From positions 14,234,961 to 14,298,960 of the forward strand of contig NC_135561.1 of NCBI RefSeq assembly GCF_964340395.1: a DNA stretch of 64,000 nucleotides. The letters run 5' to 3'. Positions 1 through 64,000 of the stretch are shown here, one piece after another. Under the pieces are notes generated by a model, which did no database searches, had not been told where the DNA came from, and saw only the letters and a list, made by a program, of their open reading frames with translations. Made by a program: the position numbers and the translations under genes. Origin of the DNA: Glandiceps talaboti. Taxonomy: Eukaryota > Hemichordata > Enteropneusta > Spengelidae. Within the stretch, counting starts at the first letter, position 1, and each line of letters starts with the position of its first letter.

Positions 1-240
1 AAAATGTAAACAATAATAGGAGCTCCATAGTTTACCTCAACGTTGGTTTGGGAAGGTTTCAAAAAGCGTGAAGTTCTGAACATTATTTATGTCCGCATGA
101 TGAGCTCTTCTGAACAAGATATAACAAATTTGTATTGCTCTGTCTCTTTCAGAGAGGTTGCAAGTAGCAGGATCCGTGTCAGTGCACAAGTAATCACTAG
201 TACATGTGTAATAATTAATATTACATTTTGTTCTCTTCAG

Positions 241-384
241 ACTTACAACAAAGAACTTGACGTCTTGAAGAATAGAGAAAAAGAACTTGAGGAAGAGCTG
301 GAATTACAAAGACAAGTGGAATCGAAACTCAGAATGGACCTCACCAAAAGTCAGAAAAATTCCAAGGTCTGTGCAATACTCTGA
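241..384 (+). CDS. Terminal coding exon of an unidentified coiled-coil protein (partial gene)
   Basis: A pyrimidine-rich tract ending in TTCTCTTCAG at 231-240 is a good splice acceptor, and the frame after it stays open for 47 codons to TGA at 382-384. The peptide is highly charged (ELDVLKNREKELEEELELQ and onward) with heptad-like spacing, so it is a predicted coiled coil. I do not recognise the family. The last four residues are Cys-Ala-Ile-Leu, which fits a CaaX box; a final Leu would favour geranylgeranylation. Caution: AAG|GTCTGT at 364-371 could be a splice donor, in which case the CaaX reading is accidental. The long AT-rich tract that follows, ending in a poly(A) signal, supports a terminal exon. 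The rest of the gene lies left of the window. Confidence 0.5.
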   Translation, partial: TYNKELDVLKNREKELEEELELQRQVESKLRMDLTKSQKNSKVCAIL

Positions 385-2224
385 TGTGGAAAGTTTGTTG
401 TAATGAACTTTGACCCCAAATATTATCGGATCCATTTGTATTCATGTACAAACATTTACAACATCTGTAGCTCATTTACAGACATTCACAGATTCCCAAT
501 GTGACACCTGTCAACTCAATTTCTGAACTTCAGTAACATTTAGCCAAAATTGATGCATGTACATTTTGTACTTTTATGCTTTAGCAGTTTTTTAGTTGTG
601 AAGAAAGAGAAAAGAAAGAAAAGAAGAAAAGACTGCAGTGCTTTTTTTCGAACAGGAAGTGCCCTACACCTATTTTTTTTGTGACAGATTGCGCTACTGT
701 TATTTTTTGGGGTTCCTCTTGCACTGTACTATAGTCCATCTTCTGGTTCCAAGATGCATTCCGTGAGACATCATTGCTTATGTTGTTACGTTTAGACTTG
801 TTTTGTCTTTGTTATGTTTGAAATAACATTTTCATTCTGAAACGATGGAAAGACATGTTGACCTCTTTAATTAAGAGTGTTTTTTAAAAAAAAGACTAAA
901 TGCCATCAATGATAGAGAACAATTTTACGAGTGAACCTAGGGTACGGTCAGGCTCAGACTTTTAGTTGTCTGAGGGTCAGGTGACAACCATCCCCCTGAG
1001 TACTACATGCAAAGCCCCTCCAGTGCACACAGAATGCATGGCATTGTATGGGGAGACACACAATACATCTTGGAACTGGTAACAGGTTTATATTCATGTG
1101 TATAATGTCAACGAAGGTGTAGATAACAACTAATTGTCAGATTTGCAATGTATGTCTTTCTAGATCTTGTTATTTGTGTAAGTTATATCTGATATTTGCA
1201 CTATATTTGTGATGTCACAGAGCACTGCCTGTGATGTACCTGTCATTTATATTCGTGTCAAAAATCAAAAATTGCTACGTGAAAACATATTTATATCATA
1301 TTTTGTAACAACTAACTCAGACACTTTTGTGTGTTTTTTTGTATTTTGTCTTTATATTTATCACAACATATCGTATGTGTTGTACAGCGCATGGCAGGTT
1401 ACTGTTTACTAGCTTTGTTTGATACAACCATGCAAATAGAAACTATACTTACTAATCCTCAGAATTGTGAGAATTAGAAATTTAAGCAATATAGACAACG
1501 GTATTTGATAAGGTGGGAAATTTTGGATTGCAAACTGTCAGTCTTGTTCACTCTATGATAGAGGACGCTATTTACTCTGATCCTATCAGAAAGTGATGTG
1601 ATGAAGGAGACTGCACGAGTGGGCAAATATCAAAACTTTGAAGGAAGCTGAAATTGTTGTAGCATAGTAAATAATGTCAACAAACTCACAAATTTCATCA
1701 TCAACACCAAAACGTGGTGTGTAATAGACACATTTAGTTTTATATGCATGTTTGCAATATTTATTAACATAATTTCAATGTGGAAATATACATTTTTTAA
1801 AAATTATAATTCTAAGCTTATACATTTTGTCAAAATTTTGATTAATAAAGGAACAAATATATTTTATCTGTGATGTGATAATTTACCCATGAAGTAATCA
1901 TTTGCTGATATTGTATTTTTTACTGTAATGTGAAACTTGTCCAGGGAGAAATATATTAGTATTTTGTACTAAACCTCAAAAACTTAATTGTGATATTGAT
2001 ATTTGATGCATGTTTGTCTATATATAATGTTTTAGACAAGGTGGTTTTAAATCTTAAAATGTCACTATCACCAGCAGTGAAATCCCCTCCTCCCCCCATG
2101 TTTAGTTTTGTTTTGTAATATTTTTTTTTATGTAATTACAAAATGAGTTGTATAATTCTATGTTGAAATGTTTGTGCAATAGAGCTGTATAAATCATGTA
2201 TTTTGGTTTTAAAAATAAACTTGT
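385..2224 (+). other. Probable 3'UTR with two poly(A) signals
   Basis: This stretch has stops in all plus frames and is AT-rich, with AATAAA hexamers at 1844-1849 and 2214-2219. It follows the stop codon of the coiled-coil exon. No other gene is visible in it. Transcript end is inferred, not shown. Confidence 0.4.
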
Positions 2225-2238
2225 GATAGCTATATTAC

Positions 2239-2333
2239 ATGTATGTATGTATGTATGTATGTATATGTATGTATGTATGTATGGATGGATGGATGGATGA
2301 AGGAATGAAGGAATGAATGAATAAATGAATGAA
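2239..2333. repeat. ATGT/GGAT/GAAT microsatellite
   Basis: Tandem ATGT units pass into GGAT and then GAAT units. The tract sits directly after the last poly(A) signal of the left gene. Confidence 0.9.
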
Positions 2334-4300
2334 ATTTAGTTCACCAGATAACAAAAATAAGCTACACACTGTCAAAGAACATGCATATGATACAAATATA
2401 CCCAAAGAAATATGTAATTGTTATCTGATGTGGACCATTGAAATAATCTCAATATACAATACATATACATTCTTGCCATTTCTTCGGATAGGAACATCCA
2501 TGCTATTTACCATGCAGGTAAATCCCATATTCCTCATAGACAATGTGTCAGAACTCATTTTACCTTTTCGACACTGATTTTCTTTAAAGATATTGTATGA
2601 ATGGCAATCTGAACTGCGGTGGTTGCATAAACATGTTCATCAGATTCAAACTAAATTCAGATGTCTACACATTTATAGTATTGTGACTTTAACATGTATA
2701 TCTTATCACAATACTTGCCTGGTGCAAACACATACAAAAAGCTTGGTAGATGGTGGGGCGTATGCCTTTCAACCGTTGAGGGCGCCCTCGGGGTTACAGT
2801 TCGATCATGACCAATGCAATTGCAAGTAGTTCTAGAGCGTGTCCTGACTCGTATCTTCACTCAAATACAAATCCGGAATATAATTTTCATTATAATCTGT
2901 TGGTCCTTGTGTCATTGACAATCTTTTCCCAGAGTTTCACAAAAATCCATTTATATACTTAGCTATGTTAAACAAGGCCAGGGTGAAAACATGAAGTCTT
3001 AACATCATAACCAGTCAGCACCGAGGGTACGGGTATCTATCTACTCATTCGTTGGCCACATTTTCAACCTGCGCTGATTGACAAAAAAATTTCTGTGTTG
3101 GTTGGATGTGCTGCACATCTAAATATCTACCATAGATACGATTATGGAGTAGTCATTGAATGTTTTGCTGCAAAGATATCATGAGTCAAATAAAAGATAC
3201 AGTAACTGCAAATATGACACTCGGGTGATGACAACTGGGTAAGTGGTTATATTTGAAAAATATATTCAAGCAGGGTCGGGTATTCCATAAGGCCAAATAA
3301 AAAAAAATGGTTTGGTTCCAGTTCTCAGACTCCACCTAGTTTTTCACGCCGACGCCTAATCAATAATATGTTAGTAGTAATTAAAGTAGCTAGATATCTA
3401 CTAAGATTTTTTCTTTAATTTTGGAAATCTTATAATAGATGGGAGATTACAGATCAATAGAATGTGAGTGGAGAGAGACGTGGAGTTGTAGAAAAACAAA
3501 ATAAAGATTTTAAACCTTAACATATTACAGTAACGGGAGTTGGCCAAATAATTCAACGTGAAGTGATAGTCATTGGAACGTGGCAGAGATTTTAACAATG
3601 TACGGAATTAAAGGTATTAGTTTTTATTCTTTTTATCATTATTCATGGTACTATAAAAGACGTGTGTTGACAATAAAATGTAGCTGTTCTAAACTGTTAC
3701 GCAAGATTGGGGTCTACGTATACACAATTGAATGGCTCATTTATTGATAGAAGACAAAAGTCGAATGTCAATTCATTCATTCATGCATTCGCATATACAG
3801 TGACATTTTATCACTGGGTATAACAATGTAAACGTTATATAAATGAATGGACGACACAAGTAAAATTCTAATTACATTCAGAAGTGTATTAGTGTCATTT
3901 CAATTGACTAAAGCATGAAGTATACCTCCATGACTAAAGTAATTATAAAGCTAATCACAGACTATAGAGACGAATTCCTTCTGTTGTCTACATATGGTGT
4001 AATTTGAGATTTACAATGTCGACAACATTCTCTGAAGTTATCCGTGTACATTATACCTTGTAGCTTTCACTCGCAAAATCGGTCCACAAAGACTGGGGAC
4101 TAAAACTGAATTGTTCTAATTCTGACGAGAATGGTAGCAGTCAAGCTTGTTCTCACGGAGTGTTATTTATTTTGAATCATCCATGAGTTGCGAAATTCCC
4201 ATTTTTTAGTCAGGATGCTGATGTATAATATATTTGATTTTTGTTTTTATTTTTCTAACAATCAGACAAGAAAAGCTTACAATAGATGTGAAATCAAATA
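2334..4300. other. Intergenic spacer between the coiled-coil gene and OATP unit A
   Basis: I see no convincing gene. A fragment of an interspersed repeat at about 3,285-3,360 (AAGGCCAAATAAAAAAAA, then GTTTGGTTC) matches the element at 19,108-19,501. The short ORFs here have no splice or composition support. Confidence 0.4.
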
Positions 4301-4431
4301 CAACCTGTTATAATATACTTGCTATGATATGTTGTGATTTGACAAAGTCTTGATATATAATTTGCCATATGTACCCTAATAATATTGACTTTTCGTTTCA
4401 GCTAAACTAAATACTTCACGCACATACGGTA

Positions 4432-4532
<101 letters not shown>

Positions 4533-5638
4533 CACGGTTATACTTGAATAAAATACAACAAGTGTGCGCTTATGAATCGAAAATAAAGTTGCCTATTTAT
4601 TAACAACTACATACAAAACACGTAATGAGTTAGTATATTTTTCAACGAAAGTAATCACCAACTTGAGTGGTCATTCTATGTAATAAGTGTTAACATTTAA
4701 ATTTCACTTATTATACACTACTTTCAGTAAAACCTATCATTTGCGGAGTTACGACAGGTGCAACTATATTCCGCAGGTCCCTTGAGGAAATTCTAGCTGA
4801 ATGGTTACTAAGCTTGTACACACATATTATACCTAGATCCACATATAATATCATGTAAATAACAAAAGAAAATTAATCATCGTAAGTTAATTACAGGTGT
4901 TAATATCAATATTAACAAACCATATTTCAATCTTATTTGAAAGCTTACCAAGAATAATAGCTTGTCTACTCGCTGGCTTTGTGACTGAGCTAAACTCGTA
5001 CACTATCCAGCTTCACTAAGCTAAACTCGTACACTATCCAACTTCTACTGATAACATCATCAACCTGTTAATTCAGCCACGCCCCTACCCAGTGGATCGT
5101 TATTACAGTACCCGTATGTAGACATTTATATAATATTATATGTAAATTATCAAATTTGTTTAGGCCATGTTTCTTTTTTTGTCAAAGCGTAAAGATCACT
5201 GTTCCATCATGGCAAGTAAAGTGACTGTGACCTACACTATGGTTGTTTAATAGAAGTTGCATGTGTACATTAACATAATGACTTCATTTGCATAATCAAA
5301 CAGTTTGACTAAGTGTAATCATTTTACCATTGCGACCAATCAATTTAATGTAGATTTCTTTTGAAGCTTAATACCAGGTTGAAGCTGTTCCAAAGACAAG
5401 CTGTATACTGAATTCGAATGAATATGGCCAGGTCACAGATCCAGTGAGTAGATGGTGAATTAAAGAGTGTAGCAGTGTCACAGATTGGGAGAGAAGACAG
5501 GTTACTAAAATAATGGCACTGTATCACTATTTGAAGATGTTTAAGAGCTTATATATTAGGATTTAATTGCTTCTTATTAAACCTAAGTAAATCTTGATGA
5601 CCTACGGGCCATGAAATATATAAACTTTATGTTTGTCA

Positions 5639-6278
5639 TCACATTGGCGTATCCTGAGTATATGATTCATTGTACGCATCATTTAGACTCGGTAAACCAA
5701 TAGGACCAGAGGTTGGATTCACGTGACTCGCTTTGGCACCCTTGTCATTTTCAGCCTCGTTTGAGTCCCCTCTTCTCTTCCACAGGATATACGTGATCAA
5801 GTAACATATGAAAGCCCCTAACTTCATGAAAAATGTTAAAACAATGAGGTTGAGGCGGAAGGATTTGGAGTCATAGACCAAACATTCACCAACATCAGCA
5901 CCTTCACAAAAGGTTCTCCATAAACTGCACGACATATCAATCACTACACCATAGATCAACGGTAGAGGAATAAAACCTATCAAATGAATTGCATATAAAG
6001 TTATTAGGAAAATTATTAAGTAACTACAGAAGGACGTACAAAGTTACCCTGTCCATTCAATTCTCCTTAGTAAATAGTGACTGTCCCCACTATAAGGTTT
6101 TCGAGTAGCAGCCCCCTTTCCCGCCTACACACATATATAATGAGGATTTAGACATGATTAATATAATTTCTACTACGTCAAAATGTTGCTTTTATGTGTA
6201 TGATCTGATATACACTATTAACGTTTAACAAGCAATAAAAATTACCCAATTTACAGTAAAAAGTATAGGACCTGCTTT

Positions 6279-6332
<54 letters not shown>

Positions 6333-9300
6333 TCTCAACTGGAACAGGCTGAGTTTATAATGCAACTATTGTTCGGACCCGGATGAAATATCTACAAAAA
6401 ACTTAGATTAATTAAGTTAATATCGAAGCATTTTAAAAGTTTAAAATTGCGTCCCTTTCAACGTCGTACAAAACACTAACTCGTGCAATTAAACTCCATG
6501 TGACATTTTTAAAAGGTAAATGATATTCACTCCCCTAGGCCATAGCCTTTGTGGAGATGGGTTGTTTCTACCATACTTTCAGTGCCCGGATGTTTCATAT
6601 TTATCTTTAGACAAGATCAATAAAGTCTACAATTATATAAAAAAAATAAAAAAAAATAACCTACCTAAACAACGATTTATTACGATTCTTAAACCAAGAG
6701 CAAAAGCCTTCTCTTCGGGTGGTCCTGACCTAAAGAATTGGAAGAAAATTTCGATTTGATTTTTCACGAGAACTTATTAAATGAAAATTATACAATACAC
6801 AATGTTGGTTTTTATACAGTGGTCATGACAACACGCGTCTATGTAATTATACGTCACCTGTCACCAATTTCGATTTCTGATTGGTCGAGAGCCGTGCAGA
6901 TATATGGAGGCGTGTTTTTCACCAACAGCCGTATTTTCGCTTGTTGTATATATGATCACTGCACGTCCCCCCTGTAAACAAACCTAGCAGACAACTAGAA
7001 ATCCAGCTATAACCAGCATTTCCAATGCCAAATGTATTGTCAACCGTACAAAATATCATCGTTCTATACACTGTAACAGGTTTTTTGAACTTTACGTTTC
7101 ATGTCACAAAGGAAATCGTCAACATTTTCACACACAACTGCGAAAGTCCAGTGACTCGATGCCGACCGCACGATATACGATATACCTCCGGCTCACAGCT
7201 ATTACCGGAAAAATCGGACCTCTCGCAGCGAAATATGGAACGGTATTTGGCAAATAATGTATACTGTCTTAGTTCTGCTGTTCTGAATAAGTATTTGAAA
7301 GTCGATTATTTTTCACACTTTTCATAAACCTTGCCTCAGAAACTTTCCCTGAAAATACACGTGATCTAAATAAAGTGTCTGTCACTACTCTTTTTACGAC
7401 TTGCACTGACAAGGTCCATTGGGCCAATCATATTGTCATTGACGGAAGAAAGAAAAAATATTGGGCAATAATATTTAATTGAAGCTATCTTAAATGACGA
7501 ATAAAGATGAACAAAAAGTTGTTGAGAGTTTTCAAATTAAAATATCCATGAATAACACCATTGTACAACGTATCTCCCACTTAAACTTTAATCATACGAG
7601 CTCAAACGAATTCCAATTTTCGAGAATCGAAGTAATCACAAACATGACATTGTATGATCGATAAAACGTCCGAAAAAGCTAGATAGAATGCAGAAAGACA
7701 TTTCTCACCTCATAGTCAAAACGACGCAAGGAGTTTCAGTAAGGCCATTGACAAAGGTGTACAATGCTAAAGTGACTAAAAACGGATAAAAGTAAGAACA
7801 TGAATTTCCTTCGTTGCACATCCCGATGGTGGCCACTTTCCCCGGAATACAGTTGCAGTCTGTGTAGGTCTAGGCAATATAAAAATATGTACACTTAAAT
7901 TGACAGAAATGTTTCTGTTCGTTATGTAACAAAACACCCCAAATATATCGGAGTGAAAATATCACTCTCTACACTTAATTTAGCATTGGCTATACAACAG
8001 ATAACAGAGAGTGTATGTAATCGTAACTCGTATCGAACTAGCCTAACAGCTCAAAGCAAGCTCTATCGACCATCATCATTGTCGATGCGGTCCGTTACCC
8101 AGTCTCCACTGCGCGGGTTCTGACTCCCACCGCCCCGGCCCAAAGAAGGCGGACATCAAAGCCTGCAGTGGAGTCTGGGTAACCAGATTGTAAGTTAAGT
8201 ATATATCACCATGACACAGTATATATATGGTGGTCAGGGCCGGGGTCAGGATGAACGTTACATAAATATTTTTTCACTTACATTGTTTGACAGTAGCTGA
8301 GTGCATCCTACGTGACATGGTGATGCATAGGAATTGCCATCTGAACCACAGACAGGGTCAAAGAGATCAACAGAGCAAGAACAGTTCAGATTGCAGGGTT
8401 GGTTTTTGCTGATGCTGTCCTTACTGTCAATAAAACAGTTAAACACATAGTGAAATGTGAAACAAATGATAAAACACATTTGATACATATATAACTGTCC
8501 ATTCTGATCGATACATCTTATTAAAAACCTAAAGCTGATGTATTTAACTATACAGCCTGGACGCTAGACTTGGCTGGTTTCGGCTCTGACCTAGATGCGT
8601 CTACCCACGCCTGGACATTGCTAACTATTTTGTATCAAGCCTGACATTAGATAAAGCTTAAACACATAGCAACGTCGAAGACCGCACCTAGATACTTCAA
8701 AGTCCATCAGGAAATCTACCCCTTTGTGACAGACTGATCCTATCTACTGATGGCGCTGTTTATGCGGCCCTGCTCTACCCTTTTTATTCTAATTACATGG
8801 TGACGCTGTACTGCTGACGTCACCTGACACAGTGGGTAGATCTAAAACCTATTTAGAATTTGCATTTGATGGACGATCCGCCTCATCAGGGTAAAATATT
8901 GAATTAAAAAGTCTAGGCGTGCATGAGTTGAAGCATGCAGATCGTAGTCTGAATGAACCAAGCCTAGTATCTAGGCCCTTAGCAATATATGCAATGGATA
9001 CAAAATCCCAAAACGCTGGATTAAATACAAACATATCCTAAGCTTTGTTTTGACAAACGCAAAGAGTGCAAATATATTTGAGGAATTGTGATGTCATCAC
9101 CAGAGATTTTCCCTTTAATCCATGCAGGAAATAACAAAAATGGCTGAACACATGTTAAGAGCAGTACAACTTCTTTACAAACCTGACTAAATTTTATCCC
9201 CAAAATTATCAACTTTATATAGAGTTTATTAGCCATATAGAAAGAAGACAATTTACAGTTCGTACTATAAAGTATAGAAAAAGGTTGATTATTTGAGTAA

Positions 9301-10501
9301 TGGGAGTCAGAATATAGCATAATGTTAAATTTTTCCTTATATAAATATAACAAATTCGAAATTACTTTATGGCGAGTTTCTTTCATTTATAGCAAACCCA
9401 TAATTTTAGTCGAGTATGACCCCAATTTATGTTAATAGCACTTATCAATACAAATGTATTAAAGACAGAAATAAGTCTGACTGCAATGTTTCCTTTTAGT
9501 TGATAACAGTACATGGTATAAATCAATAAAAGTACAATAAAAGCACGAAACTAAGCCTGAAGTATATGGTGTGTGTAAACACTTACCCAACGCCACTTAT
9601 GTCGAAATCAATACAATGAAACGGGTACAGCATAGCGGGAGTCACAGTTCCAAGTGCAAGGCAAATCATCATAAATTTGGCAATTGCAACTGGCCCTAGT
9701 TTGTATTTTTTCAAGATAATTCCCCCAGATAAGGCTGCCAGGCCATTTGCTATGTTATTGAATAATCCTAAGAAAATGAATAAATAAATGACAAAAGGTC
9801 GCAGAGTTGATTAAAAGCATTGAAAATAATGAAATTTAAGAAATATGATTTAATTTTTGTGGCACAAGAGACTGTGATGAGTAATCTTCACTTGTAAATG
9901 CCCGTTGTGCTTCACTAATGGTGATTACCTAATTAATGTTCTTACTCACAGAGCCAAACAAATTCTTGGAAGCGAATCCGCTTACGTTTCGCCAGCATGA
10001 ATCGCCTGGGGTGTACACCCTTGAATGAAAATTTGGAATTCACGTGTGTTTGTTTGTGTGTGTGTGGGTGTGTGTGTGTGTGTGCGTGCGTACGTGTGTA
10101 TCAGGAAAATAATCGCCAAGGATTTTGACGCACATGTCGACTGTATTCTCATGAACAATATATAGGTGTATCCTACCTGTATAAACGTTTGCTGTGGAAG
10201 GCGTCAGTCCAAATTGTACTTCCATGTATTTAGGAATGAATGGATTCAGACCACCAACAGAACCTAGTTCTAATCCATAACCTACCATTAATACCATGTA
10301 GTATGGGTTGATAAAGAATCTCCAGAACAGCTTTAGGATTTCTGAAAAATAACTTAACCTTATTGGTTAAAATGATTGGGTTTTTTGGCTTCTAAATTCC
10401 GTAAGGCCTAGTGAAAAAATTTATGTGGTTCCGATTACACTCAATTTTAGCTAGAATAGGTGGGTTAGGTAGATTTTTAGAAATTATTATTGTATTTTTT
10501 C

Positions 10502-10570
<69 letters not shown>

Positions 10571-12784
10571 GGGTAGTTTTATCAGTGGCAGACAATTAAA
10601 ACTGGCTTTGAATATTAATGTGACGAAAACTCTTCTCATCGTCACAATATCATACTGATAAACATTGATACAGAAACAACTGTGGGTGCCTCATATGTAG
10701 GTGATTGCTATGCTTTATCCATTTGTTTATGTCTGTGAACATTAGATATATTGTGTATGGCAATATGACTAACTCTCACAGACATAAACAAACTGATAAG
10801 AACATGCCGTGAACTGAGATTAGAGACACCCAATGTTACTTTGTATCAGAATATGTCTGCTTGAATGATAGTGTGATAAGGAGAAGACTTAAAAGTCAGT
10901 TGTAATTGTCTGCTTCTGATAAAACGACGCTCTGATTAACATAATTTCTAGACAACTAGTGTAATAGCTGTATATGATAACGTTTCAATATTTATGGAAA
11001 GTGACAGACACAGTGGAGACAAGATGTGGCATATGATTACTCGTGTTTACATATTTTTATTTAGAGATCTTTTCTTGTATTAACAAACTTGTCAATAATT
11101 ATATTTTTTTTATCATTTATTGAGATACAATCATGGGGATTGGTTTTTGTTGTTTCACGTTATCATTCATTTAGAAACACAAAGTAAATTATTTCGCCCA
11201 TTTCTCATCCATCTATGGCCACGACCTCAATCAAATGTATGAGTTTTGACGTCATCAGTGGTTAAAGCCGAATGATGTCTTTACCTTTGACCTTGAACAG
11301 TAGCCTGTTACCAACATTCATACTGTCTCTTTGACTTGACGGCTTTCCATTTTCCTCCTCGTCGCCACACGCATCAGATCTGTCGGGTTCGTACGTTGAC
11401 AATCTCTTCGGGATGAAGAAGAAACAAGATGCCACTAAAACTCCGGCTGATGCACTGCAAAGCTTTCCCAACCACCAAGCTCCAATCCACTGTTTATCAG
11501 AAGAGTTTATCTCAACGGACGATACATCCACAGTGTTGAAATCAACGTAGAGAAGCAGGCATGCAGCTCCCAGGAAATTTGCAGCGATATCGCCAACTCC
11601 CCACATCGTGCTCATTATGCCTACATAAGGGAGAAATTTGGTAAAAATATAATTAAGAAAAGTGTCTGCCTATATATCCAACCACCTTGCAAATCATGCT
11701 CTTAAAGTTCTTCTATTTATATCTGTCATGGCACAGCACAGCCCCGCTTTTACGTGAGACTCCGAATACACAAATAAATGTGTCAAGACAGAAAAAGTAC
11801 GGTATTCATGGTGCCATCACAACAGATTTCCCATAAACCCTTGCCGGAAATCATCAAAATGGCTGAAAACATTCAAGTGCAGTACTGCTTCTCTATAATA
11901 TTTCAAATCTGAGTAAGTTCTAACCTGCCATTTACCACTCACAATCACATCATGTTGCTAGCAGTGATCAATACTAGTCATTGTATATTAAATTCAGAAA
12001 TATGCCTGACAAGGTCTTTCCCTTCACATAAAAATATCGAATTTCGACAAGTGCTTCTGTCTATACCATAAGATTAATGAATTTCCCCCAAAACGACAGA
12101 CATGAGTGGTCATGATTTAGACAAAGTCTTGTACTTACCGAGATATAATGATGACGACTCGTGTTTAGAATGGTCATCCACGAAGGATGACCCAAGGGAG
12201 TAGAGGGCGCTGTAACCTGCACCAGTTATGAATACACCTGTAGCTAGTAGCACATATGTTACCTGGCTGTCTTTTGAAGCCTGGCTTTCGTCATTGTTAC
12301 ATGCAACGTCTAGTGTGAAATTCTGAGGGCACACGTTCGTTTCTTTAGTACCATTCGTTACCTCATTACTAACACTGTAAGCGTATTGTCCAAGAATGAA
12401 ATGCGGCAGCGCTCTGATGAAAGTACCGAAGGCAACAGTTATAAGTCCACAGCCAACCCAGCGAGGACGACTGCTGCTTGGACGACCGCCAAGATAAGAA
12501 ACAGGCATAATAGTTAGGAGGACACCTGCCTGTGAGATACTGACAAGCGAACTTAGTTGTGCGCTGTTTAAGTTATAACGCCTTTCAATGGTAGTTAATA
12601 CAGAGGACGAGTAATCTGTCACCAGTGAATATAGGAAAATAGTTAAACAGAACAACGTGACAAAACAACGAACATCCCCAAAGCATAAAATCGGCTTCTT
12701 TCCCGCCATTTTCGAAACTTTCTTAATTTGTCCGTTGTTTACCACTGATTTTTTCTTGAGAGAACGCTCAGCTTCTCTTTAGTC
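5639..12784 (-). CDS. Organic anion transporter (OATP/SLCO family), copy A, complete
   Basis: Eight coding exons, read right to left: 12709-12139 (5'UTR to 12784), 11620-11285, 10341-10177, 9767-9587, 8423-8282, 7869-7709, 6729-6665, 5976-5639. All junctions are GT-AG and phases match, giving 1,959 nt and 652 aa, usual for the family. Residues 1-190 hold TM1-4 and N-glycosylation sites N119 and N130. TM5-6 follow, with an OATP signature at 232-244 ([13 protein letters not shown]) that has Gln for the usual Arg. TM7 is in exon 3 and TM8-9 in exon 4. The Kazal-like loop (about 418-485) has CSC, PVCGSDG and YTDCNC motifs, about 11 Cys counting one in exon 4. TM10-12 and a tail ending DTPM, a possible class I PDZ ligand, complete it. 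Family role: plasma-membrane, sodium-independent organic anion uptake; substrate unknown. I chose Met12709 because paralogues start there; an in-frame Met 12 codons upstream exists. ATTAAA at 5567-5562 may be the poly(A) signal. Acceptor CCCCTAG|G before 12784 implies an unseen 5' noncoding exon. Confidence 0.93.
6279..6329. repeat. AC microsatellite in intron 7 of OATP copy A
   Basis: Pure (AC)n run of about 50 bp between coding exons 8 and 7. Not present at the equivalent place in copy B. Confidence 0.9.
8095..8182. repeat. Small hairpin element in intron 5 of OATP copy A
   Basis: An 18-bp arm, TTACCCAGTCTCCACTGC, at 8095-8112 is followed about 52 bp later by its exact reverse complement at 8165-8182. 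Diverged copies occur at the same intron position in copy B (about 21,065-21,147) and copy E (about 63,665-63,755), so insertion preceded the gene duplications. The loop is GC-rich. Confidence 0.7.
9070..9500. repeat. Intronic interspersed repeat, intron 4 of OATP copy A
   Basis: The words TTTTCCC, GGAAAT, AAAATGGCTGAA and AGCAGTACAAC recur in the same order with similar spacing at 11,800-12,030 in intron 1. Both members are also in copy B (about 22,030-22,360 and 25,530-25,740). This is an old dispersed element inserted twice before the unit duplicated; its class is unknown. Confidence 0.5.
10504..10569. repeat. GT microsatellite in intron 2 of OATP copy A
   Basis: A pure (GT)n run directly abutting the palindromic element at 10,576. 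It follows a fragment (about 10,400-10,500) that is the inverted right end of the element at 19,108-19,501. Confidence 0.9.
10576..10925. repeat. Palindromic (foldback) element in intron 2 of OATP copy A
   Basis: Nearly the whole 350 bp folds on itself. GTTTTATCAG at 10576 pairs with CTGATAAAAC ending at 10925. GCAGACAATTA pairs with TAATTGTCTGC further in. The inner stem is TTTATGTCTGTGA with TCACAGACATAAA (about 10,725-10,795). The same element lies in copy B at about 24,283-24,630. This is typical of a foldback MITE; no coding capacity. Confidence 0.75.
11800..12030. repeat. Intronic interspersed repeat, intron 1 of OATP copy A
   Basis: Second member of the repeat pair described for intron 4 (9,070-9,500); AAAATGGCTGAAAACATTCA is the clearest shared segment. 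Also present in intron 1 of copy B. Confidence 0.45.
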
Positions 12785-13452
12785 CTAGGGGAAAACGATA
12801 GAACACATGACTTTACAAATTAAATCAACGAAATGTTCCCTAGAAAATGGTAATAGTACACATGGAAACACTTTAATAATCGCCAATTTACACAGTGTCA
12901 CTGAAAGTATAGCATCAGTTGTATTTATTTTGAATTTTGAATTTATAAAACAAATTTATCATGGCTTCCTACTTGGAAAATGAATGTGAAACAACATTGA
13001 CCGTAGTCTGAGTAGATTGCAAAAAGCTAAGAAATGTGTAAAATGTTTGTTATTGTACGTACAATTGTTACTTTTTGATCTTCGCACTCAGCTGACAGAC
13101 CAAGTAACTACACTCGAATCACTCTCACATCTTACATCTTATGTAACGACTCAACTTCTGTACCGGGATCACTACTCGAACTTTAGGGAATTAGCTAGTC
13201 CAGACTGCACACAGTTGATGTTCAAGCCGAAAGCCTACACTAGAACCATAGCAAGCACTTAGCATAATGTCTCGTTCATTGACTTCCCCCGAAGGTGAAG
13301 TGCCAGTCTGCTAGTTCCAAGTGTCTATCTTTATTGTCCTTAAAGTCTAAATAAAAGTCTTCAAGACGTGTTACCATGACCTAAAGGCTATTCTCAAAAC
13401 ATTGATAAATGATCACTATGAATCCTAGTTGTTTATTAGATGCAGGCTGTCG

Positions 13453-13602
13453 TCCCATGTACTCGAGTACGCTTGGAATGTTGTGTTGTCTGGATCCGAT
13501 GTCCTTGAGAGAGTCTGGTGACCTTTAAGTCTAAGTGGAACGTGCGATGTAGTTAAAATATTGAATATACTAAAATTATGAATATGTCATCTGTGACACT
13601 AT
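13453..13602 (+). pseudogene. Possible LINE reverse-transcriptase fragment, copy 1 of a direct repeat
   Basis: About 150 bp is nearly identical to 15,118-15,272. In copy 2 the plus frame reads SHVLEYAWNVVLSGSDILER, which resembles the (H)LEYA-x-x-VW motif near the end of many non-LTR reverse transcriptases. That likeness is from memory of the motif and is weak evidence. The frame does not extend, so it is at best a relic. Confidence 0.3.
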
Positions 13603-15117
13603 CACCTGCTCCCGAAGACAGTCTCTTAACTGACTGACATTAAAATCTAAACAGTTAAAATGGAAACGATAGTATTGAAGTCGAACGAATTCGAAATATA
13701 TATTGTCAAAAGTTGTCAATAACTTAAAAGTAAACATTTCGATCAAGTTATCATAAAATAGCATGAAGATAAGAAGTAATTATTACTGTTTTATATTTAG
13801 TGTTAGAAAGATTAAAGTCATGGTACCCTTGAAAACTGAGATTGTTAAAATCGCAAAATCAGAATCAGATATTCTCATTTCGACAACATGCACTTCAACG
13901 AACAAATGACATCAGAATCGTAGAATAATTATATCCTGAGTTAAGTCTTGAATTGTGTACTTCTCAATCACATCACAAACATACGTTCGACTGGCCAGTC
14001 TTTTGAAATCATTCACACAAACATACTGAAGGGTTCCTGTCTAAAGAGCTTTACTGTCAATGTAAGAAGTAAAATTAGCTATGCAATGTGCTGTATTGTG
14101 CTTTGAGAATGTAGAGTGTCTTTTGCAAGCACAAGATGAATATTTCTTGTCAACAGATGTCGGTGGGGGGGGGGGGGTTAGTGTTTTTCATTTGTCAGAG
14201 GTGGGGGTTGGGGTTGGATTGTTTTATGGATGAATCACAGGGGGGTCACTATTTTTAAGTACAACACGAACAAGAAGTCACCGACCCACCCCCGGTCGTA
14301 AAAACTGATCCGTTATTGCAACTGCCGCAAAGTTCGCGGCAACGCAGAAAAACTACAGGGCACTCACACATACAACTTTCCCAAAAAGAAGTCCTAAAAA
14401 CTATAATTGGGGAGTACAACAGAAATGATGGACTTTCACACGGTGATTTTTTGACGCTGCAGTAAAAGAAGCCGTGGTTTATAGCGACAATGATCAACTG
14501 ACCCCAACACAGCTAGCTAGCATGAGCAGCAAACGTTGTACAGATGCATGCACTGAGTGAATGTGAATGAACGATTCAAAAGACCCGAGTAAAAGTTACT
14601 AGTCTCATTTAAATCTACTAGGATAACCAATATTTGACGTGGTTAAAGAGTATAATGTAAGAACGGGGAAAGATTTGTTGAACATTGGCTGATAAATGGG
14701 TACTGTACAGAGTATTAAAACTAGTACTTGTGATGGATGCAGTCGTCCCGGTGTTCTTAACTCGCGATCGTGCGCCCGAAGACACTGTGCTAAAAGGCCG
14801 TACTTGTGATTAGCGTTCAGCACAGGTTCAGTTCCTTGTAAAATCAAGATTATGGTAAACAATACTTCAATAACTACAAGTTGTGAATGGAATTAAGATT
14901 ATCTCGAGTGAACTCACTTGAATCAGCCAATCTTGGCTTGTAACCATGGCCCAATTGAGGTAATCCACGTTGTAACCTACTTCGGCACTTGCTACAGATA
15001 CTCACGATTGTATCGGACGCCCGGTCTGACGGTACAACAAATCCAAGTTTTTATGTTCATACATGTATCAATCCAATCTTGTTTGTAGGATGGCAAAACT
15101 AAAACGCAGACTGCGGT

Positions 15118-15272
15118 CGTCTCATGTGCTCGAGTACGCTTGGAATGTTGTGTTGTCTGGATCCGATATCCTTGAGAGAGTCTGGTGACCTTTCAGTCTA
15201 AGTGGGACGTGCGATGTAGTTAAAATATTGATTTATATTTACTAAAAATATGAATATGTCATCTGTGACACT
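15118..15272 (+). pseudogene. Possible LINE reverse-transcriptase fragment, copy 2 of a direct repeat
   Basis: Partner of 13,453-13,602, including the shared CTCGAGTACGCTTGGAATGT segment and the trailing AATATGTCATCTGTGACACT. The pair brackets the DNA that copy B lacks. Confidence 0.3.
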
Positions 15273-16195
15273 ATAACAAACATTTTATACACTGTCCCAT
15301 TGATTAATCTTTTGCAATGTATTGAGTCACAAACAAGCTTTAAGGACTCGCTCAATGTTGTTTCACATTCATTTTCTAGTAAGAAGCCATGGTAAAATTG
15401 TTTTATAAATTCAAAATTCAAAATAAACACAAAACCCTTAGTTTATTTATATGGCCGTCCACCCCATCATAGTCTTAACCATCAACTGCACTTGACTAAA
15501 CTCAACCTGATATTAAGTGGCTTATAAAAGATCCGATTACTTCCTTATATGTATAAAATCATTCCCTATCCTCATATCCTCACCCCCACACTGAGACGCC
15601 CGACGCGAATTGCCCAAGTAACCAAGTATTTTTTCACTGAACGCCATCACTTTGTTAAAGGGTGACACAAATTTTCAGCTCCGACATCAAAACAATATAT
15701 ATATATATAATATATATACTTTTATTTTCGCCCGCCCTTAATATTTTGTGGAACAGCGCCCTCTCTGTCAAGAACAAGGAAGTGTCTGGACACCTGTTCA
15801 CAAACAGAGCATTTCTGTCATGACGGAAGTTTTTTGCAGGTAGGGGCTAAGCTAAGAACATGACAATTGTGTAGAGAAACTTGGAAAGGGCTTGTTACCA
15901 GGAATCCAATAAAAATAAGATAACAGAGAAACATGAAAATGATTTTGTATTTTGTCACTTTTTAAAAAAAAATCGACTGACCGACCCATACTTGCCATGA
16001 AAAAGTAATGAGAACCATAAATAGAATAGGTTAACCATAGTGAAAGTATACCGACTAATCAGAAAATGTATAAATCTTATTTTTGTTATGTACTTGAAGT
16101 ATAGTACTGTATTGCCTTGGCGGAGATCGCTACTGAGGGACGAGAGCCATAGTGTACCATGGGGAAAAGAATTTACATTAAATATTTTCATGCCA

Positions 16196-16650
16196 TGAAT
16201 AATGTGTTATTAGATTTATCGTTGCAATCTGTCACGTTAAAAATTAAGTAGCTTGTCTGTCAGGTTAGGGTGAAAGGCTAATGTATACACCTGTCAAGGT
16301 ATCACAACTTGCCTTCATTCACAACGTTAACCTAGAGGGCATTGGGTAATTCGGACCGTGAACCGCCTCCTAACCTATTTTCTCACCGCTGTTCTAATGC
16401 TGACCTAGACACACTGAGTCGATTCTAGACAGACCATGATAAAGCTGCCTTGTAAGCCTGTCACCTACAGATGTACATGGGTGAATGTCACGTGTCTGTT
16501 GTGGTTACAGGATACAAGACTTGCATTTGAGTCGCCAAATTTGAATTTTACGGGGAACCGTACGCGTACCCTAGACCAAAGTCGGACGAAATGAACGATG
16601 ACAATATGATCGCCACTGTCATTGTTTCTGAGCATTTAATTTTGTGAAAT
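16196..16650 (-). promoter_or_regulatory. Conserved upstream region of OATP copy A
   Basis: This block recurs upstream of the other copies: 27,285-27,650 (B), 31,640-32,290 (C remnant) and 59,020-59,470 (D). Shared words include TAGCTTG, GTGAAAGGCTAAT, ATGAACCGCC and GTCACGTGTCTG with a CACGTG E-box near 16,488. Retention across diverged units suggests promoter or 5' exon function, but the start site is not visible and the block may simply be unerased duplication. Confidence 0.4.
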
Positions 16651-16862
16651 ACAATGTAGTACAGTACAGTTGTACAATATACAGCACACTACCCATTTTT
16701 ATGTTGGCACAGCATTAGAAATATACACTAATTGTATACCAAAATAGAATGTTTTTAGCATCTTTGTGAAATCAATGGCTTTTATAAAGTATTTCTCAAT
16801 CCTCATTGATAAATAAATCCCAGTCATTTTTTATATCTTGATAAATGATAGGGTAAATACAT

Positions 16863-16969
<107 letters not shown>

Positions 16970-17329
16970 CAAACAAGCCCATCCGTAAAGTTGCCCATGG
17001 GCGATCATTTGGCGGGTGGGCGTCTAATGGGTTTCTAAAGGGTTTTTCAGATTCACTATGGCAAGAATTTTGCCTTGTTATATTGGTAACCTTAGTTTTT
17101 ATTTATGGTAGCTTATTTGAGAGGTAGTGTGGACGTCCTATGTCTACAGTCACGAGTCTGGCAGCGAGACTAGCCATTTTGTGACACATGTCAAATCAAG
17201 TAATATTTAGACAAAGGTGTTACCTCACATGCACCTTTATCTTTTATCAGTTTTCTAGTTGTGGAATACGTGTATATCCTGTTATAGTATACATGTTATG
17301 ATATGTTATGATTTGTTTGACAACGCCGT

Positions 17330-17390
17330 GATACATACATACATGTATACATACATACATACATGTCTGTCTGTCTGTTATGTATGTCTA

Positions 17391-17442
<52 letters not shown>
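17330..17442. repeat. ACAT / CTGT / CT compound microsatellite at the start of unit B
   Basis: Three repeat types follow one another. The flanks (GATATGTTATGATTTG on the left; CAACGA-GTAATCACCAACTTGAG on the right) match those around the CT tract of unit A at about 4,330-4,670, locating the left end of the duplicated unit. Confidence 0.85.
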
Positions 17443-18112
17443 ACAATATTACACACATCAAGAATTAACATATATACTTTTCAACGAAGAGTAATCACCA
17501 ACTTGAGTAGTCAGTCCATGCAATGAGCTTTAATATTATACACATTCAGAAAAGCCTAACATTGGTGGAGTCATGACAGGTGGAACTATATTCCACAAGT
17601 TCCTTGTATATATTCTTCACAACTTTTAAGAAAGTAAGTTGAGAAAATTCCACCTCATGAATTGTTACCGAGCTTGTACAAACGTGATAGCTAGATCCGA
17701 ATATACCGGTACTATCAAGCATCAAAATATAAATTAACATGTACATTTACATAATGACTTCATTTGCATAATCAAACAGTTTGACTCCGTCTAATCATCC
17801 TCCATGGCGACCAAGCAAATCATGTAAATATTTTTCAAGCTCAATACCGGGTTGAAGCTGTTACAAAGACACGCTGTATAGTGAATTCAAATGAATATGG
17901 CCAGGTCACAGATCCAGTGAGTAGATAGTGAATGAAAGAGTGTAGCGGTGTCACAGATCGGGAGAGCGGAAGACAGGCTACTAAAATAATGGCACAGTAA
18001 CACTATTTGGAGCTTTAAGAGCTTATATATTAGGATTTAATTGCTTCTTTTTAAACCTAAATAAATCTTGATGACCTACGGGCCATGAAATATATAAACT
18101 TTATGTTTGTCA

Positions 18113-21100
18113 TCACATTGAAGTGTTTTGGGTATATGATTCATTGTATGCAACATTTACACTCGGTAAACCAATAGCATCAAAGGTTGGATTCACGTGA
18201 CTCTCTTTTGCACCCTTATCATTTTCAGCCTCGCTTGGGTCTCCTCTTCTCTTCCACAGGATATACGTGATCAAGTAACATATGAACGCCCCTAACTTCA
18301 TGAAAAATGTTAATACAATGAGGTTGAGGCGGAAGGATTGGGTGTCGTAGACCAAACATTCACCAACATCAGCACCTTCACAAAAGGTTCTCCATAAACT
18401 GCACGTCATATCAATCACTACACCATAGATCAACGGGACAGGAATAAAACCTATGAAATGAGACATTTAATATAAATTTATTAGGAAACGTATCAAGTAA
18501 TTACTGAGCTAGAGGGGCGTACAAAATTACCCTCCCCATCCTCCCCATTCAGTTCTCCTTGGTAAATAATGACCATCCCCAATACTTTTTATCTATTAAG
18601 ATCCCCCTTAACTTCCCCCACCTACATACGGCAAAAAGAAGATTTGAGGATTTAGACATGAATAATATAATTTTACTCCATCAAAAAGCTGCTTTTATGT
18701 GTATGATCTGAAGATATATACTATTCACGTTTAACAAGTAATGACAATTACTCCCATTTGTACTAAATAAAACAAAATATATGACCTGCTTTTTAAAAAT
18801 ACAATAAAATACTGCTTCGTTCAATGACAGTTTTATAATGCAACTACCTTTCGTACCCGGATGAAAATATGTACATAAAACTTAGATTGAAATTAAATAT
18901 CAAAGCATTTTAACGGTTAGTCTTGCGCCCTCTTTCAACATCGTACAAAACGCTGCCTCATGTAATTGACTCCACTTGACATTATACATTATAAAAAGGT
19001 CAATGATATTCACTCCCCTTGGCCATAGCCCTTGTAGGAGATGGGTTGTGTCTACCATACTTTCAGTGCCCGGATGTTTCATATATGTTTGTATTAGACA
19101 ATATCTATAAGGCCAAATAAAAAAAAAGTTGTTTGGTTCAGGTTACCTGACCCCATCTGGTTTTTCACGCCGACCCTAAACTTTTTTCGAGAGAGAAAAA
19201 AAAAAGAAAATCGCGAAAATTGTGAAGTCTCGCAAGAAATAGTGGATGCGGCAACTGACATCAACTGAAAAGGACAATATAAAATTGTTCTTCCAATCTG
19301 TAATGGCTGTACATCTGATGATCGAGAAGAAGCCAATGACACAGAGACCATATCAAAACAACAGAAAACATAACTACCTGAACTAGATACTGACATGAAA
19401 AAAACAAAAACAATTTAAAAATAAAATAAAAAATCTACCTACCCCCACCTATTTTAAAATTGAATGTAATCGGAACCACACAATTTTTCTTTACGCCTAA
19501 GTCTTCAATAATACAAATTTATATAACTTACCTAAACAACGATTTATTACAATTCTCAAACCAAGAGCGAAAGCCTTCTCTCCTGGTGGTCCAGACCTAA
19601 AGAAATGGAAACAATTTTTTTTCACGAAAATCAATGACATACAATACACAAGCCAAGTTTAGAATCAACGCATTCGAACACAATGTCGGTCTTTATACAG
19701 TGGTCATGACAACACTCGTCTACGTCATTATACGTCACCTGTCACCAATGTCGCATTCTGGTTGGTCGAGAGCCCTGCAGCCCAGATATGGAGGCGTAAA
19801 CAAATCTAGCAGACAACTAAAAATCTAGCTGTAAGCAGCATTTCCATCGGGCACTTCCAATGCCAAATTTGTTGTTATCCGAACAAAATATCATCGTTGT
19901 TTACATTGTAACAGTTTTTTTTCAAATGTACGTATCATGTCAGAGGAAAATCGTCAAACATTTTGCACACAGACAACGTCGAACGTCCAGTGACGCGACG
20001 GCGAACCCACGGTCGGTCGTCATCATCACGCGATCGTAAACATCAATTCCTTTACGATATAACGGGAAGATGACCTCTCGCAGCAAGACATGGAACGCTA
20101 TTTGGCAAAACCCCAGATACTTAGTTCTGCTGTTCGGAATGAAAATTTGAAGGTCGATTATTATTCACACTTTTCATAAATTTAGCTTCATATAATAAGT
20201 TTCCCTGAAAATATACGTGATCTAAATAAGGTGTCTGCCACTCCACTACTCTTGTTACGACTTGCACTAACAAGGTTCATTAGGCCAATAATATTGTCCT
20301 TGGTGGAAGAAAGAAAAATATTTGGCAATAATATATAATTCAAGCTTAATTAAATGACGAATAAAGATGAACAAAATGTTGTTGAGAGTTAACGTTGTCA
20401 ATTAAAATATCCATTAATAACACATTATACAATGTGTCCCCCACTCTTAAGACTTTTAATCGTACGAGCTCCAACGAAATTCAAACTTTCGAGAAGTAAT
20501 GACAAACATGTGTGATCGATAAAACGTCCGAAAAGCTAGAGACAATACATAAAGACATTTCTCACCTCATAGTCAACATTAAGCATGGAGTCTCAGTAAG
20601 GCCATTGACAAAGGTGTAGAATGCTAAAGTGACCAAAAACGGATATAAGTAAGAACATGAATTTCCTTCGTAGCACATCCCGATGGTGGCCACTTTTCCC
20701 GGAATACAGTTGCAGTCCGTGTAGGTCTAGGCATTCGAATATAAAAATGTGTACATGTAACATGTTAATTGACAGAAGCTGTTTCAGATTTTGATGTAAC
20801 TGTTTCGTAGTCCTTAATTATTAAACACACTGCATACATTGGAGTGAAAATGTTATCTTCGAATTTAAATCTCGTATTTGCGTGTACTTTACATTGCATA
20901 AGAGTTTGGGTGCAATATTTCTTTGGCCATACGTTTAATTTAACTTTGACTATACGAGAGCATGGATGTAATCGTAACAATGGTAACTCGTCTTCAAGAG
21001 GAACTAGCCTAACAGCTCATACAGCAATCTATCGACCGTCATCATTGTCAGCGATGCGATCCGTTACCCAGTCTCCACAGCGGGTTCAGACTTCCACCAC

Positions 21101-22781
21101 CTCCAGAGACTGCAGATGTTAGAGCCTACATTGGAGTCTGGGTAATTGGGACTACCTGTTTGTCAGCAATAGCGTATATGGTGATGAAAGGTCGAATGTC
21201 AATGAGTAAAGACACAATGGAAATATTTCCTAGCTTACATTATTTGACAGTAGCTGACTGCATCCTGCATGACATGGTGATGCATAGGAATTGCCATCTG
21301 AACCACAAACAGGGTCAAAGAGATCAACAGAGCAAGAACAGTTCAGATTGCAGGGTTGGTTCTTGCTGATACTGTCCACACTGTAAATAAAACGGTATAA
21401 ACACATGGTGAAATGTGAAACAAATGATAAAAGACATTTGATATAATTATATATTAAGCTAACTGTCCAATCTGTTGGATAAATCTTATTAAAAATCGAA
21501 AGATGTATTTAACTATAAAGCCTGAACACTACTACTTGGCTGGTTTCGGCTCTGACCTAGATACGTCAACCCACGCCTGGACATTGCTAACTATTTTATA
21601 TCAAGTCTGACATTAGATAACGATTACACATATAGCAACGTCTAAGACTGAACTCAGGTAGTTCAAAGTCCATCAGGAAATCTACCCCTTTGTGACAGAC
21701 TGATCCTGTCTACTGATGGCGCTGTTTATGCGGCCCTACTCTACCCTTTTTATTCCAATTACATGGTGACACTGACGTCACTGTACTGCTGACGTCACCT
21801 GACACAGCGGGTAGATTTAAAACCTATTTAGAATTTTGAATTTACAAAAGTTTGATGGACGACGCCTCATCTGAGTAAAATATTGAATTAAAAAGTCTCG
21901 GCGTGCGTTGAAGCATGCAGATTATATAGCCAGTATGAATCAAGCCAAGACTCTAGGCTCTTAGCAATACATTGGTCAAAATATATCCCAACCCTTTCCC
22001 CAATAAACACAAAGAGTACACATATATTTGGGAATTTGTGATGTCATCACAAGAGGTTTTCCCCTTAATCCATGCTTGAAATATGGCAACAAATGGTGGA
22101 ACATGTTAAGAGCAGTGCAACCTCTTTACAATTAAGCTGTGAATACATTTCCATGATAATATTTTATCACCCAATTAATATCAAGTTTATATATAAAGTT
22201 TACTACCCAGTTCGTACTATAAAGCAGACAAACTTGGGTTGATCTAATATTATAGAGCAATGGGAGACAAAAAATGGTATAATGCTAGTCGAGTCTGACC
22301 CCAATTTATGTTGATAGGACTTATCAATACAAATGTACAAAAGGTAGAAATAAGTCTGACTGTAATTTTCCTTTAAGTTGATAACAATACATTGTAATCA
22401 ATAAAAAATGCAATTAAAGCACGCAACTTCGCCAGATTGTACTTTTTAAGAAGTATAGTGTAATTCAACACTTACCCAACGCCACTTACATCGTAATCAA
22501 TGCAATGAAACGGATACAGCATAGCGGGAGTCACAGCTCCAAGAGCAAGGCAAATCATCATAAATTTCGCAATTGCAACTGACCCCAGTTTGTATTTTTT
22601 CAAGATAACTCCCCCAACTAAAGACGACAGGCCACCTGCTATGTTGTTGAATAATCCTAATAAAATGACAAAAGATTGCAGAGTTGATAAAAAGAGAGAA
22701 AATAATGACATTTAAGAAATATGAATGAATTGTTGTGGCACATAAGAGACTGTGATATCTGTGTGTGTGTGTGTGTGTGTG

Positions 22782-22816
<35 letters not shown>

Positions 22817-25800
22817 GTGTCTGTGTCTGTGTGTGTCTCTGTCTCTGTCTGTGTCTGTGTGTCTATATCTGTGTCTGTATCTGTGTGTGTCTGTGTCTGT
22901 GCCTGTGCCTGCGACCGTGTGTGTTCGTGCCTGCGCGCGTGCACGTGTATTACGAAAATCCGAGCACTCGCCAAAGATTTTCTAACAGGACGTACATGTT
23001 GACGCACATGTCGTCTGTATTGTCATGAAGTGTCGATAGGTGTATCATACCTGTATAAATATTTGCCATTATAGGTGTCAGTCCGAACTGTACTTCGAGG
23101 TATTTTGGAACGAATGAACCCAAACCAACCATAGAGCCCAGTTCGAAGCCATAACCTATTATTAATACCATGTAGTATGGGTTGATGAGGAATCTCCAGA
23201 ACAGCTTTAGAATTTCTGAAAAATAACTTAACCTTATTAGTTTAAATGTTCTTTGCCTTCTAAGTTCCGTAATTTAACAAGGTGCATCATTCCCTTTATT
23301 AAATCATCATTATCATGTCATCATAATTTTTAAATATTATGTGCTTAAAGGCGGCCAAGTGGGTATTTATTTTGGATTTTTAATTAATAAAGCAACTTTA
23401 ATATAGTTTTCTGCATTGTGATAAAATACATCAAGCATAGCCAACCGGGTCATGTTTGTAACTCAGCAAGTTACAAAATACTAGCACGTATATGATTGTT
23501 ACCTACATACATGGAGTGGTTGGTAAAAAAAACTGGGTAAACACAAGTAGTCACGAGTAATCAAACCCTTGTGACAGTTGTTGTTCAGAAATGCCTCTGA
23601 TAAGAATGTTGGTTGTCGGTGGCCCGAGCGGTTAAACCACTTGCCTCTTACCATTGTGGTCTGTGTTCGAACGAGTCTTGCTGTCAACGTGATTTCTTAC
23701 TAATATAAACCACGTCTGGTCAAAGTCACCCAGTCAGCACAAAAAGTTGTAATCAGTGAACCCCAGCTGCTATATAGTGAGGTAAACAGTGTATAAGTAG
23801 CATCCTGAGCAGATAAATATACCATATTTGAATATTACATAACTACCCCAATAAACACTAACTTTATGAGGGACTGTGTTATTGGTTAGAATTTTGTGAT
23901 TGGTTAACAAATAAAGACATGATGTTAATGACTGTGTGGATGGCTGTGGATGAATTTTAAATTGCATTTCATGCATCTCAGAACTTCTAGAGTAAGGACT
24001 TTGACTATTCTGTGAGAGGAGGTGTAAATGGTAACGAAACTGTATAGGAACTAGACTAGATTCGAACCATTCGGGATTTGATTAAATTCACCACGCTGAA
24101 AGTAAGAAGAGTGCCGTTCACTTTGACGGTACCGAACAATGCAAGTTGCCCTCACCCCCCCCCCTGTACTGCGGTTTCCTCTTGCCCTAACACTGTACCT
24201 TCCTCCTTCTATTGGGAAATGCCTGTTGGATGGTTAATGAATAAACAAATAAATATATAAATGAACAATCAAATAACATGTCATTTTATCAGTGGTAGAC
24301 AATTTCAACTGGCTTTGAAGGTGACGAAAAGTCTTCTCCTTGTCACACTATCAAACTGATAAACTTTGATAAAAAACAACAGTAGGTGCCCCAGATGTAG
24401 ATGCATGCCATATATTTGTATCCGTGTGTTTATGTCTGTACAATTTAGTCATATAGCATATGATGATATGACTAACTTTCACAGACATAAACAAACCGAT
24501 AAGGACATGGCATGAACTGAGATCGAAGACGCCGGCACCCAATGTTATTTTGTATCAATGTATGTCTGCTTGATATTATGATAAGGAGAGGAATTCTCGG
24601 GACTTTCAAAGTCTGTTGTAATTGTCTACGACGCTCTGATCGACAGCACTTCTACACAACTAGTGCAATGGTTGTATATGATAAAGTTTATAATATAACG
24701 GAAAGTGACATAACCAATTTATGGAGACAGGATGTGACATGTGATTACTCGTGTTTACCCAGTTTTCTTTAGAGGTATTTTCTTGTAGCAACAAACTTGT
24801 ATTGTATCAATTGTTGAGATACAAACACGGGGCTTAGTTTTGTTGTTTCACGTTATTATTCATTTAGTATAATAGTAACACATAGTAAATTATTTCGCCC
24901 ATTTCTCATCCATCTATGGCCACGACCTCGTGTCAAATGTATGAGTTTTGACGTCATCAGTGGTTAAATCCTAATGATGTCTTTACCTTTGACCTTGAAC
25001 AATAGCCTGTTACCAACATTCATATTCTCTCTTTGTCCCTTTTCCTTATTCTTCTCATCGCCACACGCATCAGATCTGTCAGGTTTGTATGTTGACAATC
25101 TCCTCGGGATGAAGAAGAAACACGATGCCACTAAGACAGCAGCTGATGCTCCACAGACCTTTCCTAACCACCAAGCTCCAATCCATTGTTTGTCGGAAGA
25201 GTTCAACTCAACGGACGATACATCCACAGTGTTGAAATCAACGTAGAGAAGCAGGCATGCAGCTCCCAGGAAATTTGCAGCAATACCGCCACCTCCCCAC
25301 ATCGTGCTCATTATGCCTACACAAGGTAGAAATTTGGTACAAAAAAATAAACAAGAAAAATGTTCTACACTTACTGCCTATATATCCAACCACTTGCAAA
25401 TCATGCTTTTAAATTGTTTTATTCATCTATACATGTCATGGCACAGTCCCTCTTTTACGTGAGATTCGTCCAAATACCCCGCCAAAAAAACACACATTGT
25501 GTCAAGACAGAGAGAGAAATTCATGGAGTCACTGCAAGAGGTTTCCCATACACCATTGCAGGAAATCATCAAAATGCGGCTGAGCACATGTCAAGTGCAG
25601 TACGGCTGCTTTGTAAGATTTCAAATTTGAATAAGTTATAACCTGCTATTTCGATCATCCACAATCACATTACGTTGCTAGCAGTAACCGATACTAGTCA
25701 AGTATACCAAAAGGCAGAAGTATGCCTGGCAAGGTCGACTTTCCCTTTACATATAAAACGGGTTGAAATGTTAATGACAAGTGCTTCTATCTATACCATA

Positions 25801-26515
25801 AGATTAATGAATTTCGCAAAAAAAAAGACAGACATGAGTGGTCATGTTTTAGACAAAGTCTTGTACTTACCGAGATATAGTGATGACGACTCAGGTTTGG
25901 AATGGTCATCCACGAAGGATGACCCAAGGGAATAGAGGGCGCTGTAACCTGCACCAGTGAAGCAAACACCTATAGCTAATAACATATATGCCACCTCACT
26001 GTCTTTTGAAGCCTGGCTCTTGTCATTGTTGCATTCGGGGTCCAGCGTGAAATTCTGAGGGCACACGTTCGTTTCTCTGGTACCATTCGTTACCTCATTA
26101 CTGCCGCTGTAGGCGTATTGTCCGAGAATAAAATGCGGAAGCGCTCCGATAAAATGGCCTAATGCAACAGTTATAAGCCCACAACCAATCCAGCGAGGAC
26201 GACTGCTGCTTGGACGACCGCCAAGGTAAGAAACAGGCATGATAGTTAAGAGAACACCTGCCTGTGCGATACTGGAAAGTGAACTGAGTTGTGCGCTGTT
26301 TAAATTATAACGCCTTTCAATGGTAGTTAATACAGTGGACGAGTAAGCTGACATCAGTGCATATAGCAAAATAGTTAAAGTGAACAACGTGGCGAAACAA
26401 CGAACATCCCCAAAGCATAATATCGGCTTCTTTCCCGCCATTTTTGAGACATTTAATATCTCCGTTGACTGCTCTGACGTTTAGACTGAAAGAGGGGTTC
26501 AGCTTCTCTTTAATC
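18113..26515 (-). CDS. Organic anion transporter (OATP/SLCO family), copy B, complete
   Basis: Eight coding exons, right to left: 26441-25871 (5'UTR to 26515), 25316-24987, 23215-23051, 22656-22476, 21380-21239, 20726-20566, 19596-19532, 18450-18113. They total 1,953 nt and 650 aa, with GT-AG introns and the same phases as copy A; exons 3-8 have identical lengths and exon 2 is 6 nt shorter. It starts [15 protein letters not shown] and no in-frame Met is near upstream. Features match copy A: 12 predicted membrane segments, glycosylation sites (NGT, NFT) in the loop after TM3, signature [13 protein letters not shown] with Gln for Arg, a Kazal-like loop with PVCGSDG and YTDCNC, and a C-terminal NTSM that could bind a class I PDZ domain. 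The acceptor CCCCTAG|G before 26515 is conserved with copy A, so a noncoding 5' exon is likely. No frameshift or stop was seen, so it is probably functional. Confidence 0.93.
19108..19501. repeat. MITE-like element in intron 7 of OATP copy B
   Basis: The left end (TAAGGCCAAATAAAAAAAAA, then GTTTGGTTC) pairs imperfectly with the right end read in reverse (TTAGGCGTAAAGAAAAATTG, then GTGGTTCCG). It is absent from the corresponding intron of copy A. Fragments lie at about 3,285-3,360 and 10,400-10,500, so it is dispersed. No ORF of note. Confidence 0.55.
21065..21147. repeat. Hairpin element in intron 5 of OATP copy B
   Basis: Copy of the intron 5 hairpin of gene A. The outer stem TTACCCAGTCTCCA / TGGAGTCTGGGTAA is intact and the inner part has decayed. 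Confidence 0.55.
22030..22360. repeat. Intronic interspersed repeat, intron 4 of OATP copy B
   Basis: Orthologous position to 9,070-9,500 in copy A, sharing GTGATGTCATCAC, TTAATCCATGC and AAATAAGTCTGACTG. Confidence 0.45.
22758..22915. repeat. GT / CTGT microsatellite in intron 3 of OATP copy B
   Basis: A compound GT-rich tract. The long Cys/Val/Ser-rich frames through it are simple-sequence artefacts. Copy A has a shorter GT tract at the same place (about 10,044-10,090). Confidence 0.9.
24283..24630. repeat. Palindromic (foldback) element in intron 2 of OATP copy B
   Basis: Copy of the 10,576-10,925 element, with arms TTTATCAGTGGTAGACAATT and AATTGTCTACGACG and the inner stem TTTATGTCTGT / ACAGACATAAA. 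The arms diverged more than in copy A. Confidence 0.65.
25530..25740. repeat. Intronic interspersed repeat, intron 1 of OATP copy B
   Basis: Orthologous to 11,800-12,030. Shares GGAAATCATCAAAATG, GTCAAGTGCAGTAC and AAGTATGCCTGGCAAGG-like words. Confidence 0.4.
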
Positions 26516-27284
26516 CTAGGGGAAAAATATTGAAGATAAAAATCACGACTTTACAAAACAACGACATATTCCACCATAGAAAATGATACCCATAAGCTTA
26601 GTATGAATTATATACACGTGGAAAACTGATAATCGCCAATTACAACCTAGAACATTAATTTTATTTATCAATTTTGGATTTTTAGTTTATAAAACGGTTT
26701 TATTATGGCTCCCTACTTGGAAAAATGAATGTGAAACAACATACTTTAGACATAGTCTGTGTTTGTAACTCAATAGATAATCAAAAAAATCTTGCAAAAA
26801 GTTAAGAAATGTGTAAAATGTTTGTTATTGTACAAATAACAAACATTTTACATACATTGATTAATCCTTTGCAATGTGTTGAGTTACGATTTGGTCAATG
26901 TTGTTTCACATTGATTTCTCAAGAAGGAAGCCGTGAAAATTTTGTCTTATAAATTCAAAATTCAAAGTAAATACAAAAATCCTTAACCACATGGCTACTT
27001 TAACAGAGTCTTAACCATCAATTACAGTCTTGACTAAACTCAGCCTGGTATGTGACCTATAAAAGATCCGTTTGATTCCTTATGCGTATATGTCAAGAAT
27101 ATCCGAACCCTACAATTCTGCACCCTTCACTGAGACCTTCGAATACCCAAGTAACCAAGTATTTTTTTCACAGGAATCTCACTTTGTTAAGGGTGACATT
27201 AATCTTTTTCCAGTTTCTCAATACCCGACCTAATCTAATTTTCAGCTCCGGCATCAAAAAATAAAATTAAAAAATAAATATTTC
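26516..27284. other. Spacer upstream of OATP copy B
   Basis: About 770 bp with no gene. It contains TTTGTTATTGTACAAATAACAA, a near-palindrome around 26,820, and sequence shared with 12,960-13,060 and 15,290-15,430 of unit A. Confidence 0.4.
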
Positions 27285-27650
27285 CATGGTATGAATAATG
27301 TGTTATCAGATTTATCGTTGCACCCTGTCACATTAAAATTAGGTAGCTTGACAGTCTGGTTACGGTGAAAGGCTAATATATACACCATGCTGTTACCTGT
27401 CTCCAATGACAACCTAGAGGGCAAGGAGATATTCGGACCATGAACCGCCTCCTAACCTATTTTCTCACTCCTGTTCTAATGTTGATCAAGACTCATGACA
27501 GGCCAGATAAAGCTGTCTTGTAAGCCTGTCACCTATAGATGTACATGACTTTGTGTAAGTGTCACGTGTCTGTAGTTGTGGTCACAGGATAACTAGACTC
27601 GCCCAAATTGAATTTTACGGGGGAACCCTAGACCAAAGTCGGGCGGAATA
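27285..27650 (-). promoter_or_regulatory. Conserved upstream region of OATP copy B
   Basis: Shares TGTGTTATCAGATTTATCG, GTGAAAGGCTAATATA, ATGAACCGCC and GTCACGTGTCTG (E-box near 27,563) with the blocks upstream of copies A, C and D. Promoter role is inferred. Confidence 0.4.
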
Positions 27651-29454
27651 TTACCATAATGATAATATTATCAACATGCTCATAGTTTCTGTGTGAAATA
27701 CAATGTAGTACGTAACAGTACAATTGTACAAGAAGTACCCACTGCCCTTTTAATTTTGGCACTGGATGCGTTAGAAGGATACACTACTTGGATACCAAAA
27801 TATAATGTTAACTTTGTGAAATCAATGGCTTTAAGGTATTTCTCATTGGATTTGTTTACGACACACGTCACACTAGTAGCCATTGCAGTAAATCTGGCTT
27901 CCATGGCATTGCCTATATATTAAAGGGGTCGAGTCTGTCTGATACCACATGTTCACCTCAGTAATCCTTATTACACTATAATATATGAATACATGAACTT
28001 TTAACATAAATGCTAAATAAGAATACATTTCAAGTTGTACCCTTAGGAAGCTTTTCGGAGATGTAATTTACCGGCTGTCTGTAGAATCAATGACCTCGTT
28101 TTTGAGTTCGTTAGAAATGACCACCTGTAGGACCTGGGGTAAATACACAACGCCAAGATTTGCCAAGATTTATAACTATATTTTAAAGAATTCGCGTGAT
28201 GTACAAATGATGAAAATGAGTTTTCTAGATTCCCTAATTACAATGAGATGTAGCTAAGATAAAACACATTCCTTCCCCTTTAAGCTGTGAATACATAAAT
28301 ATAACGTCGTGAACTTTGAAGATTATCCAAGTCGATTAGATTAACATAAACCCTTTTCAATTATTTGACAGAGCTTCAGCTTTCATTGTCCTTGAAGATA
28401 AAGGTCGAAGAGGTATAATTCTTAAAAACTTCAAGTAATGAACGTTAAAACTTAAGCTTTGTCTTACCTCAATTATTAAGACAACACTTACCTTGATCAA
28501 ATTAGCAGAATGGAAGGGGGTGTGCCACACAATAAAACTCTCTTCATATTTCATATTTTAACATAACCAAGGTAAATGAAATATTATATAGATGGGCGAG
28601 TCTAATTTGATGAGGGTAACACGTTTTGTTGAATATACCACATGATAGGATATATACACACATAGGTATAGTTTGCATGTCGAGTATGTATCCCCTAAGG
28701 ATCTACAATGAATCCACTTTTTCTTGTCGATTTGATTTCGTCACTCTTATAATCAGATCCCCTTAACAAGTTATCTAACACCCCTTTTCATTTGAAGAGT
28801 GTTCTCGCCTTATTTTTCAAGGTTTAACTTGGTCAGAATCTGTCTAGTTTGTACTGTTGTTATCTGATATAATACCGACATATATCAATATTGGTAAAAA
28901 CTTAACCTGCATTTACCGTATGGTAATTTTCTGTGTTCAAATGTCAAAAAGCGATTCATGCCTGAATTGTTTGCTGACAAGGTCACACTGCTGGGTCAAT
29001 CCGATTAAAATCTGATGTTGGAACTTGGAACGTAGCTTGATTGTTAGTACCCCTCTTTGTATATATATATCTCGCCCTCGGTCCTTTACTCAACTTTGAA
29101 ACCCTGTATTAAAAAAATAAAAAAAAATACCTTCGGCGCTTGATATGTATTTTCCTGCAAGGATTTATGGGAACCCTTTGATTCATGCAAATTCATGCAA
29201 ATTCTTTCATTCAAATTCTGACAACTATCATCGTATAATTAGATACCTAAATTTGAAGTAGCAATGATTAAATGACATCAATAAAACAATAACTTTTTCT
29301 AGGCTGAGTCAAAGCATTTTCTCACACCAAGAATCACGTTTTTCAACCCAAAGTGCACATCTCTGATGCGATCATTTTCATTTCAACAATTTCACATCCA
29401 CACGCCCTAAGTAATGTCTCAACGAAATACCAAGGCAATTGGTTGGTAATTTTT
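27651..29454. other. Outer part of unit B, homologous to unit D upstream DNA
   Basis: Segments at about 28,220 and 28,857-28,960 match 59,962-60,010 and 60,065-60,170 (for example ACATATATCAATATTGGT and TTGTTATCTGATAT). The duplicated unit therefore extends at least to about 29.0 kb. Short ORFs here are unsupported. Confidence 0.4.
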
Positions 29455-29466
29455 TACTTTAAGATG

Positions 29467-29530
<64 letters not shown>

Positions 29531-30230
29531 TACTAGCTACTAACCTTTTCAACCTGCTGTATGTATGTATGTATGTATGTATGTATGTATGTATGTATGT
29601 ATGTATGTATGTATGTATGTATGTGTGTGTGTGTGTGTGCGTGCGTGCTCGTGCGTGTGCCGTGCGTGCGTGCGTACGCACGTACGTATGTATGATTAGT
29701 ATTAATAATGAAACGACATTTACCACATCGAGTACGATCGCTTGAAAAACATTAACTTCCAATCCATTTTGTTCTGTATGGACCACCATATCTCTAACTA
29801 AGATTATTATCACGACGCCAAGCGTTATGGTGCTTCAGGAAATAACGAATTGGTTACCCTATGAATTAAAACGTAAGATATTAAAAAGCTTGACTATTAT
29901 ATATGTTTTTAACTCTGGTGGAAAAGGGATGGTATGTATATAGCCAATATGGGACGATCGTTATTACTCTTCCCTTGACAAAGATGACACCACCTGTAAA
30001 AAACACATTGTAATGTCTGGTTTTATTGACCCCTAGTGGTATGAATACATTATAAAATCATTCTGATTCTGATTGGTATAGTGGCATGTAAAGTCACTTT
30101 ACTATGTTAGAGAACTTAGGTGCCCATACTATACGGTACCCTGGATTAGTGCTCTGTGCGCCGACAGCTCACCAGTGTCAGTGTCTGACAAGTGACTGGC
30201 GCCCTCAGCGATGACCAAGAAAGGCTAATA
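29454..30230. repeat. Left copy of a direct repeat beginning with AC and ATGT microsatellites
   Basis: From the (AC)n tract at 29,470-29,526 and the (ATGT)n tract at 29,560-29,630 through GACCAAGAAAG, this is nearly identical to 33,961-34,868. It stops abruptly at the terminal repeat of the 461-bp element, whereas the right copy continues. Confidence 0.8.
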
Positions 30231-30691
30231 CAGGGGTGCGTTCGATTATGCTTCCCCGGGGAGCCTCAGACCAGGGTTACTGACGTCACTTGGGCACCTC
30301 GGGGCGTGTGAAAATCGAACGCATTTTATTGCATTTGGGGAACACCTGGGAGCCTATAATTAAATCCGTGATTCACGATAAATAATTTGGTCCGTCTTTC
30401 CAATATATTTAGACAATTTGAAGTGAAAAATTATTTCCTCACTAGATGTGGAAAGATATCCTCAAAATACGGTATAATTCTTACGGAAATTGATAACAAT
30501 AACCAATCACATGTCGTCCCCATCTTGGGTCAAGTCAGGTCAGGTCAATCCCCAAGCTGCCCCGGCCCTGTTCCATGAGGAGGGTCGACTTGGGGCGCCC
30601 CGAGTGTGACGTCATGTAGTAATCGAACGCAACTTGGGGCAACACGAGGTGCCTCGAGGCACCCTGTGTTGCATAATCGAACGCACCCCTG
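30231..30691. mobile_element. Non-autonomous DNA transposon with terminal inverted repeats
   Basis: It starts CAGGGGTGCGTTCGATTATG and ends with the exact reverse complement of that 20-mer; related GC-rich arms continue about 80 bp inward (GACGTCAC, CTCGGGGCG). Length is 461 bp with no transposase. The CAGGGG ends are compatible with hAT-type elements, but no target-site duplication is visible: the left flank belongs to the 29,454 repeat and the right flank to an OATP exon. Confidence 0.75.
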
Positions 30692-30884
30692 TTGCCACTA
30701 AAACACAAACCGCTGCTCCACAGACCTTTCCCAACCACCAAGCTCCAATCCATTGTTTGTCCGAAGAGTTCAACTCAACGGACGATACATCCACAGTGTT
30801 GAAATCAACGTAGAGAAGCAGGCATATCAGCTCCCAGGAAACTTGAAGAAATTGCTCCACCTCCCCACATCGTGCTCATTATGC
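30692..30884 (-). pseudogene. Truncated OATP coding exon 2 (unit C remnant)
   Basis: The acceptor side is intact (TAG|GCATAATGAGCACGATGTGG at 30884), matching exon 2 of copies A and B. A one-base insertion near 30,825 (GCATATCAGC against GCATGCAGC) breaks the frame before [10 protein letters not shown]. The signature region QWIGAWWLG is still readable. The exon ends at 30,692 against the inverted-repeat element; its last third, the donor and exons 3-8 are gone. It cannot encode a transporter. Confidence 0.85.
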
Positions 30885-31148
30885 CTACACATGGGGAAAT
30901 TTGATGAAAATATTCTAGAATTTTTTTTAATGTTTGCTGACCATATCTTACCTGACCAACTTGCAAAACACCTTCTATTTATCCGTCATATGCATTGAAG
31001 GCACATTCCCTCTTTTATGAGAATATCCAACATTAGTATGCGATTGGGTGCCATAATCCCCCAGAAGCTAAGAAGCACTGCCAATATGCAGTGCAATTAA
31101 TATCGTAGGAGAGATGTTTCCATTTAGATAAATACAGGTATTAAAGAT

Positions 31149-31540
31149 TAGTGTAACCAAGGTGAATTTTTCCAGTCAATACAAAGTTAGGAAAACAGGA
31201 AGAGAACAACAGTTTGTGCAGTTTATGAAAGTTTGGTTATTTCTTTGCTTTAATCATAATCGAGCAATCAATCAATCAATCAATCACTTAGTTATTCAAT
31301 TACATGATGGCTGCCCTGTACAGCCGACATTTGAAATAATTGCCTAAATTTGTAATAACGCCGATATTTGTAATAAAAATCACGTTTTTCATGTAATAAA
31401 ACTGCCCCCCCCCCTGTGAATATACTGACATTGGCTATTGCTAAGGACGTGGTCAAGGTTGCCAGGAACAGTTGCTTCATCATTCATGCATCAGGAGTTA
31501 TGAATTTATAAAACGACAGCATACATTACCGTATGTACTA
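31149..31540. repeat. OATP intron 1 segment, copy C
   Basis: Matches 56,293-56,554 next to the orphan exon 1 (shared CAGTCAATACAAAGTTA, GGAAGAGAACAACAGTTT, TTCATGCATCAGGAGTTATG). Here the homology ends at AAAACGACAGC and the expected exon 1 is missing. Confidence 0.75.
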
Positions 31541-31639
31541 TATATTTGAAGTGTCTTGCGACAAAAATGTGCCATGTATGATGCTTTAGACACTGAAATA
31601 TAACAATGGCAGTTTACTATGTGAAAAAAGAAGTGTACA

Positions 31640-32290
31640 TGTATAATCATAGCTATAATAGCTTGATTGATGTGTTGTTAGATATATCATCACGATCTGT
31701 TACCAATAAGTAGCTTGCCTGTCAGTTTAATGGTGAAAGGCCAATGTACAATATGTTTCATTCAAATCCCACAGGACAAGGTAAAACGTGTCAGTTAGTT
31801 CATTTAGACCATGAACCGCCCCCTGACCGAATCTCCTCGCCTGGTCTAAGGGAGACGTCATTATACAGCTTGGGGTTCGAAGGATATAGATAAGGGGTGT
31901 CACTCGTCAAAACCATTAACCCAATACTCTCGTTCCTGATCTAAAATAATGTAGATGTAGACTTGGGATCAATTAACCGACTCTGGGCGAAACAGATAAA
32001 ACTGGATGATAAGCGCGTCATTTTCAGATCAAAGTGTCGTCACGTGTCTGCTGTGGTCACGTGACACTAATGTACCATTTGATAGAACCAATGTTCTGAT
32101 TTATTTGAGCCACCTTTTGGACTTGGGGTAAATACATCATAGCTAAAAGTCTATTCCTTGACAAGAAACTTCGTCAATAGAGCTCAAACCTCCTCAATTG
32201 TCACACTCTTTACCATTATAAATCTTTGAAAATCTAGATACATGTACCATTAAGTGTTACTTGGACTCTCAAGGACATTGGTATTTGCCC
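31640..32290 (-). promoter_or_regulatory. OATP upstream region left without its exon 1 (unit C)
   Basis: Homologous to 59,020-59,700 of unit D: ATGAACCGCCCCCT, ACCGAATCTCCTC, GTGTCACTCGTCAAAACCA. It has GATAAG near 32,008 and CACGTGTCTGCTGTGGTCAC with a second CACGTG near 32,040-32,065. The expected exon 1 is absent, so any promoter here has no OATP to drive. The part from 31,994 is also present inverted at 56,030-56,292. Confidence 0.45.
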
Positions 32291-32489
32291 TCAAGCGTGC
32301 CATAAGAACATTAATTTCTGTGTATACGTTGTAACACTAGAAATTACATATTTAATTATTTGGTCCTACGCATTGTTGGAATGCAAAATTTTGAACTACA
32401 CCTATTATACATGATGTATCCCTTGATTGGAAAATTAACTATTTAAAACTATATGAACCTTAGTGTTTGCATAGTTAACATATTGCCTA

Positions 32490-33260
32490 ATTATTAAAAA
32501 AAAACATTAATTATGCAAATTATAAACTATATCAACAAGCTTTAAAGGACACATGACACACACACTTCTTTACCATCAATGCATACTCTAAATTTTCTGA
32601 AATTTAAAGCGTACATTGTAAGCTTAAGGTTATTGCCTAATTATCAAAAATGATTATGCAAATTAAACGTCATAGAAAATAAATCAAACACGTGTGATTT
32701 GTTATAGTTGATATATGTACCAAATTAAATGAAATCTGAAGATTGCATCCTTAAGATATAGCCTAATTACAGAAAATCATTAATTATACAAATCACTCAT
32801 TAAAACTAAAACACTATACCAACAGGCCTTGTAGGATATGTGCTTTGTCATTGTTATGTGCCAAATTATCTGGAATTCGAAATGTGCACTCTTGAGATAT
32901 AGCTTAATTTCAGAAAATCATTAATTATGCAAATTAATCATTACAACTAAAAGCTATGCCATCAGGCCTTGTAGGATATGCGTGCTTTATTATGGTTGAT
33001 GTATGTGCCAAGTTATATTGAATTTGAAACTTAAATTCTATATAGCCTAATTACTTGCTTGCAATATTACGATATGGCCTAATTACCTAAGACCATCAAT
33101 CATGCAAATTATTCATTAAAACTATACACGAGCCGACATATGCACTTTGCCATGGTTAACACATATACCAAATTATGTTGAATTTGAAGCGAGCATTCTT
33201 AAAATATACAATTACTAACTAACCAGCCTAATTACTACAAACCATAAATTATGCAAATGA
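32490..33260. repeat. Tandem repeat of about 145 bp, roughly five diverged units
   Basis: Each unit has GCCTAATTA, a TTAATTATGCAAATTA-like word, CTATACCAACAGGCCTTGTA, GTGCTTTGTCATGGTT and ACCAAATTATGTTGAATTTG in the same order. The units are too diverged for recent expansion. About one and a half units occur inverted at 54,480-54,720. Confidence 0.65.
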
Positions 33261-33965
33261 CTAATTAATGTTCATTTGCTGTTTACAAAAAGCTAAACAG
33301 TTCTTGTGTTTAGCATATGGAAGATGGGTGGCAAGTGTCATTAGAATCGATGCAGTAGTTTTTGAGATATCGTGTCCACAGACAGACACACAAAAGCATA
33401 ACACTATGCCCTCCCTTTATAGGAGGTAATCAATCTTGAAAATGATTTCAAATGGCAATATATACAAACTATTTACATAAGGTTGGGTATACTCAAAAAT
33501 CATTATTATAAAAAATGGGTTACCATGGAAACCAGACTAAATTGTTTACAATAGAAAATACATTATAATAATTATTTATACAAAACTTCTGCATATACAT
33601 ATGAGAGATGACCATGTTTCACATCATTTGACGTAATCTACTCAAATGTTGCTCAGTTACCATGGTAGCCAATATAGTGTAGTAACACTCTACTAAAACC
33701 ACTTTGGTTTGTTTGGCAGAAAATTGACATTTATTCAAAGGTTAACATATAGTGCTCATTCAAAGTACAGCATCAGGAACAATAATTGTGGACAATAAAA
33801 ATATTCATAAAAATCAAAAATTGCCATAAAGTAACATACAGCTTTCCCTTATAAAATGGAAAAGTGTCACTGTTCTCCAAGCAAAGTAAAGTACAACTGT
33901 TCCACAGTCAAAGTAAAGTGTATCTGTTCCACAGTCAAAGTAAAGTATAACCAACCGTTCCAACA
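33060..33965. repeat. Left arm of an inverted repeat, ending in minisatellite units
   Basis: It is the reverse complement of 53,735-54,700, for example CATAACACTATGCCCTCCCT here and AGGGAGGGCGTAGTGTTATG near 54,300. Its inner end (33,866-33,961) is three or four reverse-oriented units of the large minisatellite, as in CAAAGTAAAGTGTATCTGTT. An AC tract follows. Confidence 0.75.
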
Positions 33966-34005
33966 CACACACACACACACACACACATACACACACACAC
34001 ACGTG

Positions 34006-34038
<33 letters not shown>

Positions 34039-34868
34039 TACTAGCTACTAACCTTTTCAACCTTTTCAAGGTTTATTTATTTATAAATGAACCTTTTCAA
34101 CCTGTGTGTATGTATGTATGTATGTATGTATGTATGTATGTATGTATGTATGTATGTATGTATGTATGCATGCATGCATGCATGCATGCATGCATGCATG
34201 TATGCATGTATGTATGTATGTATGTATGTATGTATGTATGTATGTGCGCGCGTGTGCGTGCGTGCTCGTGCGTGTGTCGTGCGTGCGTGCGTACGTACGT
34301 ACGTATGTATGATTAGTATTAATAATGAAACGACATTTACCACATCGAGTACGATCGCATGAAAAGCATTAACTTCCAATCCATTTTGTTCTGTATGGAC
34401 CACCATATCTCTAACTAAGATTATTATCCCAACGCCAAGCGTTATGGTGCTTCAGGAAATAATGAATTGGTTACCCTATGAATTAAAACGTAAGATATTA
34501 AAAAGCTTGAATATTATATGTTTTTAACTCTGGTGGAAAAGGGATCGTATGTATATAGCCAATATGGGACGATCGTTATTACTCTTCCCTTGAGAAAGAT
34601 GACACCGCCTGTAAAAACCACATTGTAATGTCTGGTTTTATTGACCCCTAGTGGTATGAATACATTATAAAATCATTCTGACTCTGATTCTGATTGGCAT
34701 AGTGACATTACTATTGCAGATAGTAAAGTCACTTTACTATGTTAGAGAACTTAGGTGCCCATACTATACGGCACACTGGATTAGTGCTCTGTGCGCCGAC
34801 AACTCACCAGTGTTGTGTCAGGTGACTGACAAGTGACTGGCGCCCTCAGCGATGACCAAGAAAGACTA
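33961..34868. repeat. Right copy of the direct repeat with AC and ATGT microsatellites
   Basis: Duplicate of 29,454-30,230 with AC, ATGT and ATGC tracts (33,963-34,034 and 34,108-34,240). The flank GAAATACTAGCTACTAACCT is shared. It continues into the exon-like segment ending at 35,033. Confidence 0.8.
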
Positions 34869-34891
34869 ATGCAACACAAGCACGTCTTGTC

Positions 34892-35033
34892 TTGACTAGA
34901 CCCTCTGGGTTTGACTCCAACAAATTGAGGTGTTATAAAGTTGAGACTCATAGCCGTATCTTGATACCTACATCTGGACGAAGATATTATCTGGATCATA
35001 CCTACCTAACCATGCTAACAGCGATTACTTTAG
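34892..35033 (+). CDS. Candidate 5' exon of an unidentified plus-strand gene, copy 1
   Basis: An open frame from ATG 34892 runs 47 codons to a good donor, TTTAG|GTAAGAC, at 35033. The segment resembles 36,228-36,427, which also ends at a TTAG|GTAAGAC donor. In the shared part the peptides are RILIPTSGRRYYLDHTY and CILIPTSGGRYYLHCTY; four of eight base differences are silent. Family unknown. It may instead be an untranslated exon or a repeated promoter segment. Confidence 0.25.
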
Positions 35034-35169
35034 GTAAGACAACTTTCGAATCGTTGTTCAGGAAAAGTGTTTCACTGAAAAATTCTGTAGTTTTGGTTGC
35101 GTGGTCGCGAGACGACCGAATGCTCCCGGAATTTCGTGCTAATTACGTTTAGTGTTATCCCATAATTAC

Positions 35170-36200
35170 AATTAGTATTAGTCCGACGATTTTCTACTAA
35201 ATTTTAACAAACTCGTCACTTGTTTCGAACCAAAAATCCCCGCGCAAACTAGCAGATTTGAAAAAAAAATCACGGTTTTCACTGAGCAGGTGCCTCCGCC
35301 ATCTTTAAAATTTCCCGCCCATGTGGGCATGACCAAAATGCTACGTCACAGGTGTTGAATGCTGAAGTTGTCGATCCTCGCTACCTACGCCTACTCGCCA
35401 AATTCACCCTATCACTTGTGAATCAAACACTACATTATTCAATGTTAAACTTTATATATTGGTATTTCTTGCAGTTACAGCAAAATTAAAGTAATTTTGA
35501 CAGTGCTAAAGCAAATTCAGAAGTTTTCTTTGTTTAGTGCAATAGATTCTTTGAATAAATTAACACAGCGCTGAATAAATTAAATATTCCGTCTCCAGTT
35601 GTATTTATATATAATAATATAACGTTGGTTTTATATAGCACTTTCCCACTTTGTGCTCAGAGCGCTTTACAATTATTACCGCTGGCATGGATCTATAGCA
35701 GCACAATGGCCCTATATACTTCATCAACGTTTAATTTCCTGGGGAAATGTCGGAACGAAAAAGGGCACAAAAACAGACGAAAAAGCCGTGAAAATCACAT
35801 CAAATGCTACAATTATTGCAGCTTGGAGGGAGTAACCTACTTTGGTGGTTTTCCCTAACTAATTAATTATTCTGTCAATCCCACTGTCCCAGAGAGAATT
35901 TATTAAAATGTATATTTACTGCCAACTACCCTTGTTTCAAGTAACAGGGTGTAACCTACCTTGGTGGTTTGCCCTCGGGTATATTATTGCACCCTGCCCC
36001 TTGATACCTCACAAAAATCAATCACTATAGATAGATATGCTATTAACTTGCCCTCATGAAAAAATGTGTGATTGTAATTAGTTCCGACATCTCCATCCAG
36101 GAATTATTCACAAAATCCGAGCCAACTCAGCCCTTGGTTTTGCTCTGCATTCAATACCATCACAGGAATACATTACCTTTCACTTGACTCATTTTTATAG
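35170..36200. other. Spacer with a dispersed repeat
   Basis: GTTTTATATAGCACTTTCCC through GCGCTTTACAATTATTACC (about 35,628-35,690) is a motif I know as common in dispersed invertebrate repeats; this is recognition, not a search. ACCTAC-TTGGTGGTTT occurs twice (about 35,836 and 35,955). No gene seen. Confidence 0.35.
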
Positions 36201-36227
36201 AACAGGGAGAAGTGTTGTGTCAGGTGA

Positions 36228-36427
36228 CTGACACCCTCAACGAGGACCAAGGACTGAGCTGCAACAATGTCAACAAAGCAGAACACACTATACTGAGATA
36301 CGAGCACATCTTGAATACATATACGACCACCTACAAGTTGGGATTTGTACATGTAGCTGTATCTTGATACCGACATCAGGAGGAAGATACTATCTCCATT
36401 GTACCTACTCAACATTGATTACCTTAG
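36228..36427 (+). CDS. Candidate 5' or internal exon of an unidentified plus-strand gene, copy 2
   Basis: Open in the same frame as copy 1 for about 66 codons, with no Met, ending at donor TTAG|GTAAGACT. A possible partner terminal exon begins at 37,346 after TTTGCCCATTCAG. It has compatible phase and reads GKKDMDAPVKENQ, then stop, with AATAAA overlapping the stop near 37,382. All of this is inference from splice-like sites. Confidence 0.25.
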
Positions 36428-37345
36428 GTAAGACTATACTTTGTTAGGGAGAAACACAAAACTCATTTATGGGGACATAATACATGTACACAGTGCAGTC
36501 CCTTCCCTAGCTTGTAATTGGTAAACTAGTTGTCAGTGGTAGTGTCAAGTGTAATGCTACTGTACCTTTTTATTCATCCCTTATGTAAAGCATTGTTGTA
36601 TCACATTCAAACAATCCTGGTAAGAGAGACTTCAATAATTATAAGGAAAGGGGTGGGGTCACTGCTTTACAAATCAGTTCTTGGGGAGGTCCATATTTTG
36701 AAAAATTGGATAAGGGAAGGGTCACATGTTACTTTGACTCATTGTATTGTCTGATTTTGAATGGGGGTGATGGCATTTGGTATCCTGCTGCCATTACCTG
36801 CCCCTACATCTGACCATTTCTTATTGACAAGGAATGTTCAGATGTAGTGATAAACCAAGAACATGTAACACAGCCAAAGGTAATATAGCAATTGAACAAA
36901 GAGCCACCCACTACATAGGATTTTAATGAGATTTAGGTAACGAAAGAGAATGATCAGTCTCTTGTCATGTGATAAGCTGGCTGAAGATTTGTTCACTTGA
37001 CTGCAAAAGACAAACTTGCATATAGCTTATATACTATTGATGATAGCAAGTCATCCTGTCACACAGAGTTACTGTTGGTCAGCTATATGTACATCTGATC
37101 ATCATGAGTACACAGACAAGCAAGACTTGAGAAATGTCTGACCCAAATCACTCCAAACTGCACATTATTCTTCATCAACAAAATATTTTTTAAGGATTTA
37201 GGAATGTAAAAGCCCCGTCATTTGTTGAGTACCAAGTGGCGATAATTGTACATGTCAATAATTTATATATACACACACAAGATATACAAGAATTTCCCAA
37301 TGTTCCACTTTTAATGTGAATCTTTTAATATGTTTGCCCATTCAG

Positions 37346-37386
37346 GTAAAAAGGATATGGATGCACCAGTGAAGGAAAATCAATAA
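37346..37386 (+). CDS. Candidate short terminal exon
   Basis: The acceptor TTTGCCCATTCAG at 37,333-37,345 is followed by an open frame of 13 codons (after a phase-1 join) ending TAA at 37,384. AATAAA overlaps the stop codon. It would pair with either upstream donor (35,033 or 36,427). Confidence 0.2.
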
Positions 37387-38477
37387 AAAAATGTCAAACA
37401 TCTTTCACAAAAATTGACAGCAACCTGAATGCAGATGAAGATTTGAGACAACCAAGATAAGTTCTGCTAATTGTTACATTTGAAATTTTCAACCATTAAA
37501 GCTTTGCTGTAGTCAGATTGCACATACACAAAATAGATTTAAGCTTACTAGATGTTAGAATTATCTGATTGATATGTGCATGTAATGTTTGTCAACTGAA
37601 GTTATGTCTTGACCATGACCATCTGTTGAGGTCAGATACTAATAACTTTCAAGTTTATATATAGAAGTTGACAGCTCTTAAAGTTGAAGTATTTTATAAA
37701 TTCTCTTACATTAATTTGCTAAAAGCATACACGGTGGAACACAAGCAAAATATGTCCAGACTGCCAAATTTATGAGAACTAAAAAAAGAGAATGTTTAAA
37801 TTTCATATTTGGACATTGTTGATATGCATATTTAATTATTCAGGGCTGTTTGCATGGTGCAATGATGTCTGGATTGCTGCATGCAATAAACGAATCAAAT
37901 AAATTTCCACAAATGTGGTAGATTTACCCATCCTCTGTCTTTCGCATTTTGACCGATACCTTTTACCTCTCCTTGCAAAATCGAATTCCATTGAGAACAA
38001 ATGAACATGTAATTGGCTAGAAAGATGCAGTGAAATGAAAATGAATATCACCAGTCATGTAGCATATTATTTTGAGTGTGTCAGATAAAAGTTAATGGCA
38101 TGAACATAGAGACAGACATACATTGGATGTAGGGCATTATTGGGGCAATACTTTGACAGTTGCTGTAGAAGACGTATCGGAATAAGAAGACATACATGAC
38201 CAACTCTTTCACACTGAATCATGCACAGCACTTCAAAAACCTTCCACAACTTTACCAGTATGGTTAAACCCTCGGTCTATATGGCACAGCCTGAATGACA
38301 ACATATATTATTTAAATGCATCAGATGTTGATCACTTTGGGTAAACCTTTTTTGATGCAAGTGTACAGAAGAACCAAACATCATGAAGTCCAGTAAGAAA
38401 ATGTAATACATTCTGTTTTATCAATAAGTTCTGACAGACCCACAGTTTATATAAACACATCACCCTGTTGTTTGTAT

Positions 38478-38780
38478 TGTTGGTTGGTTGGTTGGTTGGT
38501 TGGTTAGTTAGTTAGTGAGTTGGGTGTTTTGTTTATTAGTTGGATTTGTCATCATTTGGTTGGTTGGTTGGTTGGTTGGTTGGTCGGTCGGTTGGTTGGT
38601 CTGGTTGGTCAGTTGATTGATATTTTGGGTTGGTTTGTTGTCTGTTGATTAAGCCTTTTATCTTGTTTATAGTTGTTTGATAAGTTGGTTGGTCCTTTGA
38701 GTTTGTTGGTTGTTTTGTTGTCTAGTTGGTTGGTTGGTTTGCTTGTCAAATTCATTTATTTGTTGGTTGGCTTTGTGGGT
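38478..38780. repeat. Degenerate TTGG microsatellite region
   Basis: Several runs of GGTTGGTT are separated by degenerate T/G-rich sequence over 300 bp. Confidence 0.85.
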
Positions 38781-39877
38781 CACAAATATTGTTGTACGAA
38801 TTAGAGGGTGATGTGACTGTATACCATGGGTTGGTCAAAAACTCACCGATAATACAGAATGTACCATTGCATATTCTTTTTTGGCCTCTGTGATGTGTGG
38901 TTCTTCTGTTCACTTCTACCGTCTTCAATGAAAAATTGTTTATTCAAACTGATCATAATGTGATGCCTTTGATATCCAGATATGTTGTCCATCAGGCCAG
39001 GCCATACAAATTGAGGGGGTACCCATACCGGTGAAGTTATGGAAGGGGTAACTGAATTGATGTGCATGATTCAGTGTGAAAGAGTTTGTCATATTGCCAT
39101 CTCTTTCCAGTATGTCATCAATGCCAACTGTCAATGTATTGAAACAATAATGTCATATTTCCTATATATATCTGTCCTAATGTTCATGGCATTAACTTTC
39201 ATCTGACACACCCAAGATAACATGCTCCATGATCGGTGAAATTCATATTTATTTCAGCGTATCTTTTTTGGCCAATGTCATGTTTATTTTTGTCAATAGG
39301 ATTAGATTTTACACTGAAAAGGCAAAAAGTAATGGTCACAATGCAAAGGATGGAGTAAGGATATATCTGCAACATTTGTAGCCATTTCTTTGTTTCGTTT
39401 AGCAGTGCAGCCATCCATGTGTTGGTCCACATGAACTGAAGTGGGTACTTCATTAACTGTTTCCCATTGTCCAGCCATAGTTAATGATCAGTCTCAAAGT
39501 ATTGATCATAATTTTCTTACTGCTCTGCAGACCATTGTTTTTATTCACAAACCACTGTGACATTCTTTGTTCATGAGTTGCAAAATGCTGTCTGCAAGGT
39601 GAGTTGTTTTCACTCTCTATCCAGCTTTGCAAAGTGTTCATCTTGTGTCAATCGACAGCTGGGCAGCATGATATTTTGAAGATACTGGAATATCAATCGC
39701 CGATCATTCACAAAGATCTTTATTATGTTCATCAGTTATAAACTAATGTCCAAGACAGAATGGTACTCTGCAGATAGTCAATGTATTGTTTAGAATCATT
39801 TATTGTTATATTATGACCATGACATGTGTATGTATTGCCTATCTTTCTTTCTACTCAGTCATCACAACAAAATCAAA

Positions 39878-40317
39878 ATGGGCAACAGATGCCTGCCAGG
39901 ATTCAAATATGTAGGAAACTATATGAAAAGGTATGTACATCTGATGTTGTTTTACTTATTTTCTGATATATCAGATTATCTTTCTTACTTTCAAAACTTG
40001 TGCTAGTCTTTGTCTAGTTTTACGTAATCAAAACACATTGCTTCTATTAGAAACACCTGTTATGCTCTCCACCACAGTTGATTTTGATAGTATTCTTTAC
40101 AGATTAAAAAAATATAAAATGAGCTGTCAAATGACCAACCAGTCTTCAAATTAAACATGAGATCTCTATTACTTTTTTGTCATGAATGTACATGGCTTGT
40201 TGTGTCTTCATTTCTGCATTCATTGATATATAGTGTAAATGATTTTTGAATTGTAGGTATCAACATCCCCCTGACCAGAGCACTTCAAGTGTGAACTACT
40301 TGTGTGGCCAATATTAG
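39878..40317 (+). CDS. Candidate two-exon small ORF (37 aa)
   Basis: The first exon, 39859-39930, follows a strong acceptor (TCTTTCTTTCTACTCAG) and has ATG at 39878 in a good context (AAAATGG). Its donor is AAAAG|GTATGTAC. The second exon starts at 40257 after TTTTTGAATTGTAG and reads in frame to TAG at 40315. The joined peptide starts MGNRCLPGFKYVGNYMK and ends NYLCGQY. Gly2 and Cys5 could accept myristate and palmitate. AATAAA follows near 40,497. I recognise no family; it could be an untranslated part of a noncoding RNA. Confidence 0.3.
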
Positions 40318-40499
40318 CTTCAGTTGCTGCAGAAATACAATCATAGATTTGGGTCCATAACAAAAAATATGTCACAGTCCACATGCACAGAAGAGTAAAT
40401 ATTGTACAGATGAAGGAAGAAGTCAAGACTACAATGTACCACTATATCACCAAGAACACATTCCATCACAAGTTGTAAAGATTGCACAGGATGAGGAAT

Positions 40500-41286
40500 A
40501 AAAAAAGTCAAGACTACAAGTTACATCACCAAAAACACTATTCGCAATCCACTGCAGTCTTAATGTTGTAAAGGAAGAGGAAGAATTCTACCAGCTTGTT
40601 GCCCTGGTAAGAATTAACAGTCGTTAACATCTCCAAGACATTTGAAAAACTATGTGGTATTTGCACCAACAATGACATGTATTAAATGAGTGAGTAGAAC
40701 ATAGCAGTATACTTTGTAAGATCCAGAAGCTGTAAAACTTATATTTCATAATTATTGTTCATAATGTCAACTTTCATGTGAAGCATGTATTTATAATTTG
40801 TCAACAAATTCATATCCAATTCAGGATTGTTTATCAAAAATCATATACAGCATTACTAAATTCAGCCATTGAAAGGAATATTTAAACTGTTTCCAGTGAG
40901 TTTTATCAAGTACAACTTGCCCCCCCCCCTCAAATAACATGTATTTGACAAATGAAAGAAAGAATGAAAAATGATTACAGCTTCTGGGTTTCAATATTTG
41001 AGATTTCTTTATTAAAGTCATACTGGCTTGCAGATTTTGTTGGTGACCTGGTATATGATGCAATAGGGAACATAGGTGTTAAGGAATCATTAAATTCTGA
41101 GAAATTTTATTATTTGTGAAAATCACTGATACTGTATCCTTAAACAAGTGCAATCTGCCTCTAAATTATTCATGGGGTTATTGAGCAAACCCCTAATCCC
41201 CTGCCATGGGCACTGTCTTTTACGTGGACTTAACCTGAAGATGAGGGACCTACATGAATTTGTAAAGTTTTGTAGTGCATGCGTGC

Positions 41287-41323
<37 letters not shown>

Positions 41324-42344
41324 TGAATAACTTAACACTTGAAATCACTGGACCTACTGCTTAAGTTGATGTATTTGTTTAGGTGTTACTAGGGTGTCTA
41401 CTTGTGGAAATTTTCAAACACAAAATGACTGTGCCATAGATGTTGATCAGGTAAAAAAAGAGACTTTATGTTAATCCCAACACAGCTTAGTTGACATTTG
41501 GTATGATAAAGATGATTACCTGTTCAATGAAAGATGATGTGCAAATTTATTTGAAAAAGTTGATATCTCATAGGAGGCTTGTGCCCTAAAATGGCTGACA
41601 GATTTGTGTATTTATTGGGGTGTCCAACGAGTCTTAAAAGTGCATGTTAATGGCTATATGACAGATAGGGACAAGAGAAACATAGCCACCACAACCTCCA
41701 TATTCCTAGGAATATGTTAACCAATTGATATTGGGGTCAAAAGAAGTGAGATTAATTAGGTATTATTCTAATGTATATAATCCCCAGCAACCATAAAAAT
41801 GGCATATGCAACTTTAAACGCTACAGTTATATCAACTGACAATACAGCAATTTTTATACAGTGTTGCTAAATGAGTGCCATCTTGTTATATTCTAAAACT
41901 ACTTCTAAAACAAACGCCTTCTCACTCATTTGATTATGGAGAATATTTGATGAGCATTTGTATATAAAATATGAATTGCTCGTCATAGTTATCAAGAATT
42001 TGAATATCATTATTATCATTTCATTGCAATTGAAGAATACCTAACCCATACATATCTTCATTGTATTTATTTGGTAGACTTTGTTGCCCAGTCCCTTTGC
42101 GTATGCTTTGGTCACCTCTAGTCTTAGCACCTAACCCTAACCCTAACCATTAACCATTAACCAAACTAATATCTAACCATATCTGTAAAGACTAACACAA
42201 AACATCTGGGTGATTGCTAAGCTTATGCAAAGGAAAAAGGCAACTTGGTTTACCATTTTGATATAATGATGATTTTTGGGATATCATTATTTTTAATATA
42301 CGTTTGTTATTGTTCATTGTATTCAAAGATTTTATATAGATTAG
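40500..42344. other. Spacer left of the minisatellite array
   Basis: AT-rich with a poly-C run at 40,920 and a GT tract at 41,289-41,320. I see no gene. Confidence 0.4.
42130..42148. repeat. Short telomere-like repeat
   Basis: CCTAACCCTAACCCTAACC gives about three units of CCCTAA, the animal telomere repeat, about 200 bp left of the minisatellite. It is short enough to be chance or a relic. Confidence 0.5.
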
Positions 42345-45300
42345 AATCCATATGGGTACCAGAATAGTTATACCACCTTTATGGGGGGGGGGGGGGGTAG
42401 CTATACATCTTCTATTTGGAGCAGTTATACATTGATTAGGGGAAAAGCTATACTTGAATTGAACACCTGTTCTACTTACATGAGGGCAATAACTATACAA
42501 CTATACTCTTATGAGGAGACAACTACACTTTACTTTCATGGAGGAATATGTATACTAATATTATTATACTTTGATTAGGAACAATTACACTTTACTTTGA
42601 TTAGGAAATAGTTACACTTTACTTTGATTAGGTACAATTACACTTTACTTTGATTGGGGAACAGTTACACTTTACTTTGATTAGGGAACAGTTACACTTT
42701 ACTTTGATTAGGGAACAGTTACACTTTACTTTGATTAGGGAACAGTTACACTTTACTTTGATTAGGGAACAGTTACACTTTACTTTGCCTGGGGAACAGT
42801 TACACTTTACTTTGATTAGGTAACAGTTACACTTTACTTTGATTAGGGAACAGTTACACTTTACTTTGATTAGGGAACAGTTACACTTTACTTTGATTAG
42901 GGAAGTTACACTTTACTTTGATTAGGAAATAGTTACACTTTACTTTGATTAGGAACAGTTACACTTTACTTTGATTAGGAAATAGTTACACTTTACTTTG
43001 ATTTGGAACAGTTACACTTTACTTTGATTAGGAAATAGTTACACTTTACTTTGATTAGGGAACAGTTACACTTTACCTTGATTAGGGAACAGTTACACTT
43101 TACTTTGATTAGGGAACAGTTACACTTTTCTTGGGGAACAGTTACATTTTACTTTGCTTTGGGAACAGTTACATTTTACTTCGATTGGGGAACAGTTACA
43201 CTTTACTTTGATTGGGAAACAGTTACACTTTACTTTGATTGGAAAACAGTTACACTTTACTTTGATTGGGAACAGTTACACTTTACTTTGATTGGGGAAC
43301 AGTTACATTTTACTTTGGGGAACAGTTACACTTTACTTTGATAAGGGAACAGTTATACTTTACTTTGATTTGAGAACAGTTACATTTTACTTTGGAAACA
43401 GTTACATTTTACTTTGATTTTGGAATAGTTACATTTTACATTGAATGGGGAACAGTTACACTTTACTTTGATTGGGGAACAGTTACACTTTACTTTGATT
43501 AGGAACAGTTATAGTTTACTTTGATTTTAGAACAGTTACATTTTACTTTGAATGGGGGACAGTTACACTTTACTTTGATTGGGGAACAGTTACACTTTAC
43601 TTTGATTATGAACAGTTATACTTTACTTTGATTTGAGAACAGTTACATTTTACTTTGAATGGGGGACAGTTACACTTTACTTTGATTGGGGAACAGTTAC
43701 ACTTTGCTTTGATTAGGAACAGTTATACTTTACTTTGATTGGGAAACAGTTACACTTTACTTTGATTGGGGAACAGTTACATTTTACTGTGCCTGAGGAA
43801 CATTTACACTTTACTTTGATTAGAGAACAGATACATTTTACTTTGAATGGGGAACAGTTACACTTTAATTTGATTAGGGAACAGTTACACTTTACTTTGA
43901 TTAGGGAACAGTTACACTTTACTTTGATTGGGAACAGTTACACTTTACTTTGATTAGGGAAGTTACAATTTACTTTGATTAGGAAACAGTTACACTTTAT
44001 TTTGATTGGGGAACAGTTACACTTTACTTTGCTTTGGGAAACAGTTACATTTTACTTTGCTTTAAGAACAGTCACACTTTATTTTGATTAGGGAACAGTT
44101 ACACTTTACTTTGATTGGGGAACAGTTACACTTTACTTTGATTAGGGAACAGTTACACTTTACTTTGATTAGGGAACAGTTACACTTTACTTTGATTAGG
44201 GAACAGTTACACTTTACTTTGATTAGGGAATGGTTACACTTTACTTTGATTAGGGAACAGTTACACTTTATTTTGATTGGGGAACAGTTAACTTTACTTT
44301 GATTAGGGAACAGTTACACTTTACTTGAATTTGGGAACAGTTACACTTTACTTTGATTAGGGAACAGTTACACTTTACTTTGATTAGGGAACAGTTACAC
44401 TTTACTTTGATTAGGAAATAGTTACACTTTACTTTGATTAGGAACAGTTACACTTTACTTTACTTTGATTAGGGAACAGTTACACTTTACTTTGATTAGG
44501 GAATAGTTACACTTTACTTTGATTGGGAACAGTTACACTACTTTGATTAGGGAACAGTTACACTTTACTTTGATTAGGAAATAGTTACACTTTACTTTGA
44601 TTGGGAACAGTTACACTTTACTTTGATTAGGGAACAGTTACATTTTACTTTGATTAGGAAATAGTTACACTTTACTTTGATTAGAGAACAGTTACACTTT
44701 ACTTTGGTTAGGAAATAGTTACACTTTACTTTGATTGGGAACAGTTACACTTTACTTTGATTAGGGAACAGTTACACTTTACTTTGATTAGGAAATCGTT
44801 ACACTTTACTTTGATTGGGAACAGTTACATTTTACTTTGCTTGGGGAACAGTTACACTTTACTTTGATTAGAGAACAGTTACACTTTACTTTGATTAGGG
44901 AACAGTTACATTTTACTTTGAATGGGGGACAGTTACACTTTACTTTGATTGGGGAACAGTTACACTTTGCTTTGATTGGGAACAGTTACATTTTACATTG
45001 AATGGGGAACAGTTACACTTTACTTTGATTGGGGAACAGTTACACTTTACTTTGATTAGGAACAGTTATAGTTTACTTTGATTTGAGAACAGTTACATTT
45101 TACTTTGAATGGGGGACAGTTACACTTTACTTTGATTCTGGAACAGTTACACTTTACTTTGATTAGGAACAGTTATACTTTACTTTGATTTGAGAACAGT
45201 TACATTTTACTTTGAATGGGGGACAGTTACACTTTACTTTGATTGGGGAACAGTTACACTTTGCTTTGATTAGGAACAGTTATACTTTACTTTGATTGGG

Positions 45301-48300
45301 AAACAGTTACACTTTACTTTGATTGGGGAACAGTTACATTTTACTGTGCCTGAGGAACATTTACACTTTACTTTGATTAGAGAACAGTTACATTTTACTT
45401 TGAATGGGGGACAGTTACACTTTATTTTGATTGGGGAACAGTTACACTTTAATTTGATTAGGGAACAGTTACACTTTACTTTGATTAGGGAACAGTTACA
45501 CTTTACTTTGATTGGGAACAGTTACACTTTACTTTGATTAGGGAAGTTACAATTTACTTTGATTAGGAAACAGTTACACTTTATTTTGATTGGGGAACAG
45601 TTACACTTTACTTTGCTTTGGGAAACAGTTACATTTTACTTTGCTTTAAGAACAGTCACACTTTATTTTGATTAGGGAACAGTTACACTTTACTTTGATT
45701 GGGGAACAGTTACACTTTACTTTGATTAGGGAACAGTTACACTTTACTTTTGATTAGGGAACAGTTACACTTTACTTTGATTAGGGAACAGTTACACTTT
45801 ACTTTGATTAGGAAATCGTTACACTTTACTTTGATTGGGAACAGTTACATTTTACTTTGCTTGGGGAACAGTTACACTTTACTTTGATTAGAGAACAGTT
45901 ACACTTTACTTTGATTAGGGAACAGTTACATTTTACTTTGAATGGGGGACAGTTACACTTTACTTTGATTGGGGAACAGTTACACTTTGCTTTGATTAGG
46001 AACAGTTACATTTTACATTGAATGGGGAACAGTTACACTTTACTTTGATTGGGGAACAGTTACACTTTACTTTGATTAGGAACAGTTATAGTTTACTTTG
46101 ATTTGAGAACAGTTACATTTTACTTTGAATGGGGGACAGTTACACTTTACTTTGATTCTGGAACAGTTACACTTTACTTTGATAAGGGAACAGTTATACT
46201 TTACTTTGATTTGAGAACAGTTACATTTTACTTTGAATGGGGGACAGTTACACTTTACTTTGATTGGGGAACAGTTACACTTTGCTTTGATTAGGAACAG
46301 TTATACTTTACTTTGATTGGGAAACAGTTACACTTTACTTTGATTGGGGAACAGTTACATTTTACTGTGCCTGAGGAACATTTACACTTTACTTTGATTA
46401 GAGAACAGTTACATTTTACTTTGAATGGGGGACAGTTACACTTTATTTTGATTGGGGAACAGTTACACTTTGCTTTGATTAGGAACAGTTATACTTTACT
46501 TTGATTGGGAAACAGTTACACTTTACTTTGATTGGGGAACAGTTACATTTTACTGTGCCTGAGGAACATTTACACTTTACTTTGATTAGAGAACAGTTAC
46601 ATTTTACTTTGAATGGGGGACAGTTACACTTTATTTTGATTGGGGAACAGTTACACTTTAATTTGATTAGGGAACAGTTACACTTTACTTTGATTAGGGA
46701 ACAGTTACACTTTACTTTGATTGGGAACAGTTACACTTTACTTTGATTAGGGAACAGTTACACTTTACTTTGATTAGGGAACAGTTACACTTTACTTTGA
46801 TTAGGAAACAGTTACACTTTACTTTGCTTTGGGAAACAGTTACATTTTACTTTGCTTTAAGAACAGTCACACTTTATTTTGATTAGGGAACAGTTACACT
46901 TTACTTTGATTGGGGAACAGTTACACTTTACTTTGATTAGGGAACAGTTACACTTTACTTTGATTAGGGAACAGTTACACTTTACTTTGATTAGGGAACA
47001 GTTACACTTTACTTTGATTAGGGAATGGTTACACTTTACTTTGATTAGGGAACAGTTACACTTTATTTTGATTGGGGAACAGTTAACTTTACTTTGATTA
47101 GGGAACAGTTACACTTTACTTGAATTTGGGAACAGTTACACTTTACTTTGATTAGGGAACAGTTACACTTTACTTTGATTAGGGAACAGTTACACTTTAC
47201 TTTGATTAGGAAATAGTTACACTTTACTTTGATTAGGAACAGTTACACTTTACTTTGATTAGGGAACAGTTACACTTTACTTTGATTAGGGAACAGTTAC
47301 ACTTTACTTTGATTAGGGAACAGTTACACTTTACTTTGCCTGGGGAACAGTTACACTTTACTTTGATTAGGTAACAGTTACACTTTACTTTGATTAGGGA
47401 ACAGTTACACTTTACTTTGCCTGGGGAACAGTTACACTTTACTTTGATTAGGTAACAGTTACACTTTACTTTGATTAGGGAACAGTTACACTTTACTTTG
47501 ATTAGGGAACAGTTACACTTTACTTTGATTAGGGAAGTTACACTTTACTTTGATTAGGAAATAGTTACACTTTACTTTGATTAGGAACAGTTACACTTTA
47601 CTTTGATTAGGAAATAGTTACACTTTACTTTGATTTGGAACAGTTACACTTTACTTTGATTAGGAAATAGTTACACTTTACTTTGATTAGGGAACAGTTA
47701 CACTTTACCTTGATTAGGGAACAGTTACACTTTACTTTGATTAGGGAACAGTTACACTTTTCTTGGGGAACAGTTACATTTTACTTTGCTTTGGGAACAG
47801 TTACATTTTACTTCGATTGGGGAACAGTTACACTTTACTTTGATTGGGAAACAGTTACACTTTACTTTGATTGGAAAACAGTTACACTTTACTTTGATTG
47901 GGAACAGTTACACTTTACTTTGATTGGGGAACAGTTACATTTTACTTTGGGGAACAGTTACACTTTACTTTGATAAGGGAACAGTTATACTTTACTTTGA
48001 TTTGAGAACAGTTACATTTTACTTTGGAAACAGTTACATTTTACTTTGATTTTGGAATAGTTACATTTTACATTGAATGGGGAACAGTTACACTTTACTT
48101 TGATTGGGGAACAGTTACACTTTACTTTGATTAGGAACAGTTATAGTTTACTTTGATTTTAGAACAGTTACATTTTACTTTGAATGGGGGACAGTTACAC
48201 TTTACTTTGATTGGGGAACAGTTACACTTTACTTTGATTAGGAACAGTTATACTTTACTTTGATTTGAGAACAGTTACATTTTACTTTGAATGGGGGACA

Positions 48301-51300
48301 GTTACACTTTACTTTGATTGGGGAACAGTTACACTTTGCTTTGATTAGGAACAGTTATACTTTACTTTGATTGGGAAACAGTTACACTTTACTTTGATTG
48401 GGGAACAGTTACATTTTACTGTGCCTGAGGAACATTTACACTTTACTTTGATTAGAGAACAGATACATTTTACTTTGAATGGGGAACAGTTACACTTTAA
48501 TTTGATTAGGGAACAGTTACACTTTACTTTGATTAGGGAACAGTTACACTTTACTTTGATTGGGAACAGTTACACTTTACTTTGATTAGGGAAGTTACAA
48601 TTTACTTTGATTAGGAAACAGTTACACTTTATTTTGATTGGGGAACAGTTACACTTTACTTTGCTTTGGGAAACAGTTACATTTTACTTTGCTTTAAGAA
48701 CAGTCACACTTTATTTTGATTAGGGAACAGTTACACTTTACTTTGATTGGGGAACAGTTACACTTTACTTTGATTAGGGAACAGTTACACTTTACTTTGA
48801 TTAGGGAACAGTTACACTTTACTTTGATTAGGGAACAGTTACACTTTACTTTGATTAGGGAATGGTTACACTTTACTTTGATTAGGGAACAGTTACACTT
48901 TATTTTGATTGGGGAACAGTTAACTTTACTTTGATTAGGGAACAGTTACACTTTACTTGAATTTGGGAACAGTTACACTTTACTTTGATTAGGGAACAGT
49001 TACACTTTACTTTGATTAGGGAACAGTTACACTTTACTTTGATTAGGAAATAGTTACACTTTACTTTGATTAGGAACAGTTACACTTTACTTTACTTTGA
49101 TTAGGGAACAGTTACACTTTACTTTGATTAGGGAATAGTTACACTTTACTTTGATTGGGAACAGTTACACTACTTTGATTAGGGAACAGTTACACTTTAC
49201 TTTGATTAGGAAATAGTTACACTTTACTTTGATTGGGAACAGTTACACTTTACTTTGATTAGGGAACAGTTACACTTTACTTTGATTAGGAAATAGTTAC
49301 ACTTTACTTTGATTAGAGAACAGTTACACTTTACTTTGGTTAGGAAATAGTTACACTTTACTTTGATTGGGAACAGTTACACTTTACTTTGATTAGGGAA
49401 CAGTTACACTTTACTTTGATTAGGAAATCGTTACACTTTACTTTGATTGGGAACAGTTACATTTTACTTTGCTTGGGGAACAGTTACACTTTACTTTGAT
49501 TAGAGAACAGTTACACTTTACTTTGATTAGGGAACAGTTACATTTTACTTTGAATGGGGGACAGTTACACTTTACTTTGATTGGGGAACAGTTACACTTT
49601 GCTTTGATTAGGAACAGTTACATTTTACATTGAATGGGGAACAGTTACACTTTACTTTGATTGGGGAACAGTTACACTTTACTTTGATTAGGAACAGTTA
49701 TAGTTTACTTTGATTTGAGAACAGTTACATTTTACTTTGAATGGGGGACAGTTACACTTTACTTTGATTCTGGAACAGTTACACTTTACTTTGATTAGGA
49801 ACAGTTATACTTTACTTTGATTTGAGAACAGTTACATTTTACTTTGAATGGGGGACAGTTACACTTTACTTTGATTGGGGAACAGTTACACTTTGCTTTG
49901 ATTAGGAACAGTTATACTTTACTTTGATTGGGAAACAGTTACACTTTACTTTGATTGGGGAACAGTTACATTTTACTGTGCCTGAGGAACATTTACACTT
50001 TACTTTGATTAGAGAACAGTTACATTTTACTTTGAATGGGGGACAGTTACACTTTATTTTGATTGGGGAACAGTTACACTTTAATTTGATTAGGGAACAG
50101 TTACACTTTACTTTGATTAGGGAACAGTTACACTTTACTTTGATTGGGAACAGTTACACTTTACTTTGATTAGGGAAGTTACAATTTACTTTGATTAGGA
50201 AACAGTTACACTTTATTTTGATTGGGGAACAGTTACACTTTACTTTGCTTTGGGAAACAGTTACATTTTACTTTGCTTTAAGAACAGTCACACTTTATTT
50301 TGATTAGGGAACAGTTACACTTTACTTTGATTGGGGAACAGTTACACTTTACTTTGATTAGGGAACAGTTACACTTTACTTTTGATTAGGGAACAGTTAC
50401 ACTTTACTTTGATTAGGGAACAGTTACACTTTACTTTGATTAGGAAATCGTTACACTTTACTTTGATTGGGAACAGTTACATTTTACTTTGCTTGGGGAA
50501 CAGTTACACTTTACTTTGATTAGAGAACAGTTACACTTTACTTTGATTAGGGAACAGTTACATTTTACTTTGAATGGGGGACAGTTACACTTTACTTTGA
50601 TTGGGGAACAGTTACACTTTGCTTTGATTAGGAACAGTTACATTTTACATTGAATGGGGAACAGTTACACTTTACTTTGATTGGGGAACAGTTACACTTT
50701 ACTTTGATTAGGAACAGTTATAGTTTACTTTGATTTGAGAACAGTTACATTTTACTTTGAATGGGGGACAGTTACACTTTACTTTGATTCTGGAACAGTT
50801 ACACTTTACTTTGATTAGGAACAGTTATACTTTACTTTGATTTGAGAACAGTTACATTTTACTTTGAATGGGGGACAGTTACACTTTACTTTGATTGGGG
50901 AACAGTTACACTTTGCTTTGATTAGGAACAGTTATACTTTACTTTGATTGGGAAACAGTTACACTTTACTTTGATTGGGGAACAGTTACATTTTACTGTG
51001 CCTGAGGAACATTTACACTTTACTTTGATTAGAGAACAGTTACATTTTACTTTGAATGGGGGACAGTTACACTTTATTTTGATTGGGGAACAGTTACACT
51101 TTAATTTGATTAGGGAACAGTTACACTTTACTTTGATTAGGGAACAGTTACACTTTACTTTGATTGGGAACAGTTACACTTTACTTTGATTAGGGAAGTT
51201 ACAATTTACTTTGATTAGGAAACAGTTACACTTTATTTTGATTGGGGAACAGTTACACTTTACTTTGCTTTGGGAAACAGTTACATTTTACTTTGCTTTA

Positions 51301-53150
51301 AGAACAGTCACACTTTATTTTGATTAGGGAACAGTTACACTTTACTTTGATTGGGGAACAGTTACACTTTACTTTGATTAGGGAACAGTTACACTTTACT
51401 TTGATTAGGGAACAGTTACACTTTACTTTGATTAGGGAACAGTTACACTTTACTTTGATTAGGGAATGGTTACACTTTACTTTGATTAGGGAACAGTTAC
51501 ACTTTATTTTGATTGGGGAACAGTTAACTTTACTTTGATTAGGGAACAGTTACACTTTACTTGAATTTGGGAACAGTTACACTTTACTTTGATTAGGGAA
51601 CAGTTACACTTTACTTTGATTAGGGAACAGTTACACTTTACTTTGATTAGGAAATAGTTACACTTTACTTTGATTAGGAACAGTTACACTTTACTTTGAT
51701 TAGGGAACAGTTACACTTTACTTTGATTAGGGAATAGTTACACTTTACTTTGATTGGGAACAGTTACACTACTTTGATTAGGGAACAGTTACACTTTACT
51801 TTGATTAGGAAATAGTTACACTTTACTTTGATTGGGAACAGTTACACTTTACTTTGATTAGGGAACAGTTACACTTTACTTTGATTAGGAAATAGTTACA
51901 CTTTACTTTGATTAGAGAACAGTTACACTTTACTTTGGTTAGGAAATAGTTACACTTTACTTTGATTGGGAACAGTTACACTTTACTTTGATTAGGGAAC
52001 AGTTACACTTTACTTTGATTAGGAAATAGTTACACTTTACTTTGATTGGGAACAGTTACATTTTACTTTGCTTGGGGAATAGTTACACTTTACTTTGATT
52101 AGAGAACAGTTACACTTTACTTTGATTAGGGAACAGTTACACTTTACTTTGATTGGGAACAGTTACACTTTACTTTGATTAGGGAACAGTTACACTTTAC
52201 TTTGATTAGGAAATAGTTACACTTTACTTTGATTGGGAACAGTTACACTTTACTTTGATTAGGGAACAGTTACACTTTACTTTGATTAGGAAATAGTTAC
52301 ACTTTACTTTGATTGGAAACAGTTACACTTTACTTTGATTAGGGAACAGTTACACTTTACTTTGATTAGGGAACAGTTACACTTTACTTTGATTGGGAAC
52401 AGTTACACTTTACTTTGATTAGGGAACAGTTACAGTTTACTTTGATTGGGGAACAGTAACACCTTACTTTGATTAGGGAACAGTTACACTTTACTTTGAT
52501 TTTGGAACAGTTACACTTTATTTTGATTGGGGAACAGTTAACTTTACTTTGATTAGGGAACAGTTACACTTTACTTGAATTAGGGAACAGTTACACTTTA
52601 CTTGAATTAGGAAATAGTTACACTTTACTTTGATTAGGGAACAGTTACACTTTACTTTGATTAGGGAACAGTTACACTTTACCTTGCTTGGGGAACAGTT
52701 ACATTTTACTTTGCTTGGGGAACAGTTACATTTTACTTTGATTGGGGAACAGTTACACTTTACTTTGATTGGGAAACAGTTACACTTTACTTTGATTGGG
52801 GAACAGTTACATTTTACTTTGATTAGGAACAGTTATACTTTACTTTGATTTGAGAACAGTTACATTTTACTTTGAATCGGGGACAGTTACACTTTACTTT
52901 GAATCGGGGAACAGTAACTTTGCTTTGATTTGATTAGGGACCAGTTACACATTACTTTGATTGTAGAACAGTTACATTTTATTTTGATTGAGGCACAGTT
53001 GTACATTACTTTGATTGGGGAACAGTTATACTTTACTTTCCTATGGGAAGTGTTACATGGTACTTTGACAAACAGTTATCTTTCATTTTCATTGAGGAAC
53101 ATTTACACTTTACTTTGATTTTGTAGAACAGTTACACTTTATTTTTATGA
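42345..53150. repeat. Large minisatellite array of about 27-bp units with higher-order repeats
   Basis: The unit is close to GGGAACAGTTACACTTTACT followed by TTGATTA, 27 bp with 24-30 bp variants, repeated for about 10.6 kb (near 390 units). Variants include GGAAATAGTT, GGGGAACAG, TTTGAGAACAG and CTGTGCCTGAGGAACATTTA. Blocks of variants recur in order about 4,632 bp apart (43,051 and 47,683; 43,735 and 48,367; 44,084 and 48,716; 45,292 and 49,924), showing large segmental duplication inside the array. The ends (42,345-42,580 and 52,900-53,150) are degenerate. Because 27 is a multiple of three, frames stay open for long runs, but 26-bp units shift the frame and nothing indicates translation. 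Confidence 0.95.
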
Positions 53151-53580
53151 GTGAAAAGCTATACGTTATTTTCTGGCCATTTATATATTTTTCAATGTTT
53201 TCATATTATCCATAATTGTTCATGATGATGTACTTTGAATCAGCACTATGTTACCTTTGAATAAATATTAATTTTGTGCCAAACAAACCGAAGTGGCTTT
53301 AGCATTGTATTACTACACTATACTGGCTACCATGGTAGATTGTTATTTGATGTATAACATGGTCAATCTATCTTGTATGTATGTATGTAGGCAGATTTGT
53401 TTTTTACAAATAACTATTTGTGAAATAAAACCACCCTTAAGTGATTTCCCCGCTTATTTTCTATTGTAAACATTTTAGTCTGGTTTCCATGGCAACCGAA
53501 TTTTTTATAATAAAAATTGTATGTCTGTGCGTGGACATGATATCTGAAAACCTACTGGCTAAAATAGTCTATAACATGTG
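53150..53580. repeat. Flank repeat F1, right of the array
   Basis: A diverged direct copy of 53,830-54,230: TTGTCCATAATT-like start, TGTACTTTGAAT, AACCTTTGAATAAAT, GCCAAACAAACC, CTACACTATA, TGTTTCCATGGCAAC-like end. Confidence 0.7.
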
Positions 53581-53734
53581 AAGAATTTGTTATTTAGTTT
53601 TAGTTTGGATTCAATCATTGGCTCAACCACTGATGTTTTAGCACAACTGAACTTCTTAGGTTCAGTAGTGCTACAAGCATATGACAAAGTATCTGTGTGT
53701 GTGTGTGTGTCTGTGTGTGTGTGTTGGAACAGTT

Positions 53735-54700
53735 ATACATGTACTTTACTTTGATTGTGGAACAGATACACTTTACTTTGGGGAACAGTTGTACTTTACT
53801 TTGCTTGGAGAACAGTGACACTTTTTCATTTGATAAGGGAAAGCTGTGTTATTTTATGGCAATTTTTGATTTTTATGAATATTTTTATTGTCCATAATTA
53901 TTGTTCCTGATGGTGTACTTTGAATGAGCACTATATGTTAACCTTTGAATAAATGTCAATTTTCTGCCAAACAAACCAAAGTGGTTTTAGTAGTGTTACT
54001 ACACTATATTGGGTACCATGGTAACTGAGCAACATTTGAGTAGATTATGTCAAATGATGTGAAACGTGTCATATCTCGTATGTATATGTAGATTTTTTTG
54101 TATAAATAATTATTTGTGAAATAAAACCCCACTGTTACGTGATTTCACCGTGTATTTTCTATTGTAAACCTTTGTCTGGCTTCCATGGCAACCCATTTTT
54201 TATAATGATTTTTGAGTATACCCAACCATATGTAAATAGAGTTTGTACTATATATTGCCATTTGTAATTATTTTCATGACTGATGTTTACCTCCCATAAA
54301 GGGAGGGCGTAGTGTTATGGTTTTGTGTGTCTGTGTGTCAGTGTGTGTATGTATGTGTCTGTCTGTGGACACGATATCTCAAAAACTACTGCATCGATTC
54401 TAATGACACTTGCCACCCATCTTCCATATGCTAAACACAAGAACTATTTAGCTTTTTGTAAACAGCAAATGAACATTAATTAGTCATTTGCATAATTTAT
54501 GGTTTGTAATAATTAGGCTGGTTAGTTAGTAATTGTATATTTTAAGAATGCTCGCTTCAAATTCAACATAATTTGGTATATGTGTTAACATGACAAACTG
54601 CATATGTAGTGTATAGTTTGTTGATGTAGCCTATAGTTTTAATGAATAATTTGCATGATTGATGGTCTTTGGTAATTAGGCCATATCTTAATATTGCAAG
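53735..54700. repeat. Flank repeat F2, right arm of the inverted repeat
   Basis: Begins with three or four minisatellite units (53,735-53,830) after a GT tract. It continues as the reverse complement of 33,060-33,965, with GGAGGGCGTAGTGTTATGG and CAAAAACTACTGCATCGATT as landmarks. Confidence 0.75.
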
Positions 54701-56029
54701 CTGCAATCTTTTTTGGACACCTATCTGTATGTGGTATTAAAGCCTGGTGGCAGTGTAACCAAACAATGTAAATTTAGCTTGTTGGTGCAAGTTTGTGTAT
54801 GAAGCCACGAGTGCAATCAGAACCTATGGTTTTGCTCAGACGGGAAGTGTTCAGTTTAAATCTGGTTGATTATATATTTACTGTAGGATATATATAGGGT
54901 ATATATATATATCTCAAAAAGTTAAGACATTGCTATACCTTGTAATGATGTTATTATTAGTTTTCTTATCGTTTGAAATTGTAGATCTTACAAATTGAAG
55001 CTGATCCTAATTTCTATGGCTTCACCGTTTATAACAAGTGGTTCGATTCAATCTAAAGCTTTCTTAATTTCTTTAGTTTTTGAAACATGGAGGTTGACGA
55101 GATTGTAAATTTAGTTGCGATACGCGATAATTGTGCCTCTGAAAATAGGGTAGGTAGGTCGGGATTTGATTTTGATTTGATTTTAAATTTATCTTTATAT
55201 CTTTTTAATAGTTTTTATATTTGAAACAATATTGCTTCGACCCACAAACAATCAAAATGTAGGTCAGAATACCCCTTCTGGGATAGTTTGATGAAATATG
55301 TACAGGCATCACTGGGGAAAGAAAACAGACGTGCATGAATGTCAAGAAGACAAAGAATTTCTGGGCTTTAAATGCTTAAAAAAATTTCGGGTCGGAGGTT
55401 GGTCAGGCTATCGGAAACACAATTTATTTTAGTTTGCCTCAGGCTAAATTTTCTTAAAACCATTTACAGTGGTATTACCCGCGAACTCGATTATTTCGGT
55501 AATTGTTTGACTAGAAACACAATCATATGTGTACATAGAGTATAGCAGTGTACGTAGCTAGAACACATCCTTGGGTGTACCTGAAGACGATGGACGAAGA
55601 TGCATTGTTACCAACTTTAATCTGATATCTGCGCGATAGAAAAATTAGAATCCAGAAATAGATTGATTTCGGAAAACCGAATTCCTTAAAGGGGAATAAT
55701 GTGATGTTAACTCAATCTTGGCTACGCCTCAGGATTCCATAAAAGTCAGTGTCATCAATTCTACATCACGTGACCTCACTAAAATAATGTAGTAAAGTTG
55801 TGCAAATTGGTGAATATTGTCTATGAAGAGGCTGTTGCACATTGATGCGAGGCATTCTGGGAAATAACTAAAGTTAGGGGGCTAACACAGACACATACAT
55901 ACATACATACATACATACATACATACATACATACATACATAGAGGTTGAAAAGGTTAGCCGTATTACTGTGTGTGCGTGTGTGTGTGTTTAAGACACAAT
56001 AACTCAAACCCGCTTTCAAATGTCAATTG
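54701..56029. other. Spacer inside the right flank
   Basis: About 1.3 kb with no counterpart in the left flank. It holds a (CATA)n tract at 55,893-55,940 and a GT tract at 55,970-55,990; the flank GAGGTTGAAAAGGTTAG is the inverted form of the CTTTTCAACC boundary seen at 34,050 and 59,820. No gene seen. Confidence 0.4.
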
Positions 56030-56292
56030 TAGACCGTGATATCTTCGGCATCCACAAACACCAATGTCCTTGAGAGTCCAAGTAACACTTAATGGTACAT
56101 GTATCTAGATTTTCAAAGATTTATAATGGTAAAGAGTGTGACAATTGAGGAGGTTTGAGCTCTAGTAAACATAAAGGTGGTTCAAATAAATTAGAACATT
56201 GGTTATCAAATGGGTACATTAGTTTCACGTGACCACAGCAGACACGTGACACTTTGATCTGAAAATGACACGCTTATCATCCAGTTTTATCT
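56030..56292 (+). repeat. Inverted copy of the OATP upstream region
   Basis: Reverse complement of 31,994-32,290 with small deletions: GTGACCACAGCAGACACGTG, CTTATCATCCAGTTTTATCT. It joins at 56,292/56,293 to the intron 1 segment of unit D in the opposite sense. Confidence 0.75.
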
Positions 56293-56554
56293 AGTGTAAC
56301 CAGGGTGAATTGTTCCAGTCAATACAAAGTTAAGAAAACAGGAAGAGAACAACAGTTTATGCAGTTTATGAAAGTTTGATCATAATCGATCAATCCATCA
56401 CTTAGTTATTCAATTACATGATGGCTGCCCCCCCCCCCCCCCCGTGAACATACTGACATTGGCTATTGCTAAGTACGTGGTCAAGGTTGCCAGGAACAGT
56501 TGCTTCATCATTCATGCATCAGGAGTTATGAATTTATAAAACGACAGCATCACG
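56293..56554. repeat. OATP intron 1 segment, copy D
   Basis: Direct copy of 31,149-31,540 with a shorter central part and a poly-C run at about 56,430. It leads straight into the donor side of the orphan exon 1. Confidence 0.75.
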
Positions 56555-56592
56555 ATCGAGTGGTCATGGTCTAGATAGAGTGTTGTACTTAC

Positions 56593-57240
56593 CGAGATAT
56601 AGGGATGACGACTCGTGTTTAGAATGGTCATCCACGAAGGATGACCCAATGGTATAGAGGGCGCTGTAACCTGTACCGCCTATGAAAACACCAGCAGCTA
56701 ATAACATATATGCCACCTCGCTGTCTTTTGAAGTCCCACTCTCATCATTTTTACATTCAGGGTTTACCGTAGAATTCTGAGGGCACACATTCGTTTCTTT
56801 GGTACCATTCGTTACGTCATTACTACCACTGTAGGTGTATTGTCCGAGAATGAAATGTGGCAGCGCTGTGACGAAATGGCCTAATGCAACAGTTATAAGC
56901 CCACAGCCAACCCAGCGAGGACGACTGCTGTTTGGACGTCCGCCAAGATAAGAAACAGGCATGATAGTTAGGAGGCAACCTGCCTGTGCGATACTGACAA
57001 GCGAATTTAGTTGTGCGCTGTTTAAGCTGTAACGCCTTTCAATGGTAGTTAATACGCTGGAAGAATAGGACTCCATCATGGAATACATCAAGATGGTTAA
57101 GCAAAACAATAAGACGAAACAGCGAACATCCCCAAAGCATAATATCGGCTTCTTTTCCACCATTTTTGGAAACTTTCTTTATTTCCCTGTTGTCTATCGA
57201 TGATATTTCATGAAAGTGTGTTCAGTTCCCCTTTTTTGTT
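56593..57240 (-). pseudogene. Orphan OATP exon 1 (unit D)
   Basis: An intact coding exon from ATG 57163 to donor CTCG|GTAAGT at 56593, 571 nt as in copies A and B. It starts [15 protein letters not shown] and has predicted TM1-4 with NGT and NST glycosylation sites. The 5'UTR acceptor is TTTTTGCTAG at 57241. No exon 2-8 follows: the next 260 bp are intron 1, then an inverted upstream block, flank repeats and the minisatellite. The only other OATP coding piece downstream before copy B is the frameshifted half exon 2 at 30.7 kb. As it stands it can encode only the first 190 residues. An assembly error remains possible. Confidence 0.8.
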
Positions 57241-57689
57241 CTAGCAAAAACTGAAGACAAAAAAATCTTACTTTGCAAATCACCGAAGCGTTTCATGGGA
57301 GCACAGTTTACTCATGGACAACCTCTAAATCACAAAGTCAAAATGATTGCTTAAAACAGTCATGTTATTCTTCAATGTACTGAGCAAAGATGATATTATT
57401 TTTAAGGTGGCTCTTAATTTATTAATTGAAATAATCCTTTAAATAAGACCCATTCTATACATCACACACAACAAACAAGTGGACACGTGAAGCGTATTAT
57501 GACTCTCTCCCCGTTTTCTAGGTTCTGAAACTGTGCAGATTGCAGAACATGTTTCCCTGCCTCCTTTCACCATAGACAATATAGGGGAGACTATGCCTTT
57601 ACGAAGACAAAGTGCATAAACCGTTCTGTACATGTTAAAATTTGCCTTTGGAACATTTTGATCGTATCATAGGATGTAATACGATGTAA

Positions 57690-58049
57690 ATTAAGTATAA
57701 ACAAATTTTCCTCTGGTTCGAGAAACATCCTCCTAATATCGTTGCAATATTAACGCGTGGCTCTATAAAAGAAATTAAAATTAAATCACGAAACCTGAAA
57801 CAAAGTGCCAACTGGTTCGACAAAACACTGCTACGTTTTATAGTCTGGCCTTACAAAAGATTTACCAACAGTGTTACAATGGTTCAAAAAATAAATCTTC
57901 CTATTACATTGTTACATTTTAACGTCTTGCTTGGCAAATATTTTGTGAAGTCAGACGATAAATTTAAATATGGTGGTATTAGTGTTGATGAGATTTTTGT
58001 TGCACCCGACGACGTTTTGTTTCATGTGTTGTGTAAACTCACAGCATGA
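57690..58049 (+). CDS. Open frame of unknown origin (119 codons, partial)
   Basis: The frame is open from 57690 (just after a TAA) to TGA at 58047. The first internal ATG is at 57879, giving 56 aa from there. The peptide is rich in aromatic and basic residues (ANWFDKTLLRFIVWPYKRF; GGISVDEIFVAPDDVLFHVL). I do not recognise it. It lies in about 1 kb inserted between exon 1 and the upstream block of unit D, absent from unit B. It could be a fragment of a mobile element or virus-derived gene, or chance. Confidence 0.25.
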   Translation: MKYKQIFLWFEKHPPNIVAILTRGSIKEIKIKSRNLKQSANWFDKTLLRFIVWPYKRFTNSVTMVQKINLPITLLHFNVLLGKYFVKSDDKFKYGGISVDEIFVAPDDVLFHVLCKLTA

Positions 58050-58318
58050 TTTTAGTTGCACTTGCACTATTACTTCTTTTCATAACACGGATTTACAAAT
58101 TCTTACCAATATTGATACATTTTCTTTGCTTGAACAATAGAATTATCTTAGCAGATCGTAGACACATATTACACTGTAACAACATTATACTTTTTAGGCA
58201 TGTTACGGGTCAGCGAATACAATATAGCATTTCTAAATCCATTTGTCGTACCAGACGATTTCTTGAAGCAATATATATTAATACGAATTTTGTAAGGTCA
58301 GAGAACACCACAATGTAA
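58046..58318 (+). CDS. Overlapping ORF with hydrophobic N-terminus (90 codons)
   Basis: Its ATG overlaps the TGA of the previous frame (ATGA at 58046-58049). It starts MILVALALLLLFITRIYKF, a strong hydrophobic segment, then is basic with several Cys and His. A pyrimidine tract ending TTTTTCCAG precedes a further open stretch at about 58,342. Family unknown; may be chance. Confidence 0.2.
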   Translation: MILVALALLLLFITRIYKFLPILIHFLCLNNRIILADRRHILHCNNIILFRHVTGQRIQYSISKSICRTRRFLEAIYINTNFVRSENTTM

Positions 58319-59019
58319 TAATGTTTGTTTGTATTTTTCCAGACGTTTTGTTTCAACTATACTGGTTGTACAGTGATCCTTTACAATGCACTCACCTCAC
58401 GTTTGACTCAGATAACGTCCAGGTAGAAGAATTGCGTACAGTCAGCAGCATTAAACGGACAAAAATATGATATCCACGTTCAACACATTTCAGTCTGTAA
58501 AGTGCGTGAATCTGTCTGAATTATGTAAATATTTTAAGTTATATGCCATTGCACTGTAAACATATCCACTACTAACACATAAATTAAGTATCAATGTGTC
58601 GATTCTGTCCATAGAAGTACCCCAATGTACCGATCTTATCACGCAGAATGATAAAAATTGCAGCTGAAAGTTATGACTTTCAATGCAAGTTGTTTGCTTT
58701 ATTAAATCACACTTTTGTTTCTGAATAAATAATTGAAAAATAAACTTTTCAAGTAATTGTAGTTCTCCTTTGCATTAAGTTAGGTTAACGCCAACGCTGA
58801 GAACTGCAAAGTTGCCTATACTACGTTACCAGGCACGATTGGCATTGGCGACTCTATATATACCAACTTATCAGAAAGTTTAAATACATTGCTGTGCGAG
58901 CAGTTGTAGAAATGCAGTATAATGGTGAAGATCGAAGACAATATTATGCGTACAACCCAGTCGTTACTAAGGGATGAGAACAACAGTTCACTACGTGATA
59001 AAGAATTTATTTTACATAT

Positions 59020-59700
59020 AAGCATATCAATGATGGCTTGATTGATGTTTATTAGATTTATCATTATTATGTCATATTAAAACTCAAGTAGCTGGCCTGA
59101 TAGTTTTAGGGTGGGAGGCTAATCTACAAACCTGTCAAGATATCAATAATGGGTATCATTCAAAACCAAGGAGACAAGGTAAAAAGTGTCAATAGGTCAG
59201 TCAGATCATGAACCGCCCCCTAACCGAATCTCCTCACCCCTAACTAAGAGCGGCGTCATTATTTACAGCTTGAGGTTTAGGGGACCAGGGGGGGGGGGGG
59301 GGTCACTCGTCAAAACCAAGAACCTAATGCTGTCATTCCTGGTCTAAAAGAATGTAGATGTAGACCAGGACTCATGTAGTCGACTTAGGACAAGATAGAT
59401 GGTAAGCTTGTCATCTTCAGATCTAGTTGCCCTGTGTCTGCTGTGCTCACCCGATGACACTTATTTACCAATGATAGAATCAGTTATCTTGTTTTTAGAG
59501 CCAATAACGTTTGACGACCTTTTGGACGTGGGGTAAATGCATCATAGCTAAACCTCGATTCATTGAGAAGAAACTTCATGCAAACTAAGTATATGTGTAG
59601 GTAGAGTTCAAACCTTTCACTTGTCATACTCTTTATATAAATCTTCGTAAATCTGGACGCTTTCAATAGTTGCTTGGGTTCTAAAGGCTATTGGTATTTG
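59020..59700 (-). promoter_or_regulatory. Conserved upstream region of OATP unit D
   Basis: Shares ATGAACCGCCCCCTAACCGA, TCACTCGTCAAAACCA and GTAGATGTAGAC with 31,640-32,000 and weaker matches with units A and B. The E-box has decayed (GCCCTGTGTCTGCTGTGCTC). A poly-G run lies near 59,290. Confidence 0.4.
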
Positions 59701-60541
59701 CAGTTGTCGAAGATACTATGGTTACCAGTTGAAAGTTTATTGCGGGTTTGAGTTATTATTGCTTAAACACACAAACACACAGAAACACCCCCACAAACAC
59801 ACACGAAAATACGACTAATCTTTTCAACCTCTGTGTGTTAGCTCCTAACTTTACGTTTTCACCAGAGTGCCTCGCCCCAGTTTACAACAACTTTTGCAAG
59901 CCAAGAATTCTATTTTGCTATATATTTTAGTGAAGTCAGGTGGTGTAGAATTGATGATAATCACTTTTCTAGAATCCCTGATTAAAATGAGCTATAGGTA
60001 ACATAAAATCACCACCATATTGCTTCCCCTGTAAACAACGAATATTAAAACGTCTGTCCCGAATTGATGTTGTTATCTGATATATAATAACGACATATAT
60101 CAATATTGGTGAGAACTTTACCTTCATTAATTACTGTATAGTAATGTTCTGCGATCAAATGTCAAGAAGCGATACATATCGGAATCGAATGTAATACTTG
60201 AGTGTGACACAGGTGACATGGTGTTATGTTACGGTAGTTGACATATATCACATTTTTCATCAATATGCCATCGTTTGTTGAAAATTTCAATCACATGATT
60301 ACAACTGTTAGCAGTGTTAGAGAGGTTTAAAGATTGTAAAGACGACGGGAAACAACAGAAGTGTTGAAAATTAATGGAAAGGGTCAGTCATTCGTATTTC
60401 ACTTTTTATTGTACAACTGTATTTATGAAGTTGTTCAGTTTGGGGTGATAAAGTAGCACCTCGGTACCTAATTGAAATTTGAACAGCGCTGCATATAAAC
60501 GAAAAAACAAAACAAAAACAAAGCAAATAAAAACAAACAAA

Positions 60542-60579
<38 letters not shown>

Positions 60580-60589
60580 CAACTAAAAA
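59701..60589. other. Outer part of unit D
   Basis: Includes an AC-rich tract and CTAATCTTTTCAACCT, sequence matching unit B at about 28,220 and 28,857-28,960, and an AC tract at 60,547-60,575. No gene seen. Confidence 0.4.
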
Positions 60590-61110
60590 TGCGAGTATAA
60601 ATCTGGTCTCAGATTCAGAATCAGATTCAAATTGGAGGACAAAATGCCCCGGAGACCAGTTTCATATATAAGCGTCAGGTTCAGTCTCATATTCTAAACA
60701 TAACTATAGAAGAAACGGTGTGAAACAAGATACCATATATAGGGACTACAGGAAATGTTCCACTTCTCACCCATCATCAAATATTACTTCTACAGACGCA
60801 ATGCATATTCCATCATTGGAAGACTAAGTGTGCCTACCACAAAACACATCAGCTGAACTTTGACCTTTTACTAATGTCTGGGCGACAATCTTTTATCTTG
60901 TCCACTTGTAAGCTGATCAAGAGAGCATGAAGGGGGAACATTTCCTGTAGCCTGGACATTTATCATATTGTCTTGTTTGACTGTTTTTCTGGTGTTATCG
61001 GGATTTTTCGAATGTGAGACTGAACCTGAGGCGTAATATGATACTGGCCTCATATTGTCCTCCAATGTGAATCTGATTCTGAATCTGAGGCCAACTTTAT
61101 ACTTGTACTC
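60590..61110. repeat. Foldback element with arms of about 180 bp
   Basis: The left arm (GGTCTCAGATTCAGAATCAG, then ATTGGAGGACAA, CAGGTTCAGTCTCA and CTACAGGAAATGTTCC) is repeated in reverse complement on the right (CTGATTCTGAATCTGAGGCC at its outer end). The centre is about 160 bp. No transposase; a MITE or foldback transposon. Confidence 0.75.
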
Positions 61111-61650
61111 AAAAGGTAAAACAACACACTGGTTAAAATGAAGAACTAGCGAAAAATGAATACATAATTTTCGTAGTTATAAACTCAAAAGCGTTCATAA
61201 TCTATGTTTTGCATTTTAAAAGTTAAACGTCATCAAACGTTTACAGTTCATCAGGGATAGAGTTCCGCGAAGTTTGCGTCCAGAGCTGACAAGATGTCTG
61301 GATCTGTCATTGATTTTGTTGAATGATAGTGGTCCTACAAGACTTTCTGAGCATGCTCAGACGCAAAGGACTATTGGATTATCTGAGGTTATCGTATTAC
61401 CTAATCTGAAGCTACCGATAAAATAAACCTCCCACAATGGTCAGGGTGACTATGAATTGATCATTTGTGGTTACAAACAATTTAACAATATTGTTCATAA
61501 TACTAATTGGTTAGCATTTATTATCACATTTCCCATGATGCAACATTCAACATGGCGGGTTTGCAAGTTCAATGTTACGGGTTAATTACTTCTTAATAAA
61601 TCTTGTTGACATTACAGGCGATGAAATATATATATTCTTTATGTTTGTGA
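61111..61650. other. Spacer 3' of OATP copy E
   Basis: About 540 bp with no gene; contains the probable 3'UTR of copy E. Confidence 0.4.
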
Positions 61651-64000
61651 TCACATCGGAGTGTCATGGGTGTACGATTCATTGTATGAACCATTCAGAC
61701 TGGACATACCAATAGGATCAATGGTTGGATTCACGTGACTCTCTTGGGCACCCTTAAGATTCTCATCATTTCTAACCTTGTTAGGATCACCTCTTTTTTT
61801 CCACAGAATATATGCAACCAGGTAGGAAATGAAAGCACCTAACTTCATGAAAACTGTTAAAATAATGAGGTTGAGGCGGAAGGATTTGGAGTCATAGACC
61901 AAACATTCACCAACATCAGCACCTTCACAAAAGGTTCTCCATAAACTGCACGACATATCAATCACTGCACCATAGATCAACGGTAGAGGAATATAACCTT
62001 TGAAAAGATAAAATATACAAAGTTAATAGAAAACAGTAATTACTAAGATGTAGATGTAAAATGTTGCTCGCCCCATTCCATTTCCGCACTCTATTTAATT
62101 CTTTTCTGCCAAGAACCCTCCCTATACATACACACATATGATTTTTAATATTTATAATATTTCATAATTTTACGTTATATATATTTTATCATCATAATAC
62201 AGTGAAACCCATACACCCCAGTATAAAAGGCTACATAAAACGTATTGCCTGGTTACGAGGCCAAGAGTAAATGTTCTATTACCCTGAAGGTTGTTATGTA
62301 GCAACTATTAATCCCTGAGGCTGAAATTCTGAGACAAAAATTAACTCAGTCGTGGGAAATAGTTGCGACATAATAACACGTGGAGTGACAATATGATGCC
62401 TGAATTATATCATCATGCACTGTTCTTGCCACATTCGAAGCAAATCACTGATATGACTCGTGATTATGAATAGTGCCCTTGGGAAAATAGGAAACGAGTA
62501 GTACCACTTTATGCAAATTTAGGTCACTATGGGTCACATGTCAGTATAACTTATGTAAATAATATTCACTGCCCCAAGACCATAGATTTGTAGGAGAGGG
62601 GCTGCTTCTAACCTGATTTTCAATGACCAACTATTTCCCATTTGTCTTTAATGTCTTCAATACAATATTAACTTACCTAAAGTACGATTTATTACAATTC
62701 TTAAACCGAGAGCGAAAGCCTTCTCTTCGGGTGGTCCTGACCTGAAAAAGGAGTAGAGCAAGGAGGAAATTTTGTTTAATATTACACAAGAACTTAAAAC
62801 TATGCTATACAGAAACCATGTTGCACGCATCTACGTTCCAAATCGCCTTTGCTTTCACGAGTTTCCGTTATGTTATCCACAAACACTTTCTTCAGCCTAT
62901 AAATACTAGCTCGTGACCTAAGGGTTTCGCCACTGGCAGTTTTCTGACTATAGTGACAGGGTCCCTTTTTAATTGAACATGGAAAAATATTGGCTTGATT
63001 ATAGCAAAATTACGTGCAAAATAAAGGTGACTAAAAAAGGAGATGACACAATTACACACTGTCGTTCCCTTACAGTTGTCAGTGAAAAGTTCCCTAAACA
63101 GGATTGCATTGTCTATATAAACTTTTAATCATGAACAAGATCAAGATTTTAAACAAGATTCAAAACTCCTAGGTAATTGCAAAGAGTCAATGTGATCGAT
63201 AGAAAGTAAGAAAAAGAGAAACCTATAGTGACATTTCTCACCTCATAGTCAGAATGACGCAAGGAGTCTCAGTAAGGCCATTGACGAAAGTGAAGAATGC
63301 CAAAGTGACCAAAAACGGATACAAGTAAGAACATGTTTCGCCTTCGTTGCACATTCCTTCGATTGCCTGCTGACTAGGAATACAATTGCAGTCCGTGTAG
63401 GTCTAGGTATAGGGCGGGAGAAGAACAATAAATATATACTCGAGAATTAAAATTTCAACTAGAACATAACATATAATTTGATAAGCTGAGCGATTTTGGA
63501 AATGTTAGTCCTGCCCACTCTGTGATAGATGGCGCTGCTTACACTACTTTTATCAGCAGAAATTAATTTACATTCTGTAGTATATGAGTTTCTTGCGGTT
63601 TTATTTGTTTGTTGCCTACAATGAGTGAAATAAATCATTACATCATCGTGATCGGTTGTAATCGGTTACGCAGAGTACATTGCGGCGTCTGATTTCTACC
63701 CCCCCCCCCCCTCCCCCAGGTGGCGGACGTTCTAGCCTGCAGTTGAGTCTGGGCAACTGGGACTATTTACATGTCGGCAGAGGGAGTATATGGTGACCAA
63801 AGGTCAAATGGCACTGACCAAAGACATCAAGGAAATATTTCCTCACTTACATTGTTTGGCAGTAGCTGAGTGCATCCTGCGTGACATGGTGATGCATAGG
63901 AATTGCCATCTGAACCACAGACAGGGTCAAAGAGATCAACAGAGCAAGAACAGTCCAGATTGCATGGTTGGTCTTTGCTGATACTGTCCTTACTGTCAAT
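61651..64000 (-). CDS. Organic anion transporter (OATP/SLCO family), copy E, C-terminal part
   Basis: Four coding exons are in view, right to left: 63992-63851 (Kazal-like loop), 63402-63242, 62741-62677 and 61997-61651 with the stop. The first three have exactly the lengths of copies A and B (142, 161, 65 nt); the last is 9 nt longer than in A. Motifs: [34 protein letters not shown] (TM10), then TM11-12. The tail ends DTPM as in copy A. The acceptor of the Kazal exon is at 63993-63994, so the 5' exons lie right of the window. No damage is seen. Parts of the last exon and the Kazal exon are identical to copy A over long runs. Confidence 0.9.

Follow-up and report, generated by a model that had tools for sequence, protein, structure and literature searches.

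A 10.8-kb minisatellite with nested higher-order repeats in an OATP gene cluster of Glandiceps talaboti and its probable growth from a short array borne by a dispersed repeat

The window that we analysed, a stretch of 64,000 nucleotides from the hemichordate Glandiceps talaboti, carries exons of OATP transporters (SLCO; PF03137) on its minus strand, and the tandem cluster that they form surrounds a long minisatellite, in keeping with the preliminary description of this DNA, which had placed the repeat within a gene array. Two OATP genes, each with a Kazal exon, lie at 5639-12778 and 18113-26480 (both on the minus strand), and their five longest nucleotide matches are 77-82% identical; the 3' part of a further OATP gene, also on the minus strand, runs from 61651 to the window edge at 64000. 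The best solved relatives of the window's OATP and Kazal exons are SLCO (OATP) transporters. The array itself sits in a 25-kb gap between an exon homologous to the first of five per gene (56564-57178, minus strand, open for 204 aa) and a broken second exon, left as two pieces in different frames (30642-30909, minus strand); the numbering of these exons counts only the five per gene that were used as queries. Between 26.5 and 56.5 kb, no match to the third, Kazal or last query exon was obtained at an E value of 0.01, and the exon and the remnant that flank the gap are probably parts of one decayed OATP gene. A viral or prokaryotic origin was considered for the window and rejected, given its OATP and Kazal exons, a combination indicative of an animal; the exact 26-base pattern of the repeat unit had 0 matches in viral and prokaryotic contig collections, from which records close to its own genome may be absent.

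Several other repeats were seen in this part of the cluster. Direct copies of presumed intron sequence beside the OATP first exon occur at 56292-56550 and 31149-31522 (97.5% identical over 118 bp and 80% over 168 bp), one on either side of the 25-kb stretch containing the array. There is also a direct duplication at 29558-30232 and 34175-34873 (91.6% identical in a 701-column alignment) and an inverted repeat of ~600 bp at 37870-38466 and 38805-39417, whose arms are 74% identical and ~340 bp apart, possibly a foldback element.

One tandem array of 27-bp units with nested higher-order repeats fills 42,345-53,145 on the plus strand, a length of ~10.8 kb. TRF delimits it at 42,567-53,145 (period 27, 395.2 copies, 87% matches, 2% indels), and a unit parse of the same interval gave 396 units with the consensus TACTTTGATTAGGGAACAGTTACACTT, close to the estimate of about 390 units of roughly 27 bp made beforehand. 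Among the parsed units, 306 are 27 bp long and 59 are 26 bp long; they fall into 77 distinct sequences, the commonest of which, unit A, is present 76 times. Minisatellites, or VNTRs, have head-to-tail units of roughly 7-100 bp, as seen here with a unit of 27 bp, and alleles that differ in length. Centromeric satellites are defined by their centromeric location and very long arrays; the array described here is a local one of 10.8 kb amid OATP exons, and no observation made on it points to a centromere.

Both edges of the array are degenerate. The start at 42,345 that had been proposed from inspection stands up to alignment: 42,345-42,566 (plus strand) aligns as degenerate units, with a wrap-around score of 26 against a mononucleotide-shuffle mean of -16.6 (sd 6.0) and 0 of 300 shuffles scoring as high. 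At the right edge (52841-53145, plus strand), the mean edit distance to the unit is 6.5 for the last 12 units (5.2 if the 6-bp remnant at the very end is left aside), compared with 2.0 for all units. No unit signal was detected just outside these limits, 286 of 300 shuffles scoring as high as 42,200-42,344 on the left and 175 of 300 as high as 53,146-53,300 on the right. In Smith's model, exchange is said to homogenise the middle of an array and to leave its ends unhomogenised, and the worn edges fit this expectation. About 200 bp to the left of the array, at 42130-42148, there is a short telomere-like run of CCTAACCCTAACCCTAACC.

The variants of the unit follow one another in an order that is not random, as had been suggested. 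When shifts of the array against itself were scored by units (+1 for a match, -2 for a mismatch), the best score was 127, and the largest among 200 random orders of the array's own units was 6. A base-level self-comparison, in which shifts were ranked by the number of bases in exact runs of at least 80, placed 4,632, 1,020, 5,652, 1,557 and 1,584 bp at the head of the list, the 5,652-bp shift being the sum of 4,632 and 1,020, with 188 bp in eighth place; the nested shifts of 1,557, about 1,020 and 188 bp given in the preliminary description were thus all recovered. Expressed in units, these shifts amount to 173 (4,632 bp), 58-59 (1,557 and 1,584 bp), 38 (1,020 bp) and 7 (188 bp), to which a shift of 3 units (81 bp) can be added. 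The 4,632-bp shift gives 71.1% identity over its whole overlap with a longest exact run of 1,205 bp, and the longest exact run of the 1,020-bp shift is 1,014 bp. Random pairs of units are a median of 3 edits apart. At the 173-unit shift, by comparison, 135 of 139 units are identical (42,754-46,470 versus 47,386-51,101), as are all 37 of 37 at the 38-unit shift (49,385-50,376 versus 50,405-51,396), and both blocks are higher-order repeats in the usual sense.

The two copies of the 173-unit block lie at 42754-47277 and 47386-51718 (both plus strand). Over the 3,716 bp aligned between the stretches just given, they differ by 4 substitutions (0.11%) and one 1-bp indel, which bears out the near-identical recurrence 4,632 bp further on that had first drawn attention to the array. 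The match can be extended to 47,277 and 51,718 if a 188-bp insertion that only the first copy has is bridged; it then contains a 2-bp indel and 9 substitutions in 4,333 bp (0.21%), of which 5 are clustered in 44 bp. The private insertion is a duplication, visible as two adjoining identical 7-unit blocks at 46283-46658 (plus strand) in the first copy only, and where the second copy starts, the unit strings and listing show two adjoining 3-unit (81-bp) blocks of identical sequence (47305-47466, plus strand). The second copy also contains two adjoining 38-unit blocks at 49385-51396 (plus strand), which align over 1,019 bases with two 1-bp indels and 0 substitutions; a related pair in the first copy, from 44,753, has 7 substitutions in 1,017 (0.69%) and several indels, the 188-bp one included. 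The 173-unit copies are further distinguished by a 53-bp patch at 46754-46806 (plus strand), a conversion-like tract in which the units T-P-I are exchanged for A-A-P, variants known elsewhere in the array, with 5 substitutions and a 2-bp indel relative to the other blocks. One unit is swapped for a variant present three times and one change leads to a variant present five times, while two of the unit variants that separate the copies occur once each in the whole array.

The preliminary description was incomplete in one respect, since it missed the likely origin of the array: the 27-bp motif occurs in short form, in about three copies, in two further stretches whose tail is common to the giant array, which supports a seed origin. 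The tail behind the giant array, E1, lies at 53155-53560 (plus strand). The second stretch, E2 (53694-54701, plus strand), consists of a TG microsatellite, ~3 units of 27 bp at 53,740-53,824 (3.0-3.2 copies by TRF), the common tail and a Helentron-like left flank at 54,288-54,391. The third, E3, is inverted (33057-33993, minus strand) and has 3.4 units at 33,861-33,951 followed by the same tail. E2 and E3 are 86% identical over ~1 kb, and the tail, ~350 bp long, is 77% identical between the giant array (53,155-53,511) and E2 (53,840-54,206), its three copies all coming from this window. Allowing up to 7 substitutions, a scan for the motif found 7 matches that start outside 42,345-53,150, namely six in E2 and E3 and one stray at 36,706. 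After the tail, E1, E2 and E3 all reach GTGGACACGATATCTCAAAAACTACTG, which has 3 matches in the window with 0 expected, the copy behind the giant array carrying 3 mismatches. A search of E1 for CCTCCCATAAAGGGAGG, which stands shortly before GTGGACACGATATCTCAAAAACTACTG in both E2 and E3, found no copy with up to 3 mismatches. Against a growth of the giant array from such a short one, its left edge showed no TG microsatellite like those ahead of the units in E2 and E3, and the known copies of the tail number only these three. The consensus unit of the array contains TTAGGG and the units of E2 and E3 do not; a link to telomeres was rejected on these grounds, and we take TTAGGG to be derived within the array.

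Judged by its sequence, the region past the tail in E2 and E3 is reminiscent of a non-autonomous Helentron's left end. The Cg_HINE elements of Crassostrea gigas are dispersed elements of this kind that carry tandem repeats, and in the sections of their description used here the left flank comprises a pair of short inverted repeats and a GTCY microsatellite, followed by central repeats (PMC7492417). The putative left flanks of E2 and E3 recall this layout in that they contain CCTCCCATAAAGGGAGG, with one change in E3, and the GTCY-like GTCTGTCTG; unlike the central repeats of Cg_HINE, as set out in the same sections (PMC7492417), the 27-bp array lies upstream of the left flank. Past this flank, E3 contains diverged repeats, the best pair of which is 143 bp apart and 76% identical. 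We have not classed the carrier repeat as a Helentron, because the 27-bp array stands upstream of the left flank, outside the frame of left flank and central repeats, and a search for a Helentron right end, with its palindrome and matching subterminal repeat, found none. Neither were convincing terminal inverted repeats, such as a foldback or MITE transposon would have, found in 53,500-55,000, 32,500-34,200 or 41,200-42,600, and the true ends of the element may lie elsewhere. Its three diverged copies in two orientations suggest that the carrier is, or was, a mobile element.

Taken together, we consider it probable that the giant array is a minisatellite borne by this dispersed repeat, which expanded from ~3 units to ~396 by in-register block duplication. 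The dispersed repeat would have brought with it a short 27-bp minisatellite, and at 42.3-53.5 kb the ~3-unit array of one copy would then have grown to ~396 units through repeated in-register duplication of blocks of 3, 7, 38, 58-59 and 173 units, either by homologous unequal exchange between sister chromatids or by template switching within the array, with point mutations and small conversion-like patches superimposed. The change would have run from short to long, although the short arrays of E2 and E3 could have contracted instead of being ancestral. The block matches consist of whole identical units, and the copying therefore kept the unit register. Located by eye, the breakpoints of the 173-, 38- and 3-unit blocks fall inside runs of the commonest unit A and that of the 188-bp block falls between two units one base apart; since 17% of random unit pairs lie within an edit distance of 1, the homology seen at these four junctions is no more than suggestive. 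Junctions and register are nonetheless such as homologous exchange or template switching within a repeat would give. The earlier proposal of unequal exchange or replication-based copying thus holds as far as the copying of kilobase blocks in unit register is concerned, and either mechanism would account for it.

We compared the array with two models of neutral change, in both of which the long-shift score was taken over shifts of at least 30 units. In a growth-biased model, with random duplication and deletion of blocks and point mutation, stopped at 396 units or more after at least 3,000 steps, 15 of 96 runs under 16 settings reached a best score of 127 or more, a figure that the bias and the stopping rule may inflate by favouring recent gains, arrays of more than 600 units being cut to 400. 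In a bias-free model kept at 250-550 units, scores of at least 127 were seen in 2 of 1,592 samples and scores of at least 100 in 13 of 1,592 (20 settings; samples from one run are not independent). The bias-free model weakens the neutral argument, since a 4.6-kb block of such purity is rare in it and a recent event or an artefact is needed. The pattern requires no special mechanism, but it does require a recent large duplication, whether genuine or made by the assembler.

The 4.6-kb duplication is accordingly either very recent or a product of the assembly, in which two haplotypes, or one locus, were joined end to end within the array. This second reading is rather unlikely, but several points speak for it: only 4 substitutions separate the copies in 3,716 bp, exact runs extend to 1,205 bp, both boundaries of the block lie inside the repeat, and purity of this degree was rare at constant size (2 of 1,592 samples). 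Against it, the copies differ in structure, by the 188-bp and 81-bp duplications and the patch of swapped units, and these differences, together with the two variants unique in the array, look like more than consensus error, although allelic differences could still account for them. Adjoining 1,020-bp blocks are present within each copy, so that the nested order survives even if the 4,632-bp duplication is artefactual. A more doubtful alternative is that the array represents an old independent satellite and that the dispersed repeat took up pieces of it. Capture is named as an alternative to expansion for plant satellites in the portion of that study drawn on here (PMC7004042), but the tail common to the short arrays also stands behind the giant one, whose context is in this sense like theirs, and a single long array is in view.

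Least probable of all is a function for the array as a protein-coding repeat, a structured RNA or a boundary or regulatory element. The length of 27 bp is divisible by 3, a 9-residue repeat stays open over short stretches, and the array is located between transporter exons. A coding repeat was nevertheless rejected, the longest stop-free stretch being 104 codons and every one of the six frames having 189-391 stops. An array of structured RNAs or hairpins found no support: no Rfam family reached its gathering threshold in the window, and one ten-unit stretch folded no better than its shuffles (z of -0.56 for plus-strand DNA and +1.08 for minus-strand RNA). We treat the array as a non-coding and presumably functionless passenger in a decayed part of the OATP cluster.

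Each component of the expansion that we favour has a precedent. Tandem repeats internal to the Tetris transposon of Drosophila virilis (TIR-220) seed longer arrays of up to 66 copies, for which unequal crossing over has been invoked, according to the part of that work considered here (PMC4079207). The likeness is that short element-internal tandem repeats act, or would act, as the seed of longer arrays; the Tetris unit, as characterised in that same part, is ~220 bp rather than 27 bp, its carrier is a foldback transposon, its setting is beta-heterochromatic, and it has the terminal inverted repeats that were not found in the three stretches searched here (PMC4079207). The human ABCA7 VNTR, a minisatellite of 25-bp units, has alleles exceeding 10,000 bases (~400 units) among the people investigated, and it is similar to our array in unit length and in its scale of ~400 units; it differs in its high GC content and its association with disease risk, and the passages on it that we cite make no mention of a transposon origin (PMC6857246). 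In the excerpted results on plant satellites, short arrays borne by elements give rise to satellites, some of which have higher-order patterns, and FabTR-2 (49-bp unit) forms short-unit multimers in several such patterns that differ between arrays (PMC7004042). The array described here shares with FabTR-2, so far as those results go (PMC7004042), the short-unit multimers in several higher-order patterns, but is one local array of 10.8 kb.

Should the 4.6-kb duplication be genuine, some four changes by block or patch have followed it, namely the 188-bp and 81-bp duplications, the three-unit patch and the unit swap, compared with one ambiguous change and two unit variants that no other part of the array shows. 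At face value, new point mutations have been no more frequent than changes of blocks and patches, although the 81-bp duplication might belong to the 173-unit breakpoint rather than being a later change. It is conceivable, if rather a long shot, that the array remodels faster than it mutates, being a young and unstable element-borne expansion that may serve as a local site of exchange reshuffling OATP copies. The locus illustrates a familiar process neatly and gives a clear view of the way in which long arrays may begin, with the short form, the carrier and the overgrown copy within 22 kb and the latest duplication steps legible unit by unit. If long reads confirm the locus, block changes could be counted directly against point mutations in one array.
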